DNA from: Symbiodinium natans
Lineage: Eukaryota; Sar; Dinophyceae; Suessiales; Symbiodiniaceae
Length of the DNA: 64,000 nt
Assembly: GCA_905221605.1 (NCBI GenBank)
Contig: CAJNDS010002374.1
Span: 1 to 64,000 of the forward strand
Reading direction: 5' to 3'
The notes under the pieces are model-generated. The model searched no databases. It was given only the letters and a program-made list of their open reading frames with translations, and was not told the DNA's origin. This document shows positions 1 to 64,000 of this stretch, piece by piece. Each line of letters opens with the position of its first letter. Positions within the stretch are counted from its first letter, which is position 1. The position numbers and the translations under genes were made by a program.

Positions 1-1370
1 TAATTCATGTGTGAGAAATGATAATTGTTTTCGGTGACCCTTTGGGAAACATTGAAATGACAACCCATGTGCTTGCGAGCAAGTCGGGCTTGTGGGAAGG
101 CCCAGAACCCAGATACTTGCTCACAATATTCTCGCTGCCCCGGGGTTACATACAAAAACACCAATGCCCTCAAATACTTCCTAGTCTTTCGGTTTAGGAT
201 TACCGCCCTTTCCTCTCCATTTCTTTATTTGATATACAATACAGACACGCTACATACCTGCACGATGTGGGTAGAAATTCCTAGCTGTTCATGCAACACA
301 TAGGTTCCGGGGGCGAACTCAGCCGCTGCTTTTGTTTTTTTTTTTGGGGGGGGGGGGACTTTCCACAGAGGCAAGAAATGCTACAACTACAAAACGAAAC
401 ATTTCAACGAATTTCCATTAAAGAAACAGTTCCCGCCAAAGCAACCAATACCAAAAAACCGAAACAACCCAACAACAACAATTTTGCAGGACTCTTCGAA
501 AAACCAATTCCCACAAGACCAAAAAACCAATTCCCGCAAAACCCAAAAAACCAATTCCCACAAAACCAAAAAACAATACCAAAAAAAAACAAAAGAACCA
601 AAAAAACCAATTTTCCGGGACTCTGTGAAAGCTTTGGAGATAAGCTTACCAATCAAAAGTCCCGGAAAATTGTTTTTTTTGGTTTTTTTGGTTTTTTTGG
701 TTCTTTTGGTATTGGTTTTTTTGGTTCTTTGGGAATTGGTTTTTTGGGACTATGTCTTTTGGTTTCGGTGTCCCAGTTCCCCCTATGAGCCATGCACTCA
801 CATCCAAACACATAATCTGGCAGGTCGTTTTGGCTGCTTACTCGCATTACAGTTTGAACCTATCTCATACAGAAAAATGTATATTATATGCTACCCCCCC
901 CCCCCCGGCCGGCCCCCCTCCTAAACCTAGGTTTCGTACACTTTTGTCGTAAGGATGTGATACTCAGTTGCTTTGGATGAGTATCATGTAAGACCTTATG
1001 TGCTTGTGAGTCTTGCGGATAATTTGAAAAATGAGAATTGTTTTTGAGAAATGAGAACCATGTTGGGAGACCTGTGGAAAGCATTGAAATTGAAAAAAGA
1101 GATGTTTGTAGCAGCCCGCTGGAAGGTCCCAGGAAATAGTGAAAGGATATTTGCTCACAGTATTCTCGCGTCCCCGGGGGTTGCAGCAAAAGGTTTTATG
1201 CATCACCCTATGCGCTCGAAAACTTCCTAGTCTTATGGTTCGAGGCTTACCATCCTTCCTTCTCCATTAAATATCTGTCTTTGATATGCAAAAACACATG
1301 ATGTGTGTACTTATTCTGCTTTTTCTCTGCGTTTCCACAGGAGGCAAGCACTACAAACACAGGCAAGGTT
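1..1370. repeat. Diverged direct duplication (about 100-430 and 1105-1345)
   Basis: Two segments share the same order of motifs. Both have a 'tttgctcacaatattctcg'-like stretch, a 'ccccggggttaca'-like stretch, 'acttcctagtctt', a 'tctccatt' tract, a 'tttgatatacaa'-like stretch and an 'aggcaag' box, with many substitutions and small indels. Neither contains a credible ORF. A CCAAAAA foldback is embedded after the first copy. Nothing gene-like was seen. Confidence 0.6.
386..760. repeat. CCAAAAA-rich inverted repeat (foldback)
   Basis: The left arm (about 404-620) is built from CCAAAAAACCAATTCCC-type units and the right arm (about 655-745) from the reverse complement GGTTTTTTTGG. The centre holds 'aattttccgggact' near 610 and its reverse complement 'agtcccggaaaatt' near 656-671, separated by about 35 bases. 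The transcript could form a long hairpin. Overlapping ORFs in this region are low-complexity artefacts. Confidence 0.75.
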
Positions 1371-1435
1371 CAATTCCTATAGGTAACGCTGAAAACTGAA
1401 ACACGAGATCCTTTAATCCTATAGGGTGTCATACT

Positions 1436-1500
1436 GACATACATACATACGTACATACGTACATACGTACATACGTACATACGTACATACAGACATACGC
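1436..1500. repeat. ACATACGT microsatellite
   Basis: About seven units of ACATACGT (self-complementary ACGT core) in a row, starting with plain ACAT units and ending in ACATACAGACATA. It lies in gene-free DNA. Confidence 0.9.
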
Positions 1501-1895
1501 AGTTGTTGGGCTAACCCCGTGAAAGCTTTAGAGGTAAACCCTTAAAACCCCTGGACCTGCAAACCCTATAAGGTGTAAAGGTTTAAACACCTGCCTAAGG
1601 TCTGGGCATTTATACCTTAGCGCCTATACGGTTAAAAACCTTTGAACCCTTTAGAGCCCTATAGGGTTTCTCTATGGGCTTAGTTTTACATGCCTAAATC
1701 TTAAACCCTAAACCTTTAAATCTTAACCCTATAGGGATTAAAGGTTCGCCGAAATACGAACCTAAATGGTATAGGGTTAAGGTCTCAATACCTAAATCTT
1801 AAACCCTTAAGGTTTAAACTTTATGGGCTTAGGTTTACATGCCTAAATCTAAACCCTAAACCTTTAATTCTTAACCCTCTTGGGTTTAGCAGGGG
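1500..1895. repeat. Degenerate telomere-like tract (aaaccctaaacc / ccctataggg)
   Basis: This AT-rich tract contains repeated variants of 'aaaccctaaacctttaaatc', 'ccctatagggtt' and 'cttaggtttacatgcctaaatc'. It looks like decayed TTTAGGG-type repeat mixed with palindromic CCCTATAGGG units. No coding potential was seen. Confidence 0.55.
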
Positions 1896-3132
1896 CGGGA
1901 AGTCGCAGCATGTAAAACCCCAAAAACGCAGCGGCTGACTTCGCCCCCCGAACCAACACATACATCCTATGTACCTGTGCGACGCGTTAGAAATTCTACC
2001 TTTTCACACAACGCATATACTCTTCGTTTTTTGGAAAGAACACGAGGGACGAAGAGAAAGGACCTTCTCTTCCCATTTTCCTCGTCAAAAGGAAAAAAAA
2101 ATATCTGGATAGAATTGAAGAGAGAAGAGAGCGATGGAAAAGCAATGAGAAACAAGAAGGATAGCCTTTTCAGTCTATATAATGTTTCCTTCTTCTGATC
2201 GTTTGTTCTTCTGTCTTCGGTTTGTGCCTTGCCTTCCGCTTTTCCTTTGAAGAAGACAGAAAGGAAAGGGTGCGAATGGAGTTTCCTTTGCACGCTTTGA
2301 TGAGAGGAACACGTAAAGAAGAGAAGAGAAAAGAAGAGAAGACATGGAGACTGAGGACAGGGGGGGTTTCTTCCTCCTCTGACCTATCCATTTTCTGAAT
2401 AAGATAAAAGAGAAGCGCTCTTGTCCATTCTTTGTTGTGCAGTCTCTTCCTCTCTCGCTGAATGAGAAAAGAAAAGAGCAAGGCCACCGAAAAGGGACAA
2501 GGAGAACTTCTTCTTCGTTTCTTTAGCAGTTCCCTTGAGTTTCCTAAGCAAAAAAGAACAGAAGACCTGGGAATGCAGGAGAGAAAGAAAGCAAAGAGAG
2601 GGTGTAAGGGCACTCAGCGGCCTCCCTTCTTGCCACGAACAAAAACAATCCATCCTCCCCTCTTTTCCCGTCCATTAACTTCTCCTTTCCTTGTCCTCTT
2701 GTGTATTCATTTGTCACGTGTAAAAGAAAGCAAAGAAGAGAGAGGAGAGATAAGAGAGACGAGAGAGGATGATGGTGGCGAGATTCATGTGTATTCTTGC
2801 ATGTTCAGTTTTCCTGCTGTAAGAAAAGCGCTAAAGAAGTGGGAAAACAAAGACGATGCAGGATGAGTAGTGAGTGAAATTGGCGCCTTGCATATGTATT
2901 TGTCTTTCTGTAACGAGATAGACTACAGAACAGGGATAAGAGGGCAGAGGGAATTTCTTCGCCCTGTCGTATTCCTTTCTTCCAGACGAGAAGCAAATGG
3001 AGAAGACAAGATGGAAAGAGACATTCTTTGCTTCGCTGCAGATTGTGGGAAGAAAACAATGGGTTTAGAATCCAACAGTAGACTGCTTGGGGAACAAGGT
3101 TTCCCTTTGCTCTTTTTGTGAAAGTCGGGCAA

Positions 3133-3238
<106 letters not shown>

Positions 3239-4317
3239 AGAGAATGCGAAGGATGAAGGTAGGAGATGATCTGCAAGAAGAGAGCTGAACAAGATCGAGA
3301 AGAGAGGAGAGGGAGTTTCTTCTTCTTCCGCTTATGTATCCGTTGTTTTTTTTTCAAGCGTTCCTTGCTGTTTCCCTTCTACTGTGTCTTCCTCTCTTGC
3401 TGACTGAGAAAAGACAAGATTCTTAAGATCAAGGACAGCGAAAGGGACAGGGAAACCTTTTTCGCCTTTCTTATCTGTCCCTTTGAATCTCCTCAAACCA
3501 TGAACAGAAGACATAGGCACGCATGAGAGAAAGAAAGCAAATTAGAGCGAACACAGGAAATCAACCCTGCTCCAGGAAAAGAGGGAGCCCCTTTCTGCAA
3601 CTCACAAAACAATTTTTTCTTCCCTCTCTCTGATCGTCAGTTTGCTTCTTTTTGACCTGTCTTATTTTGCCCGTAAGAGAAGACAAGCACTCGGGTCAGC
3701 TCCTTGTCGTTTTCTCCCAGTTGTCTCTTCATGTCTTTTTGTGTATTCATTTGTTTCGTATGCAAGAAAAGAGCCAAAGCAGACGGAAAAGCGAGGAGTG
3801 CGTTTCCTCCCAGTCTTATGCGCTCATTCTTCTCAATAAGATAATAGAGAGAAGCACTCTGGTTCATTCTTTGCTGTTTTCATCCTACAATCTCTTCCTC
3901 TCTCGCTGAACGAGAAAAGAAGAGAGCAAGGGCAACGACAAGGTACAAGGAAAACTTCTTCCTACTTTTGTCCATTCTTTATTGTTTCCCCCCTGCAGTC
4001 TCTTCCTCTCTCGCTGAATGAGAAAAGAAAAGAGCAAGGGCAACGAAAAGGGACACGGAAAGCGTCTTCCTCTTTTTTTTGCAGTTCCCTTGAGTTTCCT
4101 AAGCAAAAAAGAACAGAAGACCTGGGAATGCAGGAGAGAAAGAAAGCAAAGAGAGGGTGTAAGGGCACTCAGCGGCCTCCCTTCTTGCCACGAACAAAAG
4201 CAATCCATCCTCCCCTCTTTTCCCGTCCATTAACTTCTCTTTTCCTTGTCCTCTTGTGTATTCATTTGTCACGTGTGTAAGAAAATATTTGGCTTCGAAC
4301 ATCCCCACCCTCTCTTG

Positions 4318-4625
4318 GTAGAGATACTCTGGGGTTGGGCACTCCAGCAACACTCTGGGGCTGGGCTCTCGAGGGAGACACTGGTTTGGGCTTCAGGGAG
4401 ACTCTGGGTTTGGGCACTGGGGTTGGGCCTCTGGGGTTGGGCCTCCAGAAACTCTGGGGTTGGAGACTCTGGGCTGGGCACTCCTGGAAACGGTGGGGTT
4501 GGGCGCCCTAGGGAGACTCTGGGGCTGGGCTGGGGTTGTCTGGGGTTGGGCACTCCAGGGCCACTCTAGAGTTGGGCACTCCAGGGACACTTTGAGGTTG
4601 GGCGCTCCAGGGATGAGCGAGGAGT
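4318..4625. repeat. GGGTTGGGC / ACTCCAGGGA minisatellite
   Basis: Roughly a dozen imperfect units such as 'actctggggttgggcactcc', about 20-25 bp each, G-rich on the plus strand. It sits exactly where the second copy of the local duplication is interrupted, so it arrived or expanded after that duplication. 4620-4690 carries three 'gggcgaggagaagagt' units. Confidence 0.85.
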
Positions 4626-5111
4626 AGACCGGGCGAGGAGAAGAGTTCCGGGCGAGGAGAAGAGTCCCGGGCAAGGAGAAGAGTTGAGGTCAAAATCAAA
4701 CAACCCCACACCGAGGGTGGGCAACAAAGAAGAGAGAAGGGAGATAAGAGAGACGAGCGAGGATGATGGTGGCGAGATTCATGTGCATTCTTGCATGTTC
4801 CGTTTTCCTGCTGTAAGAAAAGCGTGGGAAAAGAAAGACGTGGCAGGATGAGTAGTGACTGAAATTGGCGCCTTGTATATGTATTTGTCTTTCTGTAACG
4901 AGATAGACTATAGAACAGGGATAAGAGGGGAGGGGGAATTTCTTCGCACGCCCGACTTTCACAAAAAGAGCAAAGGGAAGCCTTGTTCCCCAAGCAGTCT
5001 ACTGTTGGATTCTAAACTCATTGTTTTCTTCCCACAATCTGCAGCGAAGCAAAGAAGGTCTCTTTCCATCTCGTCTTATCCATTTGCTTCTCGTCTGGAA
5101 GAAAGGAACAA

Positions 5112-5114
<3 letters not shown>

Positions 5115-5171
<57 letters not shown>
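5115..5171. repeat. (AG)n microsatellite, about 56 bp
   Basis: AG dinucleotide run homologous to that at 3137-3233, flanked on its right by the same 'gagagaatgcgaaggatgaa' sequence. Confidence 0.95.
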
Positions 5172-5178
<7 letters not shown>

Positions 5179-5599
5179 ATGCGAAGGATGAAGGTAGGAG
5201 ATGATCTGCAAGAAGAGAGCTGAACAAGATCGAGAAGAGAGGAGAGGGAGTTTCTTCTTCTTCCTCTTATGTATCCGTTGTTTTTTTCAAGCGTTCCTTG
5301 CTGTTTCCCTTCTACTGTGTCTTCCTCTCTTGCTGACTGAGAAAAGACAAGATTCTTAAGATCAAGGACAGCGAAAGGGACAGGGAAACCTTTTTCGCCT
5401 TTCTTATCTGTCCCTTTGAATCTCCTCAAACCATGAACAGAAGACATAGGCACGCAGGAGAGAAAGAAAGCAAATGAGAGCGAACACAGGAAATCAACCC
5501 TGCTCCAGGAAAAGAGGGAGCCCCTTTCTGCAACTCACAAAACAATTTTTTCTTCCCTCTCTCTGATCGTCAGTTTGCTTCTTTTTGACCTGTCTTATT

Positions 5600-6080
5600 T
5601 TGACTCATCTTCTTGCATTTTATCCTTTCTCCTTTGTAAGAACACAGCCAAAGAAGAGGCTGCGGGAGGGTGAACACCTTTTACCGACATATTCCCTTCA
5701 ATCTACTCGAATAGAAGACGGAACAGAAGACGTCGGAACACGAGAAAGAAGGCAACAGAGGGAGAATTACTGGAGTCTGCCATTTGCTTTTCCTGTCTCC
5801 TTTGTAAGAAAAAGCCAAAGAAGAGGTTGAAGAGGAGACGGAGGATGAAGAAGGCAAAATGGAAGGAATGAGCGGGCTCAACCCTGCTCTAGGGGGGGAA
5901 CCCCCTTTTGCAACGATCTCGTCTAGAAGAAAGGAACAAAGTGTGCGTGTGTGGGTGTGTTGTGTGTGGAGAACAATTAAAAGGTCATATCATACATAAA
6001 GGTTCCTGCCACATATATATATATATCACAAAAATTACATTATTCTTGCTACTCTTATTTTGATATACTCTCTATTTGTT
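5600..6080. other. No gene seen
   Basis: Purine/pyrimidine-biased unique sequence, then a GT-rich patch (5940-5970), a short (AT)n run near 6016 and AT-rich DNA. I looked here for the haem-binding exon of the P450-like gene and did not find one. Confidence 0.4.
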
Positions 6081-6120
6081 TACATGACCAGCCCATGTGT
6101 CGATCCTTCTGGCGGTTCAC

Positions 6121-6192
6121 CCGCCGGATTGCACCTGCGGGTGGCTTGAGGCGCAGCGACTCTTTCACGACCCGCAGGGTCACCGAGTCCTC
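6121..6192 (-). CDS. P450 K-helix exon (ExxR)
   Basis: The minus-strand frame reads EDSVTLRVVKESLRLKPPAG then AIRR. KESLRLKPPAG is a near-textbook P450 K-helix: Glu and Arg of ExxR are both present, followed by the RxxPP-type sequence. The exon can start after 'ccgcag' (AG then G) and end before a GT at 6120-6119. A TTTAGGG-like tract lies just upstream on the sense strand (plus 6218-6290). Confidence 0.7.
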
Positions 6193-9100
6193 CTGCGGCT
6201 TGGAAGGGTCTTTTGGGGTTTGGGGTTTTAGGGATTTAGGGCTTTAGGGTTTAGGGTTTTGGGGTTTTGGGTTTTGGGGTTTTAGGGTCCGCCGACCCTG
6301 GCGGCGTGTTGGATGGGAAAAGGAGGTGAAAACATAGGGGTCCTTTGTGAAAAAACCCCCAGTTGCTGGGCTTGGCTTTTTCCTCTATGCCCAACCCCTC
6401 CCCCCCCCCCCCCCCCCCGACCCACCCCCCCCCTTCCCCCCCCAACCCCCTTCCCCCCGACCCCACCCAACCCCACCCCCCCCCCCCCCTTTCCCCCCCT
6501 CCCCCCCTTGCCCCCCTTCTACCCCCCCCCCCCCTTCCAGTGGTCAGGTTGTTGGGGTTGAATGATGGGGCCTGCCCTCCTTCAAGCTGGCTTCAGCTCC
6601 TGTTTGGGTCCTGGTGCTACCCCCTACCCCCCCCCCCCCCCAAACGTTTCACAGAGGATCCTTTGAGCTGACGAGCGCGTTTAAACCTTTCAACTATGCT
6701 CCAGCGGAGTCGGCGGCTTGAGCCGGAGGCTCTTAAATTTTAGGGTTCAGGGTCTAGGACCTGGGGTTGTCTTACAGACTCAGGAGGGAAGCCTTGGAAC
6801 AGGGATCGGCGGCGCATTTGGATATCGACCCCCCATGCTCCGTCATGGAATGACAACCCTCGGACCCCCTGCCTGAACCCTAAACCCTAAACCCTAAACC
6901 CTAATCCCCAAACCCTACCCCAACAGCCCTAACACAGCAGGCGTCCTCAGGGCTCTTCATCTCAAGGTTCTCTGCAGCGACGCGCTGTATCCAGCTCGTG
7001 TGCTTGAACAGCCTCATGGTCCAGCTTGTTGGCAAGGCAGTAGACCACAAATTCAAAAAACAACTGATATTTTCTTACACATAGATATACAATATATATA
7101 TATATATATATTTATACATATGCATATATATATATAGATATATGTAGAGATAGATATGGTATAGCATACATGGCTGCATGAGATGCAGGCAGGCATGCAA
7201 ATGCCTAGGTCAACAGACCAACTTGATCACTGCAAAGCAGCCTTTTTTCAGAGCGACCCGAGGGTTCTCGCTCTACTTGGTAGTCCAGCAGCCATATGGT
7301 TTAGGGTTTAGGGTTTAGGGTTTAGGGATATTACAATAACCCGTACCCATTGTTGGTGTTGGTTACTTCAAAAGGGGGACCTTTAAATACCCGCAAAAGG
7401 GGCAAAGGGTACCACTGGGCTACCAAAACTGTAGAGTTCTCCGCATGTGCAGGTAAAGCCGGCCCTAATCCTGAGTGCTACACTGCGACTCTTGGGACTG
7501 TGTGCTCATCAGCACTTCACTGTGCTTGCAAAGTGGCTGCACCAGCAAGCATGGCAAGGCGTCTGCAGTGGTGAGCTTCCCGGCGATGAGGAGGGTGAAG
7601 ACCGTGTCTGAAATCTCCTCTGGTTTAGGGTTTAGGGTTGAGATTTCTGTTGGTGCCAAGACGACAACTGCTCTGTAAAGGCTCTACAGATCCGTCTCCC
7701 GCACATGTGGGTGCACCCCTAAACCCTAAACCCTAATATCACCCCCCAGGCCTATCTCCGCCTGGTTCTTAGTAGGGAATGAGGGAATGAGGGAATGAGG
7801 GAAGGAGGGAAGGAGGGAAGGAGGGAAGGAGGGAAGGAGGGAAGGGAAGGAGCTGTACATACTATGTAATCCCCTAAAGGGTATAAATAAATAAAAAAAA
7901 ATAAATAAATATATATATATATATATGCATATGTATATAGCACACACATATATATATATACATATATGTATAGGGCCCTCATTCCCTCATGTCCTACTAA
8001 GAACAACTTCCAAAGGGGGGGTCTGCAGATCTGTCCTCCTCCGTGAAGCCTTTGCCTTCTTCAGAGTCCTTCATGAGGTCGGCGATAATGTTCTGCCGAT
8101 GCTTATTTGGCTGTGCCATGACCTGAGCCGTCGAAATCAACTTCGAAGCCTTAAACCCTAAACCCTAAACCCTAATAAAAAGTCTCATGTGCGTTTCTTA
8201 ACTTTCAAGGTGCGCTTTGCGAGCTTGACATGCAAAGCGTCTTGCTCAAGAATGCTCAGAGCCCCAAACCAACTATAAAAAGCTTGCTGAGCTCGCCGGC
8301 CATGCAAACAGAACCCGAAACCCTAAACCCTAAACCCTATACCCAGTTCTCCAGCGTTCGACGCTGCGTCTTTGCGGGGTCCTGGTGGCCAATTGACTTG
8401 AGCCGCCGTGGACTGCAAGTCGCCAATCCGGCTTTGCAACCCTAAACCCTAAACCCTAAAAGCCCTAAACCCTAAACCCTAAACCCTAAACCCTAAACCC
8501 TAAACCCTAAACCCTAAACCCTAAACCCCAAAGACCGCCGGGACGTTCGTGCAGCTTCTCGGACCGCAGGCTGACTTTCCAGAACTTTGCGTTGTCCACA
8601 TCCTCACTTCTCTCGACTCGTCATCCGGCATTCGGTTTCTTCCCGGGCCGCCCCGGGGTTTAGGGTTTAGGGTTTAGGGTTTAGGGTTTAGGGTTTAGGG
8701 CTTAGGGTTCTGCTCCTTGGGCGCTCAGGAGTCTCGCAGCTTGCAGCAAGCAGCCAGCACATTGAGACGATCATGTCGGTCATGCCAAAGACCCCTAAAC
8801 CCTAAACCTAAACCCTAAACCCTCAACCCTAGACCCCAAAACCATACGTCATCAGGTTGAGAGGTCCAAGAGGGTTACGCGCAGCGAGTCGTAGCTCGTA
8901 GTTTGGCCGGGCCTTGGGCTTACATGTATCGTGAACTAGTGAGGGCGCGGTCCCTACCCGAGGCTAATTAACCTCAAGGTTTAGGGTTTAGGGTTTAGGG
9001 TTTAGGGTTTAGGGTTCAGGGTGAAGTCTGGACCCAAACCCGCAAATCAACACCCAGCCACCTTGGAGATCATCTGACAGACTTTGCTCCTTGCGATCAG

Positions 9101-9685
9101 TGCTCGCCCGTGCGCCGAGAACCGCCCCAGGTCGAGCGGAGCGGCAAGCATACCTTGAACCCTAACCCCTAAACCCTAAACCCTAAACCCTAAACCCTCT
9201 CGTTCTGCCTGTTAGGGGCATGGCTTGGGCTTTCGCTTTGCTGCGTCTGAAAGTAGACGAGGCACCTCCGAGTTAATTTGCAATCGCCACGAGGGATATG
9301 CTTTGGGGGCCACGCCACGGGCACCAATGCCACGAGGAGTTTTCTTTGTTTTTCGTAACATGCTTGCGACGTTGCAAGCAAGTGCTGCAGAAAAGGAAAT
9401 CTGGCATTATGAGTGCCACAGAAATCAAAGCCATGTAGCTCTTGCTTGCTGCCTGTGTAAAGCATGCGCAGGGGGTGTGAAAGGTGGCTTGCCACGGAAG
9501 GCTGAAAAACAAAAAAAAAAAATATATATATACATATACTGTCTACAGAAGTCAACCCAGGACAGGCCAGCGCGTTTGAGCCATCTGAAAAAATGTTTAC
9601 CAGAAACCCCTGACCCAACGAGAGGGAGATGTTTGACACCCACACCACTACCGAGATCAAGTACGGCACAGACCTGCGACATGCT
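6121..9685 (-). CDS. Cytochrome P450-like gene, many tiny exons in TTTAGGG repeats (partial or relic)
   Basis: Reading the minus strand, short open islands separated by TTTAGGG/CCCTAAA arrays give peptides in P450 order. They are a possible proline-rich-hinge-like piece 'HLPLVGSGVSGKHFF' (9.68-9.54 kb); several unassigned pieces (9.15-8.53 kb); a C-helix-like 'KTQRRTLENW' (8.44-8.35 kb); 'RQNIIADLMKDSEEGKGFTE' (8.15-8.03 kb); an I-helix with AGKLTTAD (7.62 kb); 'LFKHTSWIQRVAAENLEM' (7.03-6.95 kb); and a K-helix 'VVKESLRLKPPAG' containing ExxR (6.19-6.12 kb). P450s are haem monooxygenases, usually ER-bound in eukaryotes. The usual acidic residue before TT in the I-helix is Leu here. The Cys haem-ligand exon is not visible, so the gene may be 3'-truncated or a relic. 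Family membership rests mainly on the I- and K-helix exons; upstream exon joins are inference. Confidence 0.55.
6218..6300 (+). repeat. TTTAGGG/TTTTGGGG-like interstitial telomeric tract
   Basis: Mixed 'gggttttagggatttagggc' and 'ggtttagggttttggggttt' units directly beside the K-helix exon. TTTTGGGG variants are mixed with TTTAGGG. Confidence 0.85.
6399..6650. repeat. Poly(C)-rich low-complexity block
   Basis: Several C runs of 10-20 bases (near 6399-6420, 6424-6535 and 6628-6642). Proline-rich ORFs through it are artefacts; run lengths are likely unreliable in the assembly. Confidence 0.9.
6873..6930 (-). repeat. CCCTAAA interstitial telomeric tract
   Basis: Four perfect CCCTAAA units followed by degenerate ones, just 3' of the 6946-7028 exon on the sense strand. 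Confidence 0.9.
6946..7028 (-). CDS. P450 exon after the I-helix
   Basis: The minus frame gives MRLFKHTSWIQRVAAENLEM then KSPED. It resembles the 'L-x-K/R-H-P-x-W-x-x-R-V-x-x-E' stretch that follows the I-helix in P450s. A possible 3' end lies at 'cctgag' followed by GA; joining it to the K-helix exon keeps the frame (KSPE-EDSV). CCCTAAA repeats lie directly downstream on the sense strand (plus 6873-6905). Confidence 0.5.
7090..7160. repeat. (AT)n-rich tract
   Basis: Runs of 'atatatatat' and 'catatgcatatatatatata' in the putative intron between the 7028 and 7465 islands. It may form cruciforms. Confidence 0.85.
7298..7327 (+). repeat. TTTAGGG interstitial telomeric tract
   Basis: Four consecutive TTTAGGG units. 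Further short patches lie at 7622-7637 (TTTAGGG) and 7720-7737 (CCCTAAA). Confidence 0.9.
7465..7619 (-). CDS. P450 I-helix exon
   Basis: The minus frame gives EISDTVFTLLIAGKLTTAD followed by ALPCLLVQ. This matches the P450 I-helix, where AGx(D/E)TT forms the oxygen-activation groove; Leu replaces the acidic residue. The open frame runs to a stop at 7465, but the exon probably ends earlier, near the LLVQ codons. The 3' splice site reads '...ctaaaccctaaaccag' then AGG, so the upstream intron ends inside telomere-like repeat. Confidence 0.65.
7757..8010. repeat. Inverted-repeat element with GGGAAGGA and AT cores
   Basis: 'ggttcttagtagggaatgag' at about 7763 recurs in reverse complement near 7985-8003 ('ctcatgtcctactaagaac'). 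Between the arms are a (GAGGGAAG)n array (7780-7850) and (AT)n/(CATATA)n runs (7880-7970). It lies wholly within the putative intron upstream of the I-helix exon. A small non-autonomous element or hairpin is possible. Confidence 0.7.
8026..8149 (-). CDS. P450-like exon before the I-helix
   Basis: The minus frame gives ASKLISTAQVMAQPNKHRQN, IIADLMKDSEEGKGFTEEDR, S. It fits the P450 region just before the I-helix (a 'DLL...L.....G...T.EE' pattern). The 3' splice site is '...ggtttaggg tttaag' followed by G at 8149, so the intron upstream is TTTAGGG repeat to within a few bases of the exon. Confidence 0.5.
8155..8340 (-). repeat. CCCTAAA tracts (8155-8176, 8318-8340)
   Basis: Two short CCCTAAA arrays, TTTAGGG on the sense strand, that make up most of two putative introns. 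Confidence 0.9.
8203..8312 (-). CDS. Exon-like island between telomere-repeat introns
   Basis: The minus frame is open: FYSWFGALSILEQDALHVKL then AKRTLK, followed by a GT at 8202. Joining phase 0 to the exon at 8149 keeps the frame. The start is uncertain: AG choices lie near 8273 or about 8300. No specific P450 motif. Confidence 0.4.
8346..8440 (-). CDS. Exon-like island, possible P450 C-helix
   Basis: The minus frame gives KAGLATCSPRRLKSIGHQDP then AKTQRRTLENW. QRR..LENW resembles the C-helix region (R+R...). It ends at 'aactgg' followed by GTATAGGGTTTAGGG, a GT donor that runs straight into the repeat. Confidence 0.4.
8440..8532 (-). repeat. CCCTAAA array, about 12 units
   Basis: Long nearly perfect CCCTAAA array with one AAAG interruption. 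It occupies nearly all of the gap between two open minus-strand islands. Confidence 0.95.
8530..9150 (-). CDS. Four further exon-like islands (8530-8625, 8705-8795, 8845-8925, 9060-9150)
   Basis: Each island has one open minus-strand frame: SEDVDNAKFWKVSLRSEKLH; VFGMTDMIVSMCWLLAASCE; ARPNYELRLAARNPLGPLNL; and MLAAPLDLGRFSAHGRALIA followed by RSKVCQMISK. Flanks offer AG-G acceptors such as 'ttcaag' then G near 9150 and GT donors such as 'atctccaag' then GTGG. None has a motif I can name. They are grouped with the P450 because of order, strand and spacing. Confidence 0.35.
8656..8708 (+). repeat. TTTAGGG array
   Basis: Seven TTTAGGG units, opposite in orientation to the arrays on either side. 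Confidence 0.95.
8785..8835 (-). repeat. CCCTAAA tract
   Basis: Imperfect CCCTAAA units between two exon-like islands. Confidence 0.9.
8976..9027 (+). repeat. TTTAGGG array
   Basis: Six TTTAGGG units between exon-like islands. Confidence 0.95.
9155..9198 (-). repeat. CCCTAAA array
   Basis: About five CCCTAAA units. Another patch in plus orientation lies at 9778-9815. Confidence 0.95.
9540..9685 (-). CDS. Exon-like island, possible P450 N-terminal hinge
   Basis: The minus frame contains VCAVLDLGSGVGVKHLPLVG then SGVSGKHFFRWLKRAGLSW. 'LPLVGS' followed by a Phe/Trp-rich helix resembles the start of the P450 catalytic domain. It ends next to an (AT)n-poly(T) tract. Weak evidence. Confidence 0.3.
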
Positions 9686-9814
9686 TTTCTCATGCTGCGA
9701 AAGCGACCCGTCATCACGTCGTCGAGGAGCGCCTCGAAAGACCTCTGCTCAGCCTCCTGAAGGGTGCCAAGAGCTGGGTTTAGGCTTTAGGGTTTGGGGT
9801 TTAGGGTTTAGGGT

Positions 9815-10445
9815 AGCTGCAGGGCTCCAGCAAGGGCAAGCTTCCCAATGACATCCAATGATCCGGAAACGGGACCCCGCACGCACGTGCCCACGATTTC
9901 TGGAGACCTTGTGCCTTGAGTCTGGATGGGGACTCAGGATGCTTGCATAAGTCTAAAGAGTGACCTAACTAGCCCAGAAACCTTATTTGGCATGATCTTC
10001 GGGCCCCAGAGCATCAGAAAGCAGAGTTCCGCCAGACATGCAGTAGGAACCCCAAAGGCACACAACTTGGATAACAGTTTGTTGAGTTAGAATTAAGTCT
10101 AAGGTTTATAGGGTAACTCCACAAGAGTCTAAGGTTTATAGGGTAACTCCGCAAGAGGCAATGCCCTAGGCCCAAGAGTAATCTAGGAATAAGAAGGGCA
10201 CCCTTTTGGTCTACAGGGGATCGGGAGGGGAAGGGAGGGAAGAAAGAAGGGGAAAGGAAGGAGGAAGGGGAGAGAAGGGGAAAGAAAGGGAAAGAAGGGG
10301 AAAGAAGGAGGCGAGAGGGCGTCCCCAAGACTCACACCTTTTTGGAAGCTACCGGCAGGGTGCACATTGGGAGCTTCTTCTGAGGAGACATGGCCATGTC
10401 TGTCTCCTTCAGCCTCCTTCGGCCGCAATTGCATGCTGGCAACTC
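9815..10445. other. Gap with minor repeats; one possible exon (10343-10436)
   Basis: 10095-10160 holds a 31-bp unit repeated twice ('gtctaaggtttatagggtaa' and following). 10215-10310 is a GGGAAAGGA-type purine run. The minus frame at 10436-10343 reads MQLRPKEAEGDRHGHVSSEE, followed by APNVHPAGSFQK, and then GGTGTGAG, a good GT donor; it could be a 5' exon of the P450-like gene. Otherwise nothing was seen. Confidence 0.35.
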
Positions 10446-10446
10446 C

Positions 10447-10482
10447 AAGGGTTTAGGGTTTAGGGTTTAGGGTTCAGGGTTC
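10447..10482 (+). repeat. TTTAGGG tract
   Basis: Four to five TTTAGGG units about 180 bp beyond the stop codon of the NRPS-like gene. Confidence 0.95.
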
Positions 10483-10661
10483 ACATCAAGTTCAAGCCTT
10501 TACTGGAACTCTCTCACGAGTCGGCGCTCCTTGTGGAGCCTTGCGAAGTGTCAACACTCAGGGTCGGGTGTCTGGAGCCTGAATCTTGAATTTCTCACCT
10601 CAGTAGGTATATTCATTACAGGTACGGTGTGTTGAAAGGAGGGCCACATAACATTCTCCCA

Positions 10662-12989
10662 TCAGGAGTCTGCGAACGGCTTGTGGACAGGCTCCAATGG
10701 CTGAAAAACCACATCCCATGTCGCATCCTGAAACGCCTGCAGGAAGCGACTGCACCAGCATGGTGGGTACATCTTGTAGGACATTCGCGCAGCCATGCAC
10801 CATCGATCCTGGTGCTCTTCCCACATGTCGAACTGCAAGGGCACGCTTAGCCATTTGCTGGAAAAGTCGAACCAGGGCTGCGTCCACATCGCCTCGGGCA
10901 CCTGGCGAATGCCAGCCCCATAGCGCCGATCATCGATCGAGTCGAAGTTCACCAAAATCTGCTCTGGCTTTCGGCGCGCATCGTAGATAGTCCAGCGGCG
11001 CATCCTGAGGATGTCCGTCACGTGCAGCAGCACGCCGAGGATCGTACTGTCGGCCAAGGCCGTTGGTACGCAAATGTCGCGCCAGTCAGCAAAAAGACCC
11101 GCCATCCCAGCTTCCAAGCCGTCTCGCATTGGGACATACATTGTCAGGTCCACCTCCGAGCAGGCGCTGGCTCGGGCTTTGGCCACGGAAACCAAGGTCA
11201 GCAAGAGGTGGTTCATCGGCACGGCATAACTCTGGGCCACTGCCTTGAGAACCAACAGGGTGCGTCCTTGGATCACGAGGCCGCAAGTGTACCCTCTGCA
11301 GGTGATGCCCCAGAGATTCCCGCGAAGGGAGTGCCGCATGGGATCGTCGGATTGGAAGAGTGCCTCCTTCACGCGACTCTCCAGAATGCTCAACTCGTCG
11401 TTCTTGGCCGGTGGCATCTCAAGGGTCTTCTTCGCCAGAGCCTCATAGATGTCAAAGAGGTCTGCGGCGAAAGCCGAAAAGCTGTAGCCATCTGCGATGG
11501 TGTGAAGGCAAAGAAACAGCACGAAATTCACCTTGTGAACAGGATCGCCTGGTTGGGGCAGCCTGGTGACTGCGAAGGTGTGCATCTCCGACTCCGGCGT
11601 GCGTTGCAGGCAGACCTGCATGTTGCCAGGAGAAGAGATCCGCAGCCACACTGATGCACCATCAAGATGCCCAGAATAGAGGGGCCGAAATGATGTGGGC
11701 GGTGCTGGGCTCAAGGGATGCTCAGGTGTGCGCAGGACCACTTGCCCCTTCAAGTGAACTGAGTCGACATAGATGAGTTCTCCATCCTCGTTTCGGGTGA
11801 CGCGGACTTGTCCACCATCGCAATCCCACGCGCCCTCCAGCGCCACGCTGAGCTGCAGCAGCCAAATCTCAAATGGCTCCCGCTGCCAGGTGTGAAACTG
11901 CCAACCGCTCTGCACCCGGTGCTCGAGGTCATCCTGGCCCTGAACTTGGAAGACCTGGAAGCGGCCAACAGTGCCAACAGTGCCATCAGCCGGCGCCACC
12001 ACCACCCTCGGCCAGCATCTCAACAAGGTGCCTCCCAGGAGAGAACTGAGCCTCGACTTCGACATCACCATCATCAGCAGGGAGGCGCAGTTACGCACAA
12101 AGTTACGAAGGGCGATGGGATCGGCATTGCGAGCTCGGAGGCCTGGGTGGCAGCACACCAGCTCCTTCACAGCGCCGCGCAGCGTGGCAGCATCGATTGC
12201 CCTCTCTGTCCGTGCCAACCACAACAGGGGCTGCGAGAAATGGTTCGGCTTGATGAAGAGGATGTACTCGGCGGTTTTCGGTTCCGGGGCGGATGCAGGC
12301 AAAGCTGGGGCAGCCTTCACCAAAGACAGAAGGGTGCTCACGCTGGCAGCCTGTTGAACCGCTGCCGCGTCCACCGCCTTCCCGAGGCTCTGAAATGCAC
12401 CGGTGAGCCAACCAGCCCGGAGGCTGTCCAGCGTCAGTGGGTCGTTTACGTCAGCCACAGGGAGGATCTGCTGGAGCAGCTCAAAGGCTCGATGCTCCAA
12501 GGGCGAGAGCGTCGCGGTGTTTCGTCGCTCGCCGCGCTCCGCCGCGCCATCAGGCCCATCAGGGCCATCAGGGCGGATGCGGAAGGTCTGCAGAGCCCGG
12601 TCCGAATCGGACTCGGAGAAAACCACTTCTGCTGTCTCGTTCGAGAACTTTGTCCGAACTGGCGAGGCGGCAGCGCTGGCATTCTCGAAGGCCACCATTT
12701 CCAGGCAGCTTGCCTCATCCGCGCCATCTCCCAAGAGCCTCAGCACGGCCGCCCAGACCCTCGCGGAGGCCTGGCACACTTCGTAGTGGAGCTGTGTGCC
12801 GACACCAAGCCAGAAGACCAAAGGCCAGGCCGCGAGTCGACGACGGCGCGCGGCCACCGCGGCGCCAATGCTTGCCAACCTGAGAGACTTTCGGTAAAGA
12901 GTTTCGGGCAACCCTTTGAATCCCTTAGGCTGGTTCAGTTCTTGGGATTTCGGAGACTGCGGTTTGAGAATTTTCTTCTGCTCACGCAC
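10662..12989 (-). CDS. NRPS-like gene, last exon (carrier and condensation domains)
   Basis: Numbering from the Met at 12989, residues 50-90 are hydrophobic (AAWPLVFWLGVG). Residues 165-230 form a carrier domain with DPLTLDSLRAG, where Ser189 (about 12423-12425) is the expected phosphopantetheine site. The rest is a condensation-type fold with 'LHTIADGYS' (HxxxDG catalytic motif, first His of HH replaced by Leu, about 11490) and 'MRDGLEAGMAGLFADW', like the R...G.F latch region. The true exon probably starts after an AG near 12890 or upstream. Plus-strand ORFs of up to 397 aa here are antisense shadows. Confidence 0.8.
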   Translation of the reverse strand: MREQKKILKPQSPKSQELNQPKGFKGLPETLYRKSLRLASIGAAVAARRRRLAAWPLVFWLGVGTQLHYEVCQASARVWAAVLRLLGDGADEASCLEMVAFENASAAASPVRTKFSNETAEVVFSESDSDRALQTFRIRPDGPDGPDGAAERGERRNTATLSPLEHRAFELLQQILPVADVNDPLTLDSLRAGWLTGAFQSLGKAVDAAAVQQAASVSTLLSLVKAAPALPASAPEPKTAEYILFIKPNHFSQPLLWLARTERAIDAATLRGAVKELVCCHPGLRARNADPIALRNFVRNCASLLMMVMSKSRLSSLLGGTLLRCWPRVVVAPADGTVGTVGRFQVFQVQGQDDLEHRVQSGWQFHTWQREPFEIWLLQLSVALEGAWDCDGGQVRVTRNEDGELIYVDSVHLKGQVVLRTPEHPLSPAPPTSFRPLYSGHLDGASVWLRISSPGNMQVCLQRTPESEMHTFAVTRLPQPGDPVHKVNFVLFLCLHTIADGYSFSAFAADLFDIYEALAKKTLEMPPAKNDELSILESRVKEALFQSDDPMRHSLRGNLWGITCRGYTCGLVIQGRTLLVLKAVAQSYAVPMNHLLLTLVSVAKARASACSEVDLTMYVPMRDGLEAGMAGLFADWRDICVPTALADSTILGVLLHVTDILRMRRWTIYDARRKPEQILVNFDSIDDRRYGAGIRQVPEAMWTQPWFDFSSKWLSVPLQFDMWEEHQDRWCMAARMSYKMYPPCWCSRFLQAFQDATWDVVFQPLEPVHKPFADS

Positions 12990-15900
12990 CCTAAAATTTA
13001 AGCTGTGGTTTCGGGTTTAGGGATTAGGGCCCTAAAGCCGGCACTCCTCCGACGAGGGGCGTGTTTTAGCCGTGTTTTGATGACGAGGGCATGATACGTA
13101 CTTGTAGGGCTTCGGGGTGCGATCGACCACGGCAAACATGATAGCAAGGGACTTTTCAACCGAACTGGCTGGCCGCCCTAAGCATTCAAGCTCCTCTCAT
13201 GACTGCAACGCGACCAATACTGCGTGTTGTAGATGAAATACTCTATCTTACATACGAATAACTACTATGATCGAAATGTAATTGTGAATTATGATATATC
13301 ATGCAGTAACTTATTCTTGTACATCCTCAAGAAGTATGGTACGAGTATGTAAGTACTCCTGGCCAAAGGGGCAGAAGCCGCAACCAGTGCGCAGGAAGAA
13401 GATGCACTGTCAGTATGAAGCCCATCCTGTCGTCTTTTCTGACTGAGTCTCTACGGAGCCCCGTGCACAAAAAACTCTAAACCACAACGCCCCTTCTTTC
13501 CGCCGCCCCCCGCCTCCCTCCCCCGCCGCCCCCCACCCCCCCCCCCCCCTCCCCCTCAGCCATCCCGGAAGCCATAGAACTTGCATCCTGTACCCTCTCA
13601 ATAGCCTGCCACTGCTTCAGGTGGCCGAGGTGGTGGTGAGTGTGCTGGCTACGGTCTCTCACAAGCCCGCTCCCAGTACACGCAGGAAACCCCTGCAGGT
13701 GCGGTGACGGCAGCTCAGCTCTGTAAGCCCTGGCGCCTCGTCATAGGAAGAGAATTCAAGAATGCCTCGGAAAGGTGATATTCTTTTTGGATCTGTGGGG
13801 CTTGGTGGCTTGAGCACAATATATATATATATATATGCTCACCCCCCCCAATGGACCAACCGCGAAATGAAAAGGACAGGAAAAAACTAGTTGTTTTTGT
13901 TGTGCTTTGTGTTTTCTTGCGTGTTTTGCCTTATTTCTTGTGCTTTTTGTGCATTTCGTGCATTGTTGCACTTTTCTGGTGTTTTTTGCACTTTTGCACT
14001 TGTTTTGCTTTTTTGCACTTTTGCACTTTTTGGCTTTTTACACTTTTTGGGCTTTTCGCACTTTTGCACTTTTTTTTGGTTTTTTTGCATTATTTTCATA
14101 TACTGTGCTTTTTTTTCTATGCTTGTCTTATGCATAGAAATCCAAAAATCCAAAAAACAAAAAAACCAAAAATCCAAAAATCCAAAAATCCAAAGTTCTC
14201 CGGACAATCTCCCAGGAAACTTTGGATTTTTGGATTTTTGGACTTTTGGATTTTTGATGATTTTTCACATTCGAGGTTGGCTGATATTCGTTCTCCTTTT
14301 TTTGAATGAAAGGAGGGCGAGCATTCAAATGTACCCTTATCAGAATTTCAAATGCGTCCTACCTACTCGAAACGTGAACACTACATTCATCGCACAACTA
14401 AATAGCATATTCAATAACATTTTGAATATGATGTTTCTGTATATGAGGACCAGGTAAAGTCTTGCCTATTCAAATCACTGAGAAAAGCACGTACATGGGT
14501 TATGCACAGGCCTTTGCCAAGGAGGCTTTAACAAAGAAGGCCTATATGTGCAAATATCGACTTTTGCATTTGAAAGAAGCTGAAATATCCTTTTTTTCAA
14601 TAAGAACCATTCTGGGATCACAGTACCTGCTGTTTAAGAAAAAGCCTATATCTCATGAACACCCTTTCTTTGCGATAACGATTTAGTTCTTCTGATCTGT
14701 TAATTCAAGCTATTAATATTGCATTGCCCCCTGTGATTATTGCAGCAAAGCCTGCTCGAATCGCATTAGCGTCTTAACTACTCGATTGAAAACTGTATCA
14801 AAAAATCTAAGTAGCCTGTTCAAGAAGCCAATAAGGTTTTGAAAACATCCTACTCGAAAAGCCAACAAGAGGTTGAGCAGAAGATTTCAAGACAGTAATA
14901 GGGCTTGGGTCCAATACAGGGCTAGTGAACTGTCCCAATGGACCAACCGCGAAATGGAAAAGAAGTCCAAAAGTCCAAAAGTCCAAAAATCCAAAATCCA
15001 AAAATCCAAAAACCCAAAAACCCAAAAATCCAAAAATCCAAAAATCCAAAAACCCAAAAATCCAAAAATCCAAAAATCCAAAAATCCAAAAATAAAAAAA
15101 CCCAAAAATCCAAAAATCCAAAGTTTCCTGGGAGATTGTCCGGAGAACTTCGGATTTTTGGATTTTTGGACTTTTGGATTTTTCGTTTTTTGGGTTTTGT
15201 GCTTTTTTATGTTTTTTGTGCTTTTTCATGCTTTTTCGTGCTGTTTTGCACTTTTTGCACTTTTTGCACTTTTTGCACTTCTTGCACTTTTTGCACTTTT
15301 TTGCACTTTTTGCACTTTTTTTGCACTTTTGTTGCACTTTTGTTGCACTTGTTTGCACTTTTGCACTTGTTTTGTACTTTTTTGCACTTTTTTGTGCTTT
15401 TTGCACTTTTTGGTGCTTTTTTAATTTCGCAACATTTTTGCAAATATTTGTCCTCTTGAATATGCTTTTCCAATCCAAAAAATCCAAAAATCCAAAGTTT
15501 CCTGGGAGATTGTTCGGAGAACTTTGGATTTTTGGATTTTTGGACTTTTGGATTTTTGGACTTTTGGATTTTTGGGTTTTGGGATTTTTGGATTTTTGGA
15601 TTTTTGGACTTTTGGATTTTTGGATTTTTGGATTTTTGGATTTTTGGATTTTTTGGATTGGAAAAGCACATTCAAGATGACAAATATTTGCAAAAATATT
15701 GCGCAATTAGAAAAAAAGCACCAAAAAGTGCAAAAAGTGCAAAAAAGTGCAACAAGTGCAAAAAGTGTAAAAAAAGTGCAACAAGTGCAAAACGTGCAAA
15801 AAAAAACAGAACAAAGCACAAAAGAACACACAAAGCACAAAAAACACGAAAAACAACACAAAAAATGCACAGGAAGCACAAAAAGCACAAAGAAGTGGAC

Positions 15901-18028
15901 AGGGAAAGCATGGCAGGGTACAGTGTCTCGAGAACCTTGGACATGTCGATGTGGGTCCATTGGGGTTAGAGGTTGGGGGGGGGGGGGGGGGCGACCATAT
16001 ATATATATATATACCCCATACAAGTTAGCAGAACCCTTGCCCAGTTTGGGTGAGAACACTGCCATGTACCGTCCATACCCATCCGATTTTTTAAACTCAA
16101 GACTCTGATAGCATGCCCAAGCGGCGTTCAGCCGGACGCTGCTGTGCGAGAGCTGCGCCATGGCTAGCCAGGAGTAGGCCATGCCAAGTGCTCGAAGGAG
16201 AGGCCATTGAGTCGTGCCAAGCTGGGACGCGCCTTGCGCGCTGAGTTGCCGAAGGCCTGCTCCGAAGGCATCTCCACCAACTGCGATGAAGAGGGCAGCG
16301 ATGCCACACAGCGCGTGCTGACAGCACACAGCCTGGAGCCTCTGGCGCAAATGCGGCTGGGCTGCCTTGGCCTGGCGCGCACGCGACTGCCCTTCCCAGC
16401 GCTGCTCCAGCGCCTGAAGGTGAATCTTGCCGGTGGGATTCCGCGGCAGCTCTGGAAGCAGCTGCAGAAAGCTCCGCGACGGAAGCAGCTCCCTCACTCG
16501 GCGAATGGCTTTCGCAGCTGTGGCCAACCCGGAAGAGATCCGGAGGCAGCTGGCATCGATGGACAAGAATGCACAAAGTCCGCTGTTGTCCTCGACAGCG
16601 CAGACCTCTTTGATGCCCACAATGCCCTGCAGTGCTTTCTCAGTAACAGCAAGGTCGACCCACTGACCTCCACGCTTGGCTCGGTGATCCGCGCGGGAGT
16701 GGTAAATAATTCCGCCAGGTGCTACCAGGACCCTGTCCCGCGTGCGGTAGTAACGCTGGCCATGTATGGAGAGGAAGCTGGCTTCAGTGGTGGCCTCGTC
16801 CACGTAGCCTGGAATCACAAAAGGGCCGGCGAGAAAGAGCTCCCCGACATCGCCCTCAGGCACCGGCATCATCGCATCGTCCAGAACCAAGTAAGAGACG
16901 TGAGAACCAGCAGACCGAAGAAGACAGCCACCTCCGCCGCGGTCGGTGTACTCTGCAACAGGCTGCCCAACAAAACCCAGCCAGAACTCCGTCGCGGCAA
17001 AGAGCTCCAGAACCAGTCCGGGGTGACCTCGCCAGCGGTCGACCAAAGACCCTGGAAATCGTTCGCCCCAGGTCATAACCAGCCGCATCCAGGGAAGCTC
17101 CTTGCAAGGGTCCTCAGCCAAGAGCCTCAACTGATCAGGCACCATGCCAACAACATCCACTCGCTCTGAGATCACTAAACGCCGCAGCTCCGCTGCGTCT
17201 GCTGTGGTGGTGACCACGGCGCAGCCACCGAAGGCCAAACACAGGCTCAGCGTCCCTACACTCGACGCGGCCCAGTAGTTGCGCAGTTGTTGCAACACGC
17301 GGGGTTGCCCACCCTCCAGGCGGCGACGGAGATTGCATACATTGGGATAATATCGCACGTCCGTCAGGACCACCACATGCGACACTTTGGCAATCTTGAG
17401 CTGACGGCTCCCTCCTGTACACATCAAGCAGAAAATGCGTTCTGAAGGGTCTTCACCTGATCCACTCGTCTTCACCAGAGTCAGCGGCTGGCCTGAATTG
17501 GTGTCATCCAGAAGCGAATCTTCTAGGGAGATCCAGTCCATACCATCGCTGGGAGTCGTTGCCATTCGCTCCGCGGTGTCGGTAACGATCAAGGATGGGC
17601 GCAGCGTCTCCAACAGGAAGCAGTTGCCTATACTGAACTTGGAACCCTGGCAAAAATTCTAGTTTTAAGCTGTTTCTGAGGAATGATAGAACCAACAAAA
17701 GCTAAAGAATTTCCAGGTATACCCCGAAGTTGCGCTGACCTTCTGCCTGCTTGTCCGGAAGGTCGGTACTGAGCAGGACAAAGGGCCGGTAACAGCGAGC
17801 ACACGCCAAGCAGAGCGGCAGGAAGTCGCGATGCGTCCTGTCTACAAAAAGAGCAACGCAGCCACGGGACTGCGCCAAGCGGGCCGCCAAGCCGCTCGCC
17901 AAAGAGTGACTGCGCCCCACTAAACCTTCGTATGTCAGCTCATAATACCCAGGGGCACGAATCGCAGGCGCCTGCGGCGTTGCGATTGCCTGGAGATCAT
18001 AGGCCTCCTGGACCGTTCGGGGTTCCAT
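10662..18028 (-). CDS. NRPS-like multidomain protein: adenylation, hydrophobic linker, carrier, condensation
   Basis: Three coding blocks, read right to left. The start ATG at 18028 has a good context (GGGAGCCATGG). Exon 1 (18028-17747) and exon 2 (17646 to about 16100) encode an adenylation domain that would activate an acid as an acyl-adenylate. Exon 3 (about 12990-10662) encodes a carrier (T) domain and a condensation-type acyltransferase domain, ending in TGA at 10662. The intron between exons 1 and 2 is GC-AG (17746-17647, 100 bp) and keeps the frame. The last intron is about 3 kb and holds a palindromic element. Hydrophobic helices lie between A and T, so the enzyme may be membrane-attached. 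The order A-T-C with a terminal condensation domain suggests transfer of a bound acyl group to an amine or alcohol. The substrate cannot be read. Exact ends of exons 2 and 3 are uncertain. Confidence 0.8.
13005..13817. other. Intron, left part; no gene seen
   Basis: A TTTAGGG/CCCTAAA fragment at 13014-13035, AT-rich unique DNA, and a C-rich block at 13500-13560 ending in a long C run. No exon-like frame with matching domain content. Confidence 0.5.
13818..16012. mobile_element. Nested palindromic (foldback) element in the NRPS-like intron
   Basis: Mirror-image order: (AT)n, C run, 'caatggaccaaccgcgaaat' on the left at 13818-13870; 'ggtccattggggt', G run, (AT)n on the right at 15950-16012. 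The left terminal motif recurs at 14935. Inside are (TTTTTGCAC)n arrays (13970-14080, 15240-15420), their complement (15710-15800), and arms of (CCAAAAAT)n paired with (GGATTTTT)n around a conserved core 'tttcctgggagattgtccgg' at 14195, 15125 and 15495, the first inverted. 14265-14930 is unique. No transposase was seen. It is either a foldback-type non-autonomous transposon or a stacked set of hairpins. Confidence 0.75.
16100..17646 (-). CDS. NRPS-like gene, exon 2 (A-domain motifs A3-A10 and hydrophobic segment)
   Basis: Begins GSKFSIGNCFLLETLRPSLI after 'ttttgccag'. Motifs in order: a degenerate A3 P-loop 'CTGGSRQLKIAKVSH'; A5-like 'LELFAATE'; A6/A7-like 'VGELFLAGPFVIPGYV' and 'YYRTRDRVL'; A8-like 'RADHRAKRGGQWVDLAVTE'; and A10 'LPRNPTGKI', with the Lys that binds the acyl-adenylate. 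After A10 comes a hydrophobic stretch (ALCGIAALFIAVGG). The A3 loop is atypical, so catalytic competence is unproven. The frame stays open into the palindromic repeats to 15421, but that extension is surely intronic. Confidence 0.8.
17747..18028 (-). CDS. NRPS-like gene, exon 1 (A-domain motifs A1-A2)
   Basis: Starts MEPRTVQEAYDLQAIATPQ, a typical A-domain opening, followed by ELTYEGL (core A1) and 'CLACARCYRPFVLLSTDLP' (core A2 region). The exon ends at DLPDKQ with a GC donor (17746-17745) in phase 0. Reading on past the donor meets a stop at 17702. A TTTAGGG patch lies about 45 bp upstream of the ATG. Confidence 0.8.
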
Positions 18029-18059
18029 GGCTCCCGCGCCCTAAGTTTTTTGGGGGAGA

Positions 18060-18085
18060 AGGGTACAGTTAGGGTTTAGGGTCCT
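18060..18085 (+). repeat. TTTAGGG patch upstream of the NRPS-like start
   Basis: Short 'gttagggtttagggtcctag' about 35-45 bp upstream of the NRPS-like ATG. Confidence 0.8.
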
Positions 18086-18194
18086 AGGAGGCTCTGAGGG
18101 TTTAGCTTTGTGCTTGCTTGGCTCCGTGGCCGCTGGGTCTCTACAAAACCGACACTGAAGGGATGCACATGTATGCACTAGTCTCCTGCACAAG

Positions 18195-19853
18195 ACCCAT
18201 GCTCTGGCTAAAGCTACCCCTGAGATGGACCGCAGGGGCACCTTTGGAATTTCGTCAACTGTGGGATTCGGGCCACAAGGCGCGGGCGGGCTTTGCAACG
18301 CCAAAGCACCACACAAGGGCAACCAACCTACGCAAAACCAGCCCAAGCCCTCTCATCTCTCAAGCCTTGCGCCCAAGGAAAGGAGAACCCCAGGGCTCCT
18401 GCCAGCTTGGGAACCTAAACCCTATAAACCCTATAAACCCTAAACCCTAAACCCTAAACCCTAAACCCTAAACCCTAAACCCTAAACCCTAAACCCTAAA
18501 CCCCAAACCCTAAACCCTAAACCCTAAACCCTACAGAAAGGACATAAGGGCCGACTCTGGGTCCCTAAAGGTACTTGGGATGTTCCCCCCTGAAAGGAAC
18601 AGTCCTGAATAGGGGAGTAGAGTACCCCCTATTCTAGGCCCTAGTGAGGACTGCTAGTATAACAAGGGTGAAACCCTAAACCCTAAACCCTAAACCCTAA
18701 ACCCTAAACCCTAAACCCCAAACCCTAAACCCTGAACATCCCAAGCCACGACGCTCTGCCTCGAGGCCAGCGGCAATTGGCAACGTCGATGCTCGGGAAG
18801 CCAGCTCCTGGAATTAAAGGGTTTGGCCCCTAAACCCTAAACCCTAAACCCTGCACCCTAAACCCTAACCCTAAACCCAGCACCCGAAACCCTAACCCCT
18901 AAACCCTGTGTTCCGGAGCCTCTACATGATCGACCAAGAACGTGGGGAAGGGGGGGTTGGGGGGGGGGGGTTGCTGCGGTGTGATCGGATTGAAGCCCAA
19001 CCTCAAGCGCCCCAGCCCGGAAGCCTGACACGAAACCCTAAACCCTAAACCCTAAACCCTAAACCCTAAACCCTAAACCCTAAACCCTAAACCCGTCATA
19101 TTCATGATTTGGGATGTGATGTGCCCCCTTATACTAACCGTCCTGAATCGGGAGAAGAGTTTAGTTTAAATCTAACACCCCCCCCCCCCCCCCACCCCAG
19201 GCTAGGGAAGAATCAGGATAATACTGATAATCGTGATATGAGCAGCGGTCAATGTTGCTTGTTAAGCTGAAGGCCATGGATGTTAGGGTTGTTGTTTTCT
19301 GCGTTCGTTCTGCAGGTTAAAACGCTCCATATTTAAGGGGGCTTACGAAAAAGGGGGGACCCCTAACATAGACCCCCTGTAGTCGGCTTCCCGTATAATA
19401 AGGACCCCAATAAGGTACCTAAACCCTCAACCTAAACCATAATTTCAGACTTCCCTCCCCCCCCCCCATATTAGTACGAATCAAAGACCCCGAGCCCAAA
19501 GAAGTTCGCAGCAGTACCAAGACCAAGGCACACCGGCGGCTCGTTGAAATTCGGCGTAGCCTTGGCCTTTGTGGGAGGAAGGGTTTAGAATTCAGGGTTT
19601 AGGGTTTTGGGTTTAGGATTTTGGGTAAGCTCTACTCAAATTGTACTCAAGGAGGGCCCGAGCTCAGTGCTTGGGGCTTGGGGATAACAACGCAACGACT
19701 ATGACTACTGATTCCTATCCTGTCTTCCGTAAGATGTCTTTAGGGATTAGGGTTTAGGGTTTAGGGTTTAGGGTGGCAGAGCTAGCATACCACTTCTGAT
19801 CCTACCGCTCACACGCCGCACAGACGTACCCGAAATACTGGAGCGGATCTACC
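18195..19853 (-). CDS. Unidentified gene, exon-like islands between TTTAGGG arrays
   Basis: Minus-strand islands have open frames and splice-like flanks. 19853-19807: VDPLQYFGYVCAACER, between 'cctccaag' then G and a GT. About 19575-19500: KATPNFNEPPVCLGLGTAAN then FFGLG. About 19025-18985: ASGLGRLRLGFNPITPQ. 18807-18746: ELASRASTLPIAAGLEAERR, after 'taattccag'. About 18290-18195: NPTVDEIPKVPLRSIS. I recognise no family and cannot show they belong to one transcript. The pattern matches the P450 locus at 6-10 kb, which is why they are reported. Confidence 0.3.
18418..18536 (-). repeat. CCCTAAA array, about 16 units
   Basis: Long nearly perfect CCCTAAA array with one CCCCAAA variant. Confidence 0.97.
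18537..18671. other. Unique spacer between telomeric arrays; no frame seen
   Basis: 135 bp with short palindromic pieces ('agggggtactc' type, 'ccctattctagg'). No coding frame was convincing. Confidence 0.4.
18672..18735 (-). repeat. CCCTAAA array
   Basis: About nine CCCTAAA units. Confidence 0.97.
18826..18910 (-). repeat. CCCTAAA array with variants
   Basis: CCCTAAA units mixed with 'ccctgca', 'cccagcacccgaaa' and 'ccctaac' variants, so it is older or more diverged than its neighbours. Confidence 0.9.
19034..19096 (-). repeat. CCCTAAA array
   Basis: About nine perfect CCCTAAA units. Confidence 0.97.
19097..19500. other. No gene seen; homopolymer runs
   Basis: C runs at 19180-19195 and 19457-19467, a degenerate CCCTAAA patch near 19420-19440, and otherwise unique sequence with no clear frame. 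Confidence 0.4.
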
Positions 19854-19915
19854 TTGGAGGTGACCACTTTAGGGTTTAGGGTTTAGGGTTTAGGGTTAGG
19901 GTTTAGGGTCTAAGA
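19585..19915 (+). repeat. TTTAGGG patches (19585-19625, 19740-19773, 19869-19910)
   Basis: Three arrays in TTTAGGG orientation, opposite to those at 18.4-19.1 kb, alternating with roughly 100-bp unique islands. Confidence 0.93.
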
Positions 19916-20099
19916 ACTGCTAGGGATCATGGAGGATCACTGCAGAGAGGGCGTAGCTACCACGACAAGAAAAAGGATTCACACCATGACAAGTAAATTT
20001 TCGGCACCACGACAGAAAGAAAACTTACCACGACAGCGAACGAAACCTGAACACGACAAGGAATGCAAACCTCGCTATGGTTAGGAGAAACCCAAACCT

Positions 20100-21545
20100 C
20101 ATTTTCAAGCCTCAGAAGCTCCAAAACGGTGATTCCCCCGCATTTTCTGCTTGCCCCAGCCGGCCCCAGCCCCCCCCCCCCCAGCCCAGCCCAGCCCAGC
20201 CCCCCCTTTTTTTCCCATGCGGGGGAATCACCGTTTTGGTGTTTTCCAGCCTCCCCCCCCCAGCCCAGCCCAGCCCAGCCCAGCCCAGCCCCCCCCAATG
20301 CAGGGAATCACCGTTTTGGCGTTTTCAAGCCTCAAAAGCTCCAAAACGGTGATTCCCCCGCATTTTCTGCTTGCCCGAGCCCCCCACCACGGATGCGGGG
20401 GAATCACCGTTTTGGCGTTTTCAAGCCTCAAAAGCTCCAAAACGGTGATTCCCCCGCATTTTCTGCTTGCCCCAGCCCCAACCCCCACAACGGATGCGGG
20501 GGAATCACTGTTTTGGCGTTTTCAAGCCTCAAAAGCTCCAAAACGGTGATTCCCCCGCATATTTCCCTTCTGCTTGCCCCACTCCCCCCCCCCCCCACCA
20601 CGGATGCGGGTAATCCGTTTTATGGGCGTATTTCAAGGCTATCAAGCCTCCAAACGGTGATTGCCCCCGCATTTTCTGTCTTGCCCCCAGCCCCCCCCCA
20701 CCCCCCCACCACGGAATACGTGATTCCTCCCCATTTTCTGCTTGCCACAGCCCCCCCCATACCCCCACACACGGATGCAGGGGGGATCACCGTTTTGGGC
20801 CGTTTTCAAAGCCTCAAAAGCTCCAAAACGGTGCATATCCCCCGCATTATTCTTCTGCCACCAGCCAAACGCACGACCCGATCCCCCCCCCCCCCGGATG
20901 CGGGGGAATCACAGTTTTGGCGTTTTCAAGCCTCAAAAGCTCCAAAACGGTGATTCCCCCGCATTTTCTGCTTGCCCCAGCCCCTCCCCCCCCCCCATGC
21001 GGGGGGAATCACCGTTTTGGCGTTTTCAAGCCTCAAAAACGGTGATTCCCCCGAATTTTCTGCTTGTCCCAGCCCCACCCCCCGCCCCGATGCGGGAATC
21101 ACCGTTTTGGCGTTTTCAAGCCTCAAAAGCTCCAAAACGGTGATTCCCCCGCATTTTCTGCTTGCCCCAGCCTTAAGGGGGGGAATCATCGTTTTGGCGT
21201 TTTCAAAATGGTGATTCCCCCGCATTTTCTGCTTGCCCCAGCCCCCCCGCCCCCCACGAACACCGTTTTGGCGTTTTCAAAGCCTCAAAAGCTCCAAAAC
21301 GGTGATTCCCCCGTATTTTTGCTTGAATCACCGTTTTGGCATTTTCAAGCCTCAAAAGCTCCAAAACGGTGATTCCCCCGCATTTTCTGCTTGCCCCAGC
21401 TCCACCCCCCCCCCCCAGGCCCACCCCCCGCCCCCGATGCGGGGGAATCGCCATTTTGGCGTTTTCACCCTCAAAAGCTCTAGAATAGTGATTCCCCGCA
21501 TTTTCTGCTTGCCCCAAGCCCCCCCCCCCAGCCCGAAGCCTGTGT
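20100..21545. repeat. Palindromic satellite array, unit about 110 bp
   Basis: About twelve units. Each has the inverted pair 'aatcaccgttttgg' and 'ccaaaacggtgatt' separated by 'cgttttcaagcctcaaaagc', then 'cccccgcattttctgcttgc', 'cccagcc' and a variable C-rich spacer ending in 'gatgcggggg'. A second inverted pair (CCCCCGCAT / ATGCGGGGG) spans unit borders. Units near 20540-20870 and 21180-21330 are damaged. ORFs through the array are artefacts of the repeat. Confidence 0.95.
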
Positions 21546-21584
21546 TACCACTTGCTTGTCGAAGCGGGAAGAGGCAGGCATATT

Positions 21585-21656
21585 GACCCCTAAACCCTTA
21601 TCAAGCTAAACCCTAAATCCTTGTCAGGCTGAACCCTAAACCCTTGTCAGTGTAAG
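21585..21656 (-). repeat. Decayed CCCTAAA / 'cttgtcag' repeat at the end of gene copy A
   Basis: Three repeats of 'aaacccttgtcag'-type sequence ('taaacccttatcaagc', 'taaatccttgtcaggc', 'taaacccttgtcagtg'). The stop codon ending the copy A reading frame lies in it. Confidence 0.8.
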
Positions 21657-21930
21657 AAAAAACCTTGTCGCTGCAGTTGTAAAGCTTGTCATTGTGCAGA
21701 AAACTGTGTCGTGGTAAGAACGTACTGTCGTGGCAGAGCAGTCGCTGTCCGTTTCAGACTTTCGGTAGCTTGAAACGGCCTGCAAAAGCAAAAAAGCAAA
21801 GGCTGCCGGAGCCTCGGGATACCCTGACTCGGCACAGAGCTTGCGGTACTCTTCCGCTGAGCTTGGCAGCGTCTTGGGGGTGATGACGCCAGCCGTGAAG
21901 CCACTTGCATAGCTCCTCGATCTCACGATC
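21636..21930 (-). CDS. Copy A terminal exon, truncated
   Basis: TAGVITPKTLPSSAEEYRKL, then CAESGYPEA, is clearly homologous to copy B at 45710-45610 (TGGVVTPATMPKTAQEYQDL). After about 30 residues similarity stops, and the frame runs through 'ttttttgcttttgcag' to a stop made by the TTTAGGG repeat (TRV-TAG). The satellite and telomere-like repeats follow. Confidence 0.6.
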
Positions 21931-24900
21931 TCTCGATCTCTCGATCTCTCAGGTCGCAGAACAGCTGAGAAGAGCTGAGAACAGCCGGGTCACTCAAAAG
22001 ATCTTTTGTCAACCCTACGAGTATGTTTCGTCCTGTTGGTGTAGTTGAAGCTACAGTAGGCCATGGTGGTGAAGCCATCGCTGAGGATGTTCCAGGGCTC
22101 GGAGACCTTGGCCCAGACCTGAACTTCATGGAACGCAGGTGTCGGACCTGTCGCCGAGAGGCGCAGCTCCGCCGTGCGCACGGGCTCCTTGAGCCTCCAG
22201 TGTTGGGTCACCGGCTGAGCCAAACCAACCGAGTCGGCCCAAGGAACCGTGGCCAGCCGGGTCCAGGTCTTGACGGTCTTGCCTTTGCTCGTGGTGGCGT
22301 GGGCGAACTCCAGGGTGACGCTTTTCAAGGATTTGCCGGTGAGGCTCACGCCGTGCACGAGGCTGACACTCGGAAGCGCCATGTCCACGCCGCTTTCCTC
22401 AGGGCTCAGAGCCGTGGACAGATTTTTCTCTGCGCCCCGGCTAACAAAAAACATCATAGCTATGCTGGTTATGCTGGCTATGCCAACGTCTCTTGAAGCC
22501 AACTTTTGAAGCCCAGGGGCCTTCTGTGGCTCCCAAGCCGTCGCAGCGTCGCCATCGTTGAGCTCGGACATCAGATGCCACGTTTTGGGAGGGGACGTTG
22601 AGGACCAAGCCAGGGCCGCGGCCCCCGAGAGCTTCCAGGCAGCGTTGGCGAAAGCCTCGGAAGCGAAAGCCGTGGAAGTGACGACCTCGACGCCCTGGTC
22701 CTCGGCTGCGGCGACGTCGCTCACGATGGAGGTGTTGGTGCTGGTATAGAGCGAGTACCAGCCACTGGGAAGCGTCACATTTGTTGCTGCCTCCCGCTTC
22801 AGAAGAGCCTGGCAACTCCCGACATCCACCGCAAGATTGCAGTAGACAGCCTGCGACGCACCGTTTCCCGTCATGAGCTGGTACCAGCCTGCAAGCAGGA
22901 CATGCCAGCAGAACATGCGTTCTAGCCTGCAGTCATGGCTTTGTGATCACTGCTAATCCCTCAATTAACGGCTCGGAAGGCCTGCCGGCATCGCGGATGC
23001 TTTGGCCTCTTGCAGTTCATGGCACGTCGAACGGCCGCTTCTGCAATCGGCGGCGCACCAGTCGTCGTCCAGCAAGTTGCCATCGTCGCAGACCCTCGGA
23101 CACAGGCGCATCAAGACAAAAGCCATGGGTGCACAGCAACGGCCCGATAAGCGATCTATAGCTGTCCTATAGCCTAGAGCTGCATCTTTCCGACTGCGTT
23201 CCAGCGTCTCGTCGCCCACGACACGGCCATCTCCACAGATTTCCTGGCAGAGGTTCGGCTCGCACATCCAGCCGTCGATGATCCTTGGGTGACATTGAAG
23301 AAGCAAAACGCATGAAGTAAGCCAAGCTCACAGAGAGCCCGAAGAGGGCAAGAGAGAAACAAGAAGGGTCAAGAGCCGAGGTTCTTGCACTCGGCATCAC
23401 AACCCTTCCCAGGCGGGTCACACTCCTCATCTCCAGTAACCTGACAAGAACCCCCAAAGTGGCAGCTCCGTCCCTTTCGTCACTTCGCGACAAGCTGAAG
23501 CTCATTAAGCCCCAAAACAAGCACTCGGAGTCGGAGTCTAAGTACTCAGTCTGAAGTTCACCGAACTCTGAGTCCGTAGCGAGACCATCGCCACAATCGA
23601 GCATGACGAGCTTCGTGCTGGCACTGTCGCACTGCTCCAAATCCGATTGTCCAAGGGGGTGCAAGCTGCGGCCGTACACGTGCAAGACTGTCGCAATGGT
23701 GTCCAGACTGCTATTTTCTCCGTGATGACTCTGCACAAGCCAAGGATTTCCGAAAAATTCTGATGATTTGTTCAGCGCCATGCCAACGAAGAGGCAGTCC
23801 GTCGCCGTATCAGCTCCGGCACACGTGACAGAGAATGTTTGCCCATCGCTCCACAGCTTGTATGGGCTGCCATGGATTGGTTCTGTCGTGGGCATCGGTT
23901 TCGTCGCATCTCCAAGCTCGGACTTCTTGAGCCGCACGTCGTGGCGGACCCAGCGGCCTTTCTTCGTGAAGCCGGTAAAGGTGAGCTCCTGGTAGGCCCC
24001 GCAGTCCAGCTTGGCGCTGCTGTCCGGGAGCTGGGTCCCGCACAGCGAGAGGTCCTCACAGTGTGCTGCCCTTCTTGCCCTGGAACGCTTTTGCTACCCT
24101 AAAAGTCTAGCACGAAGCTCAGGCCCCCAGTACTTGTAGCTCTTCGGGTGTCCTCCATGCTGAGGTCGGGCGTCCTTCCCCGCACAGGTTTGCTAATGCG
24201 TGTGCGGCCGCAATACTCGAGCTGGCAGGTTGGCGAGCATCCGTCGTGTTCCTGGGATGCTGTCGGGCTGCGCTCTGTTGGCAATCTTCAAAGAGACTAT
24301 TGGCCCACATGGCCCTTGCAGCGAAGGCTCGAATAGGTTGTTCTCATCACAGTCCTGGCTTTCCAGTTACTACAGTACTTTCTGTTACTGAAGCGTTGTC
24401 GGCGTTAACGATGGCAGAGCGATGTTGAGTTTCAACTCTTGGGGAGCCTCGTGCTTGACCGGCTTGTGGTCGCCGCACCTCTCCAAGCAGAGGGGGGCAA
24501 AGGGAGAGAGAGAGCGAGAGGAAGGAAGGAAACAAAAAAGGATGGAGGGAGGCAAAGAAGGAGGGAGAGAGGCTTTTTTGTTGCATCTTCTTTTTCTCTT
24601 TCGTCCCCCCCGGTCCTGGCCACGCACGGCCGGCCCGGTACAGGACAGTCGTAGCCCGGGACCACCTGGCAGTCCTTGCAGCCCTCGCCTCAGGCGCAGC
24701 AGAACGGCAGAACGCAAGCAACACGCCGCAACACACTTGGGAGAGATATCAGAAGCATGCTCTTGTGAGCACGAGCCTGCAGCTTCGCTTCTTGACTTCG
24801 TTGAAACAAGGTTGCGCGTGTTTTTTCAGAACTCCGACAACACCCTCCCTCAAAAACAGACCCAACTGCAAGGAATGATGGTCAAAAGTACAGAAAGCAC

Positions 24901-27900
24901 AGACAGGCTGGTCATGATCCCCGGCCGTTGAGTTGGTGCCTGCTCGCGCTCATAGCACGAAAGTGTCAAGGCCAAGCAGCGGGTGGCCGGTCGTGTCTGG
25001 GTCACGTGCCAGTACCAGGCACAACTGGGTGCAGAGGGCATTGCCGGCGGGCTTTGGCACAGAATGGGCGAGAGAAGAGAAAAAACAAAATCCCCCCCTT
25101 TGTGTTTGCTGAGCCGGGCGTCTACCCGGCGCCGGACTCGAGGGGCACATACCGGCACCAGCGTTAGCTTCCTTTTCTTCTTCATGTTGATGCTCTGCTG
25201 AGCTGCTGAGCACATTTCGGCGCGTGGGGATGCGTGGGGTAAAGTGGGGTAACGTGGGGTAGCATGTGTGTGTGTGTGTTGCTGCCTGAAAGATCCTGAA
25301 AGTGTTCTCGGAAAACACAGCGGAGCTGGCAAGCATAAGTGCCTGCGGCACCCTTTCCCAAGCTTTTCGGTCAGGGACTGTCCAGTTCACAGGGCTCCCT
25401 GAATCAACTCACCGCTTACAGCTTTAAGTTATTAAGGGGGAGCATCACTACATACCAGAGCACATGAGCGTGCGATCAAGCCCCGTCACCTGGAGAATCA
25501 CACTCCTCGATCATGTCCAGCTTTCCGTTCCCGCAATGCCCTGCAGCAAGCTGCTCCACTGCGGCCCCCCAGAACCTCGAGAAGACCACAAAAGCTGCAG
25601 AAGTGTAACAGCTGACAGGTCTAGGCAGCTGCAAGTACTCAGCCTGAGCCTTTCCGATTCTGATGGTAACACTATTGTGACGAGCGGGAGAACACCAGGG
25701 ACCCAAGCCTTTGAGAAGAAGCCTGCCGCTACTTCTCTCAGCGCCCCCCCCTGTGCCTGAAGAGGTCTGCATCCAAGGGAGTGGTCCGCACCAGCATGGC
25801 GTCGATGGGGGTGACCAGCTTGCTGTTCTTCGTGTCCCTGAACCACTCCTTCTTCGCCTTCTCAACCCAGCGCAAGGCACTCGTGTCAACGACATCTCCC
25901 AAGCCGGCAGGGTCGCAAAGCGAGCGCACCTTCACTTTGCCGCCTTTTTCGGTCCAGCAAATGAAGCTGCTCTCCATCAGGTCCTTGATGTTGGGGTAGG
26001 AGATTTGCGAACAAGCTGTCGCGTCAAAGTCGTGGAGCCAGGCCAGAGCCTGGGTGTGAAGGAGCTTGGAGGGCCTTCGCATGATCAAGGAAGCGACGCG
26101 TGATGCTGGTGAAGCACCTGAGGGTGACTTCAGCGGGACCGGTCCCCAGTAGACCAAGCGAGAAAGGTCCGCTTGTCCCAGCTCCAGGAGCACTGGCTTC
26201 TGGCATTCGGCTGGTGCTGGGCTGAAGTGGGGACCGAGAATATCAAGCAACTCTGTCGCCAGCTCCAAACTACCCAAGACGACCTGCTGATCGGTTTCCT
26301 TCATGGCATGATGCCTACGAAGGGACTCAAAGTCGAAGGCAATCTTCTCGAAGGCCTTCTCCATTTGCTGCACAAACCGCTCTTCAGCAAGCATGTCCCA
26401 CGAGGCGAACTTGGAAAGCAACACCTTCAACTGTGAGTAGTAGTTCATGAGGCTGATCGTGTATTGCAAAGGAACTCCGTCAAGGGCATCTTCCAAGAGC
26501 GAGTGAAAGATCTGGGCTGCCTCCGTAGTGTACAGATACTTGCCCATGACCCTCCGCTGTGGAAAGGAGCCATCGGAGCACTTGCCTGGGCCATCTGCTG
26601 GCGGCGTGCAGCACGCAAGACACGCAGAAAAAGCAGCACGAAAAACATCAACAGGCAAGAACAACTCAAAAGGGTATGCCCAACGAGAACCCAATCACAT
26701 GGACTGATCTGCATCACCTTGCGCTTGCCACAGGACTGGGCGCAGGATTCGCGCGAGCCGCCTGGCACGGATATTTGGGGTATCTCAGGGCTCTCGGGAG
26801 GGTGGGGAGGGGGTGGGGGTGGCAGCTCAATATTCTCAGCAGAGAGAAATCGACAAAATCCAAACCCCACATGTAAGAATAAGAATACATGTTGACATGC
26901 GGAGATTCTACACATTCGTTTCAATGTCTACGACTACGAGAGTAGCATGTGGCAGCGACAACGACTTTCCAAAGGTCCGGCCATACATGGCGCTCTGGTC
27001 CTCAACGATTGCTGCAGTCATGACAATGGTGTCAAAGTGCATCCGCGTGAACTTGCCCTCAACTGCCAGCGCCGCTATCTGAGAGAACTTCTCAACGGAG
27101 TGTGCGAAGGAATGCTGCAGTTGCCTCTGCCGTCATACTGCAGATTCGTCACTCGGCATGTGTTCTGACTGACAGTTCCCCCCCCCCCCCTACCCCCACC
27201 GCCGGATGTGATCCCCCCTTTTATATGCCCCAAGCGGAACCAAGTTGCCTTGTAACTGCCATGCTGGTGTTCTCAACCCTCGCCATAGCCTGTGTGCGGA
27301 GCAAGGAACTCTTCCAAACATGTGAAAAAGCTATGGATCCGCAAACTCCGTAACAAACCACGAGAAAAGAACCACACACGATTTCCACTGCTGGCTTCGT
27401 AGCAGTCGTCACGGCATGCAGTGGCGCGCCACAGCTTCGGTAGGCTTGCTGCAAGGACTTCACGATGGCCAGCTCCCGATGCCTCTGCTGCGAAATCGCA
27501 TTAAAGTCCTGGAAGAAGCCGTTCATCTCCAGCACGATGGACTCGAACTAACAAGGGCGCATCAGAGCATCTTCGCTACTTTTGTCTTCATACTTTAAGC
27601 CAGCTGCTTCAAAGAGATTGGCCTCGTAGATGAAATCTTGGAACCTCATCTCCACGACCTTAAGTCAATATGCGAGCTCGCAGGTGCTAGCCTTAGCCTA
27701 AAAGGGGGCGCAGATGGCGTAAGAACCTCAGCCGGAGACCGTTCGGGGAATGTCGTCCACCTTCTCCTCGATCACGTCCAATTTCTGCACGACGGCCAGC
27801 AGCGCGTTCATCTGCTTCTGCTGGCCTGGCTGGGAACCAAAGAAATCTGGCAAAACGAAGGCCAAAGGATGCCAAAAGCAAAGTACCCAACAACAAATTC

Positions 27901-30900
27901 TTTCCGGGCATTTCGGGGCATTTCCAGGAGGCCTGAGCGAAGGTCGGTGAACTGCCTCTGGCTCTGGGCAGCAAGGTCGGCGATGCGTTGGTCCGTCTTG
28001 TCAAGTCGGCTGAGCGTTTCGTGGAGCAGGTCCTGCAGCGTTGGCAGCAGGGAGAATCAGATGACGGGTGACATGGGGCGACATTGGGCTTTGGAAACCT
28101 ACAGGCAGGTGGTTCATCGTCAATCGTGTGAAAAGCTGGGGTCCTGCACTTGGTCCAGCGACTCGTCCATTGCGTCCAGCCTGGTGTTCAGCTCCCCAAA
28201 GCGCTCATTAATCAGATCATGTGTGGATGCCGTGCTGGATTTGATGAGGTCTTCCAAGATGTAGCGGTTCGTATTCATGGCATCGGTTAGCTTGTCCACG
28301 GCAGCGTCGATTTGTGCACCGGTGCCGCTCAGCACGGCATCTTGAAGCTGGGCCATCTGCTCGCCGACGAACTCCTTCATCTTCTCAGTCTGCAACTCCG
28401 CATTGCACTGGGATGCTTGCATCATGTAGGCCAGGCGAGCGTTCTGTTCCTTCTGCGCCTGGTCGATCTTCGCCACGAGCTGCTGAGTTTGCTCTTTGGT
28501 TCGGTTCGCGTCCCTCTTCTCCATGTCTGCAAGTTGCTGGCGTGTTTGGGCGGCCTGCTGGTTCACCATGTTCTGGGTCTCCAAGATGTCCTCCTGCATC
28601 TTCTCCTGCTTCGCCAGCATCTTGTCCACCTCATATAAGGGCGCGATCACATTTACGCAAGCTGGCAAAAAAAAAAAAAAAGAGGGACAAGCGAGGCCAG
28701 AGAAGGAGAGACCAGGAGTTTTTGTACCCAAATAAACCGACGAGCGGAACACCTGGGATGACATGAAGTACTCGTGGAGGCGGCTCTGATACAGCTGAGC
28801 CAGCTCAGCAGTTGAAGCTCCCTCGCCTGAGAAGGGGAGAAAACTGTGACGTGGTCCGAATCTGCACATGTCCGCACCAAGCAGTGGAAACTTGTAGCAG
28901 CGTAGCACACAGAAGCCCAGCCTGTGGCCAGCGCCTGCATCTCACACATCCACTGATCACCGAATGCCTCGGGTCAACTACAAAGGCACAAGAGCTAAGA
29001 AAAGACGCGAGCTTCAGACCGCGACGCGAGACAACTCAAAACCATCGGACTGCCACTCAACCATACTCCTAACCATCGGGCACCTTCGTGCAGGACTCCT
29101 CCTTGACGATCTCTTCAGGGGCATTCGACGCGAGCATCTCGAAAGAAAGGTTGAGCTCCGGCCGCCAGGTCTTGAACTCAATCTTTCGCATCCCGGGAAA
29201 AGCAGAGAAAGCGGAGGCTTGCAGGAGCGCCGTCTTGGATTTGGGGTCTGACTTGCAGTCCTCGAAGTTTGGCACCTTCTCCCCAACATTGATATCCGGG
29301 CAGTCGAGATCCATGCTCATCACTTCGCAGACAAACTTCACGTAGCTGCTTTGCGACAGCGCGAGGACTTCTCCTGCAACGCCATCTCCTTGGATTCCCT
29401 CTCGTTCTGCTGCTGCCTGCAAGGCCTGGGCCTGGCAATCCGTGTCACCCGCACAGGCGGACAAGGCTTCGCCCTCTGCCGCAGAAATGCCTTTCGCAGC
29501 ATCGCACTTCGTTTGCTGGGCTTCCTTCGGGGAGCGCATCTTCTGCTCCGAGAGTTGCACCTCCGCGCCCTTGCAGTCCTTCTTCCCAAGGCCGATGTAG
29601 CAGGTCCCGGAGACCATCTGGGCGGCCTTGCACTCCTTGTCCGCGTGGCAGGCCTGCTTGCAGATGGTGTCGGTGCCGGCATTCGGGAAGATGCCCATGT
29701 CGGCGCAGAGACCCGCCACGGGGAGCGGCCTCCAGGGAACGGAGCCGAAGGTGTTCTTGTCCTCACACTCCACGGGACCGCTCACGCTGCCCGCCGTGTC
29801 CTTCACGTAGATGGCGCCGCGGCCGCCAAAGCGGCAGTACCCCGTCGGAACTGGCGCATCCGTAGCTGTGAAGGACCATCGCCGACAGCCGTCGCACTCT
29901 TTGCACGCGTCCTGGCACTGCACCGGCGCACTCACTTCTCCGACCGCAGCTGCGAGATCCGTGCAAATGGCATCATCGACTTGGATGGAAGCGCCGTAGG
30001 CGAAGCAAAAGCCAGCTGCCTTCTCGGTGTGCGTCGTGAGGTTCTCCAGCTTGCCTGTACGAAGCAAAAGAGGAAAAGCACCAAAGGAATCAACTGAAAA
30101 TAGAGAGCGAACCCCCCCCAGCTCTCAAGGAGCCCACTGACAAACTTCGAAAACACATTGGACCGAGCCTTCAAAGCCGTTCTGGAGAAGCTGTCCCATG
30201 TCGCTGTCTTCGTCTTCGCCATCCTCTACTTTGACGTCGATGTCGGTGTCGAGAACATCGGGAGCAAGGTCAGGAAGGCTGTCGTGGACTCCCTTGTTGA
30301 TCGGGGCCATGATTGGCGCCGTGACTTGATCAACCAGCTTCTCAAAGGGTGTCAGGGCGAAGCCGAAGATATCCCGCAAGAAGCCATCGAGTGCTTCAAG
30401 CAACTTCTGCATTGTAAAGGAATAGCATCCGAATAGTGGGACGCAAACCTTATGCGTTTTGCTCAGCGCCTTGTCGAACTTTACGACCTGTAGGACGAAT
30501 GGGGGGTTGAGGGTTGAGGACTGAGGAGGGGATGCAAGAAGTGAGAAGAAGTCACGCGGCAGCACCATTCCAGGCAAGACGCCGGCCCCAAGAAGGTGTC
30601 GAACATCTTCTTCCCCGCCTTGAACTTGTCCACCATGTCATCCGGAAACCGTTCGATCAGCGCCCTGATCTTCTCCACAAAGCTTGCCGGGATGATCTCC
30701 AAGTCCAGAACTGCTGTCAAGACCCGAGCCAGAGTTGATGTCGCTGTTGGCATCCATGTGCAGACGCCCATGCTCTGCCCGATGCTCTTGGCCGCCACGG
30801 CGTTCTTGGGTGGGAATGCCACCAATCTCAGTGCCGGAATGGCCTTGTCCAAGTATGCCAGCTTCTCCTGAAGGTCTCCGCTGAAGCCGCAGAACTTGTC

Positions 30901-33900
30901 CAAGACTGGCAGCACCTTCTTGTCGAGAAAGACTTGCACTTTGGTGAGGATCTTGTCAAGCATCGAGACGACTTTCTTCACGACCGGCTCCAGCGCTCTT
31001 GCCAGCACGCCCACAAGCGGCAATTTCGAGGCCATCTTGACGAACCGGCCTACCGCCTCAGCAGCCAAGCTGATTGTGTCGAGACTCTCGCTCACGATGG
31101 AGCCGATTTCGTGCATCTGGCAGCCCTTGTCAGCCGCCTGAAGCAGTCCCTCCTCTCCCTGCTCTCCCTCTGCTCTCCCCGCTCTCCCTCCAGTCTCCTC
31201 TCTTACCTCATCTCTTCTTTTCTGTCCTCTCTGTCCTCTCTGTCCTCTCTGTCCTCTCTGTCCTCTCTGTCCTCTCTGTCCTCTCTGTCCTCTCTGTCCT
31301 CCCTGTCCTCCCTGTCCTCCCTGTCCTCCCTGTCCTCCCTGTCCTCCCTTCCTCCCTTCCTCCCTTCCTCTCTTCCTCTCTTCTGGTCCTCTCGTTCCCT
31401 GCTTCTCGCCTCCGTGAAAACCTGGAACAGGGCCGACGTCTCCAAGCCCGCCACCTGGTCAGGGGGGAGACTCTTCCCCTTTTGCCCCCCCTTGGTGTGC
31501 TTGTGAGAACTCTGTGAGAACTCTGTGAGAACTCTGTGAGAACTCTGTGAGAACTCTGTGAGAACTCTGGGGTATTTTTGAGAAGGGTGTTTGCCTTCTC
31601 CTGGACGGTGTTCAGGTCTGCTTCCATCTGCGTGCCGTGCTTTGGACAGAGGGGGGGGCCCGGCTCCCCCAAGGCCGCGAGGAACTGCCCCGCGAGAGCC
31701 AGCGGGCCGCCGGCTCCCGCGAGCAGCTTGGAAAGGTCGCTTGCGCTGATCTTCAAAGGCTTGGCCTCGAACAGCCCAACCACTTCATCTCCGACGCCGA
31801 ACTCGCCCACAAGGCTCTCCGCCGAGCTCGCCAGCTTGGCGACACCTTCGCCCTCCATTCTCTCCAGAACTTTCTGCATGAAAGGATGAGTGGAGTGGAG
31901 GCTCCCTTGAAGGAAGATCCCTTTGTTCGCCCTCTGCTCGCCCATCCAGGACTGAAGCGCCTCCGCAAACTTCGTCAACTCTTCCACAACTTCCCCGGGA
32001 ATCCCCAAGCTCTCCAGCTGCTCTTCCGCGAGCGCCGTGAAGCGCTGGGTGATTTGAGACTTCATCTCAACAAGGGAGTCCTGGAAGAATCGCCGGATCA
32101 TCTCCTCGCAGAGCGTGGAGATGTGCTTCTTGAAGGCTCTTGAGAGCTTCTTCTTGTCCCAGGTCTTCAGGTCCGAGGCCTGTCCCTTGATAGCCTCGAC
32201 CATCGAGAAGTCACCCTGGAGAAGCGTGGTCACTGCGCCCACGAGCTTCTTCCAGGCCGACCTGAAACAGAAAGACGCAACACGACTTGGTCCGTCCGAA
32301 ACTTTGCATGACGGAGATTGCCAAACATCACTCTGCATCACGGAGAGCAACTCTCGAAGGCACGCAGACAAAACTCTCTATCGTCTTAGGTGGATCATTC
32401 AGAGGCTTGTGTCCGGCTCCAGCTCTCACAAACGCTTGAACAGCAATGTGTTACGCACGCAACTCCTGCTATGCGATGCAAATGGTAAAGTTTATGACAA
32501 GCGCTCTCTTGTCCCGGCTCCCGCCTGACTTCGTCCTTCTGGGCCTCCGTGAGCGCGGTCTGCTTGCTCAGCTTCTCCTCAAAGTTCACCTCGGCGTCGG
32601 CGATCTGAGCCTCTGCGGCTTGCTGGACCTGCTCCTTGAGGTTGGTCTGAAGAGCGGCACCCTGCTGCTTCAACCCTTCAAGGAGTGCGTCGGAGAGGTC
32701 TTGTATGACGGGTTGCACGCTCTGCAGGAGGCCGGAGGGCGAAGATTTCTGGATGCTTGAAAGGTGCTGCTTCAGGCTCGAGGGGGAGGAGGCGAGAGCC
32801 TTCTTGAGGGCCTTACGACACTCGTTTTCTGCCACCTTGGCCACGGCCGATGCCGTGGAGCCCAGCAGCCTCTCTGCCTCCACCAAGACGACGTCAGGTG
32901 CCAGGCCGAGGCCTCCCTGGAGGCCCAACACGGAGGCCGACAAGAAGCCTGAGGACTCCACGCACATGGGCCCCACGAAGGTGCTGAGGAGCGTCCCCCC
33001 AACCTCCTCGGCGTCCTCCGCAACGCATTCAAGCAGCCGAAAAGTCACGTCGCGCAGCTGGCCTCCAAGCCAAGGCACACCCCCCACTGCTCCGCACCTA
33101 CGCCACCCGGTCCTCCCGTGACCCGTTTCCGTCCCCTCCCCTTCCCCCGTGTTTTACTCTTTCGACAGGAATGAGGGTTGTCGTTCAAGCTTCAAGGCTC
33201 AGAGTTAGAATGTAGAGGGTCGAAGGCTTAGGATCGTGTTTGCTACGCGGTGCGGGGGTTTTGAGGTTCTAAGTACCAGGTTCAGACTCTGGTCGTGAAT
33301 TCGAGCGCCGACTGCCGCCCGAGGTTCTGCCCTCCTCTAGCTCGTGACAATCAGAACATGGCGAACGCGAGTTCGTGGCGATTTGGCGGATTTTGGCGGA
33401 GTTTCGGTGATTTTCCTTGTGAGATGTTTAGCCCAATTCCCGTGCCGCCGCCATGTGTCCCGTCACTTCGTCCCGCAGTACACCACCCCTAGCACATATA
33501 TGTCCCGTTGGCCACCGCCCAGAATGCCCGCAGCCCGTTTTGCTTGGCACAAAAAGGGGAAAAAGACCCTTCTCAGCCGCTCCAACCCCCGAAACAAACA
33601 GAAAAAGTCTCCTGCGTCTGGATCTCCTTCTGCAGCTCCTCCAAAGCTCTTTTCTGAACGTGTTCCCTACGTTGACGAACCTCGTCTTTGACGCGCTTCT
33701 CCACTTGAGATGCCACCGGCACCACAATGGTCTGAAGCTTTTTAAAGCTGAAGCTCGTGAAAGTCTGCTTTGCGCCTCTCACGAAGCTCGCCAGAGTCTT
33801 GCCGAACCCTTCCGCCTTCTTCTTGTCGAAGGGCAGCGTGCACTTACCGGCGTCGGACTCGGGCAGTGCCTCCAGCAGCGTGCGCTGGATCACGTCCCCG

Positions 33901-36900
33901 GCATTCTTGGCCATCGTCTTGGTCCAAGCCTCTCCTTGTTGCACGTGGCTACGGAGAGCTTTGATGGCGTCCTTCACCGCCAACTCAGACTCTTCCAACA
34001 CGACCTTTGCCGGCCCGATCAGCTTCACTTCTGGGGGCGTGATCTGTCTAAAGACCTCGTTGGCACCCTCCTCCGTGGAGCTCAGCACGCCTGACAAAGG
34101 GGGGTTGTGGGTCCAGGGCGAACTCTTTTGAAGCATCTCACACGCTACGAGATTGCCAGATGCTGCGCCACGCTGCGCCCCCAGCCTGACACGATTGTTC
34201 CGAGGCCATTCGACCCATCATTGACGGATGTGAGGAGGCTGGAGATTTGCCTGGCGGTCCATTCTGCAAGGCGCTCCACCAAGAAGGATTGCGCGTCACA
34301 GGCCAGTTGAACCATTTGTGTCTTGAAGCTCTCGTAGAGCTTTCCTCGCAAGAAGCCCTTTGTCTCCGTGGTAAGGTTCTTCATTTGGGTTTTCAGGACA
34401 GTCGGAAACTTCTTCAGCTCGACTTTCACTGCGCCGCTGACATTCTTGACCCAGACCTTGCTCTTCTCCATGGTGGGGGCCACGGCCTTGAGGGCGGCAT
34501 CCTTGAGCTCTCCCAAGCCCGAAGGGCCCGAAGGGCCCGAAGTCCCCTTCTTTGAGCTCTCGCCTTTGGCCTTGGCAAACTCCTCCTTGGCGATAATCAC
34601 GGTTGTGGCAGATCCCGTTGCGAAGCCCTGGCGAAGCACGTCCATGGGTTCGACCACCAAAGCATCGACGATGCTTTCCGTTTGCTCCGTCAGCTGAGCG
34701 GAAACGAAGCCCATGATCTCCAGGACCAAAGCTCGGCCGATGTTGCTGACTCTGCCCTTCACCTGAAGCACAAAAGCCCTTGTCAAGGACTCTGCGGCCT
34801 TGTCGTCGAGCCCAACCATCACTGCGCCGCGACCGGCCAATGCTTCCAAAGGGCCTTGAATGACGCCAAAGGCCTGAAGGACACGCCATGACACAGCTGG
34901 GGGCTTCTTCCGTGACGACCCGGAAGAAAAGACAAAGAAAGTCCGGTTCCTGCCTCCTCGATGAGCGTGTTCACAGCACCGGTACTGGACTTGGTGATTT
35001 CCTCCATCCACGCTTCGGACACTCCTTGGCACAGACCATCAACGCAGGGGTTTTGGAGCCCTCTTTTCTTTCTGGAGAGAGAACTGGGGCTTTTGACAGC
35101 TTCGGCTTCAAGCCGAGCGTCCTCGAATCACGTCCTTCACAATGGCCCCGATGTTGCCGAGCTGGTACGGCGGCATGAAGGATCCCATGAGATTGGCCGA
35201 GTTGGTTTTGAGCTCCTTCAACAACAAGTCTTTCTGGCTTTAAAGAACTGATCTGCTTTTGTTCGCTTGTTTTTGTAAGGGGTTTCTTCCAATGTTTGTG
35301 TTCGGTGTTTTTGTATTTGTTGCCGCTGTTATTGGGTTGAGGTGCTATAAGAGCTACCGGCCTTTAGAAGCAAGTCTTCGGTCTTGGACAGAATCTCCGT
35401 TTTGTCCGTCGTGGAAACGCCCGCCTCCTGCATCAAACATGCTAAGCTCCCAGGAGCGCATGACACATCTTTGCAAGCAAGTCACTTGACAACTTGACAC
35501 ACTTCAGGGAGTTCCCCCAAAAGTCTGCCCCACCTCCAGCTGGCTGTCAAGATCCTCCTTGACCTGCTCGCTGATGGCCGGCAGTAGGTTGCCGAACTGT
35601 GTCCCAGGGTCCATCTCCTGGAAAACCGATCCTCAATAAAACTTTCTCTCAAAGCCATGTAATAAACAAATCCGCCTATCCCCCCATATCCCCCCCCCCT
35701 CCTCCCACCGCTTTTAGCTCCTTCAGGGTCTGGTTGACGGCGCCGACGGCGTCGGCCAGGACTGGCTGCAGAGAGCTCATGTCGGTCAACGACAAGCGGC
35801 CGGCAGCTTGCCTAAGTTGAGAGCAACAAGCGAACTGTGCCCTGGCGCTGGCAGTGCTGGCAAGTCACAGCACACCAAGGGGAGAGAAATGAACTTTCGG
35901 AACTTTAAGAAGGATCTGCTTCCTTGTCATGCACTACCCCATCTCCAACTGTATAAATAGCAACATTTCGGGGTACTCGACCGCTCCAAGCACTGTCACG
36001 TACAGCATGTTTGGCGACGACACGGAATGCTGTACGTAGCAGTCAGGGTTCTTACATGTTCGCGGTATGAACGTTGAATGGATGCAATGACCCGTCGACC
36101 TGCCGCCCACCCGAAACCCTGAACGGTGCTTGTGCAGACCGGCTTGCAGCTCCCCAAATGAAAAGTTGCTGACTTTTTTTCACTTTGGTCGCCGAGCTGC
36201 TTGACCTGCGCCTCGACCTTCTCCCGCAGCTGCTGGCCGGTTGATTTCCAGAGCTTCTGGACCTCAATCGACGTAGTGGCCGTAATGGTGCGAAGGATCA
36301 TGGTGCCGCGGGATTTCACGGGATCCGGAAGCGTGCTTAACTTCTCCTGCAAGAAGGCGGAGAATTGCACCTCTACGTCGGCTACGAAGTCGCTGCCATC
36401 ACCTCCCGGAAGCAGTCGCGAAGACACCTGTGAAAGCAAGACGTCGATCAAGGAATCGGAAGGCGAACTGGCATCCTCGGCTTTGAGGGCCCCAACTGCT
36501 AGCTCTTCAATGCTCAGGTTTGAAACATTTGCTTTGCGACTGCTTTGCGACCTCTGCCATGGAATCTCGCTTAAAGAGGAACCACACGCCAAGCCTCTGC
36601 CCCCATGACCGACTTCAAAGGAGCCATGAACGTGTCGATGTTCAACATGTCTTCGAACTTGTCCCGCATGGACGCCTGCGCCGCATCCTGCAGATCCTCG
36701 ACAATTTCCCCGAGCTTCTCCTTCAAAACGGGGGAGGCTGTCTCCCCACGTGTCGTTCCAAGGGGGCTGTGTCCCCCCACGTGTGTGTGAGAGTAGATTT
36801 TTCAAAGAAGAATGAGAAAAACAGCGCGCCTGGACCAGCTTCGAGCCTTTGTCCTCCATGAGATCCCAGAAGGCCTTCAGAGACCCGGCGGGCAAACCGG

Positions 36901-37536
36901 GCAAACCCGATTTCCCGCTCTTGCCGCCTTTGCCGCGGGGCCGCGTCGCAGGCATCGTCATGTTGCCTGAAACGTGGACTTCAAGCAACGCGACTTGGGA
37001 AGCTCCTTCCTGGCAGCGGCTGAAATATTTAAAGGAAAAGGGCCATGAAGAAAGCATGACAAACAAGAAGAGCTCTGAAGACCGTGAGCTCGATGCACTG
37101 CCCCCCCCCCCCCCCGGCTTCCCCCTGAATTCGCTTCTCCTTGGGCTTGTACTTCTCCAGGTCTCGGCAGGTCGACGGATCTCCGCGATCTTCAGGTCGG
37201 ATGCTGGGGTTAAAGGCGGCTTCGTGGTCGCAGTTGTTCCGCTGAGATGGGTCGAACTCGCAGTACCCCATCTCCGACGTGGTGAAGCACTTCGGGCAGG
37301 CCTCTCTTGGCACAAGCCCCTCTTTGCACTCATGCCTCACTTCCCTCTCCCTTGTTTGCTGCCCTCTCCTCCACACAACTGATGAGCCCCGAGACCGGGC
37401 TTCTTTGGAAGGGATCGCCTCTTTCCCTCTCCCTCCCTCTCCCTCTCCCTCCCTCTCCTTCTCCCTCCCTCTCCCTCCCCCCTCCCTCCTTCTTTTCTTT
37501 GTAGTTGGGGTTGCGGGGTGGGGGGGCGGGGGGGGG

Positions 37537-37580
<44 letters not shown>

Positions 37581-39171
37581 GCAGTCCTTGACGCAGCTGG
37601 AGGTCCCGGCCGTGTCGATGAACAAGAACTCGTCCAAGGGGCACAGCATGCAGTCACCGGGCTCGGGGCCGGTGCAGGCATCACAGCCTGCGCAAGGGTT
37701 GCATGCACCCCCCACTTTGTTGTCGGTCTCATCCACGTCAATTCGCCACAGGTAGTAGCCTTCCGGACACTGAGGACCAGTTCCGGAGCCTTTCTCCGCC
37801 CATTCGATGATCGTCTCTTCATTGAACTCCGCCTCCTCCTCCAAGGGAACGTTCGGGCTCTTCTTCCCCAGCGCCTTCAACTCCTCCTCCAGCGACCCGC
37901 GGCTGCCCTTGGCCAAGAGGTCCAACAGAGCCCCATACGCCGAGGGCGGCGGAGCAGAACTCAGCAAAGGCCGCGAGGGCGCAGAAGGCGCCGAAGGCGC
38001 AGAAGGCTGCAAAGCTGAAGATAGGGCCAAGAGCTTGGGTTTGCTTGCCTTGCCCGTCTTGGAGACGTTTCGCAGCTTGAGGAGCGCGCTGCCCGGAATC
38101 TGGCACATGCCGCTGTCCGGGCACTGGGGCTGCACACAGTAGCGGTCTTCGTGCAGCTTCAGTTGGCGCCCTTGGCAACTGCTGCGCAGCAGTGCCTGCC
38201 GCTTGCGTCGCTGCTGACCTATGCCGCACGTGACTGAGCAGGTACCCCAGGCCTGCCAATCTGAGAGCACACAGTCATTTGAAGGTGTAGGCCTCCGCCA
38301 TGTGCACGCAGCTTGCTCCATGCAAGGGACCATGTCGTGGTAGCTGGAAAGACCTTTCTTGCTGGCCTTGGACACCCAAGACGAAGGTACGATCTGGCGG
38401 CTGGTAGCCCAAGAAGAGAGCACCCAAGCTCTGGGCACTGTGTCTTCCGTAGCCGCTCCAAAGGAAACATTCACCGTCTTATCTGTCGCTGCTTTGACCA
38501 CCGCTGGGCGTGGGCTCTTGCTGCGTCCAGCTCCACGTCTGAAGTAGGCCATGACTGCTGACCCCACTTTCAGATCTTCTGCTTCTGAACTGGCCAGCTT
38601 CAGCTCCACGACGTTGCCGATGGCCTCCAAGCGCCCCCAAGGAGTCTTGGACGAAATCTGACTCTGCTTTGTGACAACTCGGACAGGCTCTGAAGCTTTC
38701 CGCGCCTGGATGACGGTGGCGTTGGTCAGCACCTTGCTCTTCTGCTTGCGATTAAAACCGTCTTTCAACCAGAAGTGCGTCTGGACCTGTCGCCCTGGCA
38801 GAAAGGGGCGAAATTCAAACACAGCCGGATGGAAATGAGGCCAGGCCTTGTGGAAGTGGAAGATTCTTTTGCAGGCAGCAACTGTCACAGGTGGCTCCCT
38901 GACAGCTGACAGGGCTGGGGCTGAAAAGTCGAAACTGAAGTTGAATCGAAACCCCCTCCCAAACCTTCCCCACTCAAGGCCAAGCCGCTGCATTCATAAT
39001 GAGACCTGCCTTGACGCCCCCTGAGAGTGACGACGACACCCTCGAGGTGCGCAAGGTCAGGGCATTTGCTTCATAGTTGGAGCGCAGCTTCTTGGCACAA
39101 GGCCGCAGAACTGCAATGGAAGAGAGCAGCACCCAAAGGTGCCACATTGGCCCGCCAAAGGCCAGCTTCAT
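21636..39171 (-). CDS. Giant secreted mosaic protein, copy A (3'-truncated relative to copy B)
   Basis: Runs from a signal-peptide ATG at 39171 leftwards through more than 30 exons. Domain order: signal peptide, TSP1 repeat, Cys-rich units, many all-alpha modules, Cys-rich region, coiled coil, unknown domain, DUF4215-like Cys repeats, F5/8-type-C-like module, short tail. Each block from 37 kb down to 21.8 kb has a matching block in copy B in the same order. The domains are typical of extracellular adhesion or matrix proteins, so a secreted or surface role is inferred. Introns are mostly GC-AG or GT-AG with AG-G acceptors. The beta-propeller and C-terminal module of copy B are absent; the frame ends at a TAG within TTTAGGG beside the satellite. 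Blocks are listed separately. Whether it is expressed or a pseudogene is unknown; most exons keep open frames. Confidence 0.7.
21990..22916 (-). CDS. Copy A F5/8-type-C-like module
   Basis: Opens with WYQLMTGNGASQAVYCNLAV and LPSGWYSLYTSTNTS, reminiscent of fibrinogen-type 'SG.Y....VYC' strands. Then LNDGDAATAW, VTLEFAHATTSKGKTVKTWT, PVTQHWRLKEPVRTAELRLS, FHEVQVWAKV: the pattern of an F5/8 type C (discoidin) galactose-binding-like fold. A middle stretch (about 22505-22400) is probably intron, as copy B also has one between WKPRLDPKQ and GGVDVVL. Confidence 0.65.
   Translation of the reverse strand: MFCWHVLLAGWYQLMTGNGASQAVYCNLAVDVGSCQALLKREAATNVTLPSGWYSLYTSTNTSIVSDVAAAEDQGVEVVTSTAFASEAFANAAWKLSGAAALAWSSTSPPKTWHLMSELNDGDAATAWEPQKAPGLQKLASRDVGIASITSIAMMFFVSRGAEKNLSTALSPEESGVDMALPSVSLVHGVSLTGKSLKSVTLEFAHATTSKGKTVKTWTRLATVPWADSVGLAQPVTQHWRLKEPVRTAELRLSATGPTPAFHEVQVWAKVSEPWNILSDGFTTMAYCSFNYTNRTKHTRRVDKRSFE
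22970..25560 (-). CDS. Copy A DUF4215-like Cys-repeat region (about eight exons)
   Basis: Small exons carry the DUF4215/Myxococcus Cys-rich pattern (C-G-[DN]-G...E-x-C-D): CGNGKLDMIEECDSPG (25.5 kb); CKDCQVVPGYDCPVPGRPC (24.65 kb); CGDHKPVKHE joined by a GC-AG intron to DCDENNLFE (24.46 and 24.34 kb); DGCSPTCQLEYCGRTRIS (24.25 kb); GDEECDPPGKGCDAECK (23.42 kb); DGWMCEPNLCQEICGDG (23.25 kb); and VCDDGNLLDDDWCAADC (23.07 kb). Between them, at 24060-23580, is a beta-rich domain (FTGFTKKGRWVRHDVRLKKS, SPYKLWSDGQTFSVTCAGAD). The set is typical of secreted proteins. Confidence 0.75.
25738..26575 (-). CDS. Copy A unknown domain (partner 51660-52440)
   Basis: RRVMGKYLYTTEAAQIFHSL, then MNYYSQLKVLLSKFASWDML, LLDILGPHFSPAPAECQKPV, LIMRRPSKLLHTQALAWLHD, SYPNIKDLMESSFICWTEKG. 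Helical first half, mixed second half, few Cys. Conserved with copy B, so under constraint at least until the duplication; family not recognised. Confidence 0.7.
26900..27660 (-). CDS. Copy A small helical exons after the coiled coil
   Basis: About 27660-27400 holds KVVEMRFQDFIYEAN (an open frame interrupted by an intron-like gap) and ESIVLEMNGFFQDFNAISQQ, then RHRELAIVKSLQQAYRSCGA. 27280-27230: MARVENTSMAVTRQLG. 27120-26900: LQHSFAHSVEKFSQIAALAV, then EGKFTRMHFDTIV. Copy B partners are at 54541-54260, about 54200 and 53416-53126. Between them, near 27180, lies a C run in intron. Confidence 0.6.
27933..28970 (-). CDS. Copy A coiled-coil region (exons near 28970-28880, 28830-28740, 28629-28144, 28032-27933)
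   Basis: Two small exons (DQWMCEMQALATG; GEGASTAELAQLYQSRLHEY) precede VDKMLAKQEKMQEDILETQN, a Glu/Gln/Lys-rich coiled coil of about 160 residues. In copy A the coiled coil is split by a 111-bp intron (28143-28033); in copy B it is one exon (55372-54787). Confidence 0.75.
29084..30054 (-). CDS. Copy A Cys-rich region exon (partner 55751-56715)
   Basis: 971-bp exon. It has about 20 Cys in patterned pairs: CQDACKECDGCRRWSF, CRFGGRGAIYVKDT, CKQACHADKECKAAQM, CDAAKGISAAEGEALSACAG. Some resemblance to PAN/apple-type units (C..C..C...C..+.F), but no certain family. The 3' splice donor is GT (ACGAAG-GT) whereas copy B has GC (ACAAAG-GC) at the same codon. Confidence 0.75.
30169..30487 (-). CDS. Copy A helical-module exon (partner about 57113-56790)
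   Basis: VVKFDKALSKTHKVCVPLFG, then QKLLEALDGFLRDIFGFALT, ending in an acidic tail (KVEDGEDEDSDMGQLLQNGF). GC donor at 30168-30167, also GC in copy B. Confidence 0.8.
30583..31137 (-). CDS. Copy A helical-module exon (partner 57750-57180)
   Basis: AADKGCQMHEIGSIVSESLD at the start, then LPLVGVLARALEPVVKKVVS and YLDKAIPALRLVAFPPKNAV. GC donor after FLGP in both copies. A small exon lies upstream (31454-31410, VAGLETSALFQVFTE), with GC donors on both sides also conserved in B. Confidence 0.8.
31145..31400. repeat. 9-bp CTCTCTGTC minisatellite in a copy A intron
   Basis: About ten TCCTCTCTG units, then six TCCTCCCTG units, then TCCCTTCCT. It fills the 272-bp intron 31409-31138; the partner intron in copy B (57838-57751) is 88 bp without the repeat. 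Confidence 0.95.
31500..31568. repeat. 11-bp GTGAGAACTCT tandem repeat
   Basis: Six perfect units in the copy A intron 31594-31455. Partner intron B (58030-57884) is similar in length but lacks it. Confidence 0.95.
31595..32261 (-). CDS. Copy A helical-module exon (partner is the 3' part of 58031-58885)
   Basis: Acceptor 'ctgtttcag' then G at 32261; GC donor 31594-31593 after VQEK. Contains HISTLCEEMIRRFFQDSLVE and STHPFMQKVLERMEGEGV, strongly conserved with copy B. Confidence 0.8.
32525..33015 (-). CDS. Copy A helical-module exon
   Basis: Starts DAEEVGGTLLSTFVGPMCVE at 33015 after 'gttgcggag' and ends TEAQKDEV at 32525 with a GC donor (32524-32523). It spans, without interruption, the place where copy B has an intron (SVQP-VIQDL). 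Both flanking introns are missing from copy B. Confidence 0.75.
33612..34090 (-). CDS. Copy A helical-module exon, followed by a copy-A-only intron
   Basis: Acceptor 'cttgtcag' then G at 34090. The frame includes PAKVVLEESELAVKDAIKAL and TMAKNAGDVIQRTLLEALPE, ending LQKEIQTQ at 33612 before a GA donor. In copy B the reading frame continues without a break at this point (VKAQDAEEL). Confidence 0.75.
34186..34873 (-). CDS. Copy A helical-module exon (partner 60222-60900)
   Basis: A single 688-bp exon between 'tccttcag' then G (34873) and a GC donor (34185-34184). It starts AFGVIQGPLEALAGRGAVMV and includes VKGRVSNIGRALVLEIMGFV. Predicted to be all helical, with a Gly/Ser-Pro linker (TSGPSGPSGL) that copy B lacks. 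About 50-60 percent of residues match copy B by eye. Confidence 0.75.
34873..37339 (-). CDS. Copy A, Cys-rich piece and helical modules, first set (about nine exons)
   Basis: 37339-37140: CKEGLVPREACPKCFTTSEM plus further Cys. 37012-36831: Gly/Lys-rich, ends at a GC donor. 36740-36603: LKEKLGEIVEDLQDAAQASM. 36530-36165: VSSRLLPGGDGSDFVADVEV and following (copy B partner 63429-63094). 35815-35715: LTDMSSLQPVLADAVGAVNQ (partner 62991-62880). 35619-35536: MDPGTQFGNLLPAISEQVKE (partner 61735-61650). 35437-35360: EAGVSTTDKTEILSKTEDLL (partner 61573). 35240-35130: NLMGSFMPPYQLGNIGAIVK. 35037-34950: GVSEAWMEEITKSSTGAVNT (partner 61082). Amphipathic helices throughout; no family recognised. The final 34873 acceptor is in the next block. 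Confidence 0.6.
37430..37583 (+). repeat. CTCCCTCC array followed by a G run of about 60 bases
   Basis: Intron of copy A. The plus strand reads (CTCCCTCC)n, then G blocks, then nearly pure G to 37579. It could form a stable G-quadruplex or triplex; its length is unreliable in any assembly. Confidence 0.95.
37587..38920 (-). CDS. Copy A exon 2: TSP1 repeat and Cys-rich unit
   Basis: The N-terminal half (VREPPVTVAACKRIFHFHK onward) is unassigned. At about 38270-38120 lies a thrombospondin type 1 repeat: CVLSDWQAWGTCSVTCGIGQ, with WxxW and CSVTCG, and further Cys pairs. A Ser/Pro/Ala-rich linker follows. Then at 37775-37590 is a Cys-rich unit (CPEGYYLW, CNPCAGCDACTG, CMLCPLDEF), like furin/TNFR-type or ephrin_rec-like repeats. 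The exon probably ends at 'tgcgtcaag' followed by GA at 37586, just before a very long G/C run. Confidence 0.75.
39006..39171 (-). CDS. Copy A exon 1: signal peptide
   Basis: MKLAFGGPMWHLWVLLSSIA, then VLRPCAKK: basic start, hydrophobic core and a plausible cleavage site after about residue 25. The ATG context is CAAAATGA. A GT donor at 39005-39004 in phase 1 fits a phase-1 acceptor ('cgacttttcag', exon 2 from about 38920), keeping the frame. The corresponding exon of copy B lies beyond the right edge. Confidence 0.75.
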
Positions 39172-41588
39172 TTTGCTTTGGAGTGAAATTTTGAAAACCT
39201 ACACGGCCAAGCCTGGACAGGACTTGAGCTTGAGCCACGGCGAGTAAGGGACCTCTTCAAGGATGTGCGAAGAACCACAGAAACACATGCTAGCACTTCG
39301 TGGTCGTTTGCTTGTCCTGGAGAAGCTCTACGAAGCCCCAACGCTCGGCCGTTTTTAATAGATCTGGCGAGAAGCGCGCCGGGACCCAAAATCGCAGATC
39401 TGAGCTGCCGTTGGGTGCAGGGTCGTTGGGTGCTTGAAGCGTTCATATAGGCCATGAAACCATTTCTTGCAGTAGGTTATGCTGAGAGGCTGTTGTCGAA
39501 CTCCATATGTTCTACGGACTCCTCCCTACCCATGGCCACCCCTTACCTCCCGTCTAGGAGCCCCGCCGACGATGTCACCGGCATCCGGATTGAGGTCCGA
39601 AACTTGCCGTGAGAACGCAGGGCCCCGGGCACGCTTTCGCCTCATGGAAAAGAAGGCGGCATAGTGAAAGAAGGGATGGCTCTGGGATGACAATAAAAAC
39701 ACAATAAAATTGCCAAGTTCTCAAAACCTTCAAAAGAGGCACTCCGAAAACTCAGCCTTCAACTCCAACACTAGCACTCCGGTGATGGCCGGATCCCACA
39801 GCTGAGTCCGGCACCAACGAGTGCTCTGGACGAGTCATATAAGCTGCTTACGAGACTTGTGGTTGCGGGATGTTGCAGGCGTAGGGTGTAGGGTGAGGCC
39901 TTCTCGAGCTTGAATCCTTCAAAGTGTGTGGTGTGACCAATGCAAGCGCTCGAGATTGTCTGCTTGTGGCATTGCCTCCACCTTTTTTAGGACGCAAACA
40001 TTCCTAAACATGAAACTCTTCGAGCCTCGAGCCTACCGAAAGGCTCTCTTTCCCCCATTTTCCGAAACTCTGCAAGCCCGAGCTCGTGGCCAAGCTGCGG
40101 GGAGCTCACCCAAAGGCGTTGGAAGAAATCAGGCTCAAAAGGCACTAAAAGGCACTAAGACCTTTGCGAAAGAGTTGTTGAGGCGCTTGGGTTCAAAAGA
40201 TTTTTTGGGTTCGGGATGGTCTCCGTATGTCTCCATTACGCGTGCACTATGGCTTACTATGGGCCGAGGCACGGCAAGGCCACAGAGTTTCAGAGGGAAC
40301 CCAGAGCCCAAGCCTGTGAGATCGGCTCCCAAGCAGTGTAAACTTTGTAAACTCGAGGGCCCTTCTCAGGGTGTTGGAGGTGGGGGTTTGTTCTTTCTAG
40401 AGGGGGATGGTGAAGCTGTTGGCGGACTAAACGGCTTCAAGCACATCCTGGGCACTGCACTAGCAGCCTGCATTGGAATTGTCTCGGGCTGCCGGGCTTT
40501 AAGTGCAAGGACTTTGGGGTTGACGGTTGCAAGGATGTGCATCATCATGTGTGCCAGTTCACTGACTCGTTTTCTTCCGTTGCCATACTTCAACGGCAAT
40601 CGTCCATAGTCAATCGTCCCAGGGCCACTTCTTGAGAACACATCGAAGAAAACACAGCAGTTTCTCAGGGCTCCAATGCAACCCTAAACCCCCACCCCAC
40701 CGCCCACAACGCCACCTCGCCCTTCCCCCACCCCACACATCTTTCACCTTCCACATTTGAAGGTCACTTCCTCTACCCTCTCCTGCCTCTCACCCTCTAC
40801 CCCCTTGACCTCCCTTGCTGTGGAATGCTTAAAGGGCTCCTACCTGCCCGCAAGGTTGCACTGTCCGACATACGATCAGCTGAATTCATTCATTTCCATG
40901 GCTTTGTATGTATATAGTATATACTGGTTGACGGCCGCGCGATGTTGGCGCAGCCATCCAAGATGTCTCCGTGCATCTAGGGAGACGTGGAAAGCGAAAC
41001 ACCCGTGCATCCAGCTTTCATGTGCAATCATTTTCCTGCCTGCTGCTGTGATGTAGCAAGGTAGCACAGTCCGACGGAACTGCAGACCCTTTGCTCAAGG
41101 ACAAAAGCATCGGAAACAACAAGACGGTAAAATCGGAAACGAATGACTGATCTTGTTCTCAACACGCGTGTCCTGTGTCCCACTGAAAGTCGGCCTTCAA
41201 CACTAGACCATCGGAGCCGGATTCGCCATCCTGTCCCAACTGAGAACATGACCAACGAAAGCTGTTCATGGCTTGGGCCGCGCGCGCTGCTGATGACTGC
41301 TGCTGAACGGTAACTTGCAAATGGAAAATGGGCAAATGCCACTCTTTTCTTAGAAGCTCGATATAGGTGTCATGGTGCAAGGCTTAAACACTGCACAGGG
41401 ACATGCACGTGCAGCTTCGATGGGCGCGCGGATGTGGGCAATCTGTGCTGAAATTGGGGCAACCGAGAAGCAAAGCGAGAAGCAAGGCGACAAAGCAGAT
41501 CAGAATCGTCGTGAAAGGTTTCGAGGCGATCTGGGAAGAGCGCTTTTTCTCTACGGCGCTTCAGAGGTGGCCCGCTCCCTCATTCCTC
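39172..41588. other. Spacer between copies B and A
   Basis: 2.4 kb between the stop of copy B (41589) and the start of copy A (39171). ORFs in both directions, but no recognisable domain and no partner elsewhere. 40720-40810 is C-rich. It must hold the copy B 3' end and the copy A 5' control region, or a trans-splicing acceptor. I see no TATA-like signal I would defend. Confidence 0.5.
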
Positions 41589-42480
41589 TCAGTCGTCCTT
41601 CGTGGCACTCAGGGAGAGCGATGCGTGGTCGCAGGCGCAGGAGGCGCCGGCGGCGAGGAAGACGGAGATGCTGTCGCCCTTCTGGAGCCTCACGGCGGGG
41701 AGAGTGAGTCGGGCATCGGTGTTCAGCCGCTCGGCGGACATCAACTTCTTGTCGCCCTGGAAAACATAGATGTCGATGCCGCCGCAGTGTGAGCCGATCT
41801 GGTGCACGTGGCCCATCAAATGCACAGTCTCCTGCGACTCAAAGGAAGCGAGGCTACCGAGGCTACCGAGGCCGCCGAGGCTACCGAGGCTTCCGGCGTC
41901 TGAGGGTCCCCCCAAAAGATGCGCTCCTTGCTTGTGAACGACACTTCCAAGTTCTTCTTGGAGTCTTGCCTGTTCGAGAAACACTGAGCATTGTCTCGAC
42001 ATATGATACAGGGGTAAGAGCGCCTGTGCCTGACATTCATAAGGCTTAAAAGCAAAGCACTTAAGCTCTTTAAAAAACAAAAAAGAGAAGTTGCAACAAA
42101 GAAGTTGCAGTTCCCCAAAAAAATCTGAGCGTTTTTTTGTCTTGTTCCGAGTGGCTCACATCCCGGGTGCAAGGCGATCGAGGCGTTGTCGGCACGACCG
42201 CTTTCCACGACCTCAATGACTCTCTCGGCTCTCGGCGCTCCGATATTCTCTCAAAGGCGGTTTGTCCCTCCTCTCCTCTTCTTTCCCTCTACTCATTTGA
42301 CTCCATCTCTTTTACCGCATTTCTAACAGAGAGCACTTGAGAAAAAAAACACCTTATAGGAGCGTAAGGCCTTCTGCACGGCAACGGCGGGCAGTCCCAT
42401 CTTCTGCCCCTTGGTGATGAAAGCGGGCGCGGACCTTCCTGAGTCTGGCTGCGTGGTGAAGGTCAGCTCCGACCGGTCAG
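41589..42480 (-). CDS. Copy B C-terminal beta-rich region (3-4 exons)
   Basis: 42480-42355: SELTFTTQPDSGRSAPAFIT, then KGQKMGLPAVAVQKALRSY. 42250-42165: ENIGAPRAERVIEVVESGRA, then DNASIALHPG. About 41990-41910: DSKKNLEVSFTSKERIFWGD. 41820-41589: VHLMGHVHQIGSHCGGIDIY, then LTLPAVRLQKGDSISVFLAA and a stop after SATKDD. The last part (GD.I.v......D...LS) looks like a beta-sandwich carbohydrate- or lectin-type fold; tentative. The small exon is padded by a 9-bp repeat ('ggctaccga') at 41855-41895. Confidence 0.6.
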
Positions 42481-45400
42481 CGCCTCCCACCAAAAAAATC
42501 AAAAAAAAAAGTCAAACAAAGCGAAGGGCTTCATCAGCTTAGTTCTCGTAGATGCAGTAGAAAACATGCAGTAGTTGCTGTGGAGTCGACCCCCGAAAGG
42601 CCTCTTGACAGCCACTCCTTCAAGCACCTTCACACCCCGATCGGTGTTTCTTCTTATTCAGCTTTCTCTTTGTCTTGTTTTACTTCTCTTTCTATTCTTC
42701 TTATCCTTCTTCGTGTGACGATTCTGTGCCTATAGATCTACTAAGCCAGTGACAAAGAATCCAAAGCCAGTTCATGGAGCACCGGGGGATTGACAGTGCT
42801 CATAGTGCTCATGCTTCAAGACCAGGATTCAAAATAGACATTTAATGATTTGTGTTTTCCGAGCTCCCAGAAAAGTTATCGGAGATTCCAGATCCGTTTA
42901 CGCCACCTCTGCAAGACACAATATATCACCTCATTTGCTTCCTCTGTCTTCAAGGCAAAAATAGGCTTGAAAAAAATGGCTCTCCAAAATTTAGGGTTTC
43001 AGCATGCCAATCACTCGAAGAATTGGTCGGGAAACACTGAAGATGTCATCACACTGCTTTTCATCGCGCAGCTAGCTACACTAGTGGTTGTTGTTTTCGG
43101 TGTTGGTTCTTGCTGTTGGTTGGGGATGGCTATGGCTGTGGTGTCTGTGGTCATGTTGGCGGTGGGTGGCGGAGGTGGTGATGGCAGTGGCGGTTGGCGG
43201 CGGCGGTTGTTGCTGTTGCTGCTGTTTCTCTTGGTGTTGCTGATGTTGTTATTTTTGCTGCTGTCATTTGTTGTTGGAGTGGTGGTTTCAAAATAGTTCT
43301 CATCAAAGAAGGCATAAAATGATAGCAATGGATGCGCTTCTGGCAACTCTCTCAACTGTGCCTGGCTCCGGCTTCGACGTAGCGTAGATGGACCAGTGGC
43401 CAAGGAAGTTCTTCGCTTCGAACTTGCTCAAGGCCTTCTTGCCCTCCTCGGCGTCCACGTTCTCCAAATCCGTCCGCAAGGAGCTGATGCGCGCTCCCCA
43501 GGCTTTTGATGCACCTGGAACATAGGAGTACCTGAACACGATGGGGTTCGTGCTGGCCTTCGGGACGTCTTTCTCCCAGGCGCCCCACTGCATGGAGCCC
43601 TTTGCATCCATGCCGAAGAAGTAAGGTTGTGTGTTGCTGCCTGGCTCGTACGAGGTATCCCACATCATTGCACCAGCGTTGCTGATCTTGCTCAGCCAAA
43701 CGGCCCGCCCGCCCACCTCCATGTTGTGGAAGCCGGACACAAGCACATTGCCGCTCTCATCTAGCTTCATGCCTTTCAGCGTTTCATGATTGGAATTGCC
43801 CCATTGGATGTTCCAAAGCCTTTCGCCGGAGTTGCTGATCTTGCTCGCGAAAGCATCATAGCCTCCAGGAGCCTTCAGCCCAGGCTCCACGGGGCCCCAA
43901 GAGGTGCCCACCACCACCATGTTCTTGCCCTCTGTGTCCGGACTTATGAACCTGGCCTCGCAGTAGTTCTCTGGGTTTCCGAACTGATCGAGCCACAGGG
44001 TCCGCCCGTTGCCGCCCGCGACCTTTTTAGCACGAAACAGTTCGGTTTGTTTTGTTTGGGCTGGCGCAAGCCCGGCTTCAGGATGCCGTTGAAAGCTGCT
44101 CCGGCCACAACGACATCACCGTTCCCATCCAAGAAAGTTTGTGTGCCCGAAAGCACACGAGCGGTCTGCCAGCCGCCTGAGCCTCCTGTAGGTCCTATCT
44201 GCGTGGCCCACAGCACTGCGCCATTATGGCAAGCGACCTTCGTCACGACGAGATCCTCATTGCGAGATTTCTTGCCGCCTGCATTCAGCCATGCGCCCTG
44301 TGTCCGCGCGAACAGCACGATGTAGGTGCTCTGCTCATCCATGCGTGCATCTATGAGTGCGTCGCCTTCGGGGGAACCATACTGTTTGGACCATCGTGTA
44401 CCGGTATTTGAATATGTTGCGAGCACCGCCACGTCTTGCTTGCCCCGACGTCCCCCCCAATTCCCCTCGTGCTCCATCATCACGTAAGCTTGGTTCGATC
44501 CATCGAACTCCAGGGCTCTCACCTTCGGCGATCCCTGGCGTATGTTTGCAGTCCCGACGGTTGAGCGATCCAACTTGCCCGTTTCGCCGTTGAGCTTCAT
44601 TACCAAAGCGTCCCAAGTACCATAATAAGTAAAAAAACGGAAGCCGGCGATCCAGACGTAGCCTTTGGGGTCCACTTTGATTTGCTGCACCGTTACTTTG
44701 TAACTGGCGCTGTATATCCAGGTGTCTCGCGCCAAAGACCACAACTCTTTTCCTGTGGCGCCGGATTGTTTTCTGATATCCCGCTTCCAATCAGGGCCCG
44801 CATGGATGCACACGAAGTCCTTCGAAGTGGGCCACACAGCGCAGCCCTCAACCCGCTGACTGTGAGAAAGATAATGGCTCCAAACCAGCACACCCGACTT
44901 CGAGAACTTGTCCATTCGCATCCGTGGATGCCAACCGGTGTTGTGCCTAATTAACACGGAAGAGCGCACGCACACGCGCTAGGGCGCACAACCAATGCAG
45001 CAAACGGCTGAGGGCCCGGCTGCGTTGCGACGGTGAAGTCTCCGGTCTTGTCGTCGGCGTATACAACGGAGCTGTATAGGAAATCATTCCCATCATTGAA
45101 AGCACCTTCCTTCTTATGCTTCCAGACGTTGATGAGGGCTCCGCCGCCGGACTCTGAGAGCTGCACGGACAGGCAGGACAGGGATGTGGGAGCGGACTTG
45201 GGATGGGTGGCAATGCCACTGGAGTCGGCCTTGCAAAAGGGCTGGGAAGAGCTCGTTTCCTGAGCTGACGCTGTCAAGAATTGCACTGCAGGCAGCTACC
45301 ATATGCTACCATCCTCCGTTTTCTTTCCTCCGTTTTCGCCCCTTCGGTCTGCCCCTCCGCTCTTCAAAAACAAACGAACTTATAAACGAACTTATAAACG

Positions 45401-48400
45401 AAGTGTGCAATCTCAGCATCATCCGCTCCGCATTGGGCTTTGAGGGTCCCTTGGAGGCTTTGCATGGCCTTGGAGCTGCTGTCCCAGAAGAACGGCAAGG
45501 CCATCCAGTTTGCGCCGTTTGCGCCGGACATGGGCAGCTCCTTTTGGAAGGCCTCTTGCTGCGCCAGGACTTCGGCCATTCCCGCGCTCCCGAAGGCCCC
45601 GGCCTCCAAAAACCCCCCCTTGTGACACAAGTCTTGGTACTCTTGGGCGGTTTTGGGCATCGTCGCGGGCGTGACCACGCCGCCCGTGAAGGCCGTCGCG
45701 GTGCTCCTCGACTTGATCTCCTATACCTATATTTTTGCTTATGTATTTTATGTACTCTTGTTCCTGTTTATATATATATATATATATAGAGTATTTAGAT
45801 ATATGATTATACTTCGTGTGTATGTTTTTTTTCTTAGCTCCCTCCCTCTCCTCGCGCATCCCTTTTCTCTACTGAGGGTTCTGTCACTCAGCAGCTTTAT
45901 TGTTGAGGTCCTTCAGTCGTTGAAGCCCCCGAGTAAGCAGCACCCCATCCGTACACCCCCTTCAACTTTTAACACTTCCATTTCAGGATCTTTCAATCGG
46001 CCCGAATCTCGGGACCCTGCCGTGAAAATGACCGGGGTCGTCTCCTGTTGGTGTAGTTGAAGCCACACCAAGCCATGGTGGTGAAACCATCGCTGAGGAT
46101 GTTCCAGGGCTCCGAGACCTTGGACCAGACCTGAACTTCGTGGAATGCAGGAGAGGATGCAGTGCCGGCGGAGATGCGCAAGGCCCCGGCGCGCACGGGC
46201 TCCTTAAACTTCCAGTGTTGGGTTACCGGGCTATCCGAGTCTGCCCAAGTAACTTTGGCGAGCTCAGTCCACATCTTGGAGCCTGTGGCTGATGCGTGCG
46301 CGAACTCCAATGTCACGCTGGACAAGGTTTGCGCAGTCAGGGTCACCCCGTGGACAAGGCTGCCAGCCGCAAGCACCACGTCCACTCCGCCTTCCTGAGC
46401 AACGCTTCAGCTTTGCTTTGAGCATTGCTTGAGCACGCGCATGCACGGCACCGCAAAGAAATCAAACCATGCAGAAACCCTGGTCAGATACTCCGGCCGA
46501 GAGACCTGCTTCGGGTCCAGCCGCGGCTTCCAAGCCGTCGACGTGTCGCCATCGTTGAGCAGCGACTGCAGCTCCATGCGCTGGCTCCCTTGAGGTGAAC
46601 GTATCCAGGTGAACACCTGGCCGCCTGAAAGCCGGGAGGCCATGTCGGCGAAGTCATGGCTGGCCGAGGTGAAAGGCACGCCGGGCACGCCGGGCACGTC
46701 CACGATCTCAATGCCGTTTCCGGCTCCCGTGTCACTCGCGTTTGTCTGGGTGAATAAAGAGTACCAGCCGCTGGGCAACTCCACGTTGAAGGTCTTCTCT
46801 CTGTTCAGGAGCTCTTGGCAACTCGTTGCGTTGACCCAGAGGTTGCAGTAGACGGCGTGAGACTCCTGCTTCCCCTTCATCAGCTGGTACCAGCCTGTCA
46901 TATGGAGTGCGAAAAGCTCTACTGTACTTTAAAAAAGCTGCCTCAAAAACCTGTCAAGAAAAAACGATGTCAGAGGCGCAAAAAAAGGCTGTTTTTTATA
47001 AGATTTGTTTATTTGGGGCCTGCGGGCATGGCGGAGGCTTTGGCCTGTAGCAGGGCATGGCACGTCCTTCGGCCACTCCTGCAGTCGGCCGCGCACCAGT
47101 CGTCGTCCAGCACGTTGCCATCGTCACAAACCCTGAGAGCATTCTGCCGTAAGCACTTTAAGCTGACATCGTAAGGGAAAAAAGGGAATAAAAAGAGCAG
47201 TGTCAAGTGCCGCAAACCGCTCTTTCAAACACTCGCAAAGATTGCAGTGAAGATTGCCGAGAGTGCATTCAATATATGCAGTGCATTTTTTTGCATTGAA
47301 TTTGCAGTCAGTGCAGCCGAGCATCTCGTCGCCCACGGCGAGGCCATCCCCACAGATCTCCACGCAACGCTTCGGCTCACACATCCAGCCATCCAAGATC
47401 CTCAGCCGGAACAACAGAATACAACAGAGAGCATCCCCACCAGCATCCCCAAGAGTGCCCTTTGCACTCATAAAGAAGCCTTATTAAAAAGGCTTCTATA
47501 TGTTACCTCTCAAAGTTCTCAAATTTACTGTGCTCTCAACAAGGCGAGGGTCTTGCAGTTCGCATCACAGCCGGGTCCCGGCGGGTCGCACTCCTCATCG
47601 CCAGAGACCTCAATTGTGCCGCGGAGGAAATGAAGGAATACGCATATGCGTAGGCATATGCATATAGGCATATGCATAGGCATATGAAAGCACCCCGTGC
47701 CATTGAAGGCTCGGAGAAGGTTGAGAAGTTGGAGTTGTTTACGCTAACGTGCCAATTCACCCGCGGTTTTGCTTGCTGGTGCTTCGGGGTTCTTCGAGGA
47801 TCTTTGGGTTGGTTACGACCATGTTCCTATAACCATGCCCAAAACACCGGGTATTTACAGCATTTTGGCTCCTCTATACAACACTGCACCAGGATTTTTA
47901 GCGTTTTTGGAACAAGACGCACTGTCACAAGGCCTTCTGCGAACCCACGACACTGGAATGTTCAGCGTGTTTGCCTTGTATAGAATATATTGCAAGAGTA
48001 TGTTTGATGTTTCTGCAACCAGACATGCTGCCACAACTATTCATGCCTTTGCGAACATGCCGCAGACACTGCTATTTACAGTGCTTTTCTTGATTCTACA
48101 ACATACAAGACCGCGGCCACAAATCTTCGCAAACCATTATGCAGCCGAAAACCACCCAAAAAGCCCTAAACTTCAAGCAATGAGAAAATGGCATTGTATC
48201 CGGAAAACCGTGAAGACATGTTTACGAACGACCATCAGACCTTACACCAAAACGTGGCTTGCGCCTGGGTAAAAACACACAAAACAAGCTTCCCAAAATC
48301 GCAAACTTCAGAAAAAAATAGGCCCCAAAAACTTGGGCCGGTGAGCGAGGTTGGCCCTTCCTCCAAAACAATCTCAAGCCGAAATCGTCGTTTTTTCCTC

Positions 48401-51400
48401 GGACAAGCAAGATACCTTAAGAACAACCCCTGCTTAACACGGCCGTTTCGCGATGCGTTTTTCCTTGTTTACGGTTGTTTACTTTTCCACTGCTTTCTTT
48501 GAGTGAATTCAGAGCTGAAGAGACCATTGTGTCGCACCTACGTCTCCATCAAAAAACAGCTTCACCATCGTTCAATCAGTCCTAATCAAGGTCCTAATAT
48601 GTCCTAAAGATATTCTTAGGCAGCTTATGGCGTAATCACAGAAGGAAACTTAAGGCAACTTGCTCACCACTTCACTTCACACCCACTCTTAGCCTGCGAC
48701 GCGGCCATCTCCGCAAGACAGCGCGAAGAGGTCTTTGCCGTCGCTCTCCTCACACTTCTGCAAGTCCGAGGTGGAGAGGAAGGGCAGAGAGCGGCCGTAG
48801 ATGTGCAGGACCTTTGCAGCGGTGTCCAGGCTGCTGTTCTCGGCGGAATGCGTCTGCACCAGCCAAGGTGTAAGGCACTCTGAGGAAGCGTTCAGGGCCA
48901 TGCAGGCGAAGAGGCAGTCGCTGGCCGCATCAGCTCCAGAACATGTGAGGGAAAGTGTCTGTCCATCGCTCCACAGCTTGTATGGACTCCCTTTCTTTGC
49001 CTTGATTGGATCCATTGGTTGAGTCACGTCACCCAGCTTGGATTCTAGCCTTACGTCGTGCCGGACCCATCGGCCCTTCTTCGTGAAACCGGCGAAGGTC
49101 AGCTCTTGGTAGGTGCACTTCTCTGGCTGGGCAGCGGTACTCTCAAGCTGCGTTGCGCAGAGTGAGAGGTCCTACTGAAACAACGCAGAAGGCTCTGAAA
49201 TTATCATCGTGAGTATCTCACGTGTTTGAGTGTCCCTACTGTGGTCCTCCAGGCTGAGGTCAGGAGTTAATCCCTCCACGGCCTTGCTGATGCGAGTGCG
49301 GCCACAATACTCCAGCAAGCAGCTGGACGAGCAGCCATCATTGTCCTAACTTTGCTTCGCTTTGCTTCGCTTTGCTTTGGCTTCGCTTTTGCTTTTCCCT
49401 CTCATTTTAAGAAGGCACCAAGAATCGGCTCAAACACCGCCCTTTAAGCCGAAGCTGTTTTGGGGATCTACAGCTGTGACAGATGCCTTAAGAGCCTCCC
49501 CGCCCGACCTCAAAGGCAAGACCGTGAGTCTAAATCCTATGTGGCTGGGGCTCGAGTAAGTCGTTCTCGTCGCAGTCTTCATTCTTGACGGGTTTGTGGT
49601 CACCACACCTGTGCAAAGAGGACGCTTCACTTCAGCCATGCTCACCCCTCTCTTGAAGTTTCGATGAGTTTTCGAACACGAGAACTGCACTGAGTGCGAT
49701 TGTTCTGCTTCTTCTTGTTATCCTGATGATTATTATCCTATATTATTACTAGTATTCATATTACTTTTTAAGTATTCATATAACTGCTATTCCAGTTCTT
49801 CCTCTTATTCTTCTTATTAGTACGAGTACTATAAGTACGCGTGTTATCATTCAGCACCACTCCTCGCCACGCAGGGAAGCCCCGGTGTCGGGCAGTCGTA
49901 GCCTGGGATCACCGTGCAATCCTTGCAGCCTTCACCTGTCGAACATATCATCATGTGGGCAGTTCTCCGTGAAATATTAGGGCCCGTAGCATAAGGACCC
50001 AAAAAGAGAGGACTCTCGCTTGTGACATCTCGGCAGTTTAAGTTGTGACTTTCTGGGGAGGCCTCTCGCTTGTGACAACTGGAAACTCTCACTTGTGACA
50101 TCCCGGCTTGGGGAAACGTGTTTTTTTTCGAGAATGGAGTGCGAAACTCAACTGTGACATTTGTTTTTTGTTAAGCCACTAAAAGGCCACTCTCAACTGT
50201 GACATTTGGAGGGTTTTCTGTTCTTCCTGCATCTTTGACTTGTACACCTTAGGGTTTGACTTGTACGCCTTGGGGTTTGACTTGTACACCTTAGGGTTTG
50301 ACTTGCACACCCTAGGGTTTGACTTGTACAATTTAGGGTTGTACACCTTAGGGTTTGACTTGTACACCTTGGAGGGAATGCTCTCCGAATGCCTTCGTAT
50401 AGCAGAGTCGTCGCTCCGACCTTCCATTGATCCTCCCAAAAAATGTGCCAGATCGCCCGGATCAACCGGAGAGTCCGAAATGCATGTTTCAAGCTCCCAG
50501 AAATGCATTTCGGGCCCTCCCAGTGATCTAAGGATCGTTGTTTGGGCGGCCCCGAAAGCAAAACCACCTGACGCAGACCTTCATTCCAATGTTTACAGGA
50601 GGTGCTTTTGCTTTTTGGGGCCGCCCAAACAACCCACTGATGCTCATGATGCTCGTTGTTTGGGCGGCCCCGAAAGCAAAACCACCTGACCGCAGACCTT
50701 CACTCCAATGTTTACAGGAGGTGCTTTTGCTTTTGGGGCCGCCCAAACAACCCACTGATGCTCATGATGCTCGTTGTTTGGGCGGCCCCGAAAGCCAAAC
50801 CACCTGACCGCAGACCTTCACTCCAATGTTTACAGGAGGTGCTTTTGCTTTTGGGGCCGCCCAAACAACCCACTGATGCTCATGATGCTCGTTGTTTGGG
50901 CGGCCCCGAAAGCAAAACCACCTGACCGCAGACCTTCATTCCAATTGTTACGCCCCTGTTGATTTTCTTTTGGACTCCACCGGAGGCTTCACTTGTCTGA
51001 TTTTATCGCTAATTGCGGTTTTTCTTGATTACTGGGGTTGACTTCTGCTCTCTGAAGATTTCAGTTGAGTTTGTGATTTTTACTTGCTTTTCTTTTATAC
51101 GTTCAGGGCCGTGCTTTGATTCGAATCTGTCGTTTCCCTAGCGTTTTCCCTCGTTTTGACTTCAAACACATACAATGTCACAACTTAAACTGCCGAGATG
51201 TCACAAGTGAGAGTTTCCAGTTGTCACAAGTGAGTGTTCTCCCACCCAAAAAGGCACCATCATTTTAGGGAACTGACCATGTGACCATGTGTCATTTGTT
51301 GCATCATGTTGCATGACCAGTCTTCCCGAACAAGCCGTATACAGAGCATACTGCTCGGACAAGACTTGAATCACCCTAACTGCCGTAAGGGCTTCTGCAT

Positions 51401-54400
51401 GGTTCTGCGTAGCAACAAAGCTGAAAGCAGTGCCCCCAAGGACGCACCTGGAGAGTCACACTCCTCGATCATGTCCAGCCTGCCGTTCCCACAATCCCCT
51501 GCCGCAAGGAGCTCCACGGTAGCTCCCCAGAACCTCGAAGGGAAAGATCACAGAAGTCACAGAAGCATACGGCATTCGGATTACATGGGACGGCTAGGCC
51601 TCCAGAGGGCGCCAATGTCCCTAGAAAAGCGTAAACATCATGTTCCCAAGATGTTGAAGCGATGGCCTGAAGAGATCCGGGTCTAAGGGGGTCGTCCGCG
51701 CATACTTGGTTTCGATGGGTGTGACCAGCTTGTTGAGATCTTTGGCGGCAATTCTGTTGGCCGATGCCCAGTGCAAGGAACTTGTGTCGACAACCTTTGC
51801 CAAGTCACTGTCGCAAAGCGAGCGCACCTTGACTGCACCGCTGTTGTCGGTCCAGCAAATGAAGCTACTCTCCATCACATCCTTGATGTTGGGATAGCTG
51901 ATGCTCTGACATGGTGTGTCATGCAAACTATAGCTCCACGCCAGGGCGTGGGTGTGGAGCAGCTTCGATGGGCGCCTCATGATCAAGGAAGCCGCACCAG
52001 TCAGCGGCGATTTTAGCTTGACTGGCCCCCAGTAAACCAAGCGAGAAAGGTCCGCTTGTCCAAGTTCGAGGAGCGCTGGCTTCTGGCATTGTAGAGGTGC
52101 TGGGCTGAAGTGAGGGCCAAGAAGGTCGAGTAGTTCTGTCGTCAGTTCTAAGCCCCCCAAGACTATCTGCTGGTCGGTGGTTTTCATTGCGTAATGTTTA
52201 CGAAGGGACTCGAAGTCGAATGCAATCTTCTGGAAAGCTTCCTCCATCTGCTGCACCAAGTGCTCATCAGCAACCAAGTCCCAGGAGGCGAACTTGGAAA
52301 GCAGCATCTTGAGCTGCGAGTAGTAGTTCATGATACTGATCGTGTATTCCAAGGGAACGTCGTCAAGGGCATCCTCCAAGTGCTTATGGAAGATGCTGGC
52401 TGCCTCACTGGTGTACAAATACTTTCCCATGATCATCCGCTGTGGATAGGATCCATCCTTGCAAATACCTCAGAGCGGTGCTATTATTCGCCTCGGCCTC
52501 CGGCGGAGAGGCGTTCAGGACAAGCAGATGGACACGGATCGCGGCCCCCCCCCCCGCCCTGTGGGACCCCCCAGATCGCTTGGAGGAGCTGCAAACCCAT
52601 CCCGTGGGGGTCCTGCCTGTCGGCAGCTCCTACAGAGCTGGCGCCCAAAAATCGCGTTTTTTCCCCTGCCTGGGCGCTGGGACTCAAGAACCCCCCCCCC
52701 TCGGCCCCTGGACCCATCCCCTGGACGTCCTAGAACCTGGGTGGATGTTTTTGGTGCTTTGGTTGGGATCTGCTTTGAAAGGTTTTTGGAATTTCCTGGG
52801 CCTTGGGACGTGGGCCGGCCCGGCTGCCGAGGCGGCGCGCGCCAGCGTTTACAATTAACACGCTGTAAATATCGTCGCTCGAGGAAAAGTGTCATACGTT
52901 CCTGCTTCTTTCTTTGAGGACCTGCATGAAGAAACAACGCAACCCTTCAACAAGAGCCCGGTCACACGGGATCGCCCGCACAATCGTGACATCGCCGGCA
53001 TCGCCGTTAGGGCTGCAAGCCTTCTTGCAATTCTCAACTCCGTCACCTGGCAGCTCGGGGTTCAAAATTGGCTGGGAGGCCATGGCAATGTCAAGCGATC
53101 CGTATGAACATGGACATCAAAAGCATCAACAGACATGGAAAAAACAAGTGTGGGTCATTCTAAAAGTTCTGGGATGTGTTTGTCCCAAGACCCGGCCATG
53201 CATGACTCGCTGGTCCTCTTCGATGACCCCTGCCAAGCTCGTACCCAGCAGGAGCCTCTCCATGAGTGTGGCATTCCCCTTTATCTCCTCCGCTGCAGTC
53301 GCAACGAGGGTGTCGAAGTGCATTCGTGTGAACTTGCCTTCAACCGCCAGCGCCGCAATTTGCGAGAATTTCTTCACAGAGCCAGCGAAGGAATGCTGCA
53401 GTTGCCTTGCTGTCACACAGATTTGTCTTGCGTTTATGGCTCCGTAAGTTCATGACCAGTCAGATTGCATGCGTTGACCCTTCTAGCAACAAGAACGTCG
53501 AAAACGAAAGTGCCCGAGTGCAAACCTTGTCGAATTTTATTCCTTATCGTTTTGCAAGGTAAACCACACATCCAAGATAGCACGGCTATGATGGCACACA
53601 GTAGTACATCTTTATTACTGGACATGTCTCTGCTTGCCCCGGAGCCGCGTCTAGGAGGTGTGCACGAGTTGATTCAAAATCGTGCTTACGTCGAGGAACG
53701 AGTGGCCGTGGGTTTGGCGACAAAATATGGATTTTCATTGTGCTCTAGTACAAGCTCCCAGAACTGGATTCGATGTTTCTGTGAGCCGGCTGGTTTTTCA
53801 TTGCTCTGTAGTGCAAGCTTAGTACTGGAATCGATGTGTCCGTGAGCCGGCTGGTTTTTCATTGCTCTGTAGTGCAAGCTTAGTATTGGAATCGATGTGT
53901 CCGTGAGCCGGCTGGTTTTTCATTGCTCTGTAGTGCAAGCTTAGTATTGGAATCGATGTGTCCGTGAGCCGGCTGGCTTTTCATTGCTCTGTAGCACAAG
54001 CTCAGTACTGGAAGTGACGTTTTCGTGAGGCTTGACATGCTCAAACGCTCATGTGAACCTGTAAACCCTATCGTTTTTTGCTCCTTATCGTTTTTCGCGA
54101 AATCCTTGATTTCGGGGCCGCCCCTAAAGTTCCACGGTTTTATTCCCAAGCCATGTTTTCGGAAACCTGCCTGGTGACGGCCAGGCTGGTGTTCTCAACC
54201 TTCACCATGGCCTGTGGATCCGCCCGTTACTTGAATCGTTCAGGAAGTTCATAGGAAGTTTAGGGAAGTTTAGGGTTCACTGAGGTGTCATACAAGGAAG
54301 AGCTTGCCACTGCCGGATATGTAGCCGTTGTCACGGCATGCAGCGAGGCGCCACAGGCCCGGTAAGCTTGCTGTAAGGACTTCACCACGGCGAGCTCCCG

Positions 54401-57400
54401 GTGCCTCTGCTGTGAGATCGCATGAAAGTCTTCAAAGAAGCTGTTCATCTCCAAGATGATGGTCTCGAACTCGTATATGAAGTCTTGAAACCTCATCTCC
54501 ACGACCTTAGGCGCAAAACACGTGAGCCCAAGGTATCCCAAGGATTTGCTTTGAAGCTTTGCAAAGCTTAGCCCATGGCTGTTTGCGGTATCTCGTCCAC
54601 CTTCTCCTCGATTACGTCCAGCTTTTGCACGACGGCAAGCAGTGCGTTCATCTGCTTCTGCTGACCTGGCACCAGTCTTGAATCTCTTGAACTTTAGTCC
54701 CAGAAAAAAAGGTCACCCAAAAGTCTCCGAAAGGTCTCCGAAAAATGAGGCACATGGCCCACTATGGCCCATGATGGCATGTCGGCCTGAGCGCAAACTG
54801 CGGAACTGGCTCTGGCTTTGAGCGGAAAGGTCAGCGATGCGTTGATCCGTCTTGTCAAGTCGGCTAAGTGTTTCGTCAAGGAGGTCCTGTACTTCCTTAA
54901 GCGATTCATCCACCGCGTCCATCCGCGTGCTCAGCTCCCCAAAGCGCTCATTAATCAATTCATGCGTGGATGCTGTGCTGGTCTTGATGGCTTCCTCCAA
55001 GATGTAGCGGTTTGCATTCATTGTGTCTGTCAGCTTGTCCACGGCAGCATCGATTTGTGCACCAGTGCCACTCAGCACGGCGGATTGTAGCTCGGCCATC
55101 TTCTCGCCGACAAACTCTTTCAGCTGAGCAGTTTGCATCTCTGCGTTGCACTGCTGGGATTGCATCATGTAGGCCAAGCGCGCGTTCTGCTCCTTCTGCG
55201 CCTCGTCGATCTTCGCAACTAGCTGCTGAGTTTGCTCTTTTGTCCGATTTGCATTCTTCGCCTCCATCTCCGCAAGCTTCTGGCGTGTTTTGGCAGCTTG
55301 CTCGTTGACCAGTTTCTGTGTCTGTAAGATCTGCTCTCGATTCTCTGCTTGGTTCGCCAACATCTTGTCCACCTTTGCACAACATGCCATGGCTCAATTG
55401 GCTCAAGCTCGGAGAAATCGGACAAAGCTGGCTCTCAAAAATGGCAAAGACACTAGGACACGAGCCTGGTTTGACATGAAGTAGTTGTGGAGCTGAGTCT
55501 GGTAAAGCACAGCCAGCTCCGCAGTTGAAGCCCCATCGCCTGGATGCTCACTGGAAGAACACAATGCCTAATATGGGCCTAATCTTATCATTTGGTCCAA
55601 TTGAGGGATGTCCCAAGGGCCTGTGGCCATCGCCTGCATCTCACACATCCACTGATCGGAAAATGCCTCGGAGCCCCATAGGCCATCGCACACAACGCGC
55701 AACCACAAACAACAAAAGACACACGACCATAAGGCTTCTATCCGGTCCGCCTTTGTGCAGGACTCCTGCTTCTCTTCTTTCTCTTGAGACATATTGGACT
55801 TCAGCAGCTGAAAGGAAGAGTCGAGTTTGGGCACCAGCCTCTTCCAGTTAAGTTTGGACTTTCCAACCGGAAACGCTTCGGAGACTTGAAGGAACGCCTG
55901 CTTCGTTCCCGACTTGCAGTCCTCAAAGCCCCCAACCTTCTCCCCCGTGTTGACGTCTGGGCAATGAAGATCCATGTTGAGCAGTTCACATGTGAACTTC
56001 ACATAGCTGCTTTGCGACAATGCAAGCGCTTCTCCTGCTACACCTGAGTCGGCTCCTTGGATTCCTTCTCGTTCGGCAGCAGCCTGCAGCACCTCTGACT
56101 CGCAATCCTTATCGCCAGCACACGCGGACAAGGCTTTAGCTTGCGCTTTGGAAATGCCAGCCGCAGCATCACACTTTGTTTGCTGGGCTTCTTTCGCCGA
56201 GCGCATCTTCTCCACTGAGAACTGGTATTCCTTGCCAGTGCAGTCTTTCTTGCCTTTGCCGATGAAGCACGTGCCGGATGCCATCTGAGCCACATCGCAC
56301 TCTTTGTCTGCATAGCATGCCATCTGGCAAGTGGTGTCAGTGTCGGCATTCGGGAAGATGCTCATATCAGCACAGAGCCCGGCCACAGAGTACTCCCTCC
56401 ATGGAGTGGACCCAAACTTCTGAGGGTCCTCACATTGCATAGGGCCGCTGACACTGTTCGGCGTGTCCTTCACGTACAAAGCCTTAAGACCACCCAATCG
56501 GCAAGTTCCCGTCGGAATCGCCGCATCATTTGCTATGAAGGAGTACCGCCAACAACCTGTGCAAGCCTTGCACACCTCCTGGCACTGATGTGGCGCACTG
56601 ACTTCTCCGACCGCGAGATCTTGGCAAATGGCATCGTCTGCTCGTATGGAAGCACCATAGGCGAAGCAAAAGCCAGCTTCCTCCTGGGTGTGCTTCGAGA
56701 GAGTCTCCAGCTTGCCTCTTACAAAACAGTCGACTGTCAAAAAGGAGGCCATGCAGGACTAGAGCATAACATGCAAAAACATAGCTCGCCTAGCAAACCG
56801 TTCTGGAGCAGCGTCCCCACGTCGCTGTTTGGATCACTGCCATCTTGTACAGGGATATTGACGTCGGTGTCCGTCATGCCGAGATCTGGAAGTGGAAGGC
56901 TGTCGGCAATGCCCTCCTTGATAGGGGCCGCAATGGGGTCCATGACTTGTTCAATTAGTTTGTTCATGGGATAGAGGGCGAAGTCGAAGAGACTCTCGAG
57001 GAAGCCGGTGAGCCCCTTCAGCAACTGGCGCAATGTAAACTCATAGCACCCCACTATTGGAATGCAAGCCTTATGCTTCTTTGTCATCATGTCGTTGAAT
57101 TTCAGCACCTGAGGGACGTTTAGGTCATTGCTTATAGGGCTGAGTGATGAGCCTACCACACACAGCAGCATATGACTGCTACTCCGGCAAGGTGCGGGGC
57201 CCAGGAAGGTGTCGAGCATCCTCTTCCCCTTCCTGAACGCGTTCACCATCGCATCTGGAAAGAAATCGAGCCAATCCGTGATTGTTGCCAGCCAACTTTT
57301 CGGGAAGATCTCCAGGTCCAACACTGCTGTCATGACACGAGCAAGAGTTGATGTGGCCGGAGGCATCCAGTCGCAAACCTTCATGCTCTCCCCGATGTTT

Positions 57401-60400
57401 CTAGCTGCCACGGCTCCTTTGGGTGGGAATGCCACCAATCTCAGCGCGTGGATGGCCTTGTCCAAGTATTCCAGCTTCCCCTGAAAGTCAATGCTGAAGT
57501 CGCAGAAGTTTGATAATACGGGCATCAGCTTTTCGTCGACAAACTTCCGAATTTTTCTCAGGGTTGACTCCAGCATCTTCTTTACTTTTTTTACAACTGG
57601 TTCCAGGAGCTTCGCAATTTGTTTGATAATTGGCAGGCTTGTGAAGATTGTTACGAAGTCGTCCACAACAAAGACAGCCTTGTCGATGCTGTCGAGGGCC
57701 TCGCTCACGACAACGCCTACCTCTTTCAGGCTGCAGCCCATGCCTGCCGCCTGCAGGGAAACACGGGAGCCGAAGTGCATGGCCCTTTGACAAAACATAC
57801 GCACACGCCAGAAGATATTGCAGATTTGAAAAAGATGCCTGCGTGAAGACCTGGAAGAGGGCCGACTGCTCCAATGCACCCACCTAAGCGGGACGGACAA
57901 TAGAAGGCACCTTTGCGCAAAGTTCGAAGCCTCTGGCCAACCAGCAAAAGGAAGCGCAACAAACACGACACACAAAGCACGGAAAGCAAAGCACTAAGCA
58001 CAACTTGAATGTCGGGGATGGCCCGATGGCCTTTGTTTGGATCGTGTTCAAGTCCGCTTCCATCTTGCTGGCTTTGCCGGCTTTGCAAATCGACGGACCA
58101 GGCTTGCCCAAGTCCGCGAGGAAGGACACCCCCGAAGCCAAGACGCCACCCAATCCGTTGCCCTTGAGGAGCCCAGTGATGTCCGCGAGTCCGATGCCCA
58201 GCTCTTTGCCAGAGAACATACCAAGCACTTCCTCCTCGATGCCCAATGTGCCGACAAGGTCTGTTGCAGAACTTGTCAGCGTCTTCATGCCATCACCCTG
58301 CATATCGTCCAGAACTTTCTGCATGAAGGGATGCATTGAGTGGTGCTTGCCCTGAAGGAAAACTGTCTTCTTGCCAAGCCAAGATTGAAGTGTGTCTGCA
58401 AGCTTCTCCATCTCATCGGTCACTTCACCCGAAACTCCAAAGCTCTTCAGCTGCTCCTTGGCGAGCTCTGTGAAGCGCTCTGCGATTTGAGACTTCATCT
58501 CCACCACCGAGTCCTGCAAGAAACGGCGGATCATTTCCTCGCAGAGTGTGGAGATGTGCTTGTGAAAAACACTCTTGAGTTTGGCTGTGTTCCAGGTCTT
58601 GAGGTCTGCTGCCTGTTGCTTGATGCCCTCTAACACGGAGAAGTCACCTGAGAGCAGTGTCTTCACTCTCGCGACGACCTCGCTCTCAAAGGCCGACAGG
58701 ACCTTATCCTTCTCGGTCTGCGTGAGGCCCAACTCCTTGCTACTCAGCTTCTCTTCAAGGCTCGCCTGGACCTCATCCATCTTCTCGTTCGCCGTTTTCT
58801 GGACGTGATCCTGAAGCTTCGTCTTTATGTCCTTGCTCCGCTGCCCGAGCTCTAGAAGCAATGCATCGGAGAGATCGCTCATGACCTCAGGTGCCGAGGA
58901 CCCTCAGCAGGCTGATTAAAGGCCAAGAGGGGTCTTAAGAGCCTTAAGAGTTCACCAATATAAAGAACGCAGTCATTCTCATGTGTCAAGCTGAGAACTT
59001 TGAACATTTTGAAGAAAAGGGTGAAATATCGGTGAAAAATCTGAGGCTCTGGCAGGCTGCACACTCTCAAAGAGGCCGTGGGCCGTCGTCGTGGCCTTGA
59101 TGGCTTTGAGGTTCTGCTGCAGCGCCGCGGGCGCCTGAGCGATCGTCACAGCCTTGCGGCACTCCTCCTCCGCCACCTTGCTGGCCGCTGAGGCCGTCGA
59201 GAGGATCAGCTCCTCAACTTCTTTCGAGAGCAGGTCCGGTAGCCCGGCACCCACCAGCTTCTTGATGGCAGCTTCTCCAAAACCGCTTCCCATGCTCACG
59301 ATGGAGTCCGAGACGAAGGAAGCCGAGTCCACGCAAATAGGACCAACGAAGGTGCTCAGAAGTGTTCCTGTAAGCTCCTCGGCGTCCTGCGCCTTGACCT
59401 CCTCCTGGAGTGCGTCCAGCGCTTTCTTCTGCACACGCGCTTTGCGTAGCCGTACCTCCTCCTTGGCCTGCCTCTCCAAGAGTGACGTTATGGGCACGAG
59501 GATCGTGGACTTGAGCTCCCGGAACTTGCCACCGGAGCTGAAGCTTTTGAAGGTCTTCTTTGCACTGTCCATGAAGTTCCTGAGGCTGTCTCCGAAACCC
59601 TTCGCCTTTGTCTTGTCGAACAGCTTGCAGCTGCCAGCTTTGGAATCTGGAAGTGCTGCAAGCAGCGTGCTCTGGATCATGCTCCTCGCGCTCTTGGCCA
59701 TTGTCTTGGTCCAGTGCTGTCCCTCTGAAATGCCGGTGCGGATGGCTTTGATAGCATCCGTCACGGCCAACTTCGACTCGTCCAGCACGACCTTTGCGGG
59801 TGCACCGATCTGCTTCACTGGCCTCAGCTTCTCGAAGATCTCACCGACGTCTGCCTCTGCCGAGTCCAACATGCCTCCGAAAGCAATGCTATACGCCGTA
59901 CGCGCCTTAGAGATTTACATTCCGTTGGGTTATGAACAAAAATACATCAGAATTCCTAAGGGGGGACTATAGAATGGGCGAGCTTTCATGGGCTCTCTTT
60001 CTGGGAACGGGAAGGACATCTGACTGGAGGAGGTGCGTGAGAGGCGACAACTTGACAACTGCTAAGTCTTGCAGATGGCATATAGGGCCTAGGGCGTTCG
60101 GGTTCTGTTTGGGGGGGGGGGGGGTACTAGGATTCCTGAATTCTTTGGAGCTTAGGGCGCCAAAAAAAACGGACTCCAACTTGACCCCCAAAAAAACCCA
60201 AAACCCACACAAGCGGGGTGCCTGTTAGTACAGAGCCCAGCGAGCCAACGCCATTCGATCCAGCATCAACCGCAGCTAGAATTCCAGAAAGGTGGCTGGT
60301 GGCCCATGCTGCACATTTCTCCAACAAGAACGATTGCATGTCACAGACCAATTGCTCCATCATTGTTTTGAAGCTTGGGTAGAGATCTTTGTTCAAGTAG

Positions 60401-62591
60401 GTTTTTGTGCTTGTTGTGATCACCAGCATTTGCTGCTTCAGCACGCTCGGAAAATTCTTCAGAGATGCCTTCACTGCGGTGGTGACATTCGAGACCCATG
60501 GCTGGCTCCTGCTCATAATTGGATCCACAGCACCTAGTGCTGCTTTCGAAAGCGCCGTGAAACCCGATTTTCCTTCTCTCTTATTCCGGTCTTCGGCCTT
60601 GCTGAACTCCTCCTTGGCAATTCTCACGGTTTCTACGGATCCATCGTCGAAGCCCTTTTGAAGGACACCCATGGGCTCCCCAACCAGTTCATCTACAATG
60701 GTTTCCGTTTGGTCCTGCAGCTGCTTAGTGACAAAGCTCATGATGTCCAGAACCAAGGCTCGGCCGATGTTGTTGATTCGGCCCTTCACTTCCAAGAAGA
60801 AGGCCTCTGTCAAAGCCTCCGCTGCTTCATCGTCGAGCCCAAGCATCCTTGTGCCACCACCGACTAAGTTTTGCAAAGGGCCTTGAATGAAGCCAAAGGC
60901 CTGGACAGAACACAGAAGAGGACTGGATATGTGCTTGGGCAAGCATGGATAAGAGTGGATAAGAATGGATAAAAGATGATAAGGAGACGCCCAGAGCAAG
61001 TCAGGATTCCGGATCCCTTCCAGCCTCGTCGATGAGCGTCTTGACGGCGCCGGTGCTGGATTTCGTGATTTCTTTCATCCAAGCTTCGGACACTCCTTTG
61101 CTAGTATATACGGCGGGGCGAGCAGGAGAATGTGACTCTATGCATCCTACCACCACAAACCTATGGTCGCGGGCAGGAAAACCTCGGGAAAAAGGTCTCA
61201 CGAAATAGCCTATTCCCCCCAAACAAAAATCTTCAAGAGAGAAACCGGTCCGGCCCAAACCACCCAATCTACCCTGCCTCACTTCCGGGCCCCTGTCGGC
61301 ACAAACCACCCCGACCACCCCAAGGATCAATCTCAAGCCCTGAGCCCAATCAATCCCTTGGACTAGGCAAGCTTGGCTGGGCAGCTTTGGCATGTCAAGA
61401 GTCCACGGATCAAGTCCTTCGCAATGGCCCCGGCATCAGCGAGCTTGTACGGCATCAAGGATGCCATGAGGCTCGCAAAGACGGGCTTTGCCATGTTCGT
61501 GCTGAGCTCCTGCATCAAGCTGCTTGTCTTCTCCAAAATCTCCGCCTTGTCCGTCGTGGAGACGCCGGCCTCCTGCAAGTAAAGCGACGTGCCTGAAACA
61601 TAACTTGAATATAAAGCAGTGCTCTTCGACTCTTCGACATGCGGCACCTCGAGCTGGTCATCAAGATCCTCCTTGACCTGCTTGGTGATTTCTGGCATCA
61701 GACTGCCGAAGTGTGCTGCAAGGTCCAGCTCCTGGCATGACCAGCAGAGGAAGGAAGTGTGGACTGGACCATGCTGGAAGTTTCTCAGCGCCTGGGCATT
61801 ACTCACACCTTGTTTCACTCCTACTCATTATGTATTGTACATACACATATAATATAGAAAATCATGTAATACAATAATTTTTACTATAACCTATCATTTG
61901 TATTGAAGAATATATATGGCATCTAATCCTCTCAAAAGTATATACTATATACTATATACCATGTAATATAGATTATGTTTCTTATGTAATAATATGAAAT
62001 AATTTTTATAGATTGTATACTATATACTATATACTATATATTATAGACTATATATATATATATTAAATACTAAATATTAATATTAAATAAATATTAAATA
62101 TTAAATATTAAATAGAATATATTTATATTTTATATATTATATATTGCATATTATATATTATATATTGTATATTGTATATTGTATATTGTCTACTGTATAT
62201 TGTATACTGTGTATGATATATGATATACTATATATCATATATCATATATCACATATCATATGTCATATTATATATCACATATGACATACTAGATATTGCA
62301 TATGGTATATGACATAGTACATGTATAGTTTTCGGTTAGATATCATCGGTTTTGGATTTTATTGCTACTATTGTTATTCTTATTGTTGTTATTACTTTGA
62401 TATGAGGATTATTATGAATATTCTTACTACCACTACTACTCTTTTTTGATATCATCATTGCATTTTTTTATGCATTATGCTTTCGATTGTTGATGATAGG
62501 TTAAAGAATATAAGATTGTGCTTGATTATACTTGAATAATTTCGATATTATCTACCAGGTAGACACGGAAAAAATACGACAAAAACACAAG

Positions 62592-62625
<34 letters not shown>

Positions 62626-64000
62626 CCCCCCCGCCCCCCCTTTTCCTTTGCTTGCATTTTTCTCGTATTGTTCTTGCATTTTTCTTGTATTTTGCTTGTA
62701 TTTTTTCTTGTGTTTTTCTTGCATTTTTTTTGCATTTGTCTTGCATTTTTTTTGTATTTCACCGTTGTTCCTGAATCGCTACTTGTATTTTCTCTTGAAT
62801 TCAGTCTTGTATTTTTCTTGTGTTTTTTTTCATTCTGCTGGGGGGTCAATACTTCCGAGACGCGCTCCTCACAAATCTACCTGCGGTGTCCTGCAGTTTG
62901 GTGTTGAGGTCGCCAATAGCCTTGCTCAGGACGGACTGCAGGGACTGGCTCATGTCCGCTTGCAAGGACATGCTGCCGACGGCTCCCCTCAGTTGTGAAA
63001 AGCAGCGCAACTGCAACAGCCTCTCACAGCCTCTCACTCTGGTGTAAAATGTCTCTAGTAAGATTCGACTTCTCAATTCCCGAAGCAGCTGCGCTATTCG
63101 ATGCCTAGCTGCTGGACCTGTGATGTGACGTGTGTACGGAGCTCGGTGCCCGTTGATACCCAGATCTTCTGGACTTCAATAGAAACAGCGGCTGTGATAG
63201 CACGCACCATCATGGTGCCACGAGACTTCACGGGAACTGGTAGCGAGCTTAACTTATCTTGCAAGAAAGCGCTGAATTGTGCCTCCGCGTCGGCAATGAA
63301 GTCACTTCCGTCACCTTCTGGAAGCAGTCGTGAAGACACTTCTTGCAACAAGGTGGCGACCAGTCCATCGGAAGGCGTCGACTGGGAGTCCTCAGCTGCA
63401 CGCTTTCGCGGCAGCTTTCGCGTGTGCATTCAAGCCTATGTGTGCCTCGGGTGGAGTTTTGTTTTGGGTCCTTGTGTTTTGGGGGGGCACCAGTCCCTCT
63501 ATATTTTCAAAGGACTTGACTTGGTCCATTTCTTGGGTTTCCGTATGAAAACCCCCAATGCGTATGAAGTGAAGCAAGCTTGCACGACTTAAAGAAGCGG
63601 GGGGGTTGCGGGGGGGGGCGCAGCCCCCCCCCCCATTTGCAAACACAGTGCTCACATCATGGTTTTCGAGACTATGCGTATGAACAACCTTGCACGACTT
63701 AAAAGGCGGGGGGGCTGGGAAGGGGGCAGCCCCCCCCCCCCCCCCATTTGCAAACACAGTGCTCGCATCATGGTTTTCAACATTACGCGTATGAATTGAA
63801 GCAAGTTTGCACGGCTTAAACAAGCGTGGGGGTTTGTGGGGGGGGGGGGGGGGCGCAGCCACCCCCCCCCCCATTTGCAAACACAGTGCTCGCATCATGG
63901 TTTTCAAAATTATGCGTATGAATTGAAGCAAGCTTGCACGACTCAAAAAGCGCCCGGGGGGGGGGGTTCGCAACCCCCCCCCCATTTGCAAGCACGGTGC
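41589..64000 (-). CDS. Giant secreted mosaic protein, copy B (5' end beyond the window)
   Basis: Enters from the right edge and reads left to a TGA at 41589-41591. Modules in order match copy A: helical modules (63.4-56.8 kb), Cys-rich exon (56.7-55.75 kb), coiled coil (55.37-54.79 kb), small helical exons, unknown domain (52.4-51.66 kb), DUF4215-like units (51.5-47.0 kb), F5/8C-like module (46.9-46.05 kb). It then continues with a tail, a beta-propeller (45.0-43.3 kb) and a C-terminal beta-rich region (42.4-41.59 kb) that copy A lacks. Signal peptide and TSP1 presumably lie to the right of the window. Donors are mostly GC or GT; acceptors AG-G. A probable one-base homopolymer frameshift lies at 44024-44028. 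Tandem head-to-tail duplication with copy A, strongly diverged at intron level. Confidence 0.7.
43330..44975 (-). CDS. Copy B beta-propeller (SBBP-like repeats)
   Basis: Repeated units of about 45-60 residues with the 'D.fv.kl...G...W..q.G......a..+D..G..yv.G' pattern: FSKSGVLVWSHYLSHSQRVE; IKVDPKGYVWIAGFRFFTYY; LDGNGDVVVAGAAFNG; YDAFASKISNSGERLWNIQW; MKLDESGNVLVSGFHNMEVG. SBBP/beta-propeller blades like these occur in secreted bacterial and eukaryotic proteins and mediate binding. The frame shifts between NCFVLK and VAGGNGRTLW at a run of five A (plus 44024-44028); six A would join them. It ends near 43335 (EPGTVERV). An upstream exon (45286-44990, SSSQPFCKADSSGIATH) may supply the first blade. 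Confidence 0.75.
45364..45715 (-). CDS. Copy B exon after the F5/8C-like module
   Basis: TATAFTGGVVTPATMPKTAQ, then EYQDLCHKGGF, and a helical stretch ending QCGADDAEIAHF. The first half is the last part shared with copy A; the second half has no counterpart in A. (AT)n near 45774 lies in the upstream intron. Confidence 0.7.
45993..46901 (-). CDS. Copy B F5/8-type-C-like module (two exons)
   Basis: 46901-46490: WYQLMKGKQESHAVYCNLWV, LPSGWYSLFTQTNASD, LNDGDTSTAWKPRLDPK, then a GT donor. About 46393-46045: GVDVVLAAGSLVHGVTL, VTLEFAHASATGSKMWTELA, FHEVQVWSKVSEPWNILSDG. The DGDTSTAW motif and C-terminal strand order fit F5/8 type C folds. Partner of 22916-21990. Confidence 0.7.
47005..51545 (-). 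CDS. Copy B DUF4215-like Cys-repeat region (about eight exons)
   Basis: 51545-51450: CGNGRLDMIEECDSPG. 49940-49850: CKDCTVIPGYDCPTPGLPC. 49612-49560: CGDHKPVKNEDCDENDLLE in one exon, where copy A needs two. 49345-49240: DNDGCSSSCLLEYCGRTRIS. 49170-48690: beta-rich domain (FAGFTKKGRWVRHDVRLESK; SPYKLWSDGQTLSLTCSGAD). 47620-47530: SGDEECDPPGPGCDANCK. 47410-47290: DGWMCEPKRCVEICGDG. 47130-47010: VCDDGNVLDDDWCAADC. The CGDG..E..CDD pattern is diagnostic of DUF4215-type repeats. Confidence 0.75.
47640..48685. other. Copy B intron; no gene seen
   Basis: Begins with a CATATG-palindrome cluster (47640-47690, 'gcatatgcgtaggcatatgc'); the rest is unique DNA without a supported frame. Confidence 0.5.
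50005..51245. mobile_element. 1.2-kb element with long terminal inverted repeats, in a copy B intron
   Basis: Left end 50010-50105 contains 'tgtgacatctcggcagttta', 'agttgtgac' and 'cttgtgacaactggaaactc'. The right end 51175-51240 is the reverse complement ('gtcacaacttaaactgccga', 'gatgtcacaagtgagag', 'tttccagttgtcacaagtga'). Inside are a 21-bp GACTTGTACACCTTAGGGTTT array (50236-50380) and a 118-bp palindromic tandem array (50530-50945). No transposase ORF. It looks like a non-autonomous TIR element. Confidence 0.8.
50530..50945. repeat. 118-bp tandem repeat of a palindromic unit
   Basis: Three and a half units at 118-bp spacing. Each contains 'ttttggggccgcccaaacaa' and the inverted 'ttgtttgggcggccccgaaa' around 'cccactgatgctcatgatgc', so each unit can fold on itself. 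Confidence 0.95.
51621..52436 (-). CDS. Copy B unknown domain
   Basis: KYLYTSEAASIFHKHLEDAL, MNYYSQLKMLLSKFASWDLV, LGPHFSPAPLQCQKPALLEL, LIMRRPSKLLHTHALAWSYS, SYPNIKDVMESSFICWTDNS. Partner of 26575-25738. No family recognised. The true exon probably ends near 51660 (DPDLF). Confidence 0.7.
   Translation of the reverse strand: MIMGKYLYTSEAASIFHKHLEDALDDVPLEYTISIMNYYSQLKMLLSKFASWDLVADEHLVQQMEEAFQKIAFDFESLRKHYAMKTTDQQIVLGGLELTTELLDLLGPHFSPAPLQCQKPALLELGQADLSRLVYWGPVKLKSPLTGAASLIMRRPSKLLHTHALAWSYSLHDTPCQSISYPNIKDVMESSFICWTDNSGAVKVRSLCDSDLAKVVDTSSLHWASANRIAAKDLNKLVTPIETKYARTTPLDPDLFRPSLQHLGNMMFTLF
52450..53125. other. Copy B intron; no gene seen
   Basis: GC-rich stretch (52540-52860) with C runs, then unique DNA. 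ORFs on both strands are Pro/Arg-rich and unsupported. Confidence 0.45.
53126..54541 (-). CDS. Copy B small helical exons after the coiled coil
   Basis: 54510-54290: KVVEMRFQDFIYEFETIILE, SFFEDFHAISQQRHRELAVV. About 54215-54165: MVKVENTSLAVTRQV. 53416-53150: LQHSFAGSVKKFSQIAALAV, EEIKGNATLMERLLLGTSLA. The last has an extra segment (EEIKGNATLMERLLLG) not seen in copy A at 27.0 kb. The intron between holds a 61-bp tandem repeat. Confidence 0.6.
53720..54030. repeat. 61-bp tandem repeat in a copy B intron
   Basis: About five units ('gtgagccggctggtttttca', 'ttgctctgtagtgcaagctt', 'agtattggaatcgatgtgtc') spaced exactly 61 bp at 53781, 53842, 53903 and 53964, with diverged outer units. Confidence 0.95.
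54787..55372 (-). CDS. Copy B coiled-coil exon
   Basis: VDKMLANQAENREQILQTQK through IDAAVDKLTDTMNANRYILE to LSRLDKTDQRIADLSAQSQ, one 586-bp exon, GC donor at the 3' end. Heptad-like, Gln/Glu-rich. Copy A carries a 111-bp intron inside the homologous sequence at VQD-LLDE. Confidence 0.8.
55751..56715 (-). CDS. Copy B Cys-rich exon
   Basis: KLETLSKHTQEEAGFCFAYG, CQEVCKACTGCWRYSFIAND, CQMACYADKECDVAQMASGT, SACAGDKDCESEVLQAAAER. Cys spacing is identical to copy A 29084-30054. GC donor at 55750-55749 where copy A has GT. Confidence 0.8.
56790..57883 (-). CDS. Copy B helical-module exons (57883-57839, 57750-57180, 57113-56790)
   Basis: VGALEQSALFQVFTQ; AAGMGCSLKEVGVVVSEALD, LPIIKQIAKLLEPVVKKVKK, YLDKAIHALRLVAFPPKGAV; VLKFNDMMTKKHKACIPIVG, ending in an acidic tail (DGSDPNSDVGTLLQNG). 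GC donors after FTQ (57838), FLGP and QNGLL, matching copy A. Confidence 0.75.
58031..58885 (-). CDS. Copy B helical-module exon (fusion of two copy A exons)
   Basis: VMSDLSDALLLELGQRSKDI at 58885 through HISTLCEEMIRRFLQDSVVE to MEADLNTIQTK with a GC donor at 58030-58029. It covers the 3' half of copy A exon 33015-32525 plus exon 32261-31595 without the 263-bp intron found in A. Confidence 0.8.
59054..59874 (-). CDS. Copy B helical-module exon (fusion across a copy A intron)
   Basis: MLDSAEADVGEIFEKLRPVK through LQEEVKAQDAEELTGTLLST to HGLFESVQP. It spans the position of the 596-bp copy A intron without a break. It ends at CAGCCT before a GC donor (59053-59052) of an intron that copy A lacks. 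Confidence 0.8.
59875..60221. other. Copy B intron; no gene seen
   Basis: 347 bp with a 13-base G run at 60112-60124 and an A-rich patch. The partner intron in copy A (34185-34091) is 95 bp. Confidence 0.6.
60222..60900 (-). CDS. Copy B helical-module exon
   Basis: AFGFIQGPLQNLVGGGTRML, VKGRINNIGRALVLDIMSFV, LVCDMQSFLLEKCAAWATSH. Acceptor 'ctgtccag' then G; GC donor at 60221-60220. Partner of copy A 34186-34873. Confidence 0.8.
61000..63429 (-). CDS. Copy B helical modules, first set in the window (five or so exons)
   Basis: 63429-63094: VSSRLLPEGDGSDFIADAEA, VKSRGTMMVRAITAAVSIEV. 62991-62880: AVGSMSLQADMSQSLQSVLS. 61735-61650: ELDLAAHFGSLMPEITKQVK. 61590-61370: AGVSTTDKAEILEKTSSLMQ, then SLMPYKLADAGAIAKDLIRG, in one exon where copy A appears to use two. 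61100-61010: GVSEAWMKEITKSSTGAVKT. Order matches copy A. Confidence 0.65.
61830..62340. repeat. AT-rich TATA-palindrome region in a copy B intron
   Basis: About 500 bp of 'tatactatatactatatacc', 'attaaatattaaatatt', 'tatattgtatattgtatatt' and 'catatatcatatatcaca' motifs, nearly free of G/C. Cruciform-prone. The partner intron in copy A does not contain it. Confidence 0.95.
62592..62830. repeat. C run of about 45 bases followed by TTTTTCTTGCATT repeats
   Basis: An almost unbroken C tract (62592-62639), then about twelve units of the 'tttttcttgcatttttcttg' type. Simple repeat in a copy B intron. Confidence 0.95.
63537..64000. repeat. About 120-bp tandem repeat with G-run/C-run hairpins
   Basis: Four units, each with 'gcgtatgaattgaagcaagc', 'ttgcacgacttaaa', a G run, 'gcagcc', a C run, 'catttgcaaacacagtgctc' and 'gcatcatggttttcaa'. 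G run and C run of each unit can pair. The array continues past the right edge. Confidence 0.95.

Follow-up and report, generated by a model that had tools for sequence, protein, structure and literature searches.

Telomere-type repeats inside chromosomes have been described in several systems. In mammals they form short runs with no signature of transposon insertion, and their origin by break repair has been argued (PMC2246262). According to the available text of the respective reports, TT[T/C]AGGG repeats occur in gene-family islands of Plasmodium knowlesi and TTTAGGG bands lie inside chromosomes of Eimeria (PMC9131526), introns of a P. knowlesi gene family are laden with repeats (PMC5798397), and TTTAGGG/TTTGGGG has been reported at scaffold ends of Amoebophrya (PMC7789003). 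In dinoflagellates TTTAGGG is the telomere unit (PMC11453091), and introner elements have been reported there (PMC11453091, PMC7789003).

The locus considered here is a P450-like gene with TTTAGGG/CCCTAAA arrays in its introns, situated in a stretch of 64,000 nt (further, the window). It comes from Symbiodinium natans, an alga related to coral symbionts; in dinoflagellates splice sites are unusual and introns are often gained. As in mammals, the arrays are short stretches of the telomere unit, probably internal to a chromosome, without transposon insertion signature, but, unlike the mammalian sequences as these are described in the available text, they crowd one gene, with at least one array per model intron and a bias towards 3' splice sites. 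The repeat type, the alveolate host and the location partly in or near multi-exon genes are common to S. natans, P. knowlesi and Eimeria, whereas placement at 3' splice sites is not described in the accessible portions of the latter reports, and the S. natans case concerns a single enzyme-like gene. With dinoflagellate introner elements, as far as the accessible text describes them, the locus shares repeated DNA in introns and non-GT donors, but the S. natans arrays have no direct and inverted repeats at their ends. Telomere arrays beside 3' splice sites are not mentioned in the accessible portions of the literature.

Thirty-six arrays have been identified in the window by periodic alignment (score 10 or more), and their distribution is uneven: three weak arrays at 1–6120 (1.4% of bases), 13 at 6121–9685 (15.5%), two at 9686–10660, one at 10661–18040, ten at 18041–21700 (14.4%), and seven, of 10–16 bases each, at 21701–64000 (0.2%). 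Units are mostly perfect, with 95 copies of TTTAGGG, the commonest one-letter variants being TTTGGGG (8) and TTCAGGG (4). This is the unit known for dinoflagellates generally; genes flank the arrays on both sides within the 64 kb, and the arrays are probably interstitial telomeric sequences. The 13 arrays at 6121–9685 alternate with unique islands, as had been noted in the initial annotation, six of them facing one way and seven the other.

The gene is real and was previously annotated: the protein P0041 (169 aa, deposited as Symbiodinium natans, partial, from a contig of 461550 bases) is the exact product of seven spliced minus-strand exons of the window. Exon 1 of the deposited model, MAMSPQKKLPMCTLP (10353–10397), matches P0041 exactly and is the least certain, with no clear counterpart in the dinoflagellate Effrenium voratum. 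All subsequent exons are supported both by the match to P0041 and by alignment with P0042, a cytochrome P450 of E. voratum (406 aa). These are EAEQRSFEALLDDVMTG at 9708–9756 (acceptor CAG, donor GT), the F-G region at 9062–9153 (donor GT), the H-helix region at 8036–8122 (donor GA), the I-helix exon with AGKLTTAD at 7538–7617 (donor GC), the J region at 6946–7012 (donor GA), and the K-helix exon with KESLRLKPPAG at 6106–6192, which is the last in the deposited partial model, although its homology extends past that model to 6091. The H- and I-helix exons also belong to the joined exons that match PDB sequences, and the I- and K-helix exons are further supported by their motifs. The six introns of the model, on the same strand, are 10352–9757, 9707–9154, 9061–8123, 8035–7618, 7537–7013 and 6942–6193 (the last from 6945 in the deposited model), with donors GT, GT, GT, GA, GC and GA, respectively, and AG before each internal exon. 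The gene extends upstream past 9685; the deposited model puts its start at 10397, and it perhaps lies further.

Spliced onto the window, P0042 yields the same internal exons with 188.2 bits, the ends differing slightly at three of them. According to the available text, the published S. natans pipeline retained models backed by transcripts or by two ab initio programs, and it recognised GA donors (PMC8045281). Two earlier guesses about exons and introns have been abandoned. An exon at 9400–9325 was superseded by 9153–9062, based on the P0042 alignment and the P0041 splice, and the array at 9776–9814 is no longer read as an intron of 44 nt in its own right, with a CAGCT duplication, since both the deposited model and E. 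voratum place the acceptor at 9757.

The P450 identity of the gene, proposed initially with a PF00067 search as the check, is supported by sequence comparison. P0041 reaches the gathering score of this family (43.4 bits, cut-off 22.8), as does P0042 (60.7 bits, the same cut-off), and the two proteins share 94 of 156 residues (60%). Among 1699 candidates, the 267-aa gene model matched three proteins with E of 10 or less: P0041, P0042 and P0043, the latter an open frame on a 12053-base contig, with no Pfam hit. A join of three neighbouring exons has 24 PDB matches with E of 10 or less, of which two fall below 0.001 (best E 6.4e-4); by name, 22 of the 24 are P450, one is lanosterol 14-alpha demethylase and one putative monooxygenase. 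The joined exons also match 81 plasmid records; among the 30 matches listed, 28 are annotated as cytochrome P450 and two are unannotated. No P450 match was obtained in Pfam for ten islands and the neighbouring open frames taken piece by piece, nor did the I or K exon alone match PDB, as single exons are too short.

Spliced alignment of a profile of nine plasmid P450s gives 59.5 bits on the gene. In the control, 23 of 24 window segments of the same length, from both strands, score 16.7–27.3 bits, and the remaining one, at 58.5 bits, includes the H, I and K exons of the gene itself. Ten shuffles score 15.1–23.4 bits, the reverse complement 17.4 and the reversed target 15.6, while in a finer profile scan the best unrelated segment reaches 28.8.

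The I-helix and K-helix motifs (7567–7584 and 6142–6162, minus strand) follow in the correct order, exactly as the first inspection suggested. The K-helix KESLRLKPPAG contains the ExxR signature, with E and R invariant in an alignment of seven sequences. The usual I-helix motif of P450s is AGx[DE]TT. Here, AGKLTTAD keeps the threonine and has L in place of the acid; the same AGKLTTAD is present in E. voratum P0042, while in the aligned plasmid P450s TT is mostly preceded by an acid. The haem-binding end with the cysteine region was not found in the window, including the 6 kb downstream, with a bacterial and archaeal profile or with the P0042 alignment; it may lie beyond the left window edge. 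P0042 is homologous to the window gene over 156 aa at 60% and has the haem-binding region, in an altered form, whereas the window gene is without this end. Among solved structures, CYP120 (PDB entry 2ve3) is the closest, matching P0042 with E 9.7e-13. No counterpart of P0042 residues 1–114 was found in the window. Hence the gene is incomplete within the window, and an intact, working P450 is not supported, as the window contains no haem exon.

Two pieces further upstream on the minus strand are probable exons of the P450 gene, judging from their alignment with E. voratum, or may form a part of a second copy. One, at 19532–19570, aligns with E. voratum residues from 115, its alignment start is not at AG, and an array is situated 9 nt upstream; the other, at 18757–18807, corresponds to residues 128–143, with an array 20 nt upstream of the acceptor. 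Taken alone, these two pieces score 26.55 for P0042 residues 115–143, which ranks first among 62 overlapping segments; on this DNA, 100 profiles with shuffled columns reach at most 24.0. By a hand count of the alignment 15 of 33 residues agree. They are chosen at intron cost 6, with the total of 201.5 bits (the 188.2-bit run scored donors more strictly), and are not chosen at costs 4 and 2.5, when the alignment strings chance pieces across neighbouring open frames.

If both pieces belong to the gene, one P450 intron would contain two other minus-strand frames; alternatively, the pieces derive from a second copy that is broken. The AMP-binding (NRPS-like) frame is located at 15421–18028, with 15421–17658 matching PF00501 (E 1.2e-17), and its named relatives in a list of 39 proteins are bacterial adenylation or acyl-CoA-synthetase proteins. 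The condensation-like frame of 784 aa at 10665–13016 has a weak, below-cut-off similarity to PF00668 (E 4.6e-4) and matches only itself among 7981 scored candidates. Short arrays, 18069–18082 and 13007–13029, are observed directly upstream of the starts of the AMP-binding and condensation-like frames, respectively.

The arrays sit within introns, and the introns themselves are not arrays. The six introns contain, in order, 1, 1, 6, 2, 1 and 3 arrays, and none is found in the seven exons. Hence, of the original suggestion that nearly every intron is made of repeats, the presence of arrays holds for six of six introns, but they form a minority of each (5.7–31.8%). Nor are introns mostly repeat overall, as had been proposed: arrays cover 551 of 3565 bases at 6121–9685 and 590 of 3782 intron bases (15.6%). 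Likewise, equating islands with exons proved correct for the seven exons matching P0041, but several islands are intronic, e.g., those between the six arrays of intron 9061–8123. Besides, an inverted-repeat element at 7765–8004 encloses AT and AGGG repeats.

New in this locus is a bias of arrays towards 3' splice sites. The closest upstream array lies, in order, 19, 4, 29, 4, 285 and 19 nt from the internal exons. The corresponding arrays are 9776–9814 (plus; 19 nt before the 9756 exon), 9158–9198 (minus; 4 nt before 9153), 8152–8175 (minus; 29 nt before 8122), 7622–7639 (plus; 4 nt before 7617) and the degenerate 6212–6288 (TTTAGGG on the plus strand; 19 nt before 6192), while the J-region exon is the sole internal one without an acceptor-near array. 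Further arrays are located in intron 9061–8123 (8312–8344, 8438–8532, 8656–8709, 8793–8840 and 8978–9022, no strand assigned), in intron 8035–7618 (7717–7736, minus), in intron 7537–7013 (7298–7327, plus), in intron 6942–6193 (6872–6917, minus, and the short 6739–6758, plus), and upstream of the first deposited exon (10448–10481, plus).

For five of six acceptors an array ends at most 30 nt upstream, compared to 0.73 expected (permutation p about 1e-4), with the acceptors taken from the deposited model, at one locus, and with both the test and the cut-off chosen after seeing the data. When two weaker exons are added, this holds for seven of eight acceptors with 1.17 expected (p 5e-5). At other cut-offs p for the six acceptors equals 0.025 (10 nt), 4.5e-4 (20 nt) and 5e-4 (40 nt). 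In the permutation, arrays of score 14 or more (15 and 24) were placed randomly outside exons 20000 times. The same procedure reveals no significant excess at donors (1 of 6 vs 0.62 expected; 2 of 8 vs 1.05). Acceptor-near arrays do not differ from the rest in purity (p 0.27) or length (p 0.95), and both orientations occur among them, four being CCCTAAA-sense and three TTTAGGG-sense; for these reasons we treat a role in splicing, and selection on the arrays, as hypotheses.

We favour, with a probability of about 0.6, the explanation that these are interstitial telomeric repeats inserted into a P450-like gene during break repair, with insertions into exons lost and those on the acceptor side of introns retained more often. 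Runs of the cell's own telomere repeat would have been added at chromosome breaks, by telomerase-assisted end joining or by capture of telomeric DNA; exon insertions would then be eliminated and intron ones tolerated. Arrays beside 3' splice sites might survive more often if the repeat is compatible with, or perhaps serves as, the 3' splice context, which could be provided by TTTAG|G in one orientation and by a C-rich stretch with CTAA in the other. Break addition suits the data better than transposition, given both orientations, mostly perfect units and control-level direct repeats at array flanks. Five of the 26 arrays are flanked by direct repeats of at least 4, compared to 16.7% of control pairs, without the excess expected of target-site duplications; inverted matches are somewhat more frequent than in the control (12 of 26 vs 27%), a feature that this explanation does not account for. 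Here, 26 arrays of score 14 or more were considered, with the weaker ones among the 36 left out.

The arrays could also be regional debris, unrelated to splicing, around a decaying, truncated P450 gene in a repeat-rich stretch such as an old subtelomere or fusion point. The absence from the window of the haem exon and of residues 1–114, the partial status of P0041, and the clustering of arrays at 6.2–10.5 and 18.0–19.9 kb, with weaker ones outside, all agree with decay. On the contrary, the reading frame of the seven exons is intact and they are 60% identical to E. voratum, the missing end could be past the left window edge, and the arrays have a positional bias at acceptors; we regard this possibility as less likely, albeit the strongest competitor. 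Arrival of arrays with introner-like or other intron-making mobile elements is considerably less plausible. Introners are indeed reported in dinoflagellates in the available text (PMC11453091, PMC7789003), GA and GC donors are present, and the inverted-repeat element in intron 8035–7618 has 29-nt arms that are 93% alike, but introner elements are recognized by direct repeats at the ends and terminal inverted repeats, whereas the arrays show no direct-repeat signature and a weak excess of inverted matches, and the array-masked islands show no mutual similarity within the window other than at that element and at the 20–21.5 kb repeats. Finally, an assembly artefact, with collapsed repeats or misjoined fragments, seems very improbable: two neighbouring open frames recur on a 12053-base contig, as if another assembly broke nearby, but the P450 exons keep their order, strand and frame across the arrays, and the published S. 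natans assembly, as far as its available description goes, combined short and long reads (PMC8045281).

A bolder reading, which we consider rather doubtful, is that arrays serve the S. natans genome as portable 3' splice modules. Once inserted, either strand would give a usable context, and telomerase-made DNA would thereby be recruited to define exon starts. One strand would supply a branch-like CTAA with a C-rich tract, and the other, TTTAG|G acceptors. Should arrays prove to be positioned or retained next to 3' splice sites across the genome, this would link telomere synthesis to dinoflagellate intron structure; otherwise, the locus is a case of dense but ordinary interstitial telomeric repeats in one gene.

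The second cluster of arrays (18069–19909, no strand assigned) comprises 18069–18082, 18414–18533, 18671–18737, 18828–18907, 19033–19094, 19418–19442, 19580–19626, 19739–19774 and 19868–19909. Next to it, at 20100–21540, a hairpin unit (GGGAATCACCGTTTTGG..., also present as its complement) recurs many times, with runs of C or G in between. Scans of the window for tRNAs and Rfam families were empty. The region 2418–5602 is purine-rich and contains several near-identical internal duplications, e.g., 3180–3669 and 5115–5602 (98.8%). A long gene region on the minus strand is present as two diverged tandem copies, at 22000–37000 and 46000–64000, with blocks of roughly 68–82% identity; the copies contain PAN-like and TSP1-like pieces, and telomere repeats there are only chance-sized.
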